Assembly: GCA_945928865.1 (NCBI GenBank)
Contig: CAMENZ010000007.1
Location: 1 to 64,000, forward strand
DNA length: 64,000 nt
Reading direction: 5' to 3'
DNA from: an uncultured Clostridia bacterium
GTDB taxonomy: Bacteria; Bacillota; Clostridia; Peptostreptococcales; Anaerovoracaceae
Shown: positions 1-64,000 of the stretch, piece by piece
How the letters are laid out: each line of letters opens with the position of its first letter
Numbering within the stretch: the stretch's first letter is position 1
Notes under the pieces: model-generated
What the model was told of the DNA's origin: nothing
The model's input: the letters and a program-made list of their open reading frames with translations, nothing else
The model's database searches: none
Program-made: the position numbers and the translations under genes

Positions 1-50
1 GCCGATGATACTTGGTGGGAAGCTGCCTGGGAAAGTAGGACGTTGCCGGT
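1..50 (+). rRNA. rrf: 5S ribosomal RNA, 3' end only
   Basis: The first 50 bases match the conserved 3' part of bacterial 5S rRNA: the loop E and helix IV region with GATGATACTTGG, then CTGCCTGGGAAAGTAGG and the closing strand GTTGCCGG. The 5' part lies outside the window. tRNA genes follow within a few bases, as is usual at the end of an rRNA operon. The exact 3' end is uncertain by a few bases. Confidence 0.82.
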
Positions 51-56
51 TTTTTC

Positions 57-131
57 GGCCCCATGGTCAAGCGGTTAAGACATCGCCCTTTCACGGCGGT
101 AACTCGGGTTCGATTCCCGATGGGGTCACCA
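57..131 (+). tRNA. tRNA-Glu (UUC)
   Basis: A full cloverleaf of 75 nt. The acceptor stem GGCCCCA pairs with TGGGGTC, the anticodon stem is 83-87/95-99, the anticodon TTC is at 90-92, the T-loop is TTCGATTC, and the CCA end is encoded at 129-131. It directly follows the 5S rRNA and is probably processed from the rRNA operon transcript. Confidence 0.97.
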
Positions 132-134
132 GCA

Positions 135-166
135 AAATGGGATTCAATGAATCCCATTTATTTTTT
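135..166 (+). terminator. Rho-independent terminator between tRNA-Glu and tRNA-Leu
   Basis: A 10-bp inverted repeat, AAATGGGATT/AATCCCATTT, with a 5-nt loop is followed by a T-rich stretch. It probably ends the rRNA-tRNA transcript. Some read-through into tRNA-Leu is likely, because no separate promoter for that tRNA is evident in the short gap. Confidence 0.7.
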
Positions 167-171
167 ATCAA

Positions 172-254
172 GCGCGATTGGCGGAATTGGCAGACGCACT
201 AGACTTAGGATCTAGCGGGAGACCGTGGGGGTTCAAGTCCCTCATCGCGCACCA
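172..254 (+). tRNA. tRNA-Leu (UAG)
   Basis: A class II tRNA of 83 nt with a long variable arm. The acceptor GCGCGAT pairs with ATCGCGC, the anticodon stem CTAGA/TCTAG encloses the loop CTTAGGA with anticodon TAG, and the CCA end is encoded at 252-254. Confidence 0.97.
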
Positions 255-281
255 AAAAGACATCTTTGGATGTCTTTTTTT
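255..281 (+). terminator. Rho-independent terminator after tRNA-Leu
   Basis: AAAAGACATC and GATGTCTTTT form a 10-bp stem with a TTTG loop and run into seven T residues. It closes the rRNA/tRNA transcription unit. Confidence 0.8.
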
Positions 282-494
282 ATTTAACTATAGTGGGAAT
301 TGAAGGCAATAGGGTGTGTTTATACTGATAAAATCCAATGGAGTTTAGAATAAGACAAGGTCTGAAGCCGACTGTAAAGGATATTAAGATGTATGATATA
401 TAATGAAATTCCATAAAATATACTGTGAAAATTTAAAAATCTTAATTTTACAGTACTTAAGTTTTTATGGCTTATAAAAAAAAATAAAAAATAT

Positions 495-524
495 TTTCCA
501 ATATATGCAATAAAATGGTATACT
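495..524 (+). promoter_or_regulatory. Candidate promoter of the sigma/anti-sigma operon
   Basis: TTTCCA at 495-500 and TATACT at 519-524 are 18 bp apart and resemble a housekeeping promoter, about 30 bp before the sigma gene. An autoregulated ECF promoter could equally lie in this AT-rich stretch. The rest of 282-494 shows no gene that I can support. Confidence 0.4.
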
Positions 525-555
525 TGTTTATTATATATATGAAAGGAGAAACGAA

Positions 556-1086
556 ATGAACGGCGCTGATTTAGATATTTGTTTATCCCGAATTGCTGAT
601 GGTGATATAGATGCATTAGAGCAGGTTTATATTGAAACCAAGACAGCAGTTTATAGTTTCGCTTTTTCTATACTTAAAAATGCCAGTGATGCTGAAGATG
701 TTTTACAAGATACATATATAAAGATATATCAAGGTGTAAAAGGCTATAGGAGTTTTGGAAAGCCTATGGCATGGATTTTGACTATTGTGAGAAATTTATG
801 TATGGCTAAATTTAATAGAGAAAATCATTATATTAAAGAAGTTTCTGAAATAGTGATAGAGGAAAATCTGCAAGAGCAGTTAAGTGAGCTTTGGAAAGGT
901 ACTCCGGAGGATAAGATTTTGATTAAAGAGTTAATGGAATCAGTTTCTGAGGAGGAAAGGCATATTGTGATTCTTCATGCGGTATCCGGGTTTAAGCATA
1001 GAGAAATTGCAGAGTTTTTAGATATGCCTTTGGCAACTGTGCTTTCTAAGTATAATAGAGCGATAAAAAAATTAAGGAATTTTTAG
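556..1086 (+). CDS. ECF-type RNA polymerase sigma factor
   Basis: A 176-residue sigma-70 family protein of extracytoplasmic-function size. Residues about 16-85 form region 2, with the DAEDVLQDTY core-binding motif and a helix ending in WILTIVRNLC. Residues about 120-175 form region 4, with a helix-turn-helix around HREIAEFLDMPLATVLSKYN. The start is set by a strong AAAGGAG seven bases before ATG. The stop lies 15 bases before the RsgI-like membrane protein, so the pair is almost certainly a sigma/anti-sigma operon in which this factor is held at the membrane until a wall or surface signal frees it (inference). The regulon cannot be seen from here. Confidence 0.92.
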   Translation: MNGADLDICLSRIADGDIDALEQVYIETKTAVYSFAFSILKNASDAEDVLQDTYIKIYQGVKGYRSFGKPMAWILTIVRNLCMAKFNRENHYIKEVSEIVIEENLQEQLSELWKGTPEDKILIKELMESVSEEERHIVILHAVSGFKHREIAEFLDMPLATVLSKYNRAIKKLRNF

Positions 1087-1101
1087 AAAGGAGGACGTGC
1101 A

Positions 1102-2469
1102 ATGACAGATTATAAAAAAGATTCATTAGATGATAAGTTTGATGAGGAGATTTTGTTAGAAAAAATAAAAAAGAGTTTTGAAGATAATACTCCTGCGGTT
1201 TGGGATTCCGTCCTCAGAGGAATAAAAACTCAGAGTGAGGATGAGAAGGGGACAGAGATTATGAAGGAAATTAAAAATATAAAGAAAAATAATATAAGTA
1301 TATTTAAGAAACTGATATCTGTGGCGGCAGCTATTGTGGTTTTAGTAGGTGGAGGCATAGGATTTTCACATTATAATACGGCTCATGCTATAGATTCAGT
1401 AGTGTTTTTAGATGTAAATCCAAGTATAGAAATAAGTATGAATAGTGCTGAAAGGGTGCTTAAGGTTACGCCTCTTAATAAAGATGGTGAGATTGTAATC
1501 GGGAAAATGGATTTAGGGGGAAGTAATATTGATGTAGCCTTAAATGCTATAATTGGTTCTATGTTAAAAAATGGATACATAGATGAAGCAAAGAATTCTA
1601 TTTTACTTACAGTTGATAATAAGGATAAAAATAAGGGTGAAGCTTTAAAGCTTAAGCTTACTTCTGAAATAGAGGATATGCTTAAGATGGGTAAGGTTAA
1701 GGGAGCTATTTTAGGGCAGACCGCTTCTAAGACTGAGGAAGTTACTAAATTAGCCAAGGAATATGGAATTACTGAAGGTAAGGTTCAACTTATAAATGAA
1801 ATTATTGCAGGTAATAATAAATATTCTTTTAAGGATTTAGTTTCTTTGACCATAAATGAATTAAACTTAATTGGAACATCGCCTAGAATTACTTTGCCAA
1901 ATATAACTTCTAAGGGTAAGGCAAGTGATAAGGGATATATTGGCGAAGACCGTGCAAAATTTATAGCCTTTACCCATGCAGGAACCAATAAGGATAAGGT
2001 TACACAGTATGAGGCAGAGATGGATTTTGAACATGGGATTATGGTGTATGACTTGGAGTTTACTGTAGGTAATATAGAGTATAGCTATGAAATCAATGCT
2101 TTAGATGGTGCTATAGTTAGTCATGAAAAAGAGGGGGCTGATTTTGATGATGATGGAAAAGTTCATCATAAGAAACAGGATAAAAAAGTTAAAAAAGGGT
2201 CTGAAAATTATATAAGTTTAGATAGTGCAAAATCTGTAGCTCTAAACCATGCCGGTTTTAGAGGGGGAGATATAAGAAATTATAATATACATAAAGATAA
2301 TGATGATGGAAAAACTGTATATGAAATTAGTTTCTATAAGGGTGATACTGAATATGAGTATGAAATAGATGCTTTAACCGGGAAAATATTAAGTTTTGAT
2401 AAGGAGTCCGGATATGAAGATGGGGACGCTGAAGATGCTTGGGATGATGATGAATATGATGACCGTTAA
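1102..2469 (+). CDS. RsgI-like membrane anti-sigma factor with two PepSY domains
   Basis: A 455-residue single-pass protein. The cytoplasmic residues 1-70 probably bind the sigma factor encoded just upstream. A membrane helix lies at about 71-88. Then comes a conserved RsgI-type juxtamembrane domain containing FLDVNPSIEISMN at 102-114. The Asn106-Pro107 pair matches the site where RsgI proteins are known to self-cleave before regulated intramembrane proteolysis. Two PepSY-like domains follow at about 278-342 and 370-433, and then a very acidic tail. Classical RsgI proteins pair with SigI and often carry carbohydrate-binding modules; here the partner is an ECF sigma and the sensor part is PepSY. 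The SD is AAAGGAGG, with good spacing. Confidence 0.85.
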   Translation: MTDYKKDSLDDKFDEEILLEKIKKSFEDNTPAVWDSVLRGIKTQSEDEKGTEIMKEIKNIKKNNISIFKKLISVAAAIVVLVGGGIGFSHYNTAHAIDSVVFLDVNPSIEISMNSAERVLKVTPLNKDGEIVIGKMDLGGSNIDVALNAIIGSMLKNGYIDEAKNSILLTVDNKDKNKGEALKLKLTSEIEDMLKMGKVKGAILGQTASKTEEVTKLAKEYGITEGKVQLINEIIAGNNKYSFKDLVSLTINELNLIGTSPRITLPNITSKGKASDKGYIGEDRAKFIAFTHAGTNKDKVTQYEAEMDFEHGIMVYDLEFTVGNIEYSYEINALDGAIVSHEKEGADFDDDGKVHHKKQDKKVKKGSENYISLDSAKSVALNHAGFRGGDIRNYNIHKDNDDGKTVYEISFYKGDTEYEYEIDALTGKILSFDKESGYEDGDAEDAWDDDEYDDR

Positions 2470-2533
2470 TATTTAGTAAAGTAGTAGTAAACGTATCAAA
2501 TTAGTAGGCTAGATAATTGACAATTTTTATACA

Positions 2534-2752
2534 ATGAAATGGAAGCTAAAATTGCCTCTTATGTTCAAGGGGATAACAGAAAAGGTAATAGAAAAAGTTT
2601 GGTATTCTACTCAATATGGAGTATCTTTGAAAGAGGAAAGCTTTGATGAAGAAGGTAAACTTATTAGAACTCTAGAAGTTACAAAAATTGAAAAGGATGG
2701 AGATTATTCAGATAAATTTATACCTGAAAAAGAAGTTAATTGGAAGGAATAG
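2534..2752 (+). CDS. Hypothetical 72-residue protein, possibly a lipoprotein fragment
   Basis: A short frame with no convincing Shine-Dalgarno site. The reading frame continues upstream without a start to a stop near 2510. The segment around KVWYSTQYGVSLKEESFDEEG resembles the last strands of LolA/outer-membrane-lipoprotein-sorting-like domains found in Bacillota lipoproteins. That suggests the 3' end of a gene whose front part is lost. A terminator follows at 2786. It could also be a genuine small protein at the end of the sigma operon. I do not recognise a function. Confidence 0.35.
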   Translation: MKWKLKLPLMFKGITEKVIEKVWYSTQYGVSLKEESFDEEGKLIRTLEVTKIEKDGDYSDKFIPEKEVNWKE

Positions 2753-2785
2753 TTTATATTCTAATAAATAACATTTTATTTAAAT

Positions 2786-2816
2786 TAAAGGGTTGGCATT
2801 TAGCTAACCCTTTTCT
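2786..2816 (+). terminator. Rho-independent terminator
   Basis: AAAGGGTTGGC and GCTAACCCTTTT pair through one G-T wobble around an ATTTA loop, ending in TTTTCT. It separates the sigma operon region from the mobile-element debris downstream. Confidence 0.65.
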
Positions 2817-2882
2817 AATATAAGCACAGGGAATTTTATTGAAAAATCCATACTATTTTCATCATTTCATAATTGACTTAAG

Positions 2883-3536
2883 TTGAGGGTTTCGTGTCAT
2901 AATAATGACACAGGCAACACTGATTATCCCTGGAGACAGCATTCACCACTTCAAGGCTTTGCTAAATGCCTTACTTGTAATCACATCTTGGGATTTATTC
3001 AGTCAAAAAGACCGAGGCTTGATGGAAGCGTAAGAGTACGCAGGTATTGTCATTGCAGAATTTGTAAATGCAACAATGTGGAACATAAGAACTCGAGAGC
3101 TGAGAAGCTTGAAGAACAGGTTTTAGCTCTTATTAAAGAAAGATATGGCGAGGTTAAGCCTGAGCAAAAGGATAAGACAAGTATTAAAGATTTGTAAAAA
3201 CAAGTCGCAAGGCTTGAAGCTAAAAAAACTTCAGACTTTAAAAAATACAAACTTGGCAAAATTACAAAGCTCAAATTCATAGAAAATAAAAAGAGCATCG
3301 ACAAAGAACTTGAAAGCCTATCGGGAAGAATAGAGGAAATGTCTAAACAAGATGAGGTTGTTAAGGATAATGAGCTTACAAGGGAGTTAATGGAAAAGTA
3401 CATTGACTCTGTTCTATGTGAGGGAAGTATTGTTCAGAAAATCATATGGAAAAATGGCTTTATAAGTGGTATAATACTTTGTAACAAAAATTATATTAAT
3501 TGTCATATAAAAAGGTGTATCGGATTAAGTACATAA
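2883..3536 (+). pseudogene. Large serine recombinase remnant (C-terminal part)
   Basis: One reading frame with an in-frame TAA at 3195-3197 encodes the C-terminal half of a large serine recombinase of the kind carried by integrative elements. It has a zinc-ribbon region with CLTC near the start and a second Cys pair, then a charged coiled-coil segment (EQVLALIKERYGE to GRIEEMSKQDE), then the conserved end ELMEKYIDSVLCEGSIVQKI. The catalytic resolvase domain is absent and no start signal is seen, so the gene is dead. A related C-terminus recurs near 9,905-9,945, which points to an old element that once spanned or inserted in this region. Confidence 0.75.
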
Positions 3537-3557
3537 ATAATTTATGGAGGATATTAA

Positions 3558-6500
3558 ATGAAAACAAAACTTATTAGAAATGTATTTTCAGTTGTACTGA
3601 CTGTTTCATTATTAGCGGCTTCAAGCATGCCTTACAGCCTGTTTGCAAGTAATGCTCCCGAATTAACTTACATTACTGCGCAAGCAGAAGAAATATCGCC
3701 GCAAGATGAGAGCGGAGATATTGAAGAAACATTGAGTACAAGCGGTGATCAGGATGTTGAAGAGGCATCCGTCATAAAAGAAGAAACAGATGTTGAGAGT
3801 GCATCGATTCGTTTGAGAAGCGGAAGTGAAAGAGGGGCAGAACTCAACGCGGTATATGTGAACTCGGTTTCGGGGGATGATTTAAAAACAGGTGCTGACG
3901 AGAACAATGCAGTTAAAACCTTATCAAAAGCGATGGAAATTGTGGCGGAAGGCGGTACGGTTCACTTTGTAGGAGAAGTAACGGCAACAGAAAATATTAT
4001 TGTTGGTAAAAATGTTTCTTTCGCATACAATTCCCCTTCTGACAGACTGGTGGTTGCCTCAGGCGTTTCTTTTTCCGTTGCAAGCGGAAAATCCTTAACC
4101 TTTACGGGAGAGGGAAGTGCTCCGATCAATCCTGCAGTCATTGTCAGAACAGGCGGCACAATAGGCAACGGAACTTATGTCTTTGATTTTTCAAAATTAT
4201 CTGAAAGCAATCGAATGACATCGGCCGCATTTAAATTGGAAGGCGACGGAACTATTTCGGGGACAACCGGCGGAGGAGTTAAAATCTCTACTGCGGATGT
4301 TAATATTCTGGCGGCGGGAACAAGCACTTCCTCAAAAATTGTAAACGCAGATATTACACAGAACTACTCCGTGAAATCAGGCTCATACAATGTAGGAAAC
4401 GGAGCTCCGTACACTTTGGAAAATACCGTATTCAGATTGACAGGAACAAGCAAAAGATTTAGATTCGATAAGCCTTTTTCAATGACAAAATCGGAACTTA
4501 TCGTGGACAATCCTGATCAGACTTCGGGATATGCAATAATATTTGCCACAACGCCTGATTTAAAGGATTCAACTATTGATATCAAAAACTACGGGTCTGT
4601 TCTGTTGGATTTGGGAACAGGGACCGCTACCAATACAACTATAAAAACAGACGGTATTCATAATGCCAAAACTCCGAAACCTTTTGCAACCAAGTTTTTT
4701 GGGGAAGTGGAAAATACAGCAGTATTTACATTCATCGAGGATCCTAAGGTGGGGAGAATTTCCTTCAAGGACTCAAATAACAATTCCTATGAATACGGGC
4801 TTCCTTTGAAGCATAATAACGATGTTTCAAAGGCAATACCTCTTCCTAAGGTTAAACTTACTTTTAAGTCGGAGGACGGTAATTTTGAGGAAAGCGTTAC
4901 ATTGATAAAAGGCACAAGTCTTGAGCAACTGAGCGGCAAAGCTTACGCTGACGGAGTTTTGATTGAGCAATCAAAGATAGATGCACTTAAGAAAAAAATC
5001 GAAGAAAGTCTGAAGGATACTCCTGATTTTAAAATGATTATAGATGGAAATGAAAATGCTTTATACAGCGTTTCAGATATAGTTAATGAAGATACGGCGG
5101 TAGTGCTGAAGCCTATCACGGCAGGAACCAGGTACTATGTAAATGACGGAAGTGAAAATGCTGATAAATACGCATTTGTAGAGAGAAATGACGATAAACT
5201 TTCTCCCCTCTCCATAGAAGAGGTAATCGCCAAGGCCCCTGTGTTTAAAATCAGGTCAAAGACATTTGTCGGATGGACTTTAGACAAAGAAGGTAATATA
5301 CCTGCAACGGATATAGATGTAACCAAGCTGACAAAGCTCTATGCAAAGTGGGAAGATAAAAAAGCCTTCAATGTGACTTATCATAGGAATTCACCTATAT
5401 CTTCAAGTGTTTCAGATCCTGAAACAATAACAACAACTTTATATGAAGGGGAACATCTGTCAGGAGTCTTGGTTGATTTCAACAAGAATATTCATCTCAT
5501 AGGTGAGATAGAAAGCGAAGGTCAGATATTCCGAAACGATACTAAAGAATACTATCAAAAAGAATTTGGTAATAAGGCAGGCGCATGGAACTATATAGGT
5601 GATTACGGTTGGATGAATATTTTATTGGATAATTATAAAAATCTATACAGATTTCAGGCGTGGAATACGGCACAAGATGGAAGCGGTACATACTACAGAG
5701 GCGGACATACATTAACTGCCGAAGATTTTGAAAAAACTGGAGGAGAGCTTGTCCTCTACGACAGGTGGATAGAGCTTGAAAAGCTTAAGAAAACCGATGC
5801 TGCCGCAATTGCAGATCCTGACAGGGCAAGACCTGAAATAAAGCTTTCGGGAGAGGATGCCCCTAATCCGAGTGATTATGAGACGGCAAAGTCGGCACTT
5901 GTAATAGATCACTCGCAAACATTGAACTATAAAGCGTTTCTTGATTTCTATAAAATACAAAATGAATTGGTCACCCTATGGGGGAGAATCAACGAAGTTA
6001 CACAGTGGCAGGGAACGATGAATGCTTACTTTGATTCAAGGCTTGAGTTTGATAAAGATATTAAAATACTGTTTGAAAGCACATGGCAGGTTCCTGATAC
6101 GGCAAAGCTGGCAGAATACGGTGTGCTTGATGTTAAGCAGGCGGACGGGAATGCGAATCAGTGGATATTTACAGTAAGCAAGGATTTCATCAAGAAGAAT
6201 CTTGTCAGCAGCAGAGAGGGAACGGATAAAAACTACGACTCTTCTTCCTATTCTTTTTACAAGGTTGAGCTGCCTGTTAAAATTATTCCTAAATACGATC
6301 CTGACGGCGGAAAGGATTTTCAAAAATTATCCTTTGAGGAGTTTATGAAACCTATGATTTTGACCGTTTACGATAATTATGACAGAGGTATCAACGGGTA
6401 TGTTACAAAAGAATCTGCAAACAAGATTGCCCTTAGCGATAAACCGGTTGTCATCGTAGGCGGTGATATTCAAATGAATATTAACGGCTTTGAAAGACAG

Positions 6501-7652
6501 GGCTTAACGCTGTTAAAATATCAGTTAAAGTCCAATGCTTTTGATGAGCACGTTAAAATATATCCTACAGGTACAGTAAATTCGAGATATGAATTGGTTG
6601 ATGAAAATGATTATTCAAATATTTTAAATCCTTTACAGAATCCTAAAACAGGCAAAGAATCGGATTCTTATGAGGGACGTGCAAAGAATGATAATATAAC
6701 AGCAGAGGATGAAAACAACTATTCTGAAAAATTTAATGTAGAGATACCAAAGTATACAGCAGACAATAATATAGAAAAGTATAAGCTTGTTGCAATAAAA
6801 GTTCAGATTCAAAAGGCGGATGCTGAGGGAAATTATGAAACCAATGAAGACGGTTCGCCTAAAATAGAGGAAACGATATATTCGGATAAATATTATACCG
6901 AGGAAACCGGGAAGAAAGGCTCCTTGGAGGAAGGAAAGAAGCTTCTTTCAGGAGAATTTGAACACAGCAGGATAGTGACTTATGTGATGCAGTATGCAGT
7001 ACCTACAATAGATTTGACTGTAAATAAAATTTGGCTTGATTATTTTAAAGAACCGATGAAAGAAGTTCCAAAGGCAGAAGTAAAGGTCGAACTTCTGAGA
7101 GACGGAGAGGCGACAGGAGATACTGTTACCTTAAAACGCGAAAACAATTTTAAAGGTCAATTTGTCAATCTCAAAGAATACTCCGAGGATTACAGCAAAA
7201 AATATAATTATTCCCTTAGAGAATCTGGTGTATCCGAAGACGGAATGATTGTAATAGATAAGGTATCTTATAAATCCGAAGTAGAAGGTGCAGATAATCA
7301 GTATACGATTACAAATACGTCTCAGGAAAAACCGGAGACTCCAAAACCTCATAATACGGAAACAAAAACGCCGCTTGAGGACGAAACAAAAACGCCGCTT
7401 GAGGACGAAACAAAAACGCCGCTTGAGGACGAAACAAAAACGCCGCTTGAGGACGAAATAAAAACGCCGCTTGAGGACGAAATAAAAACGCCGCTTAAGG
7501 ATGAAACAAAAACACCGCTTAAGGATGAAACAAAAACACCGAGAACAGGAGACGAAAGCAACTTTGCAGTTTACGTAACACTCTTGATGACATCACTTGC
7601 AGGGCTTGTTGCCTTAAAGAAAAGGCGTTTACTTTCCAAGCGACAGAAATAG
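3558..7652 (+). CDS. Large cell-wall-anchored surface protein (InlB-like and Cna-B domains)
   Basis: A 1,364-residue exported protein with a signal peptide at about 1-31. Residues about 95-420 look like a beta-helix or beta-solenoid. Residues about 520-610 resemble an InlB/Listeria-Bacteroides repeat, ending in LTKLYAKWEDK, and a second WNTAQDGSGTYY-type repeat lies near 690-730. A Cna-B-type domain occupies about 1150-1260 (LTVNKIWLDYF...ITNTS). Seven KTPLEDET-like octapeptides at 1270-1325 lead into TPRTG at 1327-1331, a hydrophobic helix and a basic tail, which is a variant sortase signal. The SD TGGAGG decides the start. Codon use is richer in G and C than in the flanking genes (many GCG, CCG, GGC), and the gene is bordered by transposon debris, so horizontal acquisition is likely. 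Probably an adhesin (inference). Confidence 0.85.
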   Translation: MKTKLIRNVFSVVLTVSLLAASSMPYSLFASNAPELTYITAQAEEISPQDESGDIEETLSTSGDQDVEEASVIKEETDVESASIRLRSGSERGAELNAVYVNSVSGDDLKTGADENNAVKTLSKAMEIVAEGGTVHFVGEVTATENIIVGKNVSFAYNSPSDRLVVASGVSFSVASGKSLTFTGEGSAPINPAVIVRTGGTIGNGTYVFDFSKLSESNRMTSAAFKLEGDGTISGTTGGGVKISTADVNILAAGTSTSSKIVNADITQNYSVKSGSYNVGNGAPYTLENTVFRLTGTSKRFRFDKPFSMTKSELIVDNPDQTSGYAIIFATTPDLKDSTIDIKNYGSVLLDLGTGTATNTTIKTDGIHNAKTPKPFATKFFGEVENTAVFTFIEDPKVGRISFKDSNNNSYEYGLPLKHNNDVSKAIPLPKVKLTFKSEDGNFEESVTLIKGTSLEQLSGKAYADGVLIEQSKIDALKKKIEESLKDTPDFKMIIDGNENALYSVSDIVNEDTAVVLKPITAGTRYYVNDGSENADKYAFVERNDDKLSPLSIEEVIAKAPVFKIRSKTFVGWTLDKEGNIPATDIDVTKLTKLYAKWEDKKAFNVTYHRNSPISSSVSDPETITTTLYEGEHLSGVLVDFNKNIHLIGEIESEGQIFRNDTKEYYQKEFGNKAGAWNYIGDYGWMNILLDNYKNLYRFQAWNTAQDGSGTYYRGGHTLTAEDFEKTGGELVLYDRWIELEKLKKTDAAAIADPDRARPEIKLSGEDAPNPSDYETAKSALVIDHSQTLNYKAFLDFYKIQNELVTLWGRINEVTQWQGTMNAYFDSRLEFDKDIKILFESTWQVPDTAKLAEYGVLDVKQADGNANQWIFTVSKDFIKKNLVSSREGTDKNYDSSSYSFYKVELPVKIIPKYDPDGGKDFQKLSFEEFMKPMILTVYDNYDRGINGYVTKESANKIALSDKPVVIVGGDIQMNINGFERQGLTLLKYQLKSNAFDEHVKIYPTGTVNSRYELVDENDYSNILNPLQNPKTGKESDSYEGRAKNDNITAEDENNYSEKFNVEIPKYTADNNIEKYKLVAIKVQIQKADAEGNYETNEDGSPKIEETIYSDKYYTEETGKKGSLEEGKKLLSGEFEHSRIVTYVMQYAVPTIDLTVNKIWLDYFKEPMKEVPKAEVKVELLRDGEATGDTVTLKRENNFKGQFVNLKEYSEDYSKKYNYSLRESGVSEDGMIVIDKVSYKSEVEGADNQYTITNTSQEKPETPKPHNTETKTPLEDETKTPLEDETKTPLEDETKTPLEDEIKTPLEDEIKTPLKDETKTPLKDETKTPRTGDESNFAVYVTLLMTSLAGLVALKKRRLLSKRQK
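7365..7556 (+). repeat. 24-bp tandem repeats encoding KTPLEDET units
   Basis: Seven consecutive 24-bp units (7365-7532) encode KTPLEDET, KTPLEDEI or KTPLKDET. An eighth unit encodes KTPRTGDE, which carries the sorting signal. The first units are nearly identical and later ones carry point changes. The array forms a Pro-containing, charged wall-spanning stalk and is probably length-variable by slippage. Confidence 0.9.
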
Positions 7653-7806
7653 ATGATTTAAAAATGTTCAAAAAACGATTCGAAAGCTCTTGAGTTATAT
7701 CTTTTATCTGGAGAAGTGACTTAATAAATATAAGTATTATAGATGAGAATACATTTGTGGAAATTTCTAAAGATGGAATTGAAACATATTTTAATATCAA
7801 AGGCTA
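7653..7806 (+). other. Intergenic stretch with a short unrecognised coding-like frame
   Basis: After the surface protein stop, a frame without a start runs from about 7,696 to a TAA near 7,806 and ends in a coding-like segment (IIDENTFVEISKDGIETYF). It could be the tail of a lost gene. No start codon, SD or family match is visible, so I do not call a gene. Confidence 0.25.
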
Positions 7807-8114
7807 AAGGAAAAGTTAAAAAGCCACACAAACACAATGATTGAAAAGCTATCAAGGTATATGCAAAGCAGTGGAAAGACCTATCAAGACCATATTCACC
7901 ATGGTAAAATGGAAAGGTAGAACGAAGTCATAGAGAAGATGGGAAAATACTCTATGGTAGAAAAATATTTAGAAGTGAAAAAGAGCTGAAAACGGCTGTA
8001 AAAAAGCATATGCAAAGATATAATAGCACAGCTAAGATCAGTCTTAATTTTAAAAGTCCTAATGAAATAGTATCCGAGTATTTCTCAAAGTGTAACATAT
8101 GTCTTGACAACTAA
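7807..8114 (+). pseudogene. Transposase remnant (IS481-like integrase core, C-terminal part)
   Basis: One frame encodes the end of a DDE integrase-core transposase. The conserved segment LSRPYSPW-x-NGKVERSHREDG, which carries the catalytic Glu, is followed by a helix-rich tail ending in LNFKSPNEIVSEYF. The frame is broken by TGA at 7842-7844 and by TAA at 7905-7907; both fall where family members would have ordinary residues (Trp and probably His). The N-terminal helix-turn-helix and first Asp residues are missing. Assignment to IS481 rather than another rve-type family rests on the motif only. Confidence 0.7.
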
Positions 8115-8146
8115 GAAAGCTGACACTATCCTTCATATATGAAAAA

Positions 8147-8175
8147 TTGACTTTTCCAACTTTTTATGATATACT
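8147..8175 (+). promoter_or_regulatory. Promoter of the PrsW-like gene
   Basis: TTGACT at 8147-8152 and TATACT at 8170-8175 with exactly 17 bp between them form a strong housekeeping-type promoter. The next gene starts 121 bp downstream of the -10 box, leaving a leader of about 115 nt. Confidence 0.7.
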
Positions 8176-8194
8176 ATACCGGATTTTCAAAAAA

Positions 8195-8217
8195 ACTATA
8201 TATGTTAACTATATAGT
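8195..8217 (+). promoter_or_regulatory. Dyad in the PrsW leader, candidate operator
   Basis: ACTATAT and ATATAGT form an inverted repeat about 12 bases beyond the predicted transcription start. The same stretch can be read as two direct AACTATATA copies 13 bp apart. The position suits a repressor site, but AT-rich DNA produces such dyads by chance. Confidence 0.3.
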
Positions 8218-8296
8218 AAATTTATCAGATATATCATATGTGGATAGTATTGATATAATCGTATGTCTATATTCTTAAAAAATTGGAGGGGTTTAT

Positions 8297-9154
8297 ATGA
8301 GGAAATTTTTTGACAATTATGGATACAAATTGCTGGTTATCATAACTGTAGCGTTGGTATTTATAGGTTTTCGTGACTTTTTTAGTCAGTTTGCGGAGGA
8401 GGATAAAACCGTAGCGCTGTTTCCAGCGTTTTTGACTGCTTCGAGTCTGGTACTATTGTATGCTGTGCCGGCTGCATTCTTTGTGCGCTATTTGGTTAAC
8501 AGATTAAAAGTTTCACGTAAGGTTGTTTTGCTAAGCTTTATACTAGGATTTACAATACCGCTGTATCTAGGTGGTGAGGGGAACGCTCTAATTTCACAGG
8601 TTTTATTTGCGACAAATGTTCCAAGAGCTGTGATTGATAGTTGGGGAGCTGCTTTAACAGCACCATTTACAGAAGAGATTGCAAAAGGTTTAGTTGTACT
8701 TTTAGTATATTTACTATGCAGAGGAATTTCATTAAAGGAAGCATTTGTGTCAGGCATGATTTCTGGATTTGGTTTTCAGGTTTTGGAGGATTGGGCGTAT
8801 ATTTCTCAAGCTACTTTTGGAGAAACAAACAGTGGATTTTCAATAGCTTTCGAGAGAGTGTCAAATGCTCTTGGCAGTCATATGGCTTTTGGAATAGTAT
8901 TCGGTGTTGGACTTATAGCCGTTATTAAAAATGTGCCTGCAGTACCAAGGCTTAAAGCACTTTGCTTAATTTTGGCACCGGTTATCCTACATTTTATATG
9001 GAATTCTCCACTTGAAGGAGATTGGGTGAATCCTTTGTTTGGAAGTATTAACTTAAATCTTGCTTATTACGCATTCACCATTGTGAATCGCTTGGATGAC
9101 AATGACAATATACTAACGACGAGAGAATTTGATAAAGCTGTAAAATCAAATTGA
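8297..9154 (+). CDS. PrsW-family intramembrane protease
   Basis: A 285-residue polytopic membrane protein with seven or eight hydrophobic segments. It carries the three signature motifs of the PrsW/M82 glutamic-type proteases: EEIAK at 126-130, FGFQVLEDWAY at 158-168, and conserved His195 and His232 (SHMAFG, HFIWN) in membrane segments. Family members cut membrane anti-sigma factors or other membrane proteins. The ECF/RsgI-like pair at 556-2469 is a possible but unproven substrate. The SD TTGGAGGGG sets the start. The gene sits alone between transposon fragments with its own promoter and terminator. Confidence 0.85.
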   Translation: MRKFFDNYGYKLLVIITVALVFIGFRDFFSQFAEEDKTVALFPAFLTASSLVLLYAVPAAFFVRYLVNRLKVSRKVVLLSFILGFTIPLYLGGEGNALISQVLFATNVPRAVIDSWGAALTAPFTEEIAKGLVVLLVYLLCRGISLKEAFVSGMISGFGFQVLEDWAYISQATFGETNSGFSIAFERVSNALGSHMAFGIVFGVGLIAVIKNVPAVPRLKALCLILAPVILHFIWNSPLEGDWVNPLFGSINLNLAYYAFTIVNRLDDNDNILTTREFDKAVKSN

Positions 9155-9241
9155 CATTGTGTTCAAAAAAATATAAAAAATTGTTTAATAATAAGCTAAT
9201 TAAAAGATATAATTAATAAAAATATGTTTAATAAAAAAGCT

Positions 9242-9272
9242 AAAATAGGAGGGGGTTTCCCTCCTATTTTTT
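9242..9272 (+). terminator. Rho-independent terminator after the PrsW-like gene
   Basis: AAAATAGGAGGG pairs perfectly with CCCTCCTATTTT around a GGTTT loop and ends in a T run. The stretch from here to about 9,480 holds no gene I can support; the last part may be the end of the IS630 element. Confidence 0.85.
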
Positions 9273-9480
9273 ATGGTAAACTTATACTGATTAATTTGAG
9301 TTTTTACTATATATTAACCACTGTATTTTTTTCAAACAGTGTGAATTGTGTTACTTTTTCTCCTCCTGAAAGACTACCACTAGTGTCCTGACATATTGAT
9401 ATTAGTCTAAATAGTCCTATCTATTGTTACTGACTTATGATATACTAAAGCCACTAAAAAAATGGTGGTGATATCCTAAT

Positions 9481-9618
9481 GTCAGTGTGAGATAACATCG
9501 TACTGCCCTTGATTGGGCAGAAGAGATCAAATACCTGGTTGATGTGATGTATCCCTACGCCGAAAAGATCATTCTTGTTATGGACAACCTCAACACGCAT
9601 GAACCAACATCTCTATAT
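9481..9618 (+). pseudogene. IS630-family transposase fragment
   Basis: The frame starting at 9481 reads VSVR, then TAA at 9493-9495 where family members usually have Glu, then HRTALDWAEEIKYLVD and KIILVMDNLNTHEPTSLYKR. That is the central DDE region of IS630 transposases, with the conserved Asp-Asn-Leu-Asn-Thr-His. Both ends of the gene are missing. At the right edge the sequence passes directly into a serine recombinase fragment in another frame. Confidence 0.75.
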
Positions 9619-9945
9619 AAGAGGTAAGATTGATAGAGAAGAATATGGTCTAAAAAGAGAGATTGCTCTTAGCCATATTGCAATAATTAATAATGAAGTT
9701 ATTTCAGTTGAAAAGGTTGTAAAAGATCTTGAAAGAGATAAGAAAATAGCTATTAAGTGGATTAAGGATGTATTTTCAGCAAAAAAATTTGAAAAATTGC
9801 CAGCTGATTTAATTCATAGCTTAGTAGAGAAGATAATTGTCTATGGCAATCATAACTTTGAAATAATCTTTAAATTTAATATGGATAGTTTGATGAGAGG
9901 TCGGTTATCTGTGAAGGTAGTATAGTTCATAAAATCATATGGAAA
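9609..9945 (+). pseudogene. Serine recombinase remnant, itself chimeric
   Basis: The frame reading GKIDREEYGLKREIA to LPADLIHSLVEKIIVYG and FEIIFKF is the coiled-coil and C-terminal end of a large serine recombinase. From about 9,900 another frame reads SVICEGSIVHKIIWK and stops. This is nearly the same as the end of the remnant at 2,883-3,536 (SVLCEGSIVQKIIWK). Two different recombinase tails therefore appear joined, or a frameshift has hidden their continuity. There is no catalytic domain and no start signal. Confidence 0.65.
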
Positions 9946-10018
9946 TAGACGCATGAAGGAGTGAGAAACCACTCTCTTTTGTTGTCTAAAAATATACAAT
10001 ATATTTTGTGTCATTCGC

Positions 10019-10045
10019 TTGACACGAGAGGGTACTGATTATAAT
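10019..10045 (+). promoter_or_regulatory. Candidate promoter of the deacetylase gene
   Basis: TTGACA at 10019-10024 and TATAAT at 10040-10045 are both consensus, but the spacer is only 15 bp. The element sits within sequence that looks like eroded recombinase coding DNA, so the promoter may have arisen from element debris. A small hairpin, GATATT/AATATC, lies in the leader. Confidence 0.4.
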
Positions 10046-10107
10046 CTACATAAAGGTAGGGATATTTTGAAATATCTAATAAATAAATTTTTAAAGGAGA
10101 TGAGATT

Positions 10108-11184
10108 ATGAAAAATTTAGACAAATTAAAATTTAATAAGGTTTTTAGTTTAATTATGGCTTGTGTTTTAATATTGAGTATGACTTTTAATTATGGTTAT
10201 GCTTTAGAGCCAAGTGTCGATGATAATGGTTCTAATAATACTGAGGTTAGAGCTGCTGCTTTAGAAGATGGAATTTATAAGGAAGAAGGAGGAACTTTCT
10301 ACTATAAAAATGGAGCTAAAGTCGGGGGCTGGGTAGATTTTGAAGGAGAAAAATATTATTTCAATACTAAAACTTATGAAATGATGACAGGCTTTCAGGA
10401 AATAGATGGAGGGACTTATTTCTTTTGTAAGACTACGGGAAGGATGAAAAAGGGCTTCGTTAAAATTGGGAAAAACAGATATTATTTCGGTAAGAAAAGT
10501 GGGAAAATGTATAGAGGTTTGGTAAAAATCAGGAAAAATGTTCATACCTTTAATGAAGATGGTATTTTATTAAGATCTGTATATGGTAATAAGAAGGCGG
10601 TATGTCTTACTTATGATGATGGACCGGCACCGGGAACTCTTAGAATCTTAAAGACTTTAAGGGATAATAAGGGATTAGCCACTTTCTTCGTAGTTGGGAA
10701 TAGGGTTGCTGCTTTTAAGGATACTATTCTAAAGGTTGCAAAATCAGGTTGTCAGATAGGTAATCACTCGTATAGTCATAGTTGGTTTGCAAATTTAGAT
10801 AGTAATGGTATCAAAAATGAAGTGGATAAATGTGATAAGCTTATTAATCAATATGCCAATGTAAATGCAGAAGTAGTTAGAACTCCGGGTGGACAAATCA
10901 ATGATAATATAAAGGTTTCTGTAGGTAAGCCCATTATTCTTTGGTCTATAGATACTGTGGATTGGAGAACTAGAAATGCTAATTCTACATATAATTCCGT
11001 AATGAATAATGTTAAAGATGGATCTATAGTGCTTATGCATGATTTACATTTACCTACAGCAGATGCTTCTGAAAGAATTATACCGGAATTAGTTAAGAAA
11101 GGTTATCAGTTAGTTACTATCAATGAAATGAAACTTTTGAAAGGTTATAAGCTGAAAGCCGGTGGAGTTTATTTCAGTTTTTAG
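10108..11184 (+). CDS. Secreted polysaccharide (peptidoglycan) deacetylase with wall-binding repeats
   Basis: A 358-residue exported protein with a signal peptide at about 1-32. Residues about 50-150 hold four or five choline/glucan-binding-type repeats (GTFYYKNGAKVGGW, KYYFNTKT, RYYFGKKSGKMYRG), which tether the enzyme to the wall. Residues about 165-345 form a NodB/carbohydrate esterase 4 domain: TYDDGPAPGT (catalytic base and metal Asp), NHSYSH (metal His pair), RTPGG, WSIDTVDW and VLMHDLH. It probably removes acetyl groups from peptidoglycan sugars, which gives lysozyme resistance (inference from the family). The SD AAAGGAGATGAG decides the start. Confidence 0.9.
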   Translation: MKNLDKLKFNKVFSLIMACVLILSMTFNYGYALEPSVDDNGSNNTEVRAAALEDGIYKEEGGTFYYKNGAKVGGWVDFEGEKYYFNTKTYEMMTGFQEIDGGTYFFCKTTGRMKKGFVKIGKNRYYFGKKSGKMYRGLVKIRKNVHTFNEDGILLRSVYGNKKAVCLTYDDGPAPGTLRILKTLRDNKGLATFFVVGNRVAAFKDTILKVAKSGCQIGNHSYSHSWFANLDSNGIKNEVDKCDKLINQYANVNAEVVRTPGGQINDNIKVSVGKPIILWSIDTVDWRTRNANSTYNSVMNNVKDGSIVLMHDLHLPTADASERIIPELVKKGYQLVTINEMKLLKGYKLKAGGVYFSF

Positions 11185-11271
11185 TATGTTTCTAAAAGAA
11201 ATTTAAAATAGGTTTAGTTAAAATTAGAAGCAATTAGAATAAATTAGCTGGAAAATTTGTTGAAAATTCAC

Positions 11272-11300
11272 TTGAATTTTAGATGATTTTGATATATACT
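11272..11300 (+). promoter_or_regulatory. Promoter of tRNA-Glu(CUC)
   Basis: TTGAAT at 11272-11277 and TATACT at 11295-11300 have a 17-bp spacer, and the -10 box lies 23 bp before the mature tRNA 5' end. Confidence 0.75.
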
Positions 11301-11323
11301 AATAGAGTTAAAGCAAGTATTTT

Positions 11324-11398
11324 GGCTCTATGGTCAAGTGGTTAAGACTCCGCCCTCTCACGGCGGCTACCCGGGTTCGAATCCCGGTAGAGTCACCA
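11324..11398 (+). tRNA. tRNA-Glu (CUC)
   Basis: A 75-nt cloverleaf closely similar to the tRNA-Glu at the window start. The acceptor GGCTCTA pairs with TAGAGTC, the anticodon CTC is at 11357-11359, the T-loop is TTCGAATC, and CCA is encoded. It is a single-gene unit with its own promoter and terminator. Confidence 0.97.
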
Positions 11399-11405
11399 GC
11401 TTACT

Positions 11406-11446
11406 AAGGATTAGACTTAAGTTAAACTTAGGTTTAATCCTTTTTT
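11406..11446 (+). terminator. Terminator after tRNA-Glu(CUC)
   Basis: AAGGATTA at 11406-11413 pairs with TAATCCTT, and the stem continues through ACTTAAG against CTTAGGT. A run of six T follows. Confidence 0.8.
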
Positions 11447-11530
11447 AATTTTTTGTATGGCAAAAAAACATTTAATGTTTATAGCATTACTGTTATAATG
11501 TAGTTATATAGAAAGGACATAGGTAATAAT

Positions 11531-13189
11531 ATGAAGAAAGTTAGTAGAAGTGAAAATATCTATAATATATTGAAAAAGTTTGTTTTTATTAAATCAAGAA
11601 CAGGAACTAAAGATGAAAATTTAGCTTCAAATTATATCTATGATTTTATAAAGAACTTAGAATATTTTAAACAAAATCCGGAAAATTGTGGTCTTATTAA
11701 AATTGAAAATGATCCATTTGAGAGATATGTGCCTTTTGCTTTTGTAGAAGGAAAAAGCAAAAATACAGTAATTCTTTCAGGACATTTTGATGTGGTAGAT
11801 GAATTTGATTACGGTGATATAAAAGAATTGGCATACGAAATTGGAGAAGAATTAGAAAATGCCCTTAAAAAATTTACTATGAATGATATACAGCAGGCTG
11901 CAATGGAATCGGGTAATTGGATTTGGGGAAAGGGAGCTGCTGATATGAAAGGCGGTTTAGCTATTCATATGGATATTCTGGAAGAATTTTCAACTAAGGC
12001 ATTAGAAGGCAATTTAGAAGGAAGTATTTTGTTCTTACCTGTTCCTGACGAAGAATCCTATTCTATGGGTATGAGAACAGGTGCGAAAATTTTAGCTGAT
12101 ATTAAGGCGAAAAAAGATTTAGATTACAAACTTTTAATAAATCCTGAGCCTACAGATACCTTAGGAGAAAAGCAAATTATGTATTTAGGTTCTGTAGGAA
12201 AACTTATGCCTGTAGTTATGGTTCAGGGTGTAAGCTGTCATATAGGACATCATTTTGATGGATTCAGCCCGCTTAATATATTGTCCGGTATTTATAGTAG
12301 AACTAATAGTTCTTTAGATTTTGTTGATAAATATGATAAAGAAGCTACTATGCCGCCTACATGGATTAAAATGAGAGATTTAAAGGATACTTATGATGTA
12401 TCTATTCCTCTAAGAGCAGGAGGGTATTTTACAGTTTTAAGTTTGAACTCAAGCCCTAAGATGACTTTAGATAAGGTACTAGCTATTGCAAAATCTGTTT
12501 GTCAGGAAGAAATAGATAAGGCAGAGGATAATTATACTAAATTCAAATATATCAATATGTTTGAAAATAGAGAGAGCTTAGGATTTAAGCCTGAAGTTTA
12601 TGACTTTAGAAGTCTACGGGATAGGCTTAAAGAAGTTAGGGGGGCAGATTTTGAGAGCTTTTATGAAGAGGCATATAAAAAAGTTGAGCAAGAAATCGAT
12701 GAGGGTAAGTTAAATTATCCGGACGGCACTATGAAATTAATGGAAATGGTGATGGATTTTGCGAACTTTACTGAACCTGTGGTTGTGGTTGGATTTGCAC
12801 CACCTTATTATCCGGCAGTTAATGGAAATGAAATAGAAGGCAAGGAAGGTGCAACCCTTAAAGCCTTTAATATTGTTAAAGAAGAATCTGCCAAATTAGG
12901 TGTAGAAATGACATATCAAAATTATTTTATGGGAATTTCTGATAATAGTTATTCGGCAGTAGATAAAAATGCCGGAGACCTTGATTTATTCCAGATGGAA
13001 ACACCTCTTTGGGGTGATTGCTATAATATAGATTTTAAGTCTATTAGTCAGGTAAATGTACCGGCTATAATATATGGACCTGTCGGTAAAGAGTATCATA
13101 AATGGTCTGAAAGAGTAGAAAAAAATAGCCTACTTCATGTGGTTCCAACTGTTACTAGGGAACTTATAAAGCAGGCGTGGGATTTTTAA
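11531..13189 (+). CDS. M20 family metallopeptidase, RocB-like
   Basis: A 552-residue soluble protein. M20 zinc-peptidase motifs appear in order: SGHFDVVD (metal His and Asp) at about 85-92, WGKGAADMKGG (bridging Asp) at about 134-144, and PVPDEESYSMG (catalytic Glu pair) at about 175. Its length and the segments LYLGSVGKL-type and SPLNIL match RocB, the arginine-utilisation M20 protein of unknown precise substrate, better than the shorter PepV or DapE types. The gene stands alone with SD AAAGGACAT. No arginine-catabolism genes are nearby, so a general role in peptide or acylated-amino-acid hydrolysis is as likely. Confidence 0.8.
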   Translation: MKKVSRSENIYNILKKFVFIKSRTGTKDENLASNYIYDFIKNLEYFKQNPENCGLIKIENDPFERYVPFAFVEGKSKNTVILSGHFDVVDEFDYGDIKELAYEIGEELENALKKFTMNDIQQAAMESGNWIWGKGAADMKGGLAIHMDILEEFSTKALEGNLEGSILFLPVPDEESYSMGMRTGAKILADIKAKKDLDYKLLINPEPTDTLGEKQIMYLGSVGKLMPVVMVQGVSCHIGHHFDGFSPLNILSGIYSRTNSSLDFVDKYDKEATMPPTWIKMRDLKDTYDVSIPLRAGGYFTVLSLNSSPKMTLDKVLAIAKSVCQEEIDKAEDNYTKFKYINMFENRESLGFKPEVYDFRSLRDRLKEVRGADFESFYEEAYKKVEQEIDEGKLNYPDGTMKLMEMVMDFANFTEPVVVVGFAPPYYPAVNGNEIEGKEGATLKAFNIVKEESAKLGVEMTYQNYFMGISDNSYSAVDKNAGDLDLFQMETPLWGDCYNIDFKSISQVNVPAIIYGPVGKEYHKWSERVEKNSLLHVVPTVTRELIKQAWDF

Positions 13190-13209
13190 ATCCTAATAGT
13201 ATTTTAATT

Positions 13210-14247
13210 TTATTGATTTTTTTCTGTTTCTAACATGAATTTTTCCAGGAGCTTTTTAGAAAGTAAGTTTATTTCTAAAAAGTTCCTTTTTTTATCACCT
13301 TCAGCCAATACTAAAAATCCATTTACATAGCCACCAAGATGTGTAAAGTCAGAATCATCTTCAAATAAAACTCTTAGATTTATGAAAATATTTCCTTTCA
13401 GGACATAGGTAGGGCAGGCTAAATTAAAGGTGTTATCTAAATTAAATTCTATTGCAAGGGGCTCATTTTCTGTACTGTATTTTATATATGAAAAGCCGGA
13501 ACCGTTATATATACCACTTATGTTTAATTGATTTTTACTTAGATTTATAGAAGTGATAGTTAAGGGTTCGTAGCCGTTTATACCTTCAATAGAGAAACCT
13601 AATTTATTCATACCCTTATGAAAATCTGTCTGTTTTATTACAGGTAACAACCTATAAAGCTGCACCACATCATCGTGATTATGTAGCAAAATCTGCCTAG
13701 CCAACTCTTTTTTTTCATCTTCATTTATACAATCCATATACTTATAATATAGATCTATACTTTCCTTACCTGTAATCTCATCATCACGAAGTCGAGAAAT
13801 TCCCATATAATTTTCTATGGAAACTTGCTTTAATCTAGGTAATATGGATTTTAATTGACTATGACCATTTATTAAAAGATATAAATCCAAGTTGTAGGCT
13901 TCGATTTTAAAGTTACTTAAACCTAGTATTTCAGCTCTTTTTTTAACAAAAGGCAGGTCAAAGTGCTTACCATTATATGTTAAAAGTGTCTTGTATTTCT
14001 TTAGTTCTTTATCGATAGCTAGCAGTAAATCTTTTTCTTCCATAACATTGTCAGCGAAGAATTGTGTAACTTGACCCTTTCCATTCTCATCTACATAAAA
14101 TATTGAAGCTAAAATGACTTCATTTATATTAGGATTAAGACCTAGAGTTTCTATATCAAATACACATAAATCTTCGGGTTCAAAATATGGTTTTAAAAGT
14201 TCTGACTTAAAAAAGTCTAATTGAATTTCAAATTTGTATGTTAACAT
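13210..14247 (-). CDS. Ribonuclease H-like/DEDD exonuclease domain protein (YprB-like)
   Basis: A 345-residue protein. Residues about 25-215 form a ribonuclease H-like exonuclease fold with DEDD motifs: FDIETLG (acidic pair) near 30, YNGKHFDLPFVKKR (third Asp) near 105, and HNHDDVVQLYRL (fourth Asp) near 200. The C-terminal third has no motif I know. B. subtilis YprB has this arrangement; its role is unclear. The gene converges with the RocB-like peptidase (20-bp gap). Upstream on the same strand is an unusual structured leader at 14,276-14,370. Confidence 0.8.
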   Translation of the reverse strand: MLTYKFEIQLDFFKSELLKPYFEPEDLCVFDIETLGLNPNINEVILASIFYVDENGKGQVTQFFADNVMEEKDLLLAIDKELKKYKTLLTYNGKHFDLPFVKKRAEILGLSNFKIEAYNLDLYLLINGHSQLKSILPRLKQVSIENYMGISRLRDDEITGKESIDLYYKYMDCINEDEKKELARQILLHNHDDVVQLYRLLPVIKQTDFHKGMNKLGFSIEGINGYEPLTITSINLSKNQLNISGIYNGSGFSYIKYSTENEPLAIEFNLDNTFNLACPTYVLKGNIFINLRVLFEDDSDFTHLGGYVNGFLVLAEGDKKRNFLEINLLSKKLLEKFMLETEKNQ

Positions 14248-14275
14248 TTTTTCACCTATTTATATATTTTCTCCT

Positions 14276-14370
14276 ATAAAACAAAATAGACCACGGGGGG
14301 CGTAGTCTACTTTGTTCAAAAGGGGTATTTTGGATTTGAGATTATGAGGTTATCAGGGGGGATAACCACG
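14276..14370 (-). ncRNA. Candidate small RNA or leader with two C-rich hairpin loops
   Basis: Read on the minus strand. A first hairpin (GGTTATC/GATAACC, 14348-14367) carries the loop CCCCCT. A single-stranded part contains ACCCC. A second 15-bp hairpin (14281-14315, two mismatches) has a CCCCC loop and runs into TTTAT. A promoter precedes it. Exposed C-rich loops plus a terminator-like end are the hallmarks of Bacillota small RNAs that pair with Shine-Dalgarno sites (RsaE/RoxS type). The RNA could instead be an attenuated 5' leader of the YprB-like gene, whose ATG lies 29 bp beyond the hairpin. Confidence 0.5.
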
Positions 14371-14375
14371 CTCTT

Positions 14376-14404
14376 ATTCTATCAAGAAACTTAAAAAAAA
14401 GCAA
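14376..14404 (-). promoter_or_regulatory. Minus-strand promoter for the C-rich RNA / YprB-like gene
   Basis: On the minus strand TTGCTT (14404-14399) and TAGAAT (14381-14376) are separated by 17 bp. The expected transcription start is about 14,369, at the foot of the first C-loop hairpin. Confidence 0.6.
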
Positions 14405-14492
14405 GTACTTATTTCAAAAAAATTGAAGAAAGTTGTAAAAAGTTTCAACTGTTTTAAAAAATCATAAAAAATTCACAAAAAAATATTTACCC

Positions 14493-14521
14493 TTGAACTT
14501 TTTATGAAGTAGTTATATACT
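14493..14521 (+). promoter_or_regulatory. Promoter of the XerD-like gene
   Basis: TTGAAC at 14493-14498 and TATACT at 14516-14521 with a 17-bp spacer, 42 bp before the start codon. Confidence 0.7.
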
Positions 14522-14562
14522 TATTCTAATAGAGTATTAAATGTTAGGAGCAAAATTGCTAT

Positions 14563-15435
14563 ATGGATAAGTTTGTTTTGTATTTAAAAAATGAAAAGCA
14601 GGTTTCAGGAAATACTGTAGAAGCATATATTAGAGATATGAGTCATTTTAATTCTTTTATTTTATATAGAGGATTACATAATATGGAAGATGTAAAGAGT
14701 ACAGATGTACTTGCATATATGATGTCTTTAAAAGAAGAGGGAAAGTCCCGTTCAACTCTTAATAGAAAGCTGGCTTCGATTAGAACATATTTTGCTTTTT
14801 TATTAAAAGAGGGCAAGATTATGGAAAATCCTGCAGAAAACATTAAAACTCCTAAGATTGAAAAAAAACAAATAGAGTTTTTATCTATGGAAGAAATGGA
14901 AAAGCTTTTAGATACTCCTGATGTTGATTTTAGAGGGCTTAGAGATAGAGCAATTTTAGAACTTTTGTATGCTACAGGTATTAGGGCAAGTGAATTGATT
15001 GACCTTAAAATTGAAGATGTAAACCTTAGGATGGGTTTTATAAAATGTGATGGCGAGCATAGTAAGGCTAGGGTGATTCCTATGGGAAGACCTTGCAGAA
15101 AAGCTATGGAAGACTATATATATGAAGGAAGAAAGGTTTTAGATAAGGGCAAGGAGAGCCAGTTTGTGTTTTTAAACTATATGGGAAATCAGATGACCAG
15201 ACAGGGGCTTTGGAAACTTTTGAAGGAATATGGAGAGAAAGCTAATTTAGATGATAATCTTACACCTCAGGTTATCAGGAACTCTTTTGCTGTCCATATG
15301 TTACAGAATGGAGCCGATATAAAATCTCTGCAGGAACTTATGGGACATGAAGATATAGTTGCAACACAAGTATATTTGGCTGTTACTAAAAATAGAATTA
15401 AAGATGTTTATGATAAAGCTCATCCTAGAGCTTAA
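14563..15435 (+). CDS. XerD-like tyrosine recombinase with an altered catalytic His
   Basis: A 290-residue protein with the usual XerC/XerD layout: a SAM-like core-binding domain at about 1-85 and a catalytic domain at about 107-280. It ends in AHPRA, as clostridial XerD proteins do. Arg141 (TGIRASEL), Lys168, Arg239, His262 (LMGHEDI) and Tyr271 are present. The conserved His of the H-x-x-R box is replaced by Gln236 (TPQVIRN), and the following His by Asn240. It may still cut and join DNA, since this His is assisting rather than nucleophilic, but activity could be reduced. It could act on chromosome dimers at dif or be a dedicated element recombinase. Confidence 0.8.
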   Translation: MDKFVLYLKNEKQVSGNTVEAYIRDMSHFNSFILYRGLHNMEDVKSTDVLAYMMSLKEEGKSRSTLNRKLASIRTYFAFLLKEGKIMENPAENIKTPKIEKKQIEFLSMEEMEKLLDTPDVDFRGLRDRAILELLYATGIRASELIDLKIEDVNLRMGFIKCDGEHSKARVIPMGRPCRKAMEDYIYEGRKVLDKGKESQFVFLNYMGNQMTRQGLWKLLKEYGEKANLDDNLTPQVIRNSFAVHMLQNGADIKSLQELMGHEDIVATQVYLAVTKNRIKDVYDKAHPRA

Positions 15436-15440
15436 AATTT

Positions 15441-15473
15441 AAGACCTTTTCACACAAGTGAAGAGGTTTTTTT
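15441..15473 (+). terminator. Terminator after the XerD-like gene
   Basis: ACCTTTTCAC pairs with GTGAAGAGGT around an ACAA loop and is followed by seven T. Confidence 0.8.
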
Positions 15474-15478
15474 ATACA

Positions 15479-15551
15479 AAAGTATACGCATAATGTATAC
15501 TTTGTGAAAAATAAGTTTAATGTATACTGTCACAGTGTAACTTTGTCACAG
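15479..15551 (+). promoter_or_regulatory. Repeat-rich control region before the redox operon
   Basis: AAAGTATAC (15479-15487) and GTATACTTT (15495-15503) form a perfect 9-bp dyad with a 7-bp centre. TAATGTATACT occurs at 15491-15501 and again at 15518-15528. GTCACAG occurs at 15529-15535 and 15545-15551. The TATACT copies could be -10 boxes, with the dyad acting as operator. A TTGACA at 15577-15582 may be a second -35 box nearer the gene. The binding protein is unknown. Confidence 0.45.
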
Positions 15552-15625
15552 AACTAATATTTAAAATGATGTAAAATTGACAAAATATAAACTTTTATTA
15601 AATTAATATATAAGGAGGATTAGAT

Positions 15626-17560
15626 ATGCTTTTTAAAACAACAGAGGCTCATGAGGAGCTTAGAGCGAAGGTTAGAGCTTTTGCTGAGGAGGAAATAAAG
15701 CCTATTGCTTTTAAACTGGATCAGGAAAATGAGTTTCCACATGAAGCTGTAAAGAAAATGGCAGAATTAGGACTTATGGGTCTACCTTATCCTAAGGAAT
15801 ATGGTGGAGCGGGAATGAGTACCTTAAGCTATGCTATCGCTGTAGAAGAATTGGCAAGGGTAGATGGTGGAGCAGGTGTAATTTTATCGGCTCATACTTC
15901 TTTAGGTTGTTATCCAATATATGCCTTTGGTACAGAGGAGCAAAAAAAGAAATATCTCACTCCATTAGCAAAGGGTGAAAAGTTAGGTGCTTTCGGTTTA
16001 ACAGAAATTAATGCAGGTTCTGATGCCGGCGGTACAGAAACAACAGCTGTACTTATGGGAGATCACTACTTATTAAACGGTGGTAAAATTTTCATTACAA
16101 ATGCTCCTATAGCAGATACTTATGTTGTGTTTGCAGTAACTACACCTAATATAGGTACTAGGGGAATCAGTGCCTTTATAGTAGAAAAATCCTATGAAGG
16201 CTTCGATTTTGGAGACCATTATGACAAGATGGGTATTAGATCATCTTCAACTGCTGAGCTTATTTTTAATGATGTTAAAGTTCCTAAGGAAAATCTTTTA
16301 GGTAAGGAAGGCGAAGGCTTCAAAATCGCCATGTCAACATTAGATGGCGGAAGAATAGGAATCGCGGCTCAGGCTTTAGGTATAGCACAGGGAGCTTTTG
16401 AGCATGCTAGAGAATATGGACTTGAAAGAGTGCAGTTCGATATGCCGATAGCTTTCCAGCAGGTAAATCAGTTTAAGTTTGCAGATATGGCTATTAAACT
16501 TAGAAATGCAAGATTCCAAGTTTATTCAGCGGCTGAACTTAAGGATAATCACGAACCTTTTGGCATGGAAGCAGCTATGGCTAAAACTTATGCTTCTGAT
16601 ATTGCTTTAGAAGTTTGTAATGATGCTCTTCAGATTTATGGCGGAAATGGATTCCTTAAGGGTATGGAAGTTGAAAGAGCCTATAGAGATGCAAAGATTA
16701 CAACTATTTATGAAGGAACTAATGAAATTCAGAGAGTTGTAATAGCTGCACATATTTTAGGAAAAGCTCCTAAGATGACTACAGCAAAATCCGGAAGTAA
16801 GGGTGGTCCTATTACAGGCGTAAGAAAAAAAGAAGTTTTTAGTAAGGGTAGTCCGGAGGAAAGAGTAAATCTTTTAGTAGAAGCTCTTAAGAATGATGGA
16901 TATGATTTTAATGTAGGCATAGATCCTATGACACCTATTTCTGAAGCTGACCGTGTGGTTTCTGCCGGTAAGGGTATAGGTGATATTAAAAATATGAAGC
17001 TTGTAGAAGCTTTAGCTTTAGAAGCCGGAGCAGCTATAGGTTCTTCCAGACCCGTTGCTGAAACCTTAAAATATCTACCTTTAGACAGATATGTAGGTAT
17101 GTCAGGACAGAAATTTACAGGCAACTTGTATTTTGCTTTAGGAATTTCCGGAGCAGGACAGCATTTAAAAGGAATTACAAGTGCTACTACTATTGTAGCT
17201 ATAAATAAAAATAAAAATGCACCTATTTTTAAGAATGCAGATTATGGTATAGTAGGGGATTTAGAAGAAATTCTTCCTTTATTAACTAAGGCTTTAGCTA
17301 CAGGTGAGCCTAAGAAACCGGCACCACCTAAGGTAAAGATGAGAAAGGCTACTATTCTTAAGGAACCATCACATTGGACTACATACGTATGTGATGGCTG
17401 CGGATATGAATATGATCCTGCAGTTGGAGATGAAGAGGGCGATATCAGTATAGGAACAACCTTTGAAGCGCTTCCTGAAGAATGGATTTGCCCAATATGC
17501 GGTGAAGAAAAGACAGCTTTTGTTGAAGTAGAAAAATATTCAAATAAGGAGGAAAAATAA
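15626..17560 (+). CDS. Acyl-CoA dehydrogenase / ETF-alpha FAD domain / rubredoxin fusion
   Basis: A 644-residue three-part redox protein. Residues about 1-380 are a complete short-chain-type acyl-CoA dehydrogenase, with the catalytic base Glu363 in IYEGTNE and the FAD-binding [11 protein letters not shown]. Residues about 443-557 match the C-terminal FAD-binding domain of electron-transfer flavoprotein alpha ([40 protein letters not shown]). After a Pro/Lys-rich linker, residues 585-640 are rubredoxin with iron ligands C589-x2-C592 and C622-x2-C625. The layout traces a path acyl-CoA to FAD to ETF-FAD to rubredoxin iron within one chain. SD AAGGAGG. The stop overlaps the start of the flavodiiron gene. 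The ETF part lacks the alpha N-terminal domain and an EtfB partner; these may be supplied elsewhere or not be needed. Confidence 0.93.
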
Positions 17561-18771
17561 TGCATTGCGTAAGAAAAGTAACAGAGGATCTATTTTGGGT
17601 AGGTGCCAATGATAAGAGATTACATTTATTTGAAAGTATTCATCCTATAGAAGATGGAGTCTCCTATAATGCGTATGTACTTTTAGATGAACAGACAGTA
17701 CTATTTGATACAGCAGACTGGTCGGTAGGAAAACAATTTATAGAGAATGTTGAATATGTTTTAGATGGTAGACCTTTAGATATTATGGTAATTAACCATT
17801 TAGAACCGGACCATGCAGCTTCCATTAGTGAAATTATTTTAAGATACCCAAATGTTAAGGTGGTTTCTACTGAAAAGGCTTGGTTGATGATGAATCAATT
17901 TAATTTTGGGGTTGAAGAGGAAAACTTTATTACCGTTAAAGAAGGAGATACTATGAAATTTGGTAAGCACGAAGTTGTATTCGTAGCTGCTCCTATGGTT
18001 CATTGGCCTGAAGCTATGGTAACTTTCGATACTACTAATGGTGTGTTATTCTCTGCCGATGCTTTTGGTTCATTTAAATCATTAGACGGAGCCTTATTTG
18101 CAGATGAGGTAGATTTTAAAACTGAATGGATTGATGAAGCTAGAAGATATTATACTAACATAGTAGGAAAGTATGGACCGCAGGTTATGGCACTTCTTAA
18201 GAAGGCTTCAACCATTGATATTAAAATGCTTTGCCCACTCCATGGACCTATTTGGCGTAAGGATATTCCTTGGCTTTTAGACAAGTATATTCATTGGGCA
18301 ACTTATACACCTGAAGAAAAGGGCGTGATGATTGTATATGCTTCAATGTATGGAAATACTATGAATGCAGCTCAACTTTTAGCTACTAAGATTCATGAAA
18401 GAGGATTTCATAATGTCCATGTTTATGATGTAGCTGAAACTCATGTTTCTTATTTAATTAGCCAAGCCTTTAAATTAAGCCACTTAGCTATTTTATCAGT
18501 TACATATAACTTAAATGTATTCCCACCTATGCAGAATTTTATAGATGATTTAAAGCGTCTTAATATGCAAAAGCGTGTGGTTGGAGTTGTGGAAAATGGT
18601 TCTTGGGCTCCACAGGCAGGTACTTTAATATGTGCTGAATTAGATAAGATGAAGCAAATGACTGTGTTAAATGAACAAGTTTCACTTTTATCTTCTGTAA
18701 GCAAGATGACAGATAAGGAATTAGACGATTTAGCAGACAGTATTATTGAATCTATGAAACAGGATTATTAA
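17560..18771 (+). CDS. fprA: Flavodiiron protein (FprA-type oxygen/NO reductase)
   Basis: A 403-residue protein. Residues about 1-250 form a metallo-beta-lactamase-like domain with the diiron ligands His80, Glu82, Asp84, His85 (NHLEPDHAAS), His148, Asp167 and His228. Residues about 255-400 form a flavodoxin domain with the FMN loop YASMYGNTMNAA. Family members take electrons from rubredoxin and reduce O2 to water, and in some cases NO. ATG overlaps the TAA of the rubredoxin-fusion gene by one base (TAATG) and an AAGGAGG precedes it, so the two are translated together. This places the reductase next to its likely electron donor. Confidence 0.95.
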   Translation: MHCVRKVTEDLFWVGANDKRLHLFESIHPIEDGVSYNAYVLLDEQTVLFDTADWSVGKQFIENVEYVLDGRPLDIMVINHLEPDHAASISEIILRYPNVKVVSTEKAWLMMNQFNFGVEEENFITVKEGDTMKFGKHEVVFVAAPMVHWPEAMVTFDTTNGVLFSADAFGSFKSLDGALFADEVDFKTEWIDEARRYYTNIVGKYGPQVMALLKKASTIDIKMLCPLHGPIWRKDIPWLLDKYIHWATYTPEEKGVMIVYASMYGNTMNAAQLLATKIHERGFHNVHVYDVAETHVSYLISQAFKLSHLAILSVTYNLNVFPPMQNFIDDLKRLNMQKRVVGVVENGSWAPQAGTLICAELDKMKQMTVLNEQVSLLSSVSKMTDKELDDLADSIIESMKQDY

Positions 18772-18803
18772 TATTTAGTATATAATGATTGAAATTTTAT
18801 AAA

Positions 18804-18832
18804 AAAACAGGCGTTAGGTCGCCTGTTTTTTA
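18804..18832 (+). terminator. Terminator of the redox operon
   Basis: AACAGGCG pairs with CGCCTGTT around TTAGGT, flanked by A and T runs. It looks bidirectional in form. Confidence 0.88.
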
Positions 18833-18878
18833 TTACTAAATCTTAGCAAAATCTTAACAAAGAAAAAACCTTTTTCAC

Positions 18879-18907
18879 TTGCACTGTATACCGTTATAGG
18901 CTATAAT
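18879..18907 (+). promoter_or_regulatory. Promoter of the VPKTG surface protein
   Basis: TTGCAC at 18879-18884 and a perfect TATAAT at 18902-18907 with a 17-bp spacer. The start codon is about 84 bp beyond the expected transcription start. Confidence 0.75.
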
Positions 18908-18997
18908 TAGCCAGCAAGATAAATGTGTACTGCATTAGTATTAATATTTGATTTTGCAAACTGAAAATTTAGAGAAAATTTAGAAGTGAGGACATGT

Positions 18998-21238
18998 ATG
19001 AAGAAAACTTTAAAAAAGATTTTAGGTTCGGTATTAGTTATATGTATGGTAGTTACTTTTATGCCGGTAAACGCATTTGCAGATGATACAACCGGCAGTG
19101 AAGCTGTAGCTGTAACAGAAAATAATGGTTCAGAAACAGGAACTACTCCTGCAATTTCTACTGGTGATAATACAGTAGCTGAAACCGGCACAGGTGTAGT
19201 TGCAACAGAAAATACAGTTGATACTGGAAATAAAGAAAATACAGGTGATAATGTAGAAAAGCCTGTGACTGAAGGAGATAAAACCGAAACACCAAATGAT
19301 ACAGAAGTAAAGCCTGCTGAAAAGACAGTTGCTAAAATAGGTGAAAAGGTATATAAGACTTTAGCTGAAGCGGTAGAAGCGGCAGAGGATGGAGAAACAA
19401 TAGTTTTAACAGATAATATCGGTGATGAAGCTTCTGAAACCAATAAAATTCTGAAAACTATGAATATAGATAAGAATATTACAATACAAGGTGAAGGTCA
19501 TATCATAAAGAGAACGAAAGACTTTACGGGCACTATATTTAATATTGAAGCAGGTAAAAGCTTAAACTTAGAAAATTTGACTTTAGACGGTGCAGCTTTA
19601 GGGCTGAGTATGAATCTTGAAACTCCAAATAAAGTTTTAGCAACTTATGATAGTGATTCAGTTGTTGGAGAAACTGCTGCAATTATTAATAAAGGTGATT
19701 TAAAGTTTAATAAAATAATTGTTAGAAATTTTATAAGTAAAGTACATGGTAATATTATTGAAAATATTAAAGGTAATTTGGAAATAAATGGGAGTGAAGT
19801 ATTTAATAATTACAGTTTTGTTAATGGAGGAGTTATTTATTCTGAATTTGGTACTTTGAAGATATTAAATTCGCATTTTAATAATAATGGGGCAGCTAGG
19901 GGAGGGATTGCTCATTTATTGAAGTCATCTATCATAGTTGAAGCATCAAAAATAGAAAATGGATTTGCCGTGGGTAATAGCGGAGCGTTTGATTTAAATA
20001 AACCAACTAATGTTGATATTCGGAAGACGATTTTTTCAAACCTAACAGTTGGCAATGATGGAGGCGCATTTTGTATTGACTATAAAATAAAAGATGGAGA
20101 TATGGCTCCTACGAATTTAGCTTTTCAAAATTGTAATTTTATTGGAATTAAAGGTATAAACAAAAATAGTTCTATAGGAGCTGTTCTTCATGTAGTGGAA
20201 GACTTAACATCAGATATGAATTTTGAGAATTGTATTTTTTATGATTGTGAAAGTCTGGAAGGTGTTATATCAAATAATAGTGTAGAGACTGATAAGTTTT
20301 ATATTATTATCAAAGATAGTAAATTTATTGGTAATAAAGGGGCGTGTTTATCAAAAGGACATTTTAAAGTATATGGAAGTAAATTTGTTAATAATATTGA
20401 AAGTGATCGTGGCAGTGTAGCTACAATGGGTGCAATACAATATAAAAAAGATAGAAAAACTATTGATAAAGTATATCCTGGTCATTTAGAAATTTATGAT
20501 ACTTTAATCGAAAATAATGAAACAAGTAAATTTGGTGCTATAGAGATTACAGCGGGAGGAGCTAAAATTGGAAAAGGTACTATTATTAGGCACAACAAAG
20601 GCAATAAAGGTGCAGGGGTTCATTTAGATGTCCAGTCAACTTATCTTATTATTGAAGAAGGGGCTGCAATATATGATAATGAAGCGACAATTTCCGGAGA
20701 TGATATTTACATTAATGATACTAAGAATTTTGATGGAGGATATAAATCCATAGATATACCTGTAATCAAAAATATAAAGTTTATGGATGATGGAATTGAA
20801 AGAATAATAGGTGGATACTTTTTAGATAATACAAATAAGCGATTTTCACCAAAAATGTATAAAGCCTTAACAAGGGAACGTTTAGCTGATTTTAAAAATT
20901 TAGCTTTAAATCTTAAAGCCGCTGATGTAGCTGATCTAATATCAGTATATATTCCATATGAACCTGAGGTAACTACGGTGCCTAATTTAGATATTCCTAT
21001 GGAAGAAAAACCGATATCTCATGAGGAAATTGAAGAACCGGAACTTCCAGAAGTTCCGTTATCTAATAAACCTGTAGCACCGAAGGTTAAAGCAAATAGC
21101 ATAGTGCCAAAGACTGGAGTGCCAAAGACTGGAGTGCCAAAGACTGGAGATGGTATGGAAGAAGTAATGTGGACTTTAGGGATTATGATTTCGTTATTAG
21201 GATTATCCTTTGTTATGAGAAGGAAGGAAAATAACTAA
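18998..21238 (+). CDS. Cell-wall-anchored beta-helix surface protein with triplicated sorting motif
   Basis: A 746-residue exported protein. The ATG at 18998 is preferred over the upstream in-frame GTG (18986) because GTGAGG then serves as its SD. A signal peptide covers about 1-28. Residues 30-110 are a Thr/Glu-rich low-complexity linker. The body begins with KTLAEAVEAAEDGETIVLTDN, typical of secreted pectate-lyase-like right-handed beta-helix proteins, and continues with many NNN/GGV turns to about residue 620. A Pro/Glu linker precedes three copies of VPKTG, then a hydrophobic helix and RRKENN, which is a sortase substrate signal. Binding target unknown; an adhesin is likely. No sortase gene lies in the window. 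Confidence 0.85.
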   Translation: MKKTLKKILGSVLVICMVVTFMPVNAFADDTTGSEAVAVTENNGSETGTTPAISTGDNTVAETGTGVVATENTVDTGNKENTGDNVEKPVTEGDKTETPNDTEVKPAEKTVAKIGEKVYKTLAEAVEAAEDGETIVLTDNIGDEASETNKILKTMNIDKNITIQGEGHIIKRTKDFTGTIFNIEAGKSLNLENLTLDGAALGLSMNLETPNKVLATYDSDSVVGETAAIINKGDLKFNKIIVRNFISKVHGNIIENIKGNLEINGSEVFNNYSFVNGGVIYSEFGTLKILNSHFNNNGAARGGIAHLLKSSIIVEASKIENGFAVGNSGAFDLNKPTNVDIRKTIFSNLTVGNDGGAFCIDYKIKDGDMAPTNLAFQNCNFIGIKGINKNSSIGAVLHVVEDLTSDMNFENCIFYDCESLEGVISNNSVETDKFYIIIKDSKFIGNKGACLSKGHFKVYGSKFVNNIESDRGSVATMGAIQYKKDRKTIDKVYPGHLEIYDTLIENNETSKFGAIEITAGGAKIGKGTIIRHNKGNKGAGVHLDVQSTYLIIEEGAAIYDNEATISGDDIYINDTKNFDGGYKSIDIPVIKNIKFMDDGIERIIGGYFLDNTNKRFSPKMYKALTRERLADFKNLALNLKAADVADLISVYIPYEPEVTTVPNLDIPMEEKPISHEEIEEPELPEVPLSNKPVAPKVKANSIVPKTGVPKTGVPKTGDGMEEVMWTLGIMISLLGLSFVMRRKENN
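21104..21148 (+). repeat. Three identical 15-bp repeats encoding VPKTG
   Basis: GTGCCAAAGACTGGA occurs three times in tandem without any difference (21104-21118, 21119-21133, 21134-21148), so each copy encodes a possible sortase recognition site. Perfect identity suggests recent duplication or active slippage. Confidence 0.95.
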
Positions 21239-21286
21239 GCATATTAAATTTAATATAAAAAATAACTGTGAGTTATAAAATAGAGT

Positions 21287-21324
21287 AAGAAGGCTAAAAT
21301 CAATTTAGCCTTCTTTATTTTTTT
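21287..21324 (+). terminator. Terminator after the surface protein gene
   Basis: AAGAAGGCTAAA pairs perfectly with TTTAGCCTTCTT around five bases and is followed by TATTTTTTT. Confidence 0.88.
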
Positions 21325-21412
21325 GTTTTTTACAACATTATATGGGCATAACCAATTTTTAATATGTTGAATAGGGTTAATATACTTGTGATTGTAAAAG
21401 TTGTCCGAAACA

Positions 21413-21838
21413 ATGATTCTAAATTCAGAAGAAATAAAGGAAATTCTTCTTCATAGATATCCCTTTTTATTAGTGGATAGGATTACAGATATGGAGCCTG
21501 GAAAATATGCTAAAGGCATTAAATGTGTTTCTCAAAATGAAATGCATTTTTTAGGGCATTTTACCAGCAAGACAGTTATGCCGGGTGTGTTAATTCTGGA
21601 AGCTTTAGCACGGACAGGAGATTGTGCTTTACTTTATTCAGAGGAGAATAGAGATAAATGAGCATTTTTCGGAGGCGTGAAAAACTGTCGTTTTAAGAGA
21701 AAGGTAGTTCCAGGCGATGTGTTACATTTAGAATGTGAAGTTATAAATAGCCGTGGAAATGTTGGCTTTGGTAAGGTAACTGCCACAGTAGATGGGGAAG
21801 TTGCTTGTAGTGGAGAAATTTCTTTTGCAATAGGATGA
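21413..21838 (+). pseudogene. fabZ: fabZ-like 3-hydroxyacyl-ACP dehydratase interrupted by TGA
   Basis: The frame encodes a full FabZ. It has the active-site His in [13 protein letters not shown], the hot-dog helix [13 protein letters not shown] with the catalytic Glu, then NRDK, a TGA at 21659-21661, and on in the same frame [19 protein letters not shown] to the natural stop at 21836-21838. Functional FabZ proteins have Ile, Leu or similar at the TGA position. Both halves keep family residues, so the stop is recent, a sequencing error, or rarely read through. No clear SD precedes the ATG. A MarR regulator follows 13 bp later. The enzyme would dehydrate 3-hydroxyacyl-ACP in fatty acid synthesis. 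Confidence 0.75.
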
Positions 21839-21851
21839 TAGGAGAAAATAT

Positions 21852-22325
21852 ATGCTGAAAGATAATTTTTCGCGTCTATATGACAAATTTAAGTTGCTGC
21901 TATATGAAAAGGCATTTAATGATAATTCAGAGGATGCGCTCTCAGCTTTTGAAGTACTTTGTATGGAAACGATTCTTGCTCTAAGAGAACCTACAGTAAA
22001 TGAATTCGCAGATGCCACGCGTATGTCTTCGCCAAATGCAACTTACAGAATAAATCGCTTAATAGAAAAGGGATATATTAAGAAAAAGCGTGGAAAAACT
22101 GACCGTAGAGAATTTTATCTGGAAACAACAGAAAAGTATTCAGAGGCCTATGGAGTTATTTATGATTATATAGACTTAATATGCGAACGAATAAAGACAC
22201 ATTTTCCACAGGAAGATGTGGAAACTTTTGATAAAATTTTAGGTGTAGTAGCCAACGAACTCACTTATGAAGCTGATAGCTTTCAGGGTGTAGCTGTAAG
22301 AAACGGTAATCTTAAAGAGAAATAA
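21852..22325 (+). CDS. MarR-family transcriptional regulator (FabT-like)
   Basis: A 157-residue winged-helix protein. The recognition part TVNEFADATRMSSPNATYRINRLIEKGYI, with wing KKKRGKTDRREFYLE, lies at about 50-100, flanked by helices for dimer formation. The position just after fabZ suggests FabT, the MarR repressor of fatty acid synthesis genes in many Bacillota. However, the rest of the fab cluster is not here, and the assignment is contextual. The SD is TAGGAG before ATG. Confidence 0.8.
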   Translation: MLKDNFSRLYDKFKLLLYEKAFNDNSEDALSAFEVLCMETILALREPTVNEFADATRMSSPNATYRINRLIEKGYIKKKRGKTDRREFYLETTEKYSEAYGVIYDYIDLICERIKTHFPQEDVETFDKILGVVANELTYEADSFQGVAVRNGNLKEK

Positions 22326-22332
22326 AAATATA

Positions 22333-22368
22333 AAAACTGCTTCCATTGATAAGCAGTTTTATTCATTT
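22333..22368 (+). terminator. Terminator after the MarR gene
   Basis: AAAACTGCTT and AAGCAGTTTT form a 10-bp stem with an 8-nt loop, followed by ATTCATTTTT. Confidence 0.78.
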
Positions 22369-22399
22369 TTGAAGATAGTGTGATATTATAGGCTTTTCA

Positions 22400-22428
22400 T
22401 TGAACAATAAAAAAAATCGTGATATACT
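22400..22428 (+). promoter_or_regulatory. Promoter of the zinc uptake operon
   Basis: TTGAAC at 22400-22405 and TATACT at 22423-22428 with a 17-bp spacer, 39 bp before the first gene. I could not find a clear Zur-type palindrome over it. Confidence 0.7.
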
Positions 22429-22467
22429 TATAATATAAAAATGAATATTGATATCCGGAGGCATTAA

Positions 22468-22764
22468 ATGTTTTTAAAAAAGCGTTATTTGGCTCTTTTT
22501 ATAATCTTAATTATGCTGGTAACTATGTTAGCGGCATCCATATATTTAGGTTCTGAAACTCATCATTTATGTAGGGGGCATCATTGTCAGGTTTGCGTAA
22601 AGTTGGAGCGATGTGAGAGTATAGTAAAACACATATTAGAGGGAACCTTGGGTATAGGGATTTTGCTATTTATGGGTTACCTTAGGGAAACTTTTTCAAA
22701 ATACAGTGAGTTTATGCTGACTGCGTTAACTTTGGTTTCTCTAAAGGTGAAGCTATCTAATTGA
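22468..22764 (+). CDS. Small membrane protein with a Cys/His metal-binding-like loop
   Basis: A 98-residue protein with a hydrophobic helix at about 7-27, an extracytoplasmic loop with THHLCRGHHCQVC (a dense set of His and Cys), and a second helix at about 58-75. Such ligands suit zinc binding. It is first in the operon, about 90 bp before the Zn-binding lipoprotein gene, and shares its promoter. I recall similar small proteins beside zinc transporters in other Clostridia, but no named family. It could be a zinc sensor, a metallochaperone or an accessory subunit. The SD CCGGAGG decides the start. Confidence 0.75.
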   Translation: MFLKKRYLALFIILIMLVTMLAASIYLGSETHHLCRGHHCQVCVKLERCESIVKHILEGTLGIGILLFMGYLRETFSKYSEFMLTALTLVSLKVKLSN

Positions 22765-22765
22765 A

Positions 22766-22802
22766 GCTGGGCAGGCGGATTTTGAGCAAAATCTGTCTAG
22801 CG
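22766..22802 (+). other. Intercistronic RNA hairpin
   Basis: GGCGGATTTT and AAAATCTGTC, extended by GCT/AGC, can form a long stem with a GAGC loop between the small membrane protein and the znuA-like gene. No T run follows, so it is more likely an RNA-processing or stability element than a terminator. It may set different protein levels within the operon. Confidence 0.4.
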
Positions 22803-22852
22803 TAATATATAGATAAAAAAGAGATAAAATATTGAAAATAGGGGATTAAATA

Positions 22853-23959
22853 ATGAAGAAAAGAATTTCAATGGCAATTTGCCTAGTATTAATTATAGGT
22901 ATTTTAGCAGGTTGTAATGCTAAAACTAATTCAGAAGATAAAAGTGAACATAAGTTAAAGATTGTTACTACAATTTTCCCGGTATATGACTGGGTTAGAG
23001 AAGTGGTAGGCGAAAATATGGATAAAGTAGATTTAACCATGTTAGTCGATAATGGTGTTGATTTACATAGCTACAAGCCTACTGCTGAAGATGTTAAGAA
23101 AATTACTGATTGTGATATGCTTGTATACGTAGGCGGAGAATCTGATGAATGGATTGAAGACATTTTAGAAGATAATGCTAAGAAGGACATAAAAGTAGTT
23201 AATTTAATGAAGGTTATGGGTGATAATGCTAAGACTGAAGAAGTGGTAGAAGGTATGGAAGTAAGTGAACATAACCATGGCCATGAGGGAGAGGAACATC
23301 ATGAAGACGGTGATGACCATGACCATGATGGAGATGCACATCATGAGGATGCTGACGACCATGATCATGATGGACATGATGAGGATATGGATGAAGAACA
23401 TGATCATCATCATGATGAACCGGAACTCGATGAACATGTTTGGCTTTCTCTTAGAAATGCAAAGTTGCTTTCTAATGCTATTGCAACTGAATTAGCTGCA
23501 TTAGATTCAGATAACAAGCAGGTGTATAGTGAAAATGCTGTAAAATTTGGTAGAAAATTAGATGCTTTAGATAAGGAATATAAAGAGGTTGTTCAAAATA
23601 GCAAGACAAAGGCTTTAGTATTTGGTGATAGATTCCCATTCCGTTATTTAGTAGATGACTATGGAATAAAATATTCTGCTGCATTTGTAGGTTGTTCAGC
23701 AGAAACAGAAGCCAGCTTGAATACAATTATTTTTCTTTCCAAGAAAGTTGACGAACAGAAGTTATCGTCTGTAATGACTATAGAAGGTAATAATCATGGT
23801 ATAGCTAAGACTATAGTTGATAATACTAAAGATAAAAATGCTAAAATATTAGTATTGGATTCTATGCAGTCTACTACAGGTGAGGATGTAAAAGCCGGTG
23901 CAAAATATATTGATATAATGCAGAAAAATTTAGAAATTCTTAAAGAGGCTTTAAAATAG
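22853..23959 (+). CDS. znuA: Zinc ABC transporter substrate-binding lipoprotein
   Basis: A 368-residue lipoprotein with lipobox LAGC at 18-21. The ZnuA/TroA fold is recognisable: IVTTIFPVYDWVREVVG, DLHSYKPTAEDVKKI with a metal His, a very His/Asp/Glu-rich loop at about 138-190 (many HDHDG and HHHD groups), DEHVWLSLRNAK with a metal His, the GDRFPFRYLVDDYG segment, and a conserved acidic C-terminal site. The His-rich loop is typical of zinc rather than manganese receptors. Next come the ATPase (18-bp gap) and permease. Captures Zn at the outer face of the membrane. Confidence 0.93.
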   Translation: MKKRISMAICLVLIIGILAGCNAKTNSEDKSEHKLKIVTTIFPVYDWVREVVGENMDKVDLTMLVDNGVDLHSYKPTAEDVKKITDCDMLVYVGGESDEWIEDILEDNAKKDIKVVNLMKVMGDNAKTEEVVEGMEVSEHNHGHEGEEHHEDGDDHDHDGDAHHEDADDHDHDGHDEDMDEEHDHHHDEPELDEHVWLSLRNAKLLSNAIATELAALDSDNKQVYSENAVKFGRKLDALDKEYKEVVQNSKTKALVFGDRFPFRYLVDDYGIKYSAAFVGCSAETEASLNTIIFLSKKVDEQKLSSVMTIEGNNHGIAKTIVDNTKDKNAKILVLDSMQSTTGEDVKAGAKYIDIMQKNLEILKEALK

Positions 23960-23976
23960 AAATTAGGAGGTGCTGG

Positions 23977-24690
23977 ATGGCACAACTTAGCTGTAAAAAT
24001 TTATCCATAGGATATGATTCTAAGATAATTCAGAAAGATTTAGATTTTTCTATAGAAAAAGGTGATTATCTTTGTATAGTTGGTGAAAATGGTGCGGGAA
24101 AAAGCACTTTAATGAAAACTTTACTAGGATTAAAAACACCTTTGGCAGGTCATATTTCTATGGAGGACGGAGTAAAAGGCAACGAAATAGGATATTTACC
24201 TCAGCAAAATCTTATTCAAAGAGATTTCCCCGCTTCTGTAAAGGAAATAGTTTTGTCCGGGTGTCAAGGCCGATGTAGATTTCCCGGCTTTTATGGAGCA
24301 GAGGCAAAAAAAAAGGCCAAAGAAGCTATGGATAAGTTAGGCATTACCCATTTAAAGAAATCTTGTTATCGTGAACTTTCAGGTGGACAACAGCAAAGGG
24401 TTTTATTAGCCAGAGCCTTATGTGCCACTCAGAAAATGCTTTTATTAGATGAACCTGTATCAGGATTAGATCCTCAGGCAACACAAGATTTATATGATAT
24501 AATTAAGAAACTAAATGATGAAGAAAATATTACTATTATCATGATTTCTCATGATGTTGGAGCTGCTTTGAAATATGCCTCTCACATTTTACACATAGGA
24601 AAAACTCTATTCTTTGGTACAAAAAATGAGTATTTGAGAAGTAGCGTGGGAAAGGCTTTTACAACTTTAAAGGGAGGTGAGGACTTTTGA
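23977..24690 (+). CDS. znuC: Zinc ABC transporter ATP-binding protein
   Basis: A 237-residue ABC ATPase with Walker A GENGAGKST at about 39-47, Q-loop LPQQN, signature LSGGQQQRVLLARAL, Walker B MLLLDEP and H-loop MISHD. It energises zinc import with the adjoining permease. The SD GGAGG lies close to ATG. Its stop overlaps the TTG start of the permease by four bases. Confidence 0.94.
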   Translation: MAQLSCKNLSIGYDSKIIQKDLDFSIEKGDYLCIVGENGAGKSTLMKTLLGLKTPLAGHISMEDGVKGNEIGYLPQQNLIQRDFPASVKEIVLSGCQGRCRFPGFYGAEAKKKAKEAMDKLGITHLKKSCYRELSGGQQQRVLLARALCATQKMLLLDEPVSGLDPQATQDLYDIIKKLNDEENITIIMISHDVGAALKYASHILHIGKTLFFGTKNEYLRSSVGKAFTTLKGGEDF

Positions 24691-25538
24691 ATGAAATTTT
24701 TCAAACTTTAAAGATGTATTTTGAATATCCTTTTGTGACCTATGCTTTAATTGTAGGAGTGCTTATAGCTTTATGTTCCTCTCTCTTAGGGGTTACATTG
24801 GTACTAAAAAGATTTTCTTTCATTGGAGATGGGTTATCCCATGTGGCATTCGGTGCTTTGGCAGTAGCTTCCGTATTACAACTTTCAAATAAAATGCCTA
24901 TGATTTTAATAATTACTGTAGTTTGTGCAGTTATATTATTGTCTACAGGCAGTGAAGGGAAGATGAAAGGTGATGCAGCCATAGCTATGATTTCTGTAAG
25001 TGCCTTAGCTATAGGATATTTACTTATGAATGTGTTTGCATCTTCGGCTAATGTAAGCGGAGATGTATGTACCACATTGTTTGGCTCCACATCTATTTTA
25101 ACCCTTACACCTAATGAAGTTTGGCTCTGTGTAGGACTTTCACTTACGGTAGTGATTATATACACTTTGTTTTACAATAAAATTTTTGCGGTAACCTTTG
25201 ATGAAGAATTTGCAAAATCTGCAGGTACTAAGGCTAAGTCTTATAACCTAATGATTGCCATAGTTATAGCTGTTATAATAGTTTTAGCTATGAATTTAGT
25301 AGGTTCTTTACTAATATCTGCCTTAGTTATTTTTCCTGCTTTATCTACTATGAAAGTATTTAAAAGTTTCAGGGCAGTGGTAATATCCTCTGCTGTATTT
25401 TCTGTGATTTGTGCAGCTTTAGGAATTTTAATTTCTATAGTTTATAGTACTCCTGTAGGAGCTACCATAGTAGCAGTGGATTTGTCGGGGTTTATATTTT
25501 TTACAATATATGGAGCCTTAAGGAGAGGTGTTAGTTAA
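24687..25538 (+). CDS. znuB: Zinc ABC transporter permease
   Basis: A 283-residue protein of the ABC-3 (ZnuB/TroC) family with eight or nine membrane helices and the conserved GDGLSHVAFG segment, which contacts the ATPase. Translation must begin at TTG 24687, inside the end of znuC: the GGGAGGTGAGG just upstream is the SD, and the nearby ATG at 24691 is in another frame and soon stops. Such a non-ATG start with a 4-base overlap implies coupling. Confidence 0.92.
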   Translation: MNEIFQTLKMYFEYPFVTYALIVGVLIALCSSLLGVTLVLKRFSFIGDGLSHVAFGALAVASVLQLSNKMPMILIITVVCAVILLSTGSEGKMKGDAAIAMISVSALAIGYLLMNVFASSANVSGDVCTTLFGSTSILTLTPNEVWLCVGLSLTVVIIYTLFYNKIFAVTFDEEFAKSAGTKAKSYNLMIAIVIAVIIVLAMNLVGSLLISALVIFPALSTMKVFKSFRAVVISSAVFSVICAALGILISIVYSTPVGATIVAVDLSGFIFFTIYGALRRGVS

Positions 25539-26071
25539 TGAAGAAACTTATAACCCTTATCATTATTATTTCTCTGGTGTGTTCTATGACAGGATGTAAA
25601 AAGAGAAAAGATGTAATTCCTAAGGTTGATTCTAATAAGACTGATACATTGCAAGAAAAAGAACCTATAAAAGATGATAGTAAAGGTAAAGAAGAAAAAG
25701 AACATAAGTATACTGATGAGGATGTAACCTTGGATATGACCAAACTTAGTACGACTATGGTGTTTTCTCAGATGTATAATCTTTTAGCGGAGCCTAAGGA
25801 GTATTTCGGTAAAGTTATTAGAATTAAGGGTAATTTTGATAGTCAGATAGATCCTAATAATAACAAGCGATATTATGGTATTTTTATTATGGATAGTACA
25901 GCTTGTTGTACACAAGGATTAGAGTTTGAACCGTATGCTAAACTTAAATATCCTGAAGATTTTCCGGAAATAGGTGATGAGGTTATTATTACCGGAGAGT
26001 TTAACACTTATAAAGAAGGGGATTTTAATTATTGTAATCTTATAAAGGCTGAAATTACAAAAATATCATAA
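25538..26071 (+). CDS. Zinc-operon lipoprotein with OB-like domain and Cys-Cys motif
   Basis: A 177-residue lipoprotein with lipobox MTGC at 17-20, a charged linker to about 75 and a compact beta-rich domain of OB-fold character (VIRIKGNFDSQ, DEVIITGEFNTY). Inside it the motif MDSTACCTQGLEFE has adjacent cysteines that could bind metal or form a disulfide. ATG overlaps the permease stop (TAATG), so it belongs to the zinc operon. No named family is known to me. It may hand over zinc, or store or sense it, at the membrane. Confidence 0.8.
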   Translation: MKKLITLIIIISLVCSMTGCKKRKDVIPKVDSNKTDTLQEKEPIKDDSKGKEEKEHKYTDEDVTLDMTKLSTTMVFSQMYNLLAEPKEYFGKVIRIKGNFDSQIDPNNNKRYYGIFIMDSTACCTQGLEFEPYAKLKYPEDFPEIGDEVIITGEFNTYKEGDFNYCNLIKAEITKIS

Positions 26072-26078
26072 AAAGTGC

Positions 26079-26107
26079 TTGCAAAATCATTTAACTAATG
26101 GTAAACT
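26079..26107 (+). promoter_or_regulatory. Promoter of rplS
   Basis: TTGCAA at 26079-26084 and TAAACT at 26102-26107 with a 17-bp spacer, giving a leader of about 80 nt. Confidence 0.65.
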
Positions 26108-26113
26108 AACATA

Positions 26114-26190
26114 GTTATATTACGGGCGGTCCTCTGGACAAGACACAGACTTAATAGTGGTGCCAAGAACGCCTTGAAGGGAAGGAGGAA
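26114..26190 (+). promoter_or_regulatory. Ribosomal protein L19 leader RNA
   Basis: The stretch between promoter and rplS holds a structured, GC-richer RNA: GGGCGGTCC, TGGTGCCAAGAACGCC and AGGGAAGGAGG. L19 leaders that bind their own protein and repress translation are known in Bacillota. The position and short conserved-looking blocks fit, but I could not align it to a covariance model. Confidence 0.5.
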
Positions 26191-26195
26191 ATATA

Positions 26196-26537
26196 ATGGA
26201 TTTAATGAAATCAATTACTCAGGAATATGAGAAAAATGACATCCCTGCATTTGGTGTTGGTGATACAGTAAAGGTCCACATCAAAATTAAGGAAGGTAAC
26301 AGAGAAAGAATTCAGATTTTCGAAGGTTTTGTACTTAAGAGACAGAATGGTGGAATCAACGAAACTTTCACTGTAAGGAAACTTTCAAACGGAGTTGGTG
26401 TTGAAAAAACATTCCCTATTCATTCACCTAAGATTGAAAAAATCGAAGTAATAAGAAAAGGCTTGGTTAGAAGAGCTAAACTTAACTATATGCGTGAAAG
26501 AACAGGAAAATCCGCTAAGATTAAGACAAGAGATTAA
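26196..26537 (+). CDS. rplS: 50S ribosomal protein L19
   Basis: A 113-residue basic protein with the typical L19 sequence: [53 protein letters not shown] and [16 protein letters not shown]. It sits at the 30S-50S interface. The SD GGAGG is strong. A terminator follows directly, so it is probably a single-gene unit, with rbgA and rnhB after it in the usual order. Confidence 0.97.
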
Positions 26538-26545
26538 TATCAAAC

Positions 26546-26581
26546 AAAAAAGGAACCTTGAAACTTCAAGGTTCCTTTTTG
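26546..26581 (+). terminator. Terminator after rplS
   Basis: AAAAAGGAACCTTGAA and TTCAAGGTTCCTTTTT form a perfect long stem with a short loop and T run. Confidence 0.92.
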
Positions 26582-26661
26582 TTTGGCAAGGTGAATATTT
26601 TTTGACGGAACATATTTATTATGTTACAATTAACCATATATATTGAGAGAGGATGACAAAT

Positions 26662-27507
26662 ATGATAAATAATATAAATTGGTATCCGGGACATATGAAA
26701 AAAACCAGAGAGCTAATTCAAGAAAATCTTAAGTTAGTTGATTTGGTTATAGAGGTAATAGATGGGCGTATACCTGTTTCCAGTAGAAATCCCATTATAA
26801 GTGATTTAATTAAGGATAAAAAAAGAGTGGTTATTTTAAATAAAAGTGACCTGTCTGATTCAAAGGAAAATGAGAAATGGGAAGATCTATTTCATGGTGA
26901 AGGTAGCATAACTTTGCAGATGAATTGTATGAAGGGACAGGGAATAAAGGAATTATACCGTTTATTAAATAAATTACAAGAAGAAAAAAATGAAAACCAA
27001 ATAAGGAAAAAGCCTTTAAGAATGATGATAGTAGGTGTTCCTAATGTTGGTAAATCTTCTTTAATAAATAGAATGACCGGTAAGAAAAGTGCTAAGACCG
27101 GCGATAAACCAGGAGTTACTAAGGGGAAGCAGTGGCTTACATTAGAAAATGGTATGCAGCTTTTAGATACTCCCGGCATTTTATGGCCAAAATTTGAAGA
27201 TCCTAAGGTAGGGCTTAATTTAGCTTTTTGTGGTTCAATTAAAGATGAGATTTTAGATGTGGCAGATTTAGCTCTTGAATTAATTAAAGTTCTCCAAAGA
27301 GAATATCCGGAATTATTAAAGGAAAGGTATAAACTGGAAAAGATAACCGAAGATGCTTTAGAAAATATGGAAGCGATAGCTCTTAAAAGAGGATTTATAT
27401 TACCCGGAAAGCGTATAGATTATGAAAGAACCGGAAAAACCATTTTAGACGAATTTAGAGCTGCTGTAATAGGAAGAATTACCTTAGAACAGGTAGGCGA
27501 AAATTAA
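26662..27507 (+). CDS. rbgA: Ribosome biogenesis GTPase RbgA (YlqF)
   Basis: A circularly permuted GTPase of 281 residues. The motif order is G4 (LNKSDL), G1 (GVPNVGKSSLINRM) and G3 (LLDTPGILWPK), with the hallmark NWYPGHM N-terminus. It helps late 50S assembly. The ATG at 26662 is preferred to the one at 26653 because AGAGGA then lies eight bases upstream; the earlier ATG overlaps that SD. It is linked to rplS and rnhB, as in many Bacillota. Confidence 0.95.
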   Translation: MINNINWYPGHMKKTRELIQENLKLVDLVIEVIDGRIPVSSRNPIISDLIKDKKRVVILNKSDLSDSKENEKWEDLFHGEGSITLQMNCMKGQGIKELYRLLNKLQEEKNENQIRKKPLRMMIVGVPNVGKSSLINRMTGKKSAKTGDKPGVTKGKQWLTLENGMQLLDTPGILWPKFEDPKVGLNLAFCGSIKDEILDVADLALELIKVLQREYPELLKERYKLEKITEDALENMEAIALKRGFILPGKRIDYERTGKTILDEFRAAVIGRITLEQVGEN

Positions 27508-27543
27508 AAGTTTTATGTAAGATTTATAATTAAGGGACGTTAT

Positions 27544-28206
27544 ATGACAAAACAAGAACGAGAACTAATTTTAAGAGAAAAATTAATTGTTATGCAAAAA
27601 TACGAAAAGAATTTGAGAGAGCAAGGCATCAAGTTTATAGGTGGAGTAGATGAAGTGGGTAGAGGGCCTTTAGCAGGGCCTGTGGTTACTGCTTGTGTAA
27701 TTTTACCGGAGAATTTTCATGTCTTAGGTGTGGATGATTCTAAAAAGCTTTCCGAAAAAAAGAGGGAAGCCTTATATGAAATAATTTTAGAAAAGGCTGT
27801 AGGTTGGGGACTTGGATTTTGTGATAATAAGGTTATAGATGAAATAAATATTTTAGAAGCTACTAAAAAAGCTATGAAGGAAGCTGTTGAGAACGCCAAC
27901 AATAGCCTTTTACAGAAGGGTGAGGGGAATTTGGAACATTTGCTTATAGATGCTGTTAAGTTAGATAATCTTAGTATTCCTCAAACATCTATAATAAAGG
28001 GTGATGCTAATAGTATTTCGATTGCGGCGGCTAGTATTGTTGCCAAAGTTACTAGGGATAGATTAATGGTAGAATATAGTGAAAAATACCCTCATTATGG
28101 CTTTGAGTCGAATAAGGGGTATGGAACCAAAGCTCACTATGAGGGTATTCAAAAATATGGTATTACGCCAATTCATAGAGAAACATTTTTGAAAAATATT
28201 TTATAA
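27544..28206 (+). CDS. rnhB: Ribonuclease HII
   Basis: A 220-residue enzyme that removes ribonucleotides and RNA from RNA-DNA hybrids. Motifs: [13 protein letters not shown] with the acidic pair, [16 protein letters not shown] with the third Asp, and [11 protein letters not shown]. It converges end to end with the GGDEF gene on the other strand, with no spacer. Confidence 0.96.
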
Positions 28207-29442
28207 TTAGCCAATATTTATAGCCTTTTTCCTGTAGTGAAAAAGGTTTTTTTCTTGATAAAGCATTTCATCGGCAGTAGAAATGAGTTTTTCTACTGTT
28301 TTCATTTCAGCTGTATATTGAGCAACTCCTATGGAAATGCTCAAATTATAAAAGGCTTCAGGAGAAGAGAAATTGGATTTTCCTATAAAAGCTTTTTCCA
28401 TAATATATTCTTCTTTGGCGATATCGTTTTCATCTTTTAAAGCTTTATGTATATCTTTACAAAGGGCTTCTACTTTTTCTTTATCACTTTCATTAAATAC
28501 TATTACAAATTCATCTCCACTTTGCCTAGCTATTAGGCATTTTTTATTAGCACAGGCTTTTCTAAGGGCAGTTGCTACTCTTACTAAGGCAACATCTCCT
28601 TCTATATGACCGTAGTTATCGTTTATGGTTTTAAAATCGTTTAAATCCATCATTAGAACATGAAATCCTTCTTTATCACCTTTTCCGTTATAATAATTTT
28701 TAATTTCTTCTAATAAAAAATTATACAAAAAAGCACGATTATAAAGTTTTGTCAAAGGATCAGTAGTAGTTAAAAATTCATTTAAAAGTGCACTGATTTG
28801 AAATGCTGTAAACACTATGCTTAGATTCATAACTGTTCTTCCTGGTATAAAAAAAGATATTAAACAAGCCAACATAGGTATTATAGTTATAAAAGCTAAA
28901 GCAAAAAAATTGTTTCGTTGTTTTCTGTTTGGAGATTTGAATCCATGTATCAGTGTTATTATTAAGGTTCCGGTTATAATGCACACTGAAATCAAAGGAA
29001 TCAAGAAGAAAAGAGGTCCTTTAACATAATTAGAATTCTTATCTATGCTAAATATTAATCCTGTATTATAGGACATTAACAATAATAAGGAGAGAGTAAG
29101 AGCTATGAACATTAACCCTTTTCTTAGATTTTTTTTGTTTAGAGGAACAGTAGATTTCATTGCCCAAAAACTAATATTTAAAAATATGGACATTGAGGTC
29201 AAAAGTAAAAAGTATATAGCATTTACAAAAAAATGAATGGTTGGAGGTGCAATAAAGTAGTCACTGGAAATTATTACCCAGGACAGATCGGTAATAAAGA
29301 AGAAAAAGCAGCTAACCAGTAAGTATTTAACATATTTGAATAAATCTTCAGTAGATGATGAAATCTGCTTTTCTAATCTATATACAATGAATAATATTGC
29401 TAACATACAGAAAATATCTTCTTGTATAAATATTCGATTCAT
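28207..29442 (-). CDS. Membrane diguanylate cyclase (GGDEF domain)
   Basis: A 411-residue protein with seven or eight membrane helices at about 8-225 and a GGDEF domain at about 235-405. The domain shows DPLTKLYNRAFL at its start, MMDLNDFKTINDNYGH (metal and substrate Asp), and a signature reading SGDEF in place of GGDEF, a substitution tolerated in active enzymes. No RxxD inhibitory site is obvious just before it. It would make cyclic di-GMP in response to a membrane signal. It lies divergent from the type IV pilus operon, which suggests a regulatory link. The SD GAGGTATGTT precedes ATG. Confidence 0.9.
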   Translation of the reverse strand: MNRIFIQEDIFCMLAILFIVYRLEKQISSSTEDLFKYVKYLLVSCFFFFITDLSWVIISSDYFIAPPTIHFFVNAIYFLLLTSMSIFLNISFWAMKSTVPLNKKNLRKGLMFIALTLSLLLLMSYNTGLIFSIDKNSNYVKGPLFFLIPLISVCIITGTLIITLIHGFKSPNRKQRNNFFALAFITIIPMLACLISFFIPGRTVMNLSIVFTAFQISALLNEFLTTTDPLTKLYNRAFLYNFLLEEIKNYYNGKGDKEGFHVLMMDLNDFKTINDNYGHIEGDVALVRVATALRKACANKKCLIARQSGDEFVIVFNESDKEKVEALCKDIHKALKDENDIAKEEYIMEKAFIGKSNFSSPEAFYNLSISIGVAQYTAEMKTVEKLISTADEMLYQEKNLFHYRKKAINIG

Positions 29443-29714
29443 AACATACCTCCATCAGTGATAAATTACATTCTGTAAAGGTTAATTAAACTATAAATAG
29501 ATAAAGCAAATTAAAAAAAACAGATAAAAAATGTATTAAAAAATGACTTGCTTAAATATTAAAGCTAAAGGTTTAATAATTCTACAAAATGCATATACTT
29601 AAAATATATACCATACAATATACATTTTCAAGATGCAAAAGAATAAAGCATGTAAAAATTGTGTAAAATAACATAAAAATGGCTTAAAATAGCCACTATT
29701 ACCACTTGCCTTCA

Positions 29715-29743
29715 TTGACACTTCAAGTTATTTCAGTTAAAAT
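29715..29743 (+). promoter_or_regulatory. Promoter of the type IV pilus operon
   Basis: A perfect TTGACA at 29715-29720 and TAAAAT at 29738-29743 with a 17-bp spacer. The predicted leader is only about 53 nt, too short for a c-di-GMP riboswitch. The rest of 29,443-29,714 is AT-rich, with a small TGGCT/AGCCA hairpin near 29,675 and no gene. Confidence 0.7.
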
Positions 29744-29802
29744 TGAACCATATTATAACATAGATTATTTGTGTAAATTTACAGACAGTAAGAGGCTTAG
29801 GG

Positions 29803-32800
29803 ATGAATTGTAAGGTTAGGGATAAAAAAGGGTTTACCCTCATAGAAACGCTTTTAACATTGGCAATTCTGATTATTTTACTGTCTATTTCTATGCCTTT
29901 TGCAGGGAATTTAGCTAAGGAATTAAAAATGATGCAAATGGATTCTGCTGCTAAGGAAATATTTTTAGCAGCTCAAAATCGCTTAGTTCATATTAAATCT
30001 ATGGGGCAGTTAGGCAATGATGGAGTTTTTCAATTAGCAATGAATAATACTACCTTGTTTAGTGAAAATGCCACTAGTAGAAAGTTGAGTGTTAATGGGG
30101 ATTTTGGTGGATTAGCTCCTGATGGATATCCGGAAGGAGATGAAGGGTGGAAGGAATTATATTATTTAAGATCGGACGATCCGATAGTTGAAAAATATTT
30201 GTTATCTGATTTATCTTTCGATGCTATAGAAGGAAGTTTTATTATGGAAATGAATCCGGTAACGGGGGATGTTTATAGTGTATTTTATAGTGAAAAAACA
30301 GATAATGAATCTAATCTAAAATCTATATATAACAGTTTATATACTGCAAGAGCAAAAAAAAGCAGAATGGCTTTTTATGTAGGATATTATAGCGGCAAAG
30401 GTGGTAGAACTCAGGTTAGTGAAAGTTTTGAGCCTAAGGTGGAGGTTATAAATGGAGAGGATTTATATTTAAAGATTACTTCATCAGGCATTAGAAGAAA
30501 AAATCCTAGTTTCTTAAATATAAAGATTAATCTTAAAGATGAGCATGGTAATATATATAATTTAAATGACATACATGGAAATAGCCCTGCTGTAACTATT
30601 ACTACTAATCAGCTTACAACCTATGTTTTATTAGATAGTCTTAGAACTGATAGTACAGGTAGACTTTCCTTTGAAAATATCACCAATCATGAGTTGAATC
30701 CGGGAGATAATATTAAAGTAGAGGTTAAAGTTGAATACAATCCTAGTGAAGGAACGCCAATAGGTACAGATGATGATAAAATTGCAATAGCTGAATTTAA
30801 TAGTCTTTTTGATACAGGAAGTAAGACTAATGAAGGAGAGAGTGAAATTTTAATTTCTAAACTCCGTCATTTGAATAATTTAAGAGAATCTATATTTAAG
30901 GTGGATAGTAAAGTTAATAAAATCAAAGTTAAACAAACTAATGAAATTAATTTTGATTTTAAATTAGGTGTAGATAAAACTACTCCGGATAAAAAAGTTT
31001 TGACTTTGGATGATTTTCATCCATCCTATGAAGGGAAAAACCCTATTTCAAAGTTTGAACCTGTTTTTAATAGAACTATATTTGGAATGGATGGCATAAA
31101 GGGCATTGGAGAGTATGAAGGTAATGGAAATACAATCAATGATTTCATAATTAAATCAGATGGTTCTAATGTGGGTTTGTTTGCCCAGCTCAACTGTAAT
31201 GTTTCTAATGTTTTAATTAGAGATATGGAGATTTCAGGAAATAATAATGTTGGAACTCTAGCGGGACAAGCTTTTGGTGGGAAAATAACTAATTGTGGAG
31301 CCTATGTAAATACTCATAATTATAATAATATTTTATATAGTAATATACCTCAAAGGCTTGAAAAGTACACTGTAAAAGGGAATAACAATGTAGGCGGATT
31401 AGTTGGGAGAAACTATAATACTATTATTGATAAAGCTTTCTCTGCCGTGTATGTAAATGGGATGAGCAAGTATATTGGAGGGTTAGCAGGCTATAGCAAT
31501 GGAAGTATTATTAAAAATTCTTATGCTTCCGGCGATTTAATTTCTGAATCGGCAGATTTTGTTGGAGGATTAGTTGGAGGCCTTACTTCCGGAAGTATAA
31601 AAAATTGTTATTCAACTTCAGATATTACAGGAAATCAATATCTAGGCGGTTTAGTAGGCAATGTAAGAAATATAGCTAATGTAGATGATAGTAATTCCTA
31701 TGGATTAGTGAAAAAAGATAAGATTAATGCTACAGACTATATCGGTGGATTTTCCGGCAGTATTTCAGGGAATTATAATAATTGCAATTATTTAAAACAA
31801 AGTCGGTATAATAGCAGTTTCCCTAAAGTTAACCAAAATGGTGTTAATTCAAGGACTTATAAATATTTATCTAATAATATTATTAATCCTAAGGAATTAT
31901 TTAAACCTTATGATATAAAACTTATTCAAGATGTGAATGAAAAATTCCCATTTAAGAGGGTTACTGAAATTCATTTTGGGGATTGGCCTGAAAAAATAAA
32001 AGCTAAGACTACTTTGATATATTATGAGAAGTATAGTGATGGAAGTTTTGGATATTATGGTAAGGGTTCCACTACAGGGGAAATAAATTATGAGTGGAAA
32101 TTAGATACATTAAAAAATCAAAAATATTTGAGCAAATATGGATTGTATTTAGTGGAAGACGGTTATGGAATTCTTTCCGGTGATGAACTTAAGTCTATAA
32201 ATTATGCCTTGAATCCTAATAATACTACTACAGCGGATAATAGTCCGGCTGTTCCGGTTTCGATGAATTTAGAAGCTACAAATCAATTTGTAAACATTGA
32301 TAAACCGGTTAGTCTTAAGTTTGAAATTACAGATTCTGCTGATGAAGAAGACTTTACAATGGAAAATTCTTATGTGTATAGACTTCCATTTAATCTTCAA
32401 GAAAATAGAAATACTAAGGATAATGCCTTTAATAGTAGGTTAAAAATTTGGTCTGAAGATATTAAGGACTTAGATAAGAATAAGAAGGAGGTATACTTAT
32501 TTATTTATTGTCCACACTTCGCTAAATCTGTCCTTAGTCCAAGTGATACAAAAATTGTAAATACTAACCTTTTAGATCCGCCAAGGGGACAGGTATATAT
32601 AAGGAGTCCTAGACATTTAAATGCTTTAGGAAGATATCCTTATTATTGGAATGCGACTAACAGCTCTTATGATAATCTGGTTTATAATCAGGAAATTGAT
32701 TTAGACTTTGGAAAATATAATAAGAGGTATTGTGGTGTTAATTTTGACCTTATGAATACTGATTTAGGCTATGAATATAAAAATAAGCCTATAGGTATGG

Positions 32801-33903
32801 ACGGGGGAAATAGAGCATCTCAGTTTAGATACACTTATGACGGACATGGATATAATATTATAGATTATTGTCAAAAAATATATAAGGGTGAAGCACCTGG
32901 TGGACAAAGTTATAAATTTACAGGACTTTTCGGCGAAATACGCCGTGCAACTTTGAAGAATATTCATATGGTTGCATCTAAGCCGGAAAAAGATTGGTTT
33001 AATAGCTCTTCTGCATATATTAAAACCTACGGGGTAAACTCCAATCAAAGTGCAGTTGCAGTGGGTGGTTTAGTAGGACTTTTATATATTACAAAGGATG
33101 AAGGTATGAATGTAGAAATTGCTTCAAAGAAGACAGTAGTTTCTAACTGTAGTATTTCCGGTTATGATGTTATTTTATCCATAGATGGATTAAATACCAA
33201 TTCTGCTGTTGGTGGACTTATAGGTATGTCTATGGGTACTGTAACTAATTCTAGTGCTGTATGTGGCTTAGTTGCAAATGATAGCATTAAATCACTGGGC
33301 CGTTCCTATCATTCAGCGGGAGGATTCGCCGGATCGAAGATTCATGGAACTCTTAAAAACTGTTATGCAGGAGGAACTTTAAGAGCAACTGATAGTAGAT
33401 GGTTCTATATGGGCGGTATTGTAGGTGGACAGATTTTCACATGGTCACCGTTTAGTCATAACTGGAATAGTATATGGAATTCCGGTATTACTAATTGTTA
33501 TGCCTTTACTAAGGCCGCAGATCTAAGCATAGGCTCTACTGCATATTTCCCAATAGCAGACCCGGGTAAGAAATTCCCTGAGTATAGTTTAGATGGAAGA
33601 ATGAATTGTGCTTATTTTGAGCCGGGTGGTTATTTGCCGGGACAACTTAGCAGGTTTACAAGTTTTGCAAAGTTTAGTGAAATACCTTGTTATAGTATGG
33701 CTGAGCTAAAAGATGCAATCGGTGTACTTAGAACGAGCGTAGTAGATTTTGACTTTGATTTAGTAGAAGATTCTTATGTTTACCCGTGGACAGAGAGCTT
33801 AAAAGGCTTACCATATCCTATAGGTTATTCCAGCGTATATGGAGATGGTGATTCTAATAGTGAAAATTATCATAGAGTCCACTATGGCGACTGGATACAA
33901 TAA
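29803..33903 (+). CDS. Giant type IV prepilin-like adhesin with GLUG repeats
   Basis: A 1,366-residue protein that begins with a bona fide prepilin signal, KKGFTLIETLLTLAILIILL (cleavage after Gly, Glu at +5), and then a long ectodomain. Two zones of GLUG-type repeats are clear: about residues 475-625 (NNVGGLVGRN, YIGGLAGYSNGSI, FVGGLVGGLTSGSI, YLGGLVGN) and about 1085-1200 (VGGLVGLL, VGGLIGMSMGTV, AGGFAGSKIHGT). GLUG repeats are associated with bacterial surface and IgA-protease-like proteins. It is first in the pilus operon and may sit at the pilus tip. The sequence AGAGG seven to eleven bases before ATG is a moderate SD. Confidence 0.88.
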   Translation: MNCKVRDKKGFTLIETLLTLAILIILLSISMPFAGNLAKELKMMQMDSAAKEIFLAAQNRLVHIKSMGQLGNDGVFQLAMNNTTLFSENATSRKLSVNGDFGGLAPDGYPEGDEGWKELYYLRSDDPIVEKYLLSDLSFDAIEGSFIMEMNPVTGDVYSVFYSEKTDNESNLKSIYNSLYTARAKKSRMAFYVGYYSGKGGRTQVSESFEPKVEVINGEDLYLKITSSGIRRKNPSFLNIKINLKDEHGNIYNLNDIHGNSPAVTITTNQLTTYVLLDSLRTDSTGRLSFENITNHELNPGDNIKVEVKVEYNPSEGTPIGTDDDKIAIAEFNSLFDTGSKTNEGESEILISKLRHLNNLRESIFKVDSKVNKIKVKQTNEINFDFKLGVDKTTPDKKVLTLDDFHPSYEGKNPISKFEPVFNRTIFGMDGIKGIGEYEGNGNTINDFIIKSDGSNVGLFAQLNCNVSNVLIRDMEISGNNNVGTLAGQAFGGKITNCGAYVNTHNYNNILYSNIPQRLEKYTVKGNNNVGGLVGRNYNTIIDKAFSAVYVNGMSKYIGGLAGYSNGSIIKNSYASGDLISESADFVGGLVGGLTSGSIKNCYSTSDITGNQYLGGLVGNVRNIANVDDSNSYGLVKKDKINATDYIGGFSGSISGNYNNCNYLKQSRYNSSFPKVNQNGVNSRTYKYLSNNIINPKELFKPYDIKLIQDVNEKFPFKRVTEIHFGDWPEKIKAKTTLIYYEKYSDGSFGYYGKGSTTGEINYEWKLDTLKNQKYLSKYGLYLVEDGYGILSGDELKSINYALNPNNTTTADNSPAVPVSMNLEATNQFVNIDKPVSLKFEITDSADEEDFTMENSYVYRLPFNLQENRNTKDNAFNSRLKIWSEDIKDLDKNKKEVYLFIYCPHFAKSVLSPSDTKIVNTNLLDPPRGQVYIRSPRHLNALGRYPYYWNATNSSYDNLVYNQEIDLDFGKYNKRYCGVNFDLMNTDLGYEYKNKPIGMDGGNRASQFRYTYDGHGYNIIDYCQKIYKGEAPGGQSYKFTGLFGEIRRATLKNIHMVASKPEKDWFNSSSAYIKTYGVNSNQSAVAVGGLVGLLYITKDEGMNVEIASKKTVVSNCSISGYDVILSIDGLNTNSAVGGLIGMSMGTVTNSSAVCGLVANDSIKSLGRSYHSAGGFAGSKIHGTLKNCYAGGTLRATDSRWFYMGGIVGGQIFTWSPFSHNWNSIWNSGITNCYAFTKAADLSIGSTAYFPIADPGKKFPEYSLDGRMNCAYFEPGGYLPGQLSRFTSFAKFSEIPCYSMAELKDAIGVLRTSVVDFDFDLVEDSYVYPWTESLKGLPYPIGYSSVYGDGDSNSENYHRVHYGDWIQ

Positions 33904-33920
33904 TAAAACAGGAGGTGTTT

Positions 33921-34673
33921 ATGAATTTAATATTGAAAAAAGTTAAAAGCACCTCCGGTGCAACCATAATAATGGCACTTATTTTTTTACTGATATGTGT
34001 TACCATTTCGGCTATTATAATTACAGCTTCTATGGCTAATGCAGTAAAATTAGAAAAACGAAAACAAGAACAACAAGCCTATTTATCCGTAGCCTCTTCA
34101 GCAGAAATTTTGAGAGAAAATATAAAAAATATGAGCTGTGAATTATTTCAAGAGGATTGGCAGTACACTTGTGGTTTTCCTGATGATACTCATTTAAGTC
34201 AAGGTTTAAAGAAAAGTGGTTTGAGTGTGTGGACTTTTTCTAAAAATAGTTCAGGTGATTTATTGAAAGTAGAGTCTAAGGTCTGGATGCATAAATATAT
34301 AAATGAATCTGTTAAAGGGTTAATTGATAATAGTCATTTTCAACCTAAAGAAGAAAAGTTTATTATGGAAGATTCTAAAACTAAGATTAAAAATACTGTT
34401 TTAGTAAAAATGAATGATAATTTTAATTTATCTTTCATATTGACTGCCAACGCAACTAAAGATAATGAATATACTATTTCTTTTGTAGCCAAGAGTTTGG
34501 TTACAACCTTGCCTGGTGAAGATGATAAAAGTAAATCTTGTGGTCATTGGGTTAAGGAAAGGGATAGTAGAGGCAGGTTAGTAGATGTGTATAGAAAGTA
34601 TCCTTACACTATTACCACCTATAGAAAACAGATAAACTGGAGTTTACAGCCTATTAGACAGGGGGTAAACTAA
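33921..34673 (+). CDS. PilX-like minor pilin component
   Basis: A 250-residue protein with a single N-terminal hydrophobic helix (GATIIMALIFLLICVTI), like PilX or GspK minor pilins, lacking the +5 Glu of normal pilins. No other motif is known to me. ATG 33921 is chosen over GTG 33915 because the perfect SD AGGAGGTG lies just before it. Its stop overlaps the next start (TAATG). Probably primes pilus assembly together with the next two proteins (inference). Confidence 0.7.
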   Translation: MNLILKKVKSTSGATIIMALIFLLICVTISAIIITASMANAVKLEKRKQEQQAYLSVASSAEILRENIKNMSCELFQEDWQYTCGFPDDTHLSQGLKKSGLSVWTFSKNSSGDLLKVESKVWMHKYINESVKGLIDNSHFQPKEEKFIMEDSKTKIKNTVLVKMNDNFNLSFILTANATKDNEYTISFVAKSLVTTLPGEDDKSKSCGHWVKERDSRGRLVDVYRKYPYTITTYRKQINWSLQPIRQGVN

Positions 34674-35008
34674 TGAGAAATAAAATAGATGTTTGTGAAG
34701 CATTTTTAATACGTAAGGCAAAATCTAAAAAGGGTGAAACTTTAGTTGAAACGCTGGCCGCAATATTGATAATAACATTGGCAACAATTATTCTAATAGG
34801 TTCTACTATGGGAGCTTCTAAAATTAATAAAAAAGTTAAAGAAGCCGATAATAAGTTTTATGAACAGGTAGATAAGGCTGAGCTAAAAAGAGCTGAAAAT
34901 AAATATGCTGTAGGACAAATCTATATAAAAAATGATACTTATAGTGTAAATATTACAGAAAATATTGATTTGTATGGAGAAGATAAGGGATTGACTTCCT
35001 TTGATTAA
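34673..35008 (+). CDS. Small prepilin-like protein
   Basis: A 111-residue protein with a prepilin motif, KKGETLVETLAAILIITLA (cleavage after Gly, Glu at +5), and a short ectodomain of about 70 residues. It is the shortest pilin-like product here. It may be a minor pilin of PilV/PilI type or the main subunit. It starts within the stop codon of the upstream gene. Confidence 0.8.
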   Translation: MRNKIDVCEAFLIRKAKSKKGETLVETLAAILIITLATIILIGSTMGASKINKKVKEADNKFYEQVDKAELKRAENKYAVGQIYIKNDTYSVNITENIDLYGEDKGLTSFD

Positions 35009-35025
35009 ATAACTTTGAGGTATGT

Positions 35026-35592
35026 ATGAAAAAGTTTGGGGTAGTAGATTTTGTTATAAAAAAAATTGTATATAAGGGTGATAACAAAGGCTTTACCTTA
35101 GTCGAAACTTTGGTGGCTATGTTGGTAGTGGTTTTAATTGCTGTAGGATTGACCAGCGGATTAAGGACTGCCACAGAGGTTTATTTAAGATCCGTTTTTT
35201 CATCTAATAGTGCCATATTAGAAGATACTATAAATACTGAATTAATGAATATGCTTAGATATGCACAGGTTAATGAAGAAAAATCCGGTTTGACTTCAGG
35301 GGAAAATATAAGTTTTAATATAAGATTTGATAATCCTAAGTATGAGCTTAATACCGGCAATGGATTTATAGAGGTGGATAAGGGTGAACTTTATGCTTAT
35401 AAAGGGGAAGATGATGATAAACCTTTGGCTTTGATAAATAAGGGCTCTTATGGTGGCTATGAAATAAGCAATTTTAGGCTCGAATTCAATAAGGAAGCTA
35501 ATGTTTTTAGTGTAAATTATATTATTCAAGCCAATGAAGGTATGGTTAAAGAAGCAGGATTTAGATGTAAGTCTATTGTTAATGTAGTATAA
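35026..35592 (+). CDS. Prepilin-like protein (PilW/PilJ-like)
   Basis: A 188-residue protein with prepilin motif NKGFTLVETLVAMLVVVLIA followed by the usual amphipathic helix and a beta-rich ectodomain of about 130 residues. A preceding basic leader of about 20-25 residues is typical of Gram-positive pilins. It is probably a minor pilin with the two upstream products. The SD TTGAGG is weak to moderate. Confidence 0.83.
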   Translation: MKKFGVVDFVIKKIVYKGDNKGFTLVETLVAMLVVVLIAVGLTSGLRTATEVYLRSVFSSNSAILEDTINTELMNMLRYAQVNEEKSGLTSGENISFNIRFDNPKYELNTGNGFIEVDKGELYAYKGEDDDKPLALINKGSYGGYEISNFRLEFNKEANVFSVNYIIQANEGMVKEAGFRCKSIVNVV

Positions 35593-35612
35593 GATAAAAT
35601 AGGGAGAGCATG

Positions 35613-37334
35613 ATGGCATATAAAAGATTAGGTGACATACTTTTACAAGCAGGAATTATTACAGATAGAGAATTGGAAACTTATTTACTGAAGGGCAAGG
35701 AAGATAAAAAAAGATTAGGTAAGGTATTGCTGGATGCAGGGGTTATTACTGAAATACAGCTTATAGATCTTTTGAAACTTCAGTTAGGAGTGGACTATAT
35801 TGATTTGACTACATATAGTATACCTACAGTTATGGCTCAGGTATTGCCTAAAAATTTGGCTAAAAAATATACTGTAGTACCTGTTAAGATAGTAGGCGAT
35901 TCTCTTTATTTAGCCATGGCAGATCCTTTAAATTTTATGGCTATAGAGGAAGTAAAAAAGGCAACTAAAAAGAGAATTATACCTATGATAGCTATGGAAA
36001 GTTCTGCTGAAAGAGCTATCAGAACCCTTTATGGAAATGAGGGTGTAAATCGTGCCATAGATGAAATGCAGAAAAGCATTGGTATTGATGAATTATCCGT
36101 AAAAGCCAATGTAGAAACAGGTGGTGATGAAGCAGAACAGGCTGCACCTGCCATAAGGGTAGTAAATTCCATATTGGAAAGAGGTATTGCAGAGAAGGCT
36201 AGTGATATACACATGGAACCTAGAGAGGATGGGCTTTATGTAAGGATGAGGATAGATGGTGTGTTACATCAGATTTTAACTGTCCCTGCAACTTTACAAA
36301 ATTCTATAATTTCAAGAGTTAAAATAATAAGTAATTTAGATATTGCTGAAAGAAGGATTCCACAGGATGGCAGAGCCACTATAAAAGCTGCAGGTGTAGA
36401 AATGGATATGAGAATTTCTACTCTACCTACTAAGTATGGTGAAAAACTTGTAATAAGATTTTTAGAAAAATCTAAAGATATGCTTTCAAGTACCGGCATA
36501 GGTCTTAAGGGTGAACACTTAAAACAATATGAATCTTTAATACAGAATTCTAACGGAGTAATTTTAATAGCAGGACCTACAGGTTCCGGAAAATCAACTA
36601 CAATGTATACTATGATTTCTGATTTAAATGAAGAAGAAGTGAATTTAGTTACTTTAGAAGACCCTATTGAGTATGATTTGCCCGGTATAAACCAGGTACA
36701 GATAAATGAAAAAGTAGGTATGACTTTTGCCTCAGGACTTAGAGCTATTTTAAGACAGGATCCTGATATTATAGCTGTGGGAGAAATTAGAGATGGAGAA
36801 ACTGCTGAAATAGCAATGCGTTCTGCCATAACAGGGCATTTAGTTCTTTCGACTATTCATACTAACAGTTCTATTGCCACAATTGATAGATTATTAGATA
36901 TCGGTGTGGAGCCATATTTAATTACCGGAGCTGTTAAAGGCATAATTTCACAGAGATTAGTTCGCAAAATATGCCCAAAATGTAAGACCTCTTATATTCC
37001 TAGTTTGGATGAACTGTCAGATTTAAAATTAGATAATAAAACCTTACTTGAAATGGGTTTTAATTCTAAAGAAGAAATAAAATTTTTTAAGGGAGAAGGT
37101 TGTCCGCATTGCTTAAATACAGGATATAAGGGAAGAAGCGCCGCTTTTGAAATTTTAACCTTAACATCAGATGTTAAACAATTGATTAGGGAAAGAGCTT
37201 CTTATTCCCAATTGACAGAAGCTATTTCAAAATCTGGATATAAGCCTATGATTGACCATGTTAGGCGTTTAGTAATATCAGGAGAAACAACTTTAGAAGA
37301 AGCAAAAAGAATTTTACACACTACAGAGGTTTAG
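35613..37334 (+). CDS. pilB: Type IV pilus assembly ATPase PilB
   Basis: A 573-residue GspE/PilB family ATPase. An MshEN-type N-terminal domain covers about 1-150. The motor domain has Walker A GPTGSGKSTTMYT, an Asp box, Walker B DPDIIAVGEIRD and a His box, GHLVLSTIHTNS. A four-Cys zinc module (CPKC...CPHC) follows near 450-500. It extends the pilus. ATG 35613 is preferred over the ATG three bases upstream because AGGGAG is then six bases away. Confidence 0.95.
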   Translation: MAYKRLGDILLQAGIITDRELETYLLKGKEDKKRLGKVLLDAGVITEIQLIDLLKLQLGVDYIDLTTYSIPTVMAQVLPKNLAKKYTVVPVKIVGDSLYLAMADPLNFMAIEEVKKATKKRIIPMIAMESSAERAIRTLYGNEGVNRAIDEMQKSIGIDELSVKANVETGGDEAEQAAPAIRVVNSILERGIAEKASDIHMEPREDGLYVRMRIDGVLHQILTVPATLQNSIISRVKIISNLDIAERRIPQDGRATIKAAGVEMDMRISTLPTKYGEKLVIRFLEKSKDMLSSTGIGLKGEHLKQYESLIQNSNGVILIAGPTGSGKSTTMYTMISDLNEEEVNLVTLEDPIEYDLPGINQVQINEKVGMTFASGLRAILRQDPDIIAVGEIRDGETAEIAMRSAITGHLVLSTIHTNSSIATIDRLLDIGVEPYLITGAVKGIISQRLVRKICPKCKTSYIPSLDELSDLKLDNKTLLEMGFNSKEEIKFFKGEGCPHCLNTGYKGRSAAFEILTLTSDVKQLIRERASYSQLTEAISKSGYKPMIDHVRRLVISGETTLEEAKRILHTTEV

Positions 37335-37345
37335 GAAGTGATTAT

Positions 37346-38419
37346 ATGAATGTTATAGAAATTGTAAAAAAAGGCAAAGAGTTAGGAGCTTCAGATATAC
37401 ATATAGTTGCAGGCTTACCTGTAAGATATAGAATAGACGGTTTACAGGAAAGTATAGATGAAATAGTTGTAAGTGAATCTGATTGTGAAGATATAGGTAG
37501 AGAATTACTAGGTGAAGCTTATGAAAATATTGCTGAAATTGGAGAGGCGGATTTTGCTAAAACCTTTGATGGAAATATTAGATGTAGGATTAATCTTTTT
37601 AGGCAGCAAGGGAAGCTATCAGCGGCTATTAGGATTTTAGCAGATAAAATTCCTGATTTAGATGATTTAGGACTTCCGGAAGTTGTAAAGAAGTTTCCTG
37701 AGCAAAGAAAAGGCATTGTCTTAATTACGGGAGAAACGGGTTCCGGAAAATCTACTACATTAGCTGCCTTATTAGATTCTATAAATAAAAATAGAAAATG
37801 CCATATAATAACCTTGGAAGATCCAATAGAGTATATATATGAGCCTAAGCTGGCTACTATAAATCAAAGAGAAATCGGTAAAGACACAGAAAGTTATGCA
37901 TCCGGTTTAAAGGCTATTTTAAGAGAAGATCCGGATATAATTTTGATTGGTGAAATGAGAGATGCAGTAGCCATAGAGACAGCTTTAACAGCGGCGGAAA
38001 CGGGACACTTAGTTTTTTCAACCTTGCATACTAATTCAGCTTCAGATTCTATAGACAGAATCGTGTCTGTTTTTCCGGCTGAGAAACATTCTCAAATAAG
38101 AAATCAGCTTTCCATGACTCTTTTAGGAATAGTTTCACAGCAACTTTTACCTAAAAAAAATGATAAAGGTAGAGTGTTAGCCTGCGAAGTGATGACCGTA
38201 ACCTCTGCTATAAAAGCTCTTATAAGAGACGGAAAGACAGCACAAATTGCTAATTCTATGGCTACATCTTTAGCTTTAGGTAATATTACTATGGATATGA
38301 ATTTGATAAAGATGGTAAAGGAAAATAAAATTTCTGTTGATGAAGCGATAAAAACTTCTAATGATGGTGAGTTTGTCAGGAAAAGTGTAGGTTTTGGTAG
38401 TAGGATGGGTAACTTATGA
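37346..38419 (+). CDS. pilT: Twitching motility ATPase PilT
   Basis: A 357-residue retraction ATPase. The N-terminal part has GASDIHIVAGLPVRYRIDG, then Walker A GETGSGKSTT, Walker B DPDIILIGEMRD, the His box TGHLVFSTLHTNSA and the C-terminal region that replaces the AIRNLIRE box (AIKALIRDGKTAQI). Its presence with PilB implies pili that extend and retract, giving twitching motility or DNA uptake. It overlaps pilC by four bases (ATGA). Confidence 0.95.
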   Translation: MNVIEIVKKGKELGASDIHIVAGLPVRYRIDGLQESIDEIVVSESDCEDIGRELLGEAYENIAEIGEADFAKTFDGNIRCRINLFRQQGKLSAAIRILADKIPDLDDLGLPEVVKKFPEQRKGIVLITGETGSGKSTTLAALLDSINKNRKCHIITLEDPIEYIYEPKLATINQREIGKDTESYASGLKAILREDPDIILIGEMRDAVAIETALTAAETGHLVFSTLHTNSASDSIDRIVSVFPAEKHSQIRNQLSMTLLGIVSQQLLPKKNDKGRVLACEVMTVTSAIKALIRDGKTAQIANSMATSLALGNITMDMNLIKMVKENKISVDEAIKTSNDGEFVRKSVGFGSRMGNL

Positions 38420-39624
38420 TAACATATAAGTATGAGGCTATTTCTCAAAGCGGAGTAGCTATAACAGGTATAATAAAAGCTATTGATAAAAGTGATGCGA
38501 TTATTAAATTAAAATCTGAATGTACGATAGTAAACAGTTTAACAGAGATTAAAGAAAAACCAAGTTTATTTGGGAGAAAAGGTAAGACTAATATTAAAGA
38601 TAAGTCCCTTTCTTTGATGTGCAGACAGTTTTCTATTATTCTATCTGCAGGAATCCCTATTATGAGATCAGTGGAATTAGTAGCCAATCAGATGAGTGAT
38701 AGAGGGATGAAAAGACTACTTAATAGCGTGGCAGAAGATGTGGCAGCAGGTATGAGTATGTCTGATAGTTTTAATTTAAGAGGTCCGGATTTACCACCGA
38801 CTTTAATTGAAACTCTTAAAGCAGGGGAAGCGTCCGGTGCTTTAGAGGAAACTTTTATGAAACTTTCAGAGTTTTACAGTAAAAAGTCTAAAGTAAAGTC
38901 TAAAGTTATTTCAGCTTTAACTTATCCGGCTTTTGTAATAGGCGTAGCGGTTATAGTTATTGGAATTATAATGGTATTCGCAGTTCCAACTTTTGCTAGA
39001 GTATTTGAAGGTATGGGCATAGAATTACCTTTAGCCACTAGAATTATAATAGGTTTGTCAGAATTCTTTGCTAATTGGTTTTGGCTAGTCCTCTTAATAT
39101 TATTGGTTTTAATAGTAGGGCTTAGACTTTATACAAAGTCTGCAAGTGGCGGAGTAAAAATGGCTAAATTTATGCTAAAGCTACCTTTAGTGGGAAAAAT
39201 TCAACTTATGAATGCTTCCAGTCAGTTTGCCAATACACTGGCAACTTTACTTACTGCAGGTTTACCTGCGGTTCATGCTTTAGGTATAACAGGTAAGACT
39301 TTAAGTAATAAATTTTTATCTTTGTCAGTTATGGAGTCTTTAGAAGATGTAGAAGCCGGATATAGGATAGGCACAAGTCTGAAGAGGCGAAAGGCATTCC
39401 CTGATTTGTTAGTGGAAATGACCGGTGTAGGAGAAGAATCCGGTTCTATGGAAACCACATTAGAAGTTATAGGGGATTACTATGATAACGAGGTAGAAGT
39501 AACTACTAATAGAGCTATTAGTTTGTTGGAACCGATAATAATATGTGTTTTAGCAATTTTTGTAATAATTGTATTACTTTCCGTATACTTGCCAATGTTT
39601 AGTTTATATGATAGTATTGGATAA
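38416..39624 (+). CDS. pilC: Type IV pilus inner-membrane platform protein PilC
   Basis: A 402-residue GspF/PilC protein. It has two copies of the GspF cytoplasmic helical domain (about 65-190 and 265-390), with FSIILSAGIPIMRSVELV in the first and FANTLATLLTAGLPAVHAL in the second, and three membrane helices. It anchors the pilus and couples it to the PilB/PilT motors. The start overlaps the pilT stop. Confidence 0.94.
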   Translation: MITYKYEAISQSGVAITGIIKAIDKSDAIIKLKSECTIVNSLTEIKEKPSLFGRKGKTNIKDKSLSLMCRQFSIILSAGIPIMRSVELVANQMSDRGMKRLLNSVAEDVAAGMSMSDSFNLRGPDLPPTLIETLKAGEASGALEETFMKLSEFYSKKSKVKSKVISALTYPAFVIGVAVIVIGIIMVFAVPTFARVFEGMGIELPLATRIIIGLSEFFANWFWLVLLILLVLIVGLRLYTKSASGGVKMAKFMLKLPLVGKIQLMNASSQFANTLATLLTAGLPAVHALGITGKTLSNKFLSLSVMESLEDVEAGYRIGTSLKRRKAFPDLLVEMTGVGEESGSMETTLEVIGDYYDNEVEVTTNRAISLLEPIIICVLAIFVIIVLLSVYLPMFSLYDSIG

Positions 39625-39660
39625 ATTTTTAGAATATTATTGAAAGGCAAGACTTAATTT

Positions 39661-40482
39661 ATGCGGGAAGTTTTAGATATAGGCATTATGCCTTTAGAAT
39701 TGAAAATATATATTGGAATATTAGCAGTAATAATAGGGCTTGTATTCGGCAGTTTTTTAAATTGTGCAGCCATAAGACTAATAAATGAGGAAAGCATAAT
39801 CATGGGGAGGTCTCATTGCCCAAGCTGTAATCATACTTTAGGAACTTTAGACTTAATACCTATTTTAAGCTGGATTTTTTTAAACGGTAGATGTAGATAT
39901 TGCCAAAGCAAAATATCTCCTAAATATCCAATTTCAGAATTAGTATCCGCCATATTAGTTTTAGGTGTGATTTTCAAAATCGGATTGGGTTTAATTCTCG
40001 TAAAATGGTTAGTTTTTATATGGATTTTGTTTACTATAAGTCTAGTGGATTTTGAAGCTTATATTATTCCTGACAGTTTAATAATTTTAGGTATACTGAA
40101 TCGTATAGTGTTTGCCTTTACATCAAGCAATATTAAAACAGAGCTTATGAGCTCTTTAATAGGTGGATTAATCATGGCAGTGCCTATTACTTTAATAGTT
40201 TTGTTATTTGAAAAAATAATGAATAAAGAGGCAATGGGCGGTGGCGATTTAAAATTGTTTTTTATGGTGGGAATCTATTTTAGCTGGTCCGTCAATTTGT
40301 TTATATTAATCGTATCGTGTTTATTAGGTATTTTGTTTGGAGTTATTCAGCTTAGAATTTCAAAATTCAACTCAGACGCTAAAATATTTCCCTTTGGACC
40401 TGCTATTTCCTTAGGGAGTTTTATAGGGCTGATGTGTGGAAAAGAATTAGTTAATATATATCTCAGTTTCATATATGTTTAA
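39661..40482 (+). CDS. pilD: Prepilin peptidase PilD
   Basis: A 273-residue polytopic aspartyl protease and methyltransferase. The N-terminal domain has the zinc motif CPSC...CRYC (about 55-95), and the catalytic Asp residues lie in LVDFEAYIIPD and MGGGDLKLF. It removes the leader after Gly from the four pilin-like proteins encoded upstream. The SD AAAGG is rather distant from ATG; the next in-frame ATG, nine codons later, has none. Confidence 0.94.
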   Translation: MREVLDIGIMPLELKIYIGILAVIIGLVFGSFLNCAAIRLINEESIIMGRSHCPSCNHTLGTLDLIPILSWIFLNGRCRYCQSKISPKYPISELVSAILVLGVIFKIGLGLILVKWLVFIWILFTISLVDFEAYIIPDSLIILGILNRIVFAFTSSNIKTELMSSLIGGLIMAVPITLIVLLFEKIMNKEAMGGGDLKLFFMVGIYFSWSVNLFILIVSCLLGILFGVIQLRISKFNSDAKIFPFGPAISLGSFIGLMCGKELVNIYLSFIYV

Positions 40483-40522
40483 GTATGTAAAGGTTAATAT
40501 GTTTTGAAAGGAAAATTTAGTT

Positions 40523-41500
40523 ATGAAAAGTTCACTTATGGGCATTGAAATAAGCGGTAGTGAGATAGGAATGTTTCAAATGCAAGGAGATAAGGCTATT
40601 TTTAAGGTAGAGCGATTACCTGAAAATTTAATTAGGGATAGAGAAATAGTCTCTCCGGAAACTTTATCAAAATTAATTAAATATATAAAACAGAAAGAAA
40701 ATTTTGTTGGTAAAAAATGTGCAATTATATTACCTGAATTCAGCACATTTTTTAGAAATTTAAGTATGCCGCCAATGACTGAAAGTCAACTGGAATTAAA
40801 TTTACCTTATGAATTTAGGGATTTTGTCAGTTCTAATAGCATTGAATATAATTATGATTATGCTGTTGAAAGTATTGAAAAAGATCCGGAGGGTAAAGTT
40901 AATTCTATGGAACTTATTGCTTGTGCAGGTGAAAAGGCTACAATTTCTGATTTTGAGCAGGTGTTAAGAAGGGCAGGCATGAGATTAACTGTAGCTATTC
41001 CGGCAGAAATGGCTATAATCAAATTGTTGAGAAGTGTAGGTGACGAAGAAGAAAGATGTATAATTGATATTGGTTATCAGACTACCAGAGTATTCATTTC
41101 CAAGGGGAGTCATCTTTCAGCATTTAGAACTATTGAGTTGGGTTGCAGACATATAGATGAAGTAATTGCTTCCATATATAATATTGATGAATTTTTAGCA
41201 GCGAATTATAGGGAAAGTAATTTTGATAATGTTTTAGGTTCTGAAGCTTTAATAGAAATTTATAGACATACAGCTTTAGAACTATTAAAGGTTGTCAATT
41301 TCTATAAATATGAATATCAGGATAGTGTGTTAAGTAAGGTTTATTTTACAGGTTTGGGAGCTAGTGTGGTGGATTTAGTAAATGAAATAAATAATTATGT
41401 TGATTTTGATATTGAAGACATCCATAGTATATTACCTAAAGAATGTAGAGGGATTAAGGATATTTATAAGAGTATTATGACAGTAGGTGCAGTTTTGTAA
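40523..41500 (+). CDS. pilM: Type IV pilus assembly protein PilM
   Basis: A 325-residue actin-fold ATPase-like protein with PilM features: a GIEISGSEIGMFQM beta-hairpin at the start, PPMTESQLELNLPYEF, and the nucleotide site CIIDIGYQTTRVFI near 178-191. It binds the cytoplasmic tail of PilN and links it to the motor. The next gene follows after 10 bp. Confidence 0.88.
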   Translation: MKSSLMGIEISGSEIGMFQMQGDKAIFKVERLPENLIRDREIVSPETLSKLIKYIKQKENFVGKKCAIILPEFSTFFRNLSMPPMTESQLELNLPYEFRDFVSSNSIEYNYDYAVESIEKDPEGKVNSMELIACAGEKATISDFEQVLRRAGMRLTVAIPAEMAIIKLLRSVGDEEERCIIDIGYQTTRVFISKGSHLSAFRTIELGCRHIDEVIASIYNIDEFLAANYRESNFDNVLGSEALIEIYRHTALELLKVVNFYKYEYQDSVLSKVYFTGLGASVVDLVNEINNYVDFDIEDIHSILPKECRGIKDIYKSIMTVGAVL

Positions 41501-41510
41501 GGAGGTAGCA

Positions 41511-42161
41511 ATGGATTTAAAAGGTTTACTTAATAAGAATATAGGTGAAATAAAGTCTGGGGCTAAGAACAAAACTCCTGAAAAAAAGGAAATGAACTTA
41601 TATGTTAGGCAGATTACAGATAATAGCTTAAGAAGGGTTTTACCTTTTGCAATTTTTTTAGTAATCGTAATAGGAATTTTCGGAAAGTTTGCTGTAGTAG
41701 ATAGACTAGTTGAGCTTTCTGAGAAAAATAGGAAATATGAGGAAACTACAGCTATAATATCAGATTTAAGTCTTCAGCTTAAAGACTATGATAGTGTTGA
41801 AGAGAAATATATAAGATATACAGAACACTATAAAACTGATGAAGAAAATGTGTTGTTAAAAAGAGAAAAAATTCTTAAAGTGATTGACAAGGCAAGCTCT
41901 AATTTAGCAACAGTGGAATCCATATCCATAACAGATAATGTGGTTTTAGCCAGGATTGTTTCTAAAAATTTAGATGATATTAGAAAATTAAAGACTAAAC
42001 TTGAAAATTCTCCTTTTGTATCTTTAGTAAATGTATATAATGCCGATAGAGGTGATAGAGGTACGGTTTATGAAGGTAGGGTTCAAGGCAGTATAGTTAT
42101 AAATGTAATTGATCCTGAAAAGCCTGTAATTAAAACAGAAAATGTAGAAGGAGGTAATTAA
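41511..42161 (+). CDS. pilN: PilN-like pilus alignment protein
   Basis: A 216-residue single-pass protein with a short cytoplasmic N-terminus starting MDLKGLLNKNIGE, a membrane helix at about 47-66, a coiled-coil stretch, and a C-terminal alpha/beta domain. The start is ATG 41511 with SD GGAGG; in-frame codons upstream overlap pilM and have no SD. Family assignment rests on order (M-N-O) and topology more than on sequence. Confidence 0.8.
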   Translation: MDLKGLLNKNIGEIKSGAKNKTPEKKEMNLYVRQITDNSLRRVLPFAIFLVIVIGIFGKFAVVDRLVELSEKNRKYEETTAIISDLSLQLKDYDSVEEKYIRYTEHYKTDEENVLLKREKILKVIDKASSNLATVESISITDNVVLARIVSKNLDDIRKLKTKLENSPFVSLVNVYNADRGDRGTVYEGRVQGSIVINVIDPEKPVIKTENVEGGN

Positions 42162-42162
42162 A

Positions 42163-42699
42163 ATGAATAAAACAATTAGTTTGAGAGAAATGATACTCTT
42201 AGTTATTCTTGTAGTTTTAGTTGCCTATTATTTCGTAGTTCAGGGTCCTATTAAAAGAGAAACTGAAAGTTTGGAGAGAGCCCAAGCAGAAGCCGATATA
42301 CAGCTGGAAGAAATGCAGGACAAGGTTTTTAAAAAGAAATACATGGAAAAAGAATTAGAAGAAATTTTAAAAGATTCTCAGCATATAAAAATGTTGGCGG
42401 ATTATGATAATATAAATTACATTATGGCTGAATTGAATGGTATTTTTGCTAAGACTAATAAGTATAATATTAATTTTGGTGATCTTGTAATGGAAAACAA
42501 AATTGCCAGAAGAAATATAGAAGTGAGTTGCACCACTGATAATTACGAAAAAGCCAAGGATATAATTTCAGAGGTTCAAAATTCAGATAATCGTTACTTA
42601 ATAACGGATATTTCCATAGTTAACAACCCCTTTAAAGAAGGAAGAGTTGGCTGTAATTTAAATATTAATATAACAAGTTTTGAATATGTAGAGGAATAG
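42163..42699 (+). CDS. pilO: PilO-like pilus alignment protein
   Basis: A 178-residue single-pass protein with a membrane helix at about 9-27, a coiled coil (ETESLERAQAEADIQLEEMQDK) and a C-terminal ferredoxin-like domain. It starts one base after the pilN stop with SD GGAGG. Forms the PilN-PilO heterodimer in the pilus machine. It ends the pilus operon; I see no clear terminator before the valS promoter. Confidence 0.78.
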   Translation: MNKTISLREMILLVILVVLVAYYFVVQGPIKRETESLERAQAEADIQLEEMQDKVFKKKYMEKELEEILKDSQHIKMLADYDNINYIMAELNGIFAKTNKYNINFGDLVMENKIARRNIEVSCTTDNYEKAKDIISEVQNSDNRYLITDISIVNNPFKEGRVGCNLNINITSFEYVEE

Positions 42700-42701
42700 G
42701 C

Positions 42702-42730
42702 TTGACTTTTTTTAAGTTTAGGACTAAAAT
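42702..42730 (+). promoter_or_regulatory. Promoter of the valS operon
   Basis: TTGACT at 42702-42707 and TAAAAT at 42725-42730 with a 17-bp spacer. Transcription should start near 42,737, just before the T-box RNA. Confidence 0.7.
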
Positions 42731-42739
42731 AAATTATTA

Positions 42740-42954
42740 AAATTAAATATAAAAACAGTGAAGAAGAGGAGTAGATAAAATTACCCTTTACAGAGAATTA
42801 TAGCCTTAGGCTGAGAGCTATAAGAGAAGGTGTTTATTGAAGGTTGCTTTGGAGTTTTACCTAAATGAGTGCTTGAAATATAATTTCAGGAATAAAGGTG
42901 GTACCACGGAAAATTTTTCGTCCTTTGTAAGTTAGTTTACAGAGGACTTTTTAT
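42740..42954 (+). promoter_or_regulatory. T-box riboswitch controlling valS
   Basis: A tRNA-sensing leader. The invariant T-box AAAGGTGGTACCACGG is at 42894-42909. The competing terminator is GTCCTTTGTAA (42920-42930) against TTTACAGAGGAC, followed by five T. An upstream Stem I region with AGAG and a GCTATA/TATAGC arm spans about 42,760-42,860. The specifier should be a Val codon; GTG or GTT within GGTGTTTATTGAAGG near 42,830 is a candidate, but I could not fold it with certainty. Uncharged tRNA-Val would favour read-through into valS. Confidence 0.92.
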
Positions 42955-43035
42955 TGTAAAAAAATTTTGTAAACTGATTTAAAACTATTATTGAAGATAT
43001 TGAAAATAAAAGCTTAAGAAAGAGAGAAAAAGAAA

Positions 43036-45759
43036 ATGGAAAAGAATTTAGCTAAGACCTATAATCCTAAAGATTTCGAAGATCGTATATATGAAATGTG
43101 GGAAGAAAAGGGTACATTTAGAGCAGAAGTAGATGAAAAAAAGGAGCCTTTCACAATCATAATGCCACCACCTAATATTACAGGACAACTTCACATGGGT
43201 CATGCTCTTGACCAGACTTTACAAGATGTACTCACCAGATGGAAGAGAATGGAAGGCTATAGTGCTTTATGGTTACCGGGTTCTGACCATGCTAGTATAG
43301 CCACTGAGGTAAAGGTTGTAGATAAAATAAGAGCTGAAGAAGGCTTAGAAAAGGAAGATTTAGGAAGAGAAGAATTTTTAAGAAGAGCTTGGGAATGGAA
43401 AGAAGAATATGGTGGAAGAATCACTAGACAATGTAGAAAATTAGGTGATTCCTGTGACTGGTCCAGAGAAAGATTTACTATGGATGAGGGGTGCAATAAC
43501 GCCGTTAAAACAGCTTTTATCAGATTATATGAAAAAGGATTGATATATAAGGGCAATAGGTTGGTAAACTGGTGTCCTTCCTGTCAAACTACTTTATCAG
43601 ATGCGGAAGTAGATCATGAAGATAAGAGTGGTAAGTATTGGTATTTCAGATATCCTGCGGCAGATAATTCTTTTGATGGAATAGTAGTGGCTACTTCCAG
43701 ACCTGAAACTATGTTTGCAGATCAGGCCATAGCGGTTCATCCTGAAGATGAGAGATATAAAGCTATTATAGGAAAGAAAGTTTTAATTCCTATGATAAAC
43801 AAGGAAATCCCTATTATTGCTGATAATTATCCAGATCCGGATAAAGGCACAGGTGCAGTTAAAATTACACCGGCTCATGACCCTAATGATTTTGAAGTAG
43901 GTCTTAGAGCTAATTTAGAATGTCCAAGCTGCATAAATAAAGACGCTACGATGAATGAAATGGCTGGCAAGTATCAGGGTCAGGATAGATATGAATGTAG
44001 GAAAAATTGGGTAAAAGATTTAGAAGATGCAGGCTATTTAGTTAAAACAGAGGAAAAAATAATTCCTATGGGACAGTGTTACAGATGTAATACGGTTATT
44101 GAGGATATGATAAGTGATCAGTGGTTTGTAGCTATGGAAGAGTTAGCTAAACCTGCTATAGAAGCAGCAAAATCCGGAGATCTTAAACATGTTCCGGAAA
44201 GATTTGAAAAGACATATCTTCACTGGTTAGAAGGTATTAGAGACTGGTGTATTTCCAGACAGCTTTGGTGGGGACATAGAATTCCCGCATATTATTGTGA
44301 CGACTGTGGAGAAATGATAGTTTCTCAGGAAGATGTTAAGACTTGTCCTAAGTGTAAGGGTAATAAAATCCGCCAAGATGAAGATGTTCTAGATACTTGG
44401 TTCAGTTCAGCTCTTTGGCCTTTCTCAACTTTAGGCTGGCCGGAAAAAACTCCGGATTTAGATTATTTTTATCCTACTAATGTTTTAGTAACAGGATATG
44501 ATATTATTTTCTTCTGGGTAGTTAGAATGGTATTTTCCGGTTTGGAATATATGGGGGAAATTCCTTTCAAAGATGTGTATATTCATGGTTTAGTTAGAGA
44601 TGCAGAAGGAAGAAAAATGTCTAAATCTTTGGGAAATGGTATAGACCCTCTTGAAATTATAGATACTTATGGTGCAGATGCTTTAAGATTTATGCTTTCT
44701 ACAGGTATTACACCTGGAAATGATATGAGATTTAAGGAAGATAGATTAGAAAGTTGTAGAAACTTTGCTAATAAGCTTTGGAATGCTTCCCGTTTCGTTA
44801 TTATGAATTTGCAAGATGAAGATGGTGATTTTAAAGAAATGGCGAAGTGCTGTCCTGATTGCTGCATGAGTGCTTGTGCGGAAACTACTAATTTCACAAA
44901 TATTGCTCTTAAGGATGAAGATAAGTGGATTATCAATAAGGTAAATGATGTAATAGAATATGTAAATAATGCTATGGAAAGATATGATTTAGCCTTAGCA
45001 GGACAGAAAATTTATGACCTTATTTGGAATGAATATTGTGATTGGTATATTGAAATAGTTAAGCCTAGACTTTGGAGTGATGATGAAGAGGACAAGAAGG
45101 TTGTAAGATTCACCTTGACTATGTGCCTTAAAAATATGCTCAAGCTTCTTCATCCGTTTATGCCGTTCATAACAGAAGAAATTTGGAGCTTCTTACCTCA
45201 TGGAGAAGATGAAAAAACTTTCTTAATTAGTGCAGCTTGGCCTAAGACAAGTTTGAATTACATTTATCCAAAGTCAGTTACTGTCATAGAAGCTGCTATG
45301 GAAGGAATTAAGGCTATAAGAAATATTAGAGCAGAGAAAAATGTTGTACCATCCAAGAAATTAAGACTTAGTATTTTAGCAGATGAGTCTAAGGAAGAAA
45401 TATTGAAAGCGGGAGAAAATTATCTTAGAAATATTGGGAATCTTAGTGAGGTATGCTTTATTACTTCAAAATCCCAAGTGTCTGAGGATGCGGTTTCAGC
45501 TGTAATTGATGGAGCTGAATTATACATTCCGTTAGATGATTTAGTAGATTTTAAAGAAGAACTCGAAAGACTTAACAAAGAACAGAAGCGTTTAGAAGGT
45601 GAAGTTAAGCGTGTAAATGGAAAGCTTTCCAATGAAGGTTTCGTAGCTAAGGCTCCTGAAAAAGTCATAAATGAAGAAAAGGCTAAAAAAGAAATGTATG
45701 AAGATATGTTAGCTAAGGTAATTTCACAGATAGAAAGTATATCAAAAAAGGTAAAATAA
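43036..45759 (+). CDS. valS: Valyl-tRNA synthetase
   Basis: A 907-residue class I synthetase. It has the HIGH motif in PPNITGQLHMGHALD, the editing domain with TSRPETMFADQAIAVHP, the KMSKS motif in GRKMSKSLGNGID, the anticodon-binding helical domain and a C-terminal coiled-coil tail (residues about 840-905) typical of ValRS. Four Cys-rich pairs suggest bound zinc. Controlled by the T-box upstream. Its stop overlaps the folC start (TAATG). Confidence 0.97.
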   Translation: MEKNLAKTYNPKDFEDRIYEMWEEKGTFRAEVDEKKEPFTIIMPPPNITGQLHMGHALDQTLQDVLTRWKRMEGYSALWLPGSDHASIATEVKVVDKIRAEEGLEKEDLGREEFLRRAWEWKEEYGGRITRQCRKLGDSCDWSRERFTMDEGCNNAVKTAFIRLYEKGLIYKGNRLVNWCPSCQTTLSDAEVDHEDKSGKYWYFRYPAADNSFDGIVVATSRPETMFADQAIAVHPEDERYKAIIGKKVLIPMINKEIPIIADNYPDPDKGTGAVKITPAHDPNDFEVGLRANLECPSCINKDATMNEMAGKYQGQDRYECRKNWVKDLEDAGYLVKTEEKIIPMGQCYRCNTVIEDMISDQWFVAMEELAKPAIEAAKSGDLKHVPERFEKTYLHWLEGIRDWCISRQLWWGHRIPAYYCDDCGEMIVSQEDVKTCPKCKGNKIRQDEDVLDTWFSSALWPFSTLGWPEKTPDLDYFYPTNVLVTGYDIIFFWVVRMVFSGLEYMGEIPFKDVYIHGLVRDAEGRKMSKSLGNGIDPLEIIDTYGADALRFMLSTGITPGNDMRFKEDRLESCRNFANKLWNASRFVIMNLQDEDGDFKEMAKCCPDCCMSACAETTNFTNIALKDEDKWIINKVNDVIEYVNNAMERYDLALAGQKIYDLIWNEYCDWYIEIVKPRLWSDDEEDKKVVRFTLTMCLKNMLKLLHPFMPFITEEIWSFLPHGEDEKTFLISAAWPKTSLNYIYPKSVTVIEAAMEGIKAIRNIRAEKNVVPSKKLRLSILADESKEEILKAGENYLRNIGNLSEVCFITSKSQVSEDAVSAVIDGAELYIPLDDLVDFKEELERLNKEQKRLEGEVKRVNGKLSNEGFVAKAPEKVINEEKAKKEMYEDMLAKVISQIESISKKVK

Positions 45760-47063
45760 TGAGTGGTAACACAGCAATCGATAAAATTCAAGAATTTGAA
45801 AAATTTGGTAGTATTTTAGGACTTGAAAGAATGACTAGACTTATGGAACTTTTAGGTAATCCTGAAAAGGATTTAAAGGTTATTCATGTAGCAGGTACTA
45901 ACGGCAAGGGTTCAATTTGTAGATATATTTACAGTGCTTTACAGGAGGAAGGGTATAAGTGTGGACTTTATACCTCTCCTTTCTTAGAAGTGTTTAATGA
46001 GAGAATAGAATTCAATAGGGAATATATTTCAGATGATGACTTGGAGATTTGTACTAATAAAGTGCTAGACAAGGTAAGGCTTATGACGGATGCCGGAGAG
46101 CAATCTCCTACAGAGTTTGAAGTTATAACAGCTGTTGCATTTCTATATTTTAAGGAAAAAGAAGCAGACCTGGTGGTGCTGGAAGTTGGATTAGGTGGAA
46201 CAGGAGATTCAACTAATATTATGGATAAGCCTTTAGTTAGTGTTATTGGCTCTATTTCCTATGACCATACAGATAGGTTAGGTAATACTATTACTGAAAT
46301 TGCAGGAGAAAAAGCAGGAATTATAAAATCCGGTTGTCCTGTAATTACTTCTGCTGTTGATGCTAATGCACTTAAGGTGATTAGGGCAAAAGCAGATCAA
46401 CTTAGTTGTGAATATATTGAAACGAAAGATATTCAATTTCATGTAAATGAGTCAAGCCTTAAGGGGTATGATTTTAATGTTACGATAGGTCAAGAAGTCT
46501 TTAATAATGTTGAAATAGGTATGTTAGGTGAGCATCAGATACAAAATGCAATTTGCGCTTTAACTGTACTTAAGAATCTTAGGGATAGAGAAAAAATAAA
46601 TCTTAAAAATGAATCCTTATATCAGGGTTTAAAGAAAGCTAAACAAATAGGTAGATTTGAAATCATAAGTGAAGCAGGAAAGACGCCCTTAATTATCTTA
46701 GATGGTGCTCATAATCCGGATGGTGCTTTAGCCTTAAGAAAAGCAACAGAAGTATTTTTGAAAGATAAAAAGATTTTAATGGTTACAGGTATGCTGGAGG
46801 ATAAGGATACCAAAAGCATTTTAGAAGAGTTTACTAAAATTACAGATGATTTTATAGCTACGGAGCCTGATAATCCCAGAAAAATGGATTTTGAAAAGCT
46901 TAAGGCAAAGATAGAGGGTATAGGGGGCAATGTGTTGTTGGCGGCAGACATAGAAGCTGCTATAAAGAAGGCGTCAGAGGCGGCGGATTTTGATGTTGTT
47001 TTATATGCAGGCTCATTATATCTTATTGGAAGTGTAAGGAAAATTATTAATGGCAATAGGTAG
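45759..47063 (+). CDS. folC: Folylpolyglutamate synthase / dihydrofolate synthase
   Basis: A 434-residue Mur-ligase-fold enzyme with P-loop VIHVAGTNGKGSICRYI, the folate region GLYTSPFLEVFNERIE, LVVLEVGLGGTGDSTN, and the C-terminal domain with LDGAHNPDGA. It adds glutamate to folates and may also make dihydrofolate. It follows valS with a one-base overlap, an order common in Bacillota. Confidence 0.95.
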   Translation: MSGNTAIDKIQEFEKFGSILGLERMTRLMELLGNPEKDLKVIHVAGTNGKGSICRYIYSALQEEGYKCGLYTSPFLEVFNERIEFNREYISDDDLEICTNKVLDKVRLMTDAGEQSPTEFEVITAVAFLYFKEKEADLVVLEVGLGGTGDSTNIMDKPLVSVIGSISYDHTDRLGNTITEIAGEKAGIIKSGCPVITSAVDANALKVIRAKADQLSCEYIETKDIQFHVNESSLKGYDFNVTIGQEVFNNVEIGMLGEHQIQNAICALTVLKNLRDREKINLKNESLYQGLKKAKQIGRFEIISEAGKTPLIILDGAHNPDGALALRKATEVFLKDKKILMVTGMLEDKDTKSILEEFTKITDDFIATEPDNPRKMDFEKLKAKIEGIGGNVLLAADIEAAIKKASEAADFDVVLYAGSLYLIGSVRKIINGNR

Positions 47064-47078
47064 TGGTGGAGGTATATT

Positions 47079-48335
47079 ATGGATTATAATAAACTTTTAC
47101 AAATGATTTTAGATATTGCAGAGGAAATGTTAGTGTCGGGGGCTGAGGTAAGCAGGGTTACAGATTCTATACTTAGAATTGCCAGAGCTTATGGATGTAT
47201 CGATGATAGAACTAATGCCTTTGTAATTACAGCTAATATTCAAGTTACTATTGAGACACCGGAAGGGCAGATTATAACTCAGATAAGAAGGGTTATAAGA
47301 AATGAAACTAATTATGATAGGTTAGATAAACTTAACGATCTTTCCAGGTATATATGTAGCAATACTCCTAATTTAGAAGAAATTAGAGAAAGATTTATGA
47401 AAATTATGAAGCGTAAGCGTCATAGGAAGTGGATAGATCTTTTGGGAGCTGCTATGGTAGCCGGTGGATTTGCTGTATTTTTCGGTGGAAATGTAGTAGA
47501 TGGTCTTTTAGCAGGGATTTTAGGAATGGCTATAGCTAGGACTATAGAATTTTTAGGAAAGTATGACGAAAATCCTTTAGCTAGAATTTTTACAACATCC
47601 ATGGGGGCAGGGCTTTTAGCTATTTTGTTAGTATATGTCACCTTAGGTATTTTTCAGTATTCAGCACATATGGATAAAATAATTATTGGTGGGATTATGC
47701 TTATGATTCCGGGCATTGCCTTAACTAATGCTTTGAGGGACATGCTTATAGGAGAATTGGTTACAGGGCTTCTAAGATTATGTCATTCTCTTTTGATTGC
47801 TATTTCCATAGCTTGTGGTTTTGCTTTAGCTCTTATGCTTTTAGGTGATGCCTTTGCTTTGAGGCAGTCAACTGCTAATTTCAACGGTAATTCGGTTCTC
47901 ATTCAGTTATTAGGAACTTTCATAGGTTCATTAGGTTTTGCAGTATTTTTTAATATAAAGGGTAATAAAATTATATATTCCGCCTTAGGCTCTGCCGGTA
48001 CTTGGGCTATGTATTTAGCGATTTTTAAAGTGGTGGAAGAAATCTTTACAGCAAACTTGATTGCTGCTTTGTTTGTAGGCATATTTGGAGAAGTGATGGC
48101 TAGGCTTACCAGAACTCCATCAACTGTATATATTACCTCTGCTGCTGTACCGTTAATTCCGGGAGGAGCTTTATATTATGCAATGGCAGGGATTTTAATG
48201 GGAAATGAAAGTCAATTTAGAGATAGTGGTACGGCTTGCCTTATAACAGCTTTAGCTATTGCCTTAGGTTTTATAGTTATAGCCGTATTGAATAAGTATT
48301 ATTTCCTCATAAAAAATAAAAAACTTTCAGAATAA
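47079..48335 (+). CDS. ThrE-type threonine/serine exporter family protein
   Basis: A 418-residue membrane protein that fuses the two halves found separately as YjjP and YjjB. The soluble ThrE N-terminal part (about 1-110) has EMLVSGAEVSRVTDSILRIA. Ten or so membrane helices follow, including PSTVYITSAAVPLIPGGALYYAMAG-type segments near 345-370. It probably exports small amino acids or dicarboxylates. The SD GGTGGAGG lies before ATG. Last gene of the valS operon. Confidence 0.88.
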   Translation: MDYNKLLQMILDIAEEMLVSGAEVSRVTDSILRIARAYGCIDDRTNAFVITANIQVTIETPEGQIITQIRRVIRNETNYDRLDKLNDLSRYICSNTPNLEEIRERFMKIMKRKRHRKWIDLLGAAMVAGGFAVFFGGNVVDGLLAGILGMAIARTIEFLGKYDENPLARIFTTSMGAGLLAILLVYVTLGIFQYSAHMDKIIIGGIMLMIPGIALTNALRDMLIGELVTGLLRLCHSLLIAISIACGFALALMLLGDAFALRQSTANFNGNSVLIQLLGTFIGSLGFAVFFNIKGNKIIYSALGSAGTWAMYLAIFKVVEEIFTANLIAALFVGIFGEVMARLTRTPSTVYITSAAVPLIPGGALYYAMAGILMGNESQFRDSGTACLITALAIALGFIVIAVLNKYYFLIKNKKLSE

Positions 48336-48391
48336 TATTGCAGATTTTGATTTTGCATATTAAAATATAGAAAAAATAGGAGGTACTGATT

Positions 48392-49639
48392 ATGTTTGAC
48401 ATGAAAGGTAATGATAACAACACATATAATGTGGACAATTTTAATTTTATCAAGAAAACTTCTCCAATTGTAGGTGGTTTTATTGAAGACGAGTACAACC
48501 GCCAGAAAAACAATATTGAGTTAATAGCTTCAGAGAATTATTGTTCAGAGGCTGTTTTAGCCGCTTGTGGTTCTTGTTTATCCTGGAAGTATGCTGAAGG
48601 TTATCCTTATGTAAGAACTACCGGAAATACGGGAAGATATTATGGCGGAACAGAGTTTGTGGATAAGTTGGAAGAATATTGCTGTGATGTTTGGAAAAAA
48701 GTTTTTAATACTGATTATCATGTTAATGTACAGCCTCATAGTGGATCTCAGGCTAATTTTTCTGCTTATAAGACAATTTTGAATCCGGGAGATACAATTT
48801 TAGCTTTAAACTTAGATAATGGTGGACATCTAACTCATGGATCTTCTGTATCCTTTAGCGGAAAACTTTATAATGTTGTCTTTTATGATGTAGATGATAA
48901 AGGCTATATCGATATGGAAGATGTTAGAAAGAAAGCATTAGAATACAAACCACAGCTTATTTTAACAGGAGCTTCCGCATATTCCAGAATTATAGATTTT
49001 ACAAAATTTGCAGAGATAGCTAAAGAAGTAGGTGCATATTTTATGGTGGATATGGCACATATTGCAGGATTAGTGGCGGCAGGTGTACATCCGTCACCAT
49101 TTGGCTTGGCAGATGTTATTACTACTACAACTCATAAAACATTAAGAGGACCTAGAGGCGGACTTATTTTTGTAAGACCGGAGTTGGCTAAAAAGGCTGA
49201 TAGTGCAGTATTCCCTTATGCACAGGGAGGACCTTTAGAGCATATTATTGCCGGTAAGGCAGTTTGTGCAGAAGAAGCTTTATCAGAAGACTATAAAGTA
49301 TATGCTAAAAAAGTAGTTGATAACTGTAAGGCTATGGCTGATGAGTTTATTAAACTAGGTCATAAATTAGTAACCGGCGGTACAGATAATCATTTGATTT
49401 TATTAGATTTATCTGATGAAAAATTTAGTGGAAGAGTATTACAGGAAAGATGTGATGAAAATCAAATCACATTAAATAAAAACTGCGTTCCTAATGAAAA
49501 GAGAACACCTAAGGAAACATCAGGAGTTCGTATAGGAACAGCACCTATGACTACTAGAGGGTATCAGGAAGATGACTTTAGAGAAGTCGCAAGAAAAATT
49601 GATAGTATTATTCTTAAATTGAGGGAAGAATATAAGTAA
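48392..49639 (+). CDS. glyA: Serine hydroxymethyltransferase
   Basis: A 415-residue PLP enzyme that interconverts serine and glycine while charging tetrahydrofolate. Visible: IELIASENYCSEAV, the GRYYGGTEFVD loop, HSGSQAN, VDMAHIAGLVAAG and the PLP lysine in TTTTHKTLRGPRGG. Compared with typical enzymes the N-terminus is slightly extended. SD GGAGG. It neighbours folC and thrE, both tied to one-carbon and amino acid metabolism. A terminator follows. Confidence 0.97.
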   Translation: MFDMKGNDNNTYNVDNFNFIKKTSPIVGGFIEDEYNRQKNNIELIASENYCSEAVLAACGSCLSWKYAEGYPYVRTTGNTGRYYGGTEFVDKLEEYCCDVWKKVFNTDYHVNVQPHSGSQANFSAYKTILNPGDTILALNLDNGGHLTHGSSVSFSGKLYNVVFYDVDDKGYIDMEDVRKKALEYKPQLILTGASAYSRIIDFTKFAEIAKEVGAYFMVDMAHIAGLVAAGVHPSPFGLADVITTTTHKTLRGPRGGLIFVRPELAKKADSAVFPYAQGGPLEHIIAGKAVCAEEALSEDYKVYAKKVVDNCKAMADEFIKLGHKLVTGGTDNHLILLDLSDEKFSGRVLQERCDENQITLNKNCVPNEKRTPKETSGVRIGTAPMTTRGYQEDDFREVARKIDSIILKLREEYK

Positions 49640-49660
49640 AATACAAATAAAAAATACTTT

Positions 49661-49688
49661 GGGGCATTAAAAAATGCCCCTATTTTAT
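49661..49688 (+). terminator. Terminator after glyA
   Basis: GGGGCATT and AATGCCCC form the stem around four A residues, followed by TATTTTATT. It overlaps the -35 region of the plsX promoter. Confidence 0.88.
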
Positions 49689-49716
49689 TGGCTTTTTGTG
49701 GATTTTGTTGTATAAT
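49688..49716 (+). promoter_or_regulatory. Promoter of the plsX operon
   Basis: TTGGCT at 49688-49693 and a perfect TATAAT at 49711-49716 with a 17-bp spacer, directly after the glyA terminator. Confidence 0.72.
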
Positions 49717-49757
49717 TTATCTTGTATGACTATGCTCCATAACTAAAGAAAGGAGAA

Positions 49758-49788
49758 AGCTTGCTTAGATAGTTTTATCTAAGTAGCT
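49758..49788 (+). promoter_or_regulatory. Hairpin in the plsX leader
   Basis: CTTAGATA (49764-49771) and TATCTAAG (49776-49783) form a perfect stem, extended by AGCT/AGCT. The hairpin lies between a consensus SD (AAAGGAG, about 49,749-49,755) and the plsX ATG at 49799, which has only a weak GAAAGAG nearby. It could bring the strong SD close to the ATG when folded, or its DNA could be a FapR-like operator. Confidence 0.4.
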
Positions 49789-49798
49789 GAAAGAGAAT

Positions 49799-50815
49799 AT
49801 GAGAATAATCCTAGATGGAATGGGTGGGGACAATGCTCCTCATGAAGTAGTGGAAGGGGCTGTTTTAGCCTTAAAAGAAATTCAGGACGAAATTGTAATA
49901 GTAGGACCTGAAAAGAAGATATATAAAGAATTAAAAAAATATACTTATGATAAAAATAGAATGTTTGTAGTAGATGCTACAGATGTTATTACTAACGATG
50001 ATGCCCCTGTTAGGGCAGTTCGCTCTAAAAAAGATTCCACCATTGTTAAAGGGATAAATATGGTTAAAGAAGGACAGGGAGATATATTTATTTCTGCAGG
50101 AAGTACAGGCGCTTTATTGGCAGGTGGTTTGTTTATTTTAGGAAGAATTCAGGGAATAGATAGACCAGCTTTAGCATCCGTATATCCTATACTGGGAAAT
50201 AAGGCATCACTTTTAGTAGATGCAGGGGCTAATGCTGAATGTAAACCTAATAATTTATTGGAATTTGGAATTATGGGCAGCATATATATGGAAAAAGTTA
50301 TCAAGAGAGAAAATCCGAAAGTTGGATTAGTTAATATAGGTGTGGAAACTAAAAAGGGAAATACTCTTACTAAGGCTGCACATGAACTTTTAAGCCAGAG
50401 CCATGTAAATTTTATCGGCAATGTGGAAGCAAGAGAGTTACCTAAGGGGGCTTGTGATGTTATAGTTACTGATGGTTTTACCGGTAATGTGATTTTAAAG
50501 TTGACTGAAGGATTAGCTTGGAATATTTTGAAAGTCATAAAGAAAAAATTTACAGATGGAATTAAAGCTAAATTAGGGTCGGTCTTACTATTAGATAAAA
50601 TTAAACAGTTAAAGACTGAATTTGATTATTCAGAATATGGTGGAGCTCCTATTTTAGGAGTAAAGGGTCCAATAGTGAAGATGCATGGTTCTTCCAATGC
50701 TAATGCAGTTAAGAACACTATTTTAAAAGGGATACCCTATGTATCAGAAAGTGTAGTAGAAATTATTCAAAATTCCGTTTTGGAAATTGAGGAGATTACT
50801 TTAAGTGAACAATAA
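49799..50815 (+). CDS. plsX: Phosphate acyltransferase PlsX
   Basis: A 338-residue enzyme that makes acyl-phosphate from acyl-ACP for phospholipid synthesis, with the typical IILDGMGGDNAP start, SAGSTGALLAGGLF, LVDAGAN and VTDGFTGNVILK. PlsY, the next enzyme in the pathway, is encoded at 57,331. The usual rpmF and fapR before it, and acpP after it, are absent. It overlaps rnc by 11 bp. Confidence 0.96.
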   Translation: MRIILDGMGGDNAPHEVVEGAVLALKEIQDEIVIVGPEKKIYKELKKYTYDKNRMFVVDATDVITNDDAPVRAVRSKKDSTIVKGINMVKEGQGDIFISAGSTGALLAGGLFILGRIQGIDRPALASVYPILGNKASLLVDAGANAECKPNNLLEFGIMGSIYMEKVIKRENPKVGLVNIGVETKKGNTLTKAAHELLSQSHVNFIGNVEARELPKGACDVIVTDGFTGNVILKLTEGLAWNILKVIKKKFTDGIKAKLGSVLLLDKIKQLKTEFDYSEYGGAPILGVKGPIVKMHGSSNANAVKNTILKGIPYVSESVVEIIQNSVLEIEEITLSEQ

Positions 50816-51500
50816 AACGTTAGAAAAAAATATAGGATATGCATTTAAGAATAAGGAACTTTTAAATACTGCCCTAACTCATAGTTCGTATAATATGGAT
50901 AGAGGTAATAAACACTGTGATAATGAAAGGCTTGAATTTTTAGGTGATGCCTTTTTAGATAGTATTATTAGTGTAGAGCTTTATCATAGAATGCCGAAGG
51001 TTTCAGAGGGAAAACTTACTAAAACCAGAGCTGTTTTAGTATGCGAAAAATCTTTAGCCAACATAGCTAAGGTATTGGAACTAGGCAAATATATGAATAT
51101 GGGATATGGTGAAGAAATAGCCGGAGGCAGAAGTAAAGATTCTATTTTAGCCGATGCAGTTGAAGCTTTAATAGGCGCTGTATTTATGGATGGAGGCTAT
51201 GAGGCTACTAAAAAGGTTATTTTAAAAGCCTTTGATAGTGTCATACAGATTGCTATAGATGGTAAAATGTATGTAGATTATAAGTCAGAATTACAAGAGT
51301 TTCTTCAGTGTAAAGGCAAGGTAGTAAATATAAATTATACTACTGATAAAGAAGAAGGCCCTGCTCATGATAAAACTTTTCATGTTCATGTAGATTGTGA
51401 TGGAAAGATATATGGCAAGGGTATAGGAAAGAGTAAGAAGGAAGCTGAAAAAAACGCAGCTAAAAATGCTTTAAACATTTTTAGAAAAGGAGAGGCGTAG
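50805..51500 (+). CDS. rnc: Ribonuclease III
   Basis: A 231-residue endonuclease for double-stranded RNA. The catalytic signature is NERLEFLGDAFLDSIIS at about 40-56, the second acidic site is DAVEALIGAVFMDGG, and a double-stranded RNA-binding domain lies at about 158-228. The GTG start at 50805 is set by GAGGAG ten bases upstream, inside plsX. It abuts smc with no gap. Confidence 0.96.
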   Translation: MNNKTLEKNIGYAFKNKELLNTALTHSSYNMDRGNKHCDNERLEFLGDAFLDSIISVELYHRMPKVSEGKLTKTRAVLVCEKSLANIAKVLELGKYMNMGYGEEIAGGRSKDSILADAVEALIGAVFMDGGYEATKKVILKAFDSVIQIAIDGKMYVDYKSELQEFLQCKGKVVNINYTTDKEEGPAHDKTFHVHVDCDGKIYGKGIGKSKKEAEKNAAKNALNIFRKGEA

Positions 51501-54500
51501 ATGTATTTTAAAAGAATAGAGATGCATGGATTTAAATCCTTTGCAGAACCTGTAGTTATAGAATTTCATGAAGGTGTAACTTGTATAGTTGGACCTAACG
51601 GTTCAGGAAAAAGTAATATTAGTGATGCAATCAGATGGGTTTTAGGCGAACAGAGTCCTAAAGCGTTAAGAGGCGGTAAAATGGAAGAAGTTATTTTTTC
51701 AGGAACTGCTTCCCGTAAATCTAGAGGTATGGCAGAAGTTACTTTAGTTATAGATAATAGTTTAGGAATGTTACCTATAGATTATAATGAAGTAGCTATC
51801 ACTAGAAGAATGTATCGTTCTGGGGAAAGTGAATATTTAATAAATAATAATCAGTGCAGGTTAAAGGATATTAGAGAACTTATTATGGATACAGGAATAG
51901 GTGTAGACGGATATTCTTTAATCGGTCAGGGTAAAATAGCAGATATTGTTTCTAATAAACCTGAATCCAGAAGAGAGATTTTTGAAGAAGCTGCAGGAAT
52001 AGTTCTATATAAAAGCAGAAAACAGGAAGCTGAAAGAAAATTAGCTTCAACCAATCTTAATCTAGATCGCGCCAACGATATTATCGGAGAAATCGAAGGC
52101 CGAATTGATGGTCTTAAAGAAGATAGTAAGAAGGCGAAAGAAGCCTTAGAATTAAGAGATAAAAGACGCCAATTGGAAATAAATATTACTTTAAGAAATG
52201 TGGAAAAATTTAGTGCTTCCAATGAATCAGGTGTATCCGATATAGATAAATTAAATAAAGACATAGAACATTTAAAGCTTTCTAAACAAAATGTAGATGA
52301 AAAAGTTGAAACTTTAAGAGAAAAAAATGAGACTCTTGAACAATTAGGAAGCGAAGCTAAGGATAAATTAGTAGTTAAAGTCGAAAAAATTGGAGAAATA
52401 ACTAATAAGTCCCAGTTAGATGGGGAGAAAAAAGCTGCTTTAGAAAGAGATGAAAATAGACTGAACGAAGAGCTTGAATCCATTAATTTGAAGTTATCTA
52501 AAGAATTAGAAAATGCTGAAAATTATGAAAGAGCTAAGGCAGAAATTGAATTCAATAAAAAGATAAGTGAAGAAGAATTAGCTAACCGTATATCAAAATA
52601 TAATGAGATAATGAGAGATTCTTTAGATTTCAACAGCAAAATCGAATCTAACAAAAATCGCATTATGGAAATACATAAAGATATTTCAGCAGCAAAATCT
52701 GACATTAAAAGTTATGATAATTATAAAGAATCATTATTAAAAAGAAGGTCTGAACTTATAGCAGAGAGTCAGCTTTTAGAAGAAGGGAAAAATAAGGCAC
52801 ATCAAGCTATTGAAGCCGCAGAAAAGGAAGTTGAAAATATCAATCAACTATTGAAAAAGAAAGAAGATAGTTTATCTGATTTAAAAAACAATAAAGATAT
52901 AAAAAATGCTTTATTGGCTGACCTTAGAAAGAAAGATGCAGATATTAAAATTAGAGGTAGCCAATTAACTTCCAGAAAAAAGACTATAGAAGAAATGGAA
53001 GCTAATTATGAGGGCTATAATGGAGCTGTTAAATTTCTTATGAAATCCGATTTAAAAGGTATTTCCGGAGTTGTAGCAGAACTAATAAGTTTACCTAAAG
53101 GATATGAAGTTGCCATTGAAACTGCTTTAGGAGCATCCCTTCAAAATATTATCTGTGAAAAAGATGATGATGCTAAAAAGGGTGTTAATTTACTTAAAGA
53201 GCATAGGGCAGGTAGACTTACTTTCTTACCAATGGAATCGGTTAAAGGCAGCATTTACTCTGTGAACAGTGCTATTAAGGGAGCTAGAGGCTTTTTAGGT
53301 ATAGGTGCTGAAATTATAGATTTTGATAAAAAATATGAGGGTATATTTAACTATCTTTTAGGAAAAGTTGCTATAGTTGATAATATGGATACAGCTATAA
53401 GGCTATCTAAGATTTCAGGAAACAGCTTGCGTTTTGTCACTATTGATGGGGAAGTTATCAATGTAAGCGGAGCCATTACAGGTGGTAAGTATAAAAATAC
53501 TACAGCAACTTTACTTTCCAGAAAAGGTGAGATTGATAATTTAAGGGAAACTTTAAAAGCTTTAAAAGCGGATTTTGAGGAAAATAAGCTTAAAATGGAA
53601 GTTACTGAAAAAGAGCTTTTAGCTGTGGATGATAAGCTTAAAGTTTTAGAAGAAGAAATAAAGACTCTCCACATAAATAGTGCTAATGGAAAAGCACTTT
53701 TAGCCGGTTTAAAGGACAGCTCCAAGGGGCAGGCAGAAAGTCGTGAGAAAAGTGCTAAGAGTTTAGCTATTGTGGATGAGGATGTGGAAAAAGCCACTTT
53801 ATCCAAAACTAAGGCAGAAGAGAAAATTTTAGTTTTAGAAAAAGAATTATCAGAAATAGAAAAGGCTTTAGAAGAAGATATATCTCTAGGAGAAGCTTTT
53901 AAAATTAAAATTTCTGATGCAAGTGAGGAAATTACTAAAGCTAGATTGAAAAAAACTGAATTAGATGGAGCTATGGAAGCTCAAGAGCAACTTTTGAGCA
54001 GAGTTTTAGATTTAATTGACGATTATACTGAGCAAATTGAAGCTAAAGAAGAAGCTTTAGAAGAAATTGAAGTTAAAAGGTTAGGACTAGGTACTGATAA
54101 TGAAGAAGATGGATCAATAGTTCAGAATTTAATTAAGGAAAAAGAAGAATTAGAAGCCTATATTGAAAATGTAAAATTGGAGAGAGAGGCAATTTCTAAG
54201 GAGCTTTCAGAAATTTTAGAGGAACAGAGAGAAAATGAATATACTCTTAACTCTTATGTGGATCAGAAACAACAGCAAGAAATTAAATTGGCTAAGAATG
54301 AAACCAATTTAGAGGCGGCGAAACAGAAATTATGGGAAGATTTTGAAATTTCCTATGCTCAGGCTTTAGAACATAGAGATGAAAACTTTGTGTATTCTAC
54401 TGCTGTGAAGGAAAGTAGAGAAATTAAAAATCGCTTAGATGATTTAGGTGATATAAACGTAGGTGCTATAAAGGAATATGAAGAGGTTAAGGAAAGATAT

Positions 54501-55049
54501 AGCTTCTTAACGGAGCAGAGAGATGATATTTTAACTGCAATGAATGAGCTTAAAGGAATTATTCGCGATATGGATAAGACTATTAAGAGCAGATTTAAAG
54601 AAAACTTTGATAAAGTAGTTATAAACTTTGAAGAAATATTTAAAGAACTTTTTGGAGGAGGTTATGCTGAACTTAGATTAGATAATGAAGATAATCCTTT
54701 AGAAGCCGGAATTGAAATTACTGCTCAACCTCCGGGAAAGAAACTTCAAAATATAAATCTCATGTCCGGTGGTGAAAAAACAATGACGGCTATAGCTTTA
54801 ATGTTTGCCGTGCTTAAGACTAAGCCTACCCCTTTCTGTATTTTAGACGAGGTAGAGGCAGCGTTAGATGATGCGAATATTGACAGATTTGCAAATTATC
54901 TTAAGAAGTTTACCGAAATTCAGTTTGCCATCGTTACTCACCAGAAGGTTACTATGGAGCATGCAGATGTTTTATATGGAGTTACCATGCCTGAGCAGGG
55001 TATTTCTAAGGTATTATCCTTAAGATTAGGTGATAATTTCGATATATAG
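51501..55049 (+). CDS. smc: Chromosome partition protein Smc
   Basis: A 1,182-residue SMC ATPase with Walker A GPNGSGKSNISDA at about 32-44, two long coiled coils (about 165-500 and 665-1015), the hinge at about 515-640 (GISGVVAELI...), the C-terminal signature LMSGGEKTMTAIAL and Walker B CILDEVEAALDD. It organises and segregates the chromosome. Full family length. It starts directly after the rnc stop, with AGGAGAGG inside rnc as SD. Confidence 0.97.
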   Translation: MYFKRIEMHGFKSFAEPVVIEFHEGVTCIVGPNGSGKSNISDAIRWVLGEQSPKALRGGKMEEVIFSGTASRKSRGMAEVTLVIDNSLGMLPIDYNEVAITRRMYRSGESEYLINNNQCRLKDIRELIMDTGIGVDGYSLIGQGKIADIVSNKPESRREIFEEAAGIVLYKSRKQEAERKLASTNLNLDRANDIIGEIEGRIDGLKEDSKKAKEALELRDKRRQLEINITLRNVEKFSASNESGVSDIDKLNKDIEHLKLSKQNVDEKVETLREKNETLEQLGSEAKDKLVVKVEKIGEITNKSQLDGEKKAALERDENRLNEELESINLKLSKELENAENYERAKAEIEFNKKISEEELANRISKYNEIMRDSLDFNSKIESNKNRIMEIHKDISAAKSDIKSYDNYKESLLKRRSELIAESQLLEEGKNKAHQAIEAAEKEVENINQLLKKKEDSLSDLKNNKDIKNALLADLRKKDADIKIRGSQLTSRKKTIEEMEANYEGYNGAVKFLMKSDLKGISGVVAELISLPKGYEVAIETALGASLQNIICEKDDDAKKGVNLLKEHRAGRLTFLPMESVKGSIYSVNSAIKGARGFLGIGAEIIDFDKKYEGIFNYLLGKVAIVDNMDTAIRLSKISGNSLRFVTIDGEVINVSGAITGGKYKNTTATLLSRKGEIDNLRETLKALKADFEENKLKMEVTEKELLAVDDKLKVLEEEIKTLHINSANGKALLAGLKDSSKGQAESREKSAKSLAIVDEDVEKATLSKTKAEEKILVLEKELSEIEKALEEDISLGEAFKIKISDASEEITKARLKKTELDGAMEAQEQLLSRVLDLIDDYTEQIEAKEEALEEIEVKRLGLGTDNEEDGSIVQNLIKEKEELEAYIENVKLEREAISKELSEILEEQRENEYTLNSYVDQKQQQEIKLAKNETNLEAAKQKLWEDFEISYAQALEHRDENFVYSTAVKESREIKNRLDDLGDINVGAIKEYEEVKERYSFLTEQRDDILTAMNELKGIIRDMDKTIKSRFKENFDKVVINFEEIFKELFGGGYAELRLDNEDNPLEAGIEITAQPPGKKLQNINLMSGGEKTMTAIALMFAVLKTKPTPFCILDEVEAALDDANIDRFANYLKKFTEIQFAIVTHQKVTMEHADVLYGVTMPEQGISKVLSLRLGDNFDI

Positions 55050-55107
55050 ATTTTGAAAGGTAAATTAGTTAGAACAAGGGTTATTTAGGAAAAGAAAAGG
55101 AATAGAA

Positions 55108-56007
55108 ATGGCGTTATTTAAAGAAAAAAAAGGCTTTTTTGGAAGACTTGGAGAAAAAATCAGTAATACCATAATGGGTAGAATGTCTGTAGATGAAGAC
55201 ATGATGGACGAATTAGAGGAAACTTTAATTACTTCTGATATTGGCATGGAAACTACTATGAAGATTATGGAAAATTTGAGAGATAGAGTATCTAAAGAAC
55301 ATATTAAAGAGCCTAATAAGGTTATAGATGCTTTAAAATCGATTATGGTGGAGGTGGTAGATAAGGGTGACAGGTGCTTACTTTCTGACAATACTCCTTT
55401 AGTGGTTTTAATGATAGGTATAAATGGCGGTGGAAAGACAACTTCGATTGGCAAGTTAGCTCATAAGCTTAAGTCAGAAGGAAAAACTGTTATGTTAGCG
55501 GCGGCAGATACCTTTAGGGCAGCAGCAGCAGAGCAGCTTGTAATTTGGGGTGAGAGAAATGGTATCAATGTTGTAAGACATCAGGAAGGAGCCGATCCGG
55601 CAGCGGTAATTTATGATGCAATACAGTCTGCCAAAGCGAAAAATGCAGATGTTCTGATATGCGATACTGCGGGAAGACTTCAGAATAAGAAGAATCTGAT
55701 GAGTGAATTGGAAAAAATGAATAAAATTATTTCAAGAGAATTTCCGGAAGCGGACAGGGAAACTTTGTTAGTGTTAGATGCTACAACAGGAAAGAATGCT
55801 GTATCTCAAGCTCAAGAATTTGGTTCTGTTGCTGAAGTTACAGGTATAGTTTTAACTAAGCTGGATGGAACTGCTAAAGGTGGAATAGCTATTACTATCG
55901 CAGATGAGTTTGATATGCCTATAAAATTTATAGGGGTAGGGGAAGCTATCGGCGATATAGAAGTTTTTGATGGAGATAAATTTATAGGAGGTATATTTAA
56001 TGAGTAA
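55108..56007 (+). CDS. ftsY: Signal recognition particle receptor FtsY
   Basis: A 299-residue SRP GTPase without the acidic A domain of proteobacteria. The N domain covers about 1-85 and the G domain has GINGGGKTTSIGKLA (G1), ADTFRAAAAEQL, DTAGR and TKLDGTAKGG. It docks ribosome-SRP complexes at the membrane. Residue three of the G1 core is Gly rather than the commoner Thr or Val. It overlaps der by eight bases. Confidence 0.96.
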   Translation: MALFKEKKGFFGRLGEKISNTIMGRMSVDEDMMDELEETLITSDIGMETTMKIMENLRDRVSKEHIKEPNKVIDALKSIMVEVVDKGDRCLLSDNTPLVVLMIGINGGGKTTSIGKLAHKLKSEGKTVMLAAADTFRAAAAEQLVIWGERNGINVVRHQEGADPAAVIYDAIQSAKAKNADVLICDTAGRLQNKKNLMSELEKMNKIISREFPEADRETLLVLDATTGKNAVSQAQEFGSVAEVTGIVLTKLDGTAKGGIAITIADEFDMPIKFIGVGEAIGDIEVFDGDKFIGGIFNE

Positions 56008-57331
56008 ACCTATAGTTGCTATTGTAGGCAGACCTAATGTGGGAAAATCCACATTTTTTAACCGTATAATCGGTAGAAGGGTGTCTATAGTAGAAGATAC
56101 TCCCGGTGTAACCAGAGATAGAATTTATGCTGAAGCTGAATGGAACGGTATTACTTTTGGCTTAGTAGATACAGGTGGAATAGAGCCTGCAAGTAGTGAT
56201 GTAATTCTTTCTCAAATGAGAGAACAGGCACAGATAGCTATGGATATGGCTGATGTTATTATCTTCATTGTGGATGGTAAAGCAGGTCTGACAACTGCCG
56301 ATAACGAAGTTGCAACCATGCTTAGAAGAACAGGTAAACATGTTATTTTAGTGGTAAATAAGATAGATAATCCATCTAATTTACCGGATAACTTTTATGA
56401 TTTCTATGAATTAGGTATAGGAGTACCCGTACCGGTATCAGCGGCTAATATGTTAAATTTTGGTGATGTGTTAGATGACATTGTAGAGAATATTCCTGAA
56501 GAGGCTTTAGAAGAAGATGAAGATTCTATAAAAATAGCTGTAGTAGGAAAACCTAATGTAGGCAAATCATCTTTGATAAATTGTTTATTAGGCGAAAATA
56601 GAGTAATTGTTTCCAATATTGCAGGTACTACTAGAGATTCTATAGATACACCTTTTGAGAAAGACGGACAAAAATATGTTTTGATTGATACCGCCGGTAT
56701 TAGAAGAAAATCTAAAGTTAATGACGATATAGAAAAGTATTCTGTAATTAGAGCAGTTGCAGCTGTTGAAAGATGTCATGTAGCACTTTTAGTAATTGAT
56801 GCTAATGAAGGTATTACAGAGCAAGATAAAAAAATTGCAGGTATTGCTCATGAAGCAGGTAAGGGAATTTTAGTAGTTGTAAACAAGTGGGACTTAATTG
56901 AAAAAGAAACTAATACTATGAGAGATTTCAAGAAAACTATAGATTTTGAATTCCCATTTATGACCTATGCACCTTCTGTTTTTATATCTGTGCATGAGAA
57001 ACAGAGAGTTTTCCAAGTTATAGATATGGCTAATAAAATTCAAGAAAATAGAACTTATAGAGTACCTACAGGTCAGCTTAATAGTTTGATTTCTGATGCA
57101 GTAATGATGAAACAGCCACCTTCCGATAAGGGTAAAAGGCTCAAAATCTATTATGCAGCACAGATTGGTACTGAACCACCTCTATTCAGTTTTCAGATAA
57201 ATAAAAGAGACCTTATGCATTTCTCTTATGCAAGATATTTAGAAAATAGAATAAGAGATGCTTTTGGAGGTTTTGAAGGAACGTCTATAAAGTTTATATT
57301 TAGAGAAAAAGGTGAAAAGGGAGAAGTTTAA
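56000..57331 (+). CDS. der: Ribosome-associated GTPase Der (EngA)
   Basis: A 443-residue protein with two tandem GTPase domains (GRPNVGKSTFFN at about 10-21; GKPNVGKSSLIN at about 184-195) and a C-terminal KH-like domain. Needed for 50S assembly. It starts inside ftsY and ends with a TAATG overlap into plsY, so these genes are translated in series. Confidence 0.97.
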   Translation: MSKPIVAIVGRPNVGKSTFFNRIIGRRVSIVEDTPGVTRDRIYAEAEWNGITFGLVDTGGIEPASSDVILSQMREQAQIAMDMADVIIFIVDGKAGLTTADNEVATMLRRTGKHVILVVNKIDNPSNLPDNFYDFYELGIGVPVPVSAANMLNFGDVLDDIVENIPEEALEEDEDSIKIAVVGKPNVGKSSLINCLLGENRVIVSNIAGTTRDSIDTPFEKDGQKYVLIDTAGIRRKSKVNDDIEKYSVIRAVAAVERCHVALLVIDANEGITEQDKKIAGIAHEAGKGILVVVNKWDLIEKETNTMRDFKKTIDFEFPFMTYAPSVFISVHEKQRVFQVIDMANKIQENRTYRVPTGQLNSLISDAVMMKQPPSDKGKRLKIYYAAQIGTEPPLFSFQINKRDLMHFSYARYLENRIRDAFGGFEGTSIKFIFREKGEKGEV

Positions 57332-57933
57332 TGAATATTGTTGCTATAGTTATAGCCTACTTGTTAGGTTGTATTTCACCGGCTATTATATTAGGAAAGA
57401 TCTATGGCATAGATATAAAAAAACAAGGCAGTGGCAATGCCGGAACTACTAATGTTTTAAGAGTTTTAGGAGGAAAGGCAGCGGTTATTACTTTACTTGT
57501 TGATATTGGTAAAGGTTCTATAGCTGTGTCATTAGGCAATTATTTGGCAGGAGATAAAATCGGCATGATATGTGCCTTTGCAGTCTTCTGTGGTCATCTA
57601 TGGCCTTGTTTTTATAAGTTTAAAGGTGGAAAGGGTGTAGCGACTTCTTTTGGCGTTATTTTAGCCGTACACCCCTTGTTAGCACTTATGTCATTAGGTT
57701 GTGCAGCCGTACTTACAGTTTTAAGTAAGAGAATGTCTGTAGGTTCTTTAAGTGCTGCAGTTATGTTTGTGCCATTATGTTTTTGGCTTAAACCGGAATT
57801 TATTTATGTTGGAAGCCTTATGGCTTTAATTATAATAATAAAGCATAGAGGAAATATCAAACGATTAATTAATAAAGAAGAACCTCCTATGAGCATTTTT
57901 GAGAGGAAAAATGGAGATAAAAATGGAAAATAG
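57331..57933 (+). CDS. plsY: Acyl-phosphate:glycerol-3-phosphate acyltransferase PlsY
   Basis: A 200-residue integral membrane enzyme with five membrane helices and the three loop motifs: GSGNAGTTNVLR, FKGGKGVATSFG and the third loop near HRGNIKRLI. It uses the acyl-phosphate made by PlsX (49,799) to acylate glycerol 3-phosphate. The 3' end overlaps gpsA, which makes the glycerol 3-phosphate. Confidence 0.96.
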   Translation: MNIVAIVIAYLLGCISPAIILGKIYGIDIKKQGSGNAGTTNVLRVLGGKAAVITLLVDIGKGSIAVSLGNYLAGDKIGMICAFAVFCGHLWPCFYKFKGGKGVATSFGVILAVHPLLALMSLGCAAVLTVLSKRMSVGSLSAAVMFVPLCFWLKPEFIYVGSLMALIIIIKHRGNIKRLINKEEPPMSIFERKNGDKNGK

Positions 57934-58933
57934 TAGGAACGTCAGTATAATAGGTGCTGGCAGCTTTGGAACTGCTTTAGCTATAGTATTACATAATAAA
58001 GGCCATAGAGTTACACTCTGGGCAAGGAGAGCGGAACAGATAGAAGATTTAATAAGATTTTCAGAAAATAAAGTATATTTACCGGAAGTAAAAATACCGA
58101 AGGGAGTATTTTTTTCAAATGATTTATCTTCTACTGTAAATACAGCCGATATTGTGGTTTTCGCAGTACCGGCTCAGCAGTTTAGAAAGGTATTTGCTTT
58201 AGCAAATCCTGAATTATCTAAGAATGCTATTGTAGTAAATTTAGCTAAGGGTATTGAAAAAGACAGTCTTTTAAGACTTTCTCAAATTGCAGAAGAAATA
58301 AATCCGGAAGTTAGATATGTAGCACTATCAGGACCCTCTCATGCAGAAGAGTTAGCTATGAATTTACCGACTACTGTGACAGTAGCGTCAAAGAAGGCAG
58401 ATTTTGCAGAAGAAATTCAAAATGCTTTTATGACTGAAAGATTTAGAATCTATACTAATGAAGATATGGTTGGGGTTGAGCTAGGTGGAGCTCTGAAAAA
58501 TATTATAGCTTTAGGTGCCGGAATTTCTGATGGAATGGGATTTGGAGATAATGCAAAGGCAGCTATGATGACTAGGGGCATCACAGAAATTAGCCGTTTG
58601 GGACTGGTTTCCGGAGCTAGATTGGCTACTTTCTCAGGTTTAGCAGGCATAGGAGATTTAATCGTAACTTGTACATCAATGCACTCCAGAAATAGACGAT
58701 GTGGAATTTTAATGGGGCAGGGAATGAAGCCGAGTGAGGCTGTTAAAGAGGTAGGAATGGTAGTTGAGGGAATTTCAACTGCCGAAGCTGCTTATGCTTT
58801 AGCTAAAGATAAGAACATTGAGATGCCTATTACGGAATGTATATATAAATTAATTAATAATGAATTAGATCCGAAGGAAGCTGTAGAGCTTTTAATGGGT
58901 AGAGAAAAAAAAGACGAAATGTATATTATTTAA
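57911..58933 (+). CDS. gpsA: Glycerol-3-phosphate dehydrogenase [NAD(P)+]
   Basis: An enzyme of about 340 residues with Rossmann motif VSIIGAGSFGTALAI, NLAKGIE, SGPSHAEEL, catalytic Lys in ELGGALKNIIALGAGI and FSGLAGIGDLIVTC. It supplies glycerol 3-phosphate to PlsY. Two in-frame ATG codons are possible, 57911 (SD AGAGG) and 57923 (SD GGAG); both lie within the end of plsY. Confidence 0.95.
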   Translation: MEIKMENSRNVSIIGAGSFGTALAIVLHNKGHRVTLWARRAEQIEDLIRFSENKVYLPEVKIPKGVFFSNDLSSTVNTADIVVFAVPAQQFRKVFALANPELSKNAIVVNLAKGIEKDSLLRLSQIAEEINPEVRYVALSGPSHAEELAMNLPTTVTVASKKADFAEEIQNAFMTERFRIYTNEDMVGVELGGALKNIIALGAGISDGMGFGDNAKAAMMTRGITEISRLGLVSGARLATFSGLAGIGDLIVTCTSMHSRNRRCGILMGQGMKPSEAVKEVGMVVEGISTAEAAYALAKDKNIEMPITECIYKLINNELDPKEAVELLMGREKKDEMYII

Positions 58934-58948
58934 GTTTGGAGAAATGAA

Positions 58949-60283
58949 TTGTCAGATAATAAAAAGTTTTTTATAACAACCTTTGGTTGTCAGATGAATG
59001 AACATGACTCTGAAATTATTTCAGGTATGTTAATTGAAAAGGGCTATGAACTAGCCAAAGAAAGAAAAGATGCTAATATAGTTATTTTTAATACTTGCAG
59101 CATAAGAGAAAATGCGGATAAAAGGTTCTTTGGAACTTTAGGTCAATTAAAGAAAAGAAAAATGGCTGAAAGAGAAAACTTTACCGTATGTGTTTGTGGT
59201 TGTATGATGCAGCAACAACACATTATAGATACTATAAAAGAGAAGTATCCATGGGTAGATGTTATTTTTGGTACTCATAATGTTCATGAATTACCGATTC
59301 TTTTAGATAATTTATATAAAGAAAAGCACAAACAACTTTCTATATGGCCTGAAGGGGCGGAAATCGTTGAGGGACTACCTACAGAGAGACTTTTTAAACA
59401 TAAGGCTTTTGTAAATATTATGTTTGGCTGTAACAACTTCTGTACTTATTGTATAGTGCCTTATACTAGAGGCAGAGAACGTTCCAGAAAACCGGAGGAC
59501 ATAGTAAGAGAAGTCAAAAATTTAGTAAAAGATGGTGTAAAAGAAGTCACTTTATTAGGTCAGAATGTAAATTCATATAAGGGTGAACATGATAATGGAG
59601 AATTGTGTGATTTTGCAGACTTAATTTATTTACTAAATGATATAGATGGTTTAGAGCGAATTAGATTTATGACAAGCCATCCTAAAGACTTATCTGATAA
59701 ACTGATAGGTGCTTTTAAGGATTGTGCTAAGCTCTGTCATTATGTGCATTTACCTGTTCAATCAGGCTCCAGTAAGGTCTTAAAAGAGATGAATAGGAAA
59801 TATACTAGAGAAAAATATTTAGATTTAGTTAAAAAACTTAGGGAAATCGATCCGGAAATAGCTATTTCTACCGATATAATTGTTGGTTTTCCAGGAGAAA
59901 CAGAGGAAGAGTTTGAAGAAACTCTTAGTCTTTGTAAAGAAGTCAGGTATGATTCGGCCTTTACTTTTCTTTATTCCATTAGAAAGGGAACACCGGCGGA
60001 AAACTTTAAAGACCAGATTAATGAAGATGTTAAACATAATAGATTTAACAGATTAGTAGAAGTTATAAATGATATTTCTCAGGAAAAAAATAAAGAGTAT
60101 GTAGGCAAAACCTTAAAGGTTTTAGTGGAAGGTCCTTCTAAAACAAACTCCAAGACTTTTTCAGGTCGTACAGAAACCTTTAAATTAGTAAATTTTAAAG
60201 GTGATAGTTCTATGACAGGAGAAATAGTTAATGTGAAAATTACTGATTGTAATACCTTTAGTTTAGAAGGTCAGGTAGTATAG
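58949..60283 (+). CDS. miaB: tRNA-2-methylthio-N6-dimethylallyladenosine synthase MiaB
   Basis: A 444-residue radical SAM enzyme. The N-terminal methylthiotransferase domain has TFGCQMNEHDSE, NTCSIRE and a third Cys (CGCM). The radical SAM cluster is CNNFCTYC, and a TRAM domain ends the protein. It adds the methylthio group to A37 of tRNAs reading UNN codons. The start is TTG 58949, with GGAG about eight bases upstream; a nearby ATG is out of frame. Confidence 0.95.
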   Translation: MSDNKKFFITTFGCQMNEHDSEIISGMLIEKGYELAKERKDANIVIFNTCSIRENADKRFFGTLGQLKKRKMAERENFTVCVCGCMMQQQHIIDTIKEKYPWVDVIFGTHNVHELPILLDNLYKEKHKQLSIWPEGAEIVEGLPTERLFKHKAFVNIMFGCNNFCTYCIVPYTRGRERSRKPEDIVREVKNLVKDGVKEVTLLGQNVNSYKGEHDNGELCDFADLIYLLNDIDGLERIRFMTSHPKDLSDKLIGAFKDCAKLCHYVHLPVQSGSSKVLKEMNRKYTREKYLDLVKKLREIDPEIAISTDIIVGFPGETEEEFEETLSLCKEVRYDSAFTFLYSIRKGTPAENFKDQINEDVKHNRFNRLVEVINDISQEKNKEYVGKTLKVLVEGPSKTNSKTFSGRTETFKLVNFKGDSSMTGEIVNVKITDCNTFSLEGQVV

Positions 60284-60302
60284 AAAGGAAAGATTTTTAG
60301 CT

Positions 60303-62093
60303 ATGGATATTTTTACAATTATTAAGCTTTTTGGTGGTTTAGCCATGTTCCTTTATGGAATGGAAGTTATGGGAGACGGACTAAAAAATGCTTCCGGTAC
60401 AGCACTTAAGAATATTTTAGGAAAAGCAACGCAGAATGTAGTTATGGGTGTAATTACAGGTATGGTTGTAACTGCTGTTATACAGAGTTCTACAGCTACT
60501 ATTGTATTGGCTGTAGGTCTTATAAGTGCAGATATTTTAAATTTGAAACAGGCTGTAAGCATTGTAATGGGAGCAAATATAGGAACAACTATTACGGCTC
60601 AAATTATAAGATTGATGGATATTGAATCCTCAGGCAGTATGGTTTTGGAATTTTTTAAACCTGATACCTTAGCTCCTATCGCTATAACAGTGGGAATAAT
60701 CTTAATAATGTTTGTAAAAAAACATAGTAGTAAGACTACAGGTGAAATATTTGTAGGTTTTGGTGTATTATTTACAGGTTTACTCAGCATGACTGCAGCG
60801 GTAAAGCCATTAGCTCAGTCCGAAGGCTTTATAGATTTGATGCAGAGATTTAGTGATAGGCCTATGTTAGCTCTACTTATAGGTTTAGTAGTTACTGTAA
60901 TAGTTCAAAGTTCATCTGCTACAGTCGGTATGATTCAAGCTATATCCGTAACAGGTGCCATGTCTTTTAATTTAGTTTATCCTCTTATTATGGGTATAAA
61001 CTTGGGTACTTGTGTTACTACTGCTATGGTTTGTTCTATAGGTTCATCAAAAGATGCTAAGAGAACAGGTATAGTTCATATAGTATTTAATGTAGTCGGA
61101 ACTGTATTGTTTATGGTAGGTATGGCTGTCATCAAAGGTGCAGGAGGATTCCCTAATTTATGGGGAAGTGTAGTAAATAGTGGTGGTGTAGCAGATTTCC
61201 AAACTTTATTTAATTTAGTTACAGCTATTGTTTTAATTCCTTTCTCCAGCTTATTAGTAAAATTATCACTTCATATAATTAAATCGGATATTGTTGAGAC
61301 AGAGGATAGAGCAGATTTAGTTGCTCCGGATGAAAAACTTTATCAGATTCCGGCTATGGCTTTAGATGAAGCAAATAAGGCTATCTGTCACATGGGAGAA
61401 GTGGCTAATAAAAATTATAAGCGCGCTATAAAATTGATTACTAATTTCGAAGAACATAGAGTTAAGGTGATTTTAGATAATGAAGAAAAATTAGATATGT
61501 TTACGGATACTATGGATGGTTATTTAGTTAATCTTTCAAAACATGTAGAGACTGACCATGATAATCAACATATAAATATCTTTATGCAGGCAAGCACTAA
61601 TTTTGAGAGAATTGGAGATCATGCTATAAATATTATGGAGATTGCACAGGAAATGAATTCTAACAAGATTAATTTTTCTGAGCAAGCCTTTAAGGAATTA
61701 AATCTGGTAATTGAAGCAGTAAATGAAATTACAGAAAATACAGTAGATGCTTTTAGAGCATTAAATAGTGGTTTGGCTAGAAATATAGAACCTTTAGAAG
61801 AGGTTATAGATGATATGATAGTAACCTTAAAGAATAGACATGTAAATAGACTTAAAGAAGGTGAGTGTACTACAAGAGCAGGTATAACTTTCGTGGATTT
61901 ACTTACTAATATTGAGAGAATAGCAGATCAATGCTCAAATATTGCTTTACTTATTCTAAGTAGCCATGATATGTCAATTTTAGGTAATCATCATAGTTAT
62001 TTAAAAGAACTTCATAAAGGCGAAGATACAAACTATGCTATTGAGTTAGAAAAGAGAAAGGAACAGTATATTACAAAGTTAAAATCACTTTAA
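60303..62093 (+). CDS. Na/Pi cotransporter family protein with PhoU domain
   Basis: A 596-residue protein. The membrane half (about 1-330) contains the two inverted QSS motifs of the NptA/YjbB family (IQSSTATIVLAVGL and VQSSSATVGMIQAI). The cytoplasmic half (about 350-590) consists of PhoU-like helical bundles (NFERIGDHAINIMEIAQ, NIERIADQCSNIA). Moves phosphate across the membrane, possibly outward as for YjbB. The SD AAAGGAAAG lies before ATG. Confidence 0.92.
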   Translation: MDIFTIIKLFGGLAMFLYGMEVMGDGLKNASGTALKNILGKATQNVVMGVITGMVVTAVIQSSTATIVLAVGLISADILNLKQAVSIVMGANIGTTITAQIIRLMDIESSGSMVLEFFKPDTLAPIAITVGIILIMFVKKHSSKTTGEIFVGFGVLFTGLLSMTAAVKPLAQSEGFIDLMQRFSDRPMLALLIGLVVTVIVQSSSATVGMIQAISVTGAMSFNLVYPLIMGINLGTCVTTAMVCSIGSSKDAKRTGIVHIVFNVVGTVLFMVGMAVIKGAGGFPNLWGSVVNSGGVADFQTLFNLVTAIVLIPFSSLLVKLSLHIIKSDIVETEDRADLVAPDEKLYQIPAMALDEANKAICHMGEVANKNYKRAIKLITNFEEHRVKVILDNEEKLDMFTDTMDGYLVNLSKHVETDHDNQHINIFMQASTNFERIGDHAINIMEIAQEMNSNKINFSEQAFKELNLVIEAVNEITENTVDAFRALNSGLARNIEPLEEVIDDMIVTLKNRHVNRLKEGECTTRAGITFVDLLTNIERIADQCSNIALLILSSHDMSILGNHHSYLKELHKGEDTNYAIELEKRKEQYITKLKSL

Positions 62094-62111
62094 CGTGATG
62101 GAGGAGAGATT

Positions 62112-63575
62112 ATGGCAGGCACAGTTTCAGGAACTATTGCATCCTTCTTTTCGATTTGGGGAATATATATAGTTAATATTTTGCTTATAATTGTGGTAAT
62201 ATTTTTTGAACGAAAGGGTTCTACTGCAACTTTAGCTTGGATTATGATATTAGCTTTTATACCTATTATAGGATTCATTTTATATTTAATATTTAATCAA
62301 AATTTATCTAGAATTAAGATTAATAAATTGTTAGAAAATGAAGAATATATTGTAAGCCATATTTTGAAAAAACAAATGCAAGATATGGATGAAGGGAAGT
62401 ATGAATTTAAAGATGAAAGAGCAAAAGCGTGGAAACATCTTATTAAACTAAATCAAGTATATGCAGATGCTTTATATACTCAGCATAATGAAATAGATCT
62501 TATAACTGATGGTAAAGAATTTATGCATAAGCTTTTAACAGATATTGATAAGGCGGAAAAATATATTAATATTGAGTATTTTATTATTAAACATGACCAT
62601 GTAGGCTTAGACCTTATCCGCCATCTTACGAAAAAAGCTAGAGAAGGCGTAGAAGTAAGACTTTTAGTAGATGCTTTGGGTAGTAGATTTATCAATAATA
62701 TGGTTTTAAGAGATTTCCTTAGAGCAGGGGGAAAAGTAGGATATTTCTTTAAACCTAAATTTAAGATTATCGGAATTAAATTTAATTATCGAAATCATAG
62801 GAAAATAGTTGTAATCGACGATAAAATCGGATATACAGGGGGCTATAATATAGCCAAAGAATATCTAGGTGAAAAAAAGAAATTCGGATATTGGAGAGAT
62901 GCTAATATTAGAATTAAAGGAGATAGTGTTTACGAATTAAATGCCAGATTTACATTGGATTGGCGATTTACTACTAATGAAAAGTTGGAAATTTTGCCTG
63001 AAACTATAGAGAAAAATAGTGATAATGTTTGTGGCGTTCAGATTGTGTCTTGTGGGCCTGAGTCTCCGGCACAGGAGGTAAAAAGGGCTTTTATGAGGAT
63101 GATAACCTTTGCAGAGAGAAAGGTTTATATCCAGACTCCATATTTTGTACCGGATCCACCTATTTTAGAATCTCTAAAAATGGCTGCCCAGTCAGGCTTA
63201 GATGTTAGACTAATGATTCCTTGCAAGCCGGACCATATGTTTGTGTATTGGGCTACATTTGCCTATGCAGGAGAATTACTTAAAAATGGTGTTAGAGTTT
63301 TTATTTATGATGGAGGTTTTCTTCATGCTAAAACTATGGTAGTAGACGGAGAAATTTCAACTGTCGGCTCTACTAATTTTGATAATAGAAGCTTTAAGTT
63401 GAATTTTGAGACTAATGCATTTATTTTTGATGAAGATTTTACTAAGGAATTGGAAAGCTCTTTCCAAAATGATATACCTAAATGTCACGAATTAACATTA
63501 GAAATGTACAATAAAAGAAATGTAATTATAAGATTTAAGGAACAGGTTTCCAGGCTTCTTTCAGAAATCTTATAA
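62112..63575 (+). CDS. cls: Cardiolipin synthase
   Basis: A 487-residue phospholipase-D-type enzyme. Two membrane helices lie at about 10-60, then two HKD motifs: NHRKIVVIDDKIGYTGGYN near 228-246 and LHAKTMVVDGEISTVGSTN near 402-420. It joins two phosphatidylglycerols into cardiolipin. SD GGAGGAG. Fits the lipid theme of the nearby plsX, plsY and gpsA genes. Confidence 0.95.
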   Translation: MAGTVSGTIASFFSIWGIYIVNILLIIVVIFFERKGSTATLAWIMILAFIPIIGFILYLIFNQNLSRIKINKLLENEEYIVSHILKKQMQDMDEGKYEFKDERAKAWKHLIKLNQVYADALYTQHNEIDLITDGKEFMHKLLTDIDKAEKYINIEYFIIKHDHVGLDLIRHLTKKAREGVEVRLLVDALGSRFINNMVLRDFLRAGGKVGYFFKPKFKIIGIKFNYRNHRKIVVIDDKIGYTGGYNIAKEYLGEKKKFGYWRDANIRIKGDSVYELNARFTLDWRFTTNEKLEILPETIEKNSDNVCGVQIVSCGPESPAQEVKRAFMRMITFAERKVYIQTPYFVPDPPILESLKMAAQSGLDVRLMIPCKPDHMFVYWATFAYAGELLKNGVRVFIYDGGFLHAKTMVVDGEISTVGSTNFDNRSFKLNFETNAFIFDEDFTKELESSFQNDIPKCHELTLEMYNKRNVIIRFKEQVSRLLSEIL

Positions 63576-63590
63576 AGAATAGGAAGATAT

Positions 63591-64000
63591 ATGAGTAAAA
63601 TTAGATTTTTCATAGCCCTTTGGGTTTCTAAATTAGCTATTATCGCTTTAAAGATAACAAAACATGCAGGTACAAATTTTCCGGGTATAGTAGCCCTTAA
63701 AATTTGCCCTATGTTTTTAAAATATGCTAAAAAACCGGAAAAAATTATAGCGGTAACGGGAACAAACGGTAAAACTACAGTTAGTAATATGTTATTGGAT
63801 ATACTGACTTTAGATGGTTATAATGTCCTTAACAATAAAGCCGGTTCCAATATAAACACCGGAATTGCTGCTAGTTTAATATATGGAATGACAGTATTTG
63901 GAAAATGTAAACATAGAATTGGAGTTTTTGAAATAGATGAGCGTTCGGCTTTAAGAATTTTCCCTTATTTAAAACCTGATTATATGCTCATAACTAATCT
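63591..64000 (+). CDS. murT: Lipid II isoglutaminyl synthase subunit MurT (5' part)
   Basis: The first 136 codons of a Mur-ligase-like protein cut by the window end. It shows the MurT-type N-terminal helix (FFIALWVSKLAIIALKI), GTNFPGIVALKICP, the ATP loop VTGTNGKTTVSNML, NKAGSNINTGI and EIDERSALRIFPYLKPDY. MurT works with GatD to amidate the D-Glu of lipid II; gatD should follow outside the window. SD AGGAAG. Confidence 0.85.
   Translation, partial: MSKIRFFIALWVSKLAIIALKITKHAGTNFPGIVALKICPMFLKYAKKPEKIIAVTGTNGKTTVSNMLLDILTLDGYNVLNNKAGSNINTGIAASLIYGMTVFGKCKHRIGVFEIDERSALRIFPYLKPDYMLITN

Follow-up and report, generated by a model that had tools for sequence, protein, structure and literature searches.

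The analysed window (the whole stretch of 64,000 nucleotides) contains a compact operon of eleven type IV pilus genes separated by gaps of -14 to 40 bp, in the order giant prepilin, K-like, I-like and J-like pilins, PilB, PilT, PilC, PilD, PilM, PilN-like and PilO-like (Table 1). The first gene, which ends 11 bp before the next one, codes for a predicted type IV pilus subunit of about 10 times the usual size and comes from a gut Firmicute. The first-pass annotation had described it as the first gene in an operon carrying its own peptidase and motors, and PilB, PilT, PilC and PilD were indeed found downstream. No Pfam PilN match was obtained for the PilN-like gene (41487..42161). The likely major pilin, a protein of 142 aa (L096:7769-8197), is encoded elsewhere in the genome. 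A T-box leader (42749-42928, + strand) is located between the pil operon and valS.

Table 1. Features of the pil operon and of its first gene, in positions of the window.
Feature	Position	Strand	Basis
Candidate sigma-70-type promoter TTGACA-17-TAAAAT, ~60 bp upstream of the giant gene	29715..29743	+	11/12 matches
Giant modular prepilin, 1366 aa	29803..33903	+	sequence, Pfam
Class III signal (leader) peptide MNCKVRDKKG, cut predicted before F11, Glu at mature position 5	29803..29832	+	sequence, Pfam N_methyl
Pilin module: alpha1 helix (model residues 13-66) and small beta strands to ~residue 205	29833..30417	+	AlphaFold
Ig/FN3-like beta sandwich, residues 207-351	30421..30855	+	AlphaFold, structure comparison
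Ectodomain unit 1: RHLNNL (355), GLUG right-handed beta-helix (420-665), HFGDWP (724-729)	30835..31992	+	motifs, AlphaFold, HMM
Linker, residues 731-930, containing a second beta-rich domain that begins near LIYYEKYSDGSFGYYG	31993..32592	+	
Ectodomain unit 2: RHLNAL (937), GLUG beta-helix, terminal HYGDWIQ (1360-1366)	32593..33900	+	motifs, profiles, model
K-like minor pilin, 252 aa, without Glu5	33915..34673	+	weak GspK model match (0.0086); sequence SG/ATIIMALIF; same in relatives
I-like (ComGE-like) minor pilin, 111 aa	34673..35008	+	profile match
J-like minor pilin, 188 aa	35026..35592	+	profile match; relatives
PilB extension ATPase with MshEN (c-di-GMP-binding type) domain	35610..37334	+	profile matches
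PilT retraction ATPase	37346..38419	+	TIGR01420 above cut-off
PilC platform protein	38416..39624	+	profile matches
PilD prepilin peptidase (A24)	39661..40482	+	Pfam
PilM	40523..41500	+	profile matches
PilN-like	41487..42161	+	position and same-order homologues in relatives
PilO-like, last pil gene ahead of the valS T-box leader	42163..42699	+	weak T2SSM profile match; relatives

The giant gene forms a single open reading frame with an ATG start and zero internal stops. The leader of its product is followed by the mature start FTLIE, in which Glu5 is present, and Pfam N_methyl (residues 6-30, 4.5e-05) and Glug (9.2e-19) models matched the protein above their cut-offs. A class III signal peptide with a terminal Gly, a hydrophobic alpha1 and Glu5 make it a type IV prepilin, in agreement with the earlier description of a complete prepilin cleavage motif and of a giant prepilin to which a GLUG ectodomain is fused. 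Among 50 aligned giants, G10 and E15 were invariant and F11 was nearly invariant, and a GFxxxE-type motif (G[FMYIVW][STV]xxE) was present in 79 of the 80 relatives described below. The possibility, raised in the first-pass annotation, that the frame is an assembly artefact joining two genes was ruled out because the same long frame recurs in relatives from other genomes; the GC3 is also even along the frame (0.17–0.26) and resembles that of the remaining pil operon genes.

The promoter listed in Table 1 is only suggestive, as shuffled sequences contained such sites about as often as the region did (27 observed versus 24.8 expected). A gene encoding a GGDEF protein (diguanylate cyclase; 28207-29442, - strand) is oriented divergently to the pil operon. 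Together with the MshEN domain of PilB, its presence suggests that the pilus may be controlled by c-di-GMP. A c-di-GMP riboswitch lies upstream of the pili genes in C. difficile; a search for one upstream of the pil operon of the window found none.

To describe the architecture of the protein, a core of about 740 residues was aligned for 50 members of the family (the giant of the window and 49 relatives). Invariant positions were distributed along the whole core and comprised A56, A57, Q58 and N59 in the pilin module, within a conserved AKxIFxAAQN motif, R355 and N359 in RHLxNL, and G726 and W728 in HxGDW. Structure prediction of the ectodomain had been proposed as a check in the first-pass annotation, and the AlphaFold model based on the core alignment (pLDDT 77.2, pTM 0.71) placed a beta sandwich (~207–351) and a right-handed beta-helix (~420–665, pLDDT mostly >90) after the pilin helix alpha1 (13–66) and the small pilin strands. 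A profile search against solved structures returned pilins for residues 2–56 of the giant and 3n6z for residues 422–636. The beta sandwich resembled cytokine-receptor FN3-like domains (Z about 9).

In the VIA-align comparison, the predicted beta-helix matched the GLUG-type right-handed beta-helix of M26 metallo-IgA1 proteases (7uvk, 6xjb), with Z = 28.9 over 276 residues at 2.6 A rmsd for 7uvk, and that of the B. ovatus protein 3n6z (Z = 28.8), the next row after the IgA1-protease rows having Z = 15.5. The giant hence has the make-up of a modular pilin, combining a pilin module with a domain which is not pilus-specific (Glug, IgA1-protease-type beta-helix) and which may serve a pilus function such as adhesion directly. 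In the IgA1 protease of S. pneumoniae, the beta-helix acts as a mobile gate, and catalysis depends on residues of other domains (PMC7695701). Unlike the M26 enzymes, the giant has no protease domains and is anchored via a pilin signal, and a search for HExxH in its sequence found none, so IgA1 protease activity was rejected. A pilus-borne enzyme of the polysaccharide lyase or hydrolase type is a highly improbable reading of the beta-helix: right-handed beta-helix lyases, hydrolases and tailspikes do appear lower in the structural list, with Z up to 15.5, but the IgA1 protease beta-helix heads that list by a wide margin, and zero catalytic families were matched by the giant. Sortase anchoring was rejected as well, as no LPxTG motif was found in the giant of the window.

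The two zones of GLUG repeats noticed in the first-pass annotation were present (residues ~530–650 and 1088–1240), but the ectodomain is not made of repeat zones alone; what is duplicated is a larger unit consisting of an Ig/FN3-like domain, RHLxNL, the beta-helix and HxGDW. The first copy runs from RHLNNL at 355 to HFGDW at 724–728 and the second from RHLNAL at 937 to HYGDW at 1360–1364. When the profile of the first units (A3) was compared with that of the second units (A4), a probability of 100 and E = 6.5e-70 over 432 columns were obtained, which identifies the two GLUG zones as a tandem duplication of one unit of ~430 aa. The AlphaFold model of the second unit was weak (pLDDT 59.8, residues beyond 517 below 50), and only its beta-helix match to 3n6z (Z = 25.1) was used. 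A short recurring motif, xLVYYExYxDGxxGxxG, opens the second unit in Oscillospiraceae-type giants (L132, L150, L115, L118–L120 and L123) and was also seen in the window at ~31993–32100 (LIYYEKYSDGSFGYYG).

An HMM-based count of the units in 68 complete giants, including that of the window, revealed one unit in 37 proteins, two in 14, three in 12 and four or more in 5, the counts above one being rough because the HMM hits fragment. HxGDW was taken as the end of the unit, since many one-unit giants terminate directly after HYGDWPxPE. Longer giants carry additional SpaA, Big_2, Flg_new, glycine-rich or carboxypeptidase-regulatory domains.

When genomes were scanned with the complete sequence of the single giant, zero matches were obtained, its patterns falling in variable parts, whereas the scan with the N-terminal alignment (one genome per species) confirmed 126 of 204 candidates, and 80 relatives were kept. 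The GLUG matches obtained among relatives included several surface proteins which have no pilin signal and are unrelated to the giant pilin. The relatives came from Clostridia, Erysipelotrichia, Coriobacteriia and Granulicatella (a genus of Bacilli) and share a common plan: pilin, Ig/FN3-like domain, RHLxNL, GLUG beta-helix and HxGDW. The 67 complete ones ranged from 454 to 3413 aa, with a median of 1088, and named species with family members include Baileyella intestinalis, Eubacterium pyruvativorans, Oscillibacter valericigenes and Emergencia timonensis. Within the same GTDB family, giants of 824, 846, 933, 1193, 1768 and 2034 aa were located in or beside a pil operon, several of them directly followed by K, I and J genes, and the nearer ones were homologous to the giant of the window over approximately its first 660–730 residues. 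The arrangement in which K, I and J genes come immediately after the giant was encountered in several families. The distribution was scored with the whole core, since the N-terminal profile alone over-calls, most of its order-level matches being ordinary pilins of 120–200 aa. Matches to the core reaching E = 1e-40 were found in 11 of 149 genomes for the family to which the window belongs and in 4 of 291 for the class; among good genomes of this family, the giant occurred patchily (8/84). As judged from these homologues, the giant pilin represents a widespread conserved family and not an oddity.

Two tandem giant GLUG prepilins were observed in one related genome (G172:C8:9821-12262 and 14104-16410). 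In rumen-type loci (L108, L117, L136, L147, L151, L156, L159, L161, L169 and L178), a giant prepilin of ~800 aa is followed by a surface protein of more than 2,500 aa with a Sec-like N-terminus, and MBG_2, SpaA or Flg_new domains were detected in two of the three proteins of this type that were tested.

The connection of the giant with the pilus machinery was evaluated by comparing pairwise distances. Those of the giant N-terminus correlated with those of PilB (Mantel r = 0.80) and also with those of PilM (r = 0.75), with n = 28 and p = 0.0002 in either case. Such co-divergence reflects co-inheritance, which is expected of a fixed part of the machine, and shared species ancestry alone also gives a correlation. 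Among 46 giant loci with ample flanks, recognisable pilus machinery was present in 30 and none was recognised nearby in 16, so the linkage is not universal. These observations bear on the possibility that the giant is a membrane-retained surface protein which borrows a pilin signal and stays outside any filament. Many rumen loci have no recognised pil gene beside the giant and encode another very large Sec-type surface protein after it, as this possibility would allow, but the giant of the window heads a pil operon, the family co-diverges with PilB and PilM and the alpha1 features are conserved, which makes membrane retention improbable.

In known systems, the minor pilins H, I, J and K form the initiating tip complex, in which K lacks Glu5 (PMC9934059), and the tip of monoderm Com pili is composed of four minor pilins (PMC12153270). 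In the window and in relatives, the K-like pilin is devoid of Glu5 and the I- and J-like pilins are separate proteins; gene order and sequence mark the giant as the fourth minor pilin encoded beside them, with Glu5 retained. By elimination, it would therefore fill the remaining H place. This suggests an H-like subunit, although the profile evidence is mixed and includes matches to major-pilin models: among 50 giant N-termini, matches were obtained for GspH in 13, ComGD in 8, ComGE in 11 and a PilA model in 28. Like GspH and ComGD, the giant would be a fourth minor pilin beside I, J and K, and its N-terminal matches to their models are weak; GspH and ComGD are small pilins with no ectodomain. 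Because H links the three tip pilins with the shaft in known complexes, an H-like giant may project from just below the tip rather than cap the pilus, as had been supposed in the first-pass annotation.

Taken as a whole, a probability of about 0.68 was assigned to the reading in which the giant is a modular minor pilin cut by PilD and placed, probably as H, in a tip complex with K, I and J, its ectodomain being an adhesive rod. The PilD of the operon would remove the leader and the pilin module would join the filament via alpha1. The giant, probably in the H position, and the K-, I- and J-like pilins would build the initiating complex, so that the rod of two Ig-like-plus-beta-helix units, each closing with HxGDW, would project at the filament tip or slightly beneath it. 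The ligand bound by the ectodomain would be presented by host mucosa, by particles of the diet or by other bacteria. Extension and retraction of the giant-bearing pilus would be driven by PilB and PilT, and reach and specificity would depend on how many units are present and, among relatives, on additional surface domains. Adhesion at or near the tip would be the best mechanism for such a protein. Insertion along the shaft as a sparse side fibre appears unlikely: the retained Glu5 would permit another subunit above the giant, the separate K-like pilin without Glu5 is available as a tip cap, and a body location is left open if the linker is flexible (PMC8179133); however, a module this large collides with adjacent subunits in modelled S. 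sanguinis filaments (PMC8179133), and gene order couples the giant to the K, I and J minor pilins.

The proposed tip or near-tip adhesin has its closest counterparts in PilB and PilC of S. sanguinis, modular pilins with adhesive modules modelled at the tip (PMC8179133, PMC9934059). The two S. sanguinis pilins have been implicated in adhesion. Like them, the giant is encoded in a type IVa pilus operon of a monoderm and has a prepilin signal followed by a large C-terminal module of non-pilin type. In contrast, mature PilB of S. sanguinis has 454 residues with a vWA module and PilC carries a lectin module, while the giant has 1366 aa, duplicated Ig-like/beta-helix units forming a conserved and expandable module, and separate K-, I- and J-like pilins. 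A large beta-solenoid is also borne by a minor pilin of Thermus thermophilus, ComZ (PMC8179133); there, the solenoid forms an insertion within the pilin sheet and is tied to DNA binding, whereas that of the giant is C-terminal and arranged in tandem units. Modular pilins as such are known, and in 2021 comprised more than 1,200 proteins in 264 architectures, the most extreme multi-domain case having 860 aa (PMC8179133). The giants extend the size of modular pilins well past this value. What is new is a coherent family of giants that is widespread and unites a single conserved core with a variable number of units. None of the papers searched joins GLUG with pilins, and single members may already figure in the modular-pilin list of PMC8179133.

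Monoderms lack the diderm tip adhesin PilC/PilY1 (PMC9934059), so the pili of monoderm gut bacteria would carry adhesins in some other way. The giant family provides a direct adhesin candidate for these pili and a natural size series of one to three or more units. As a tentative extension, put at somewhat under even odds, the H position of the pilus tip complex might have become, across gut and rumen monoderms, a giant rod that is expandable through its tandem Ig-like/beta-helix units. Such a rod would be a monoderm counterpart of PilC/PilY1, with the unit number tuned by lineage.

A second modular pilin was identified in the same genome (L097:9516-10460; G000:C2:27602). It consists of 314 aa and combines a prepilin motif with BspA-type leucine-rich repeats (LRR_5).
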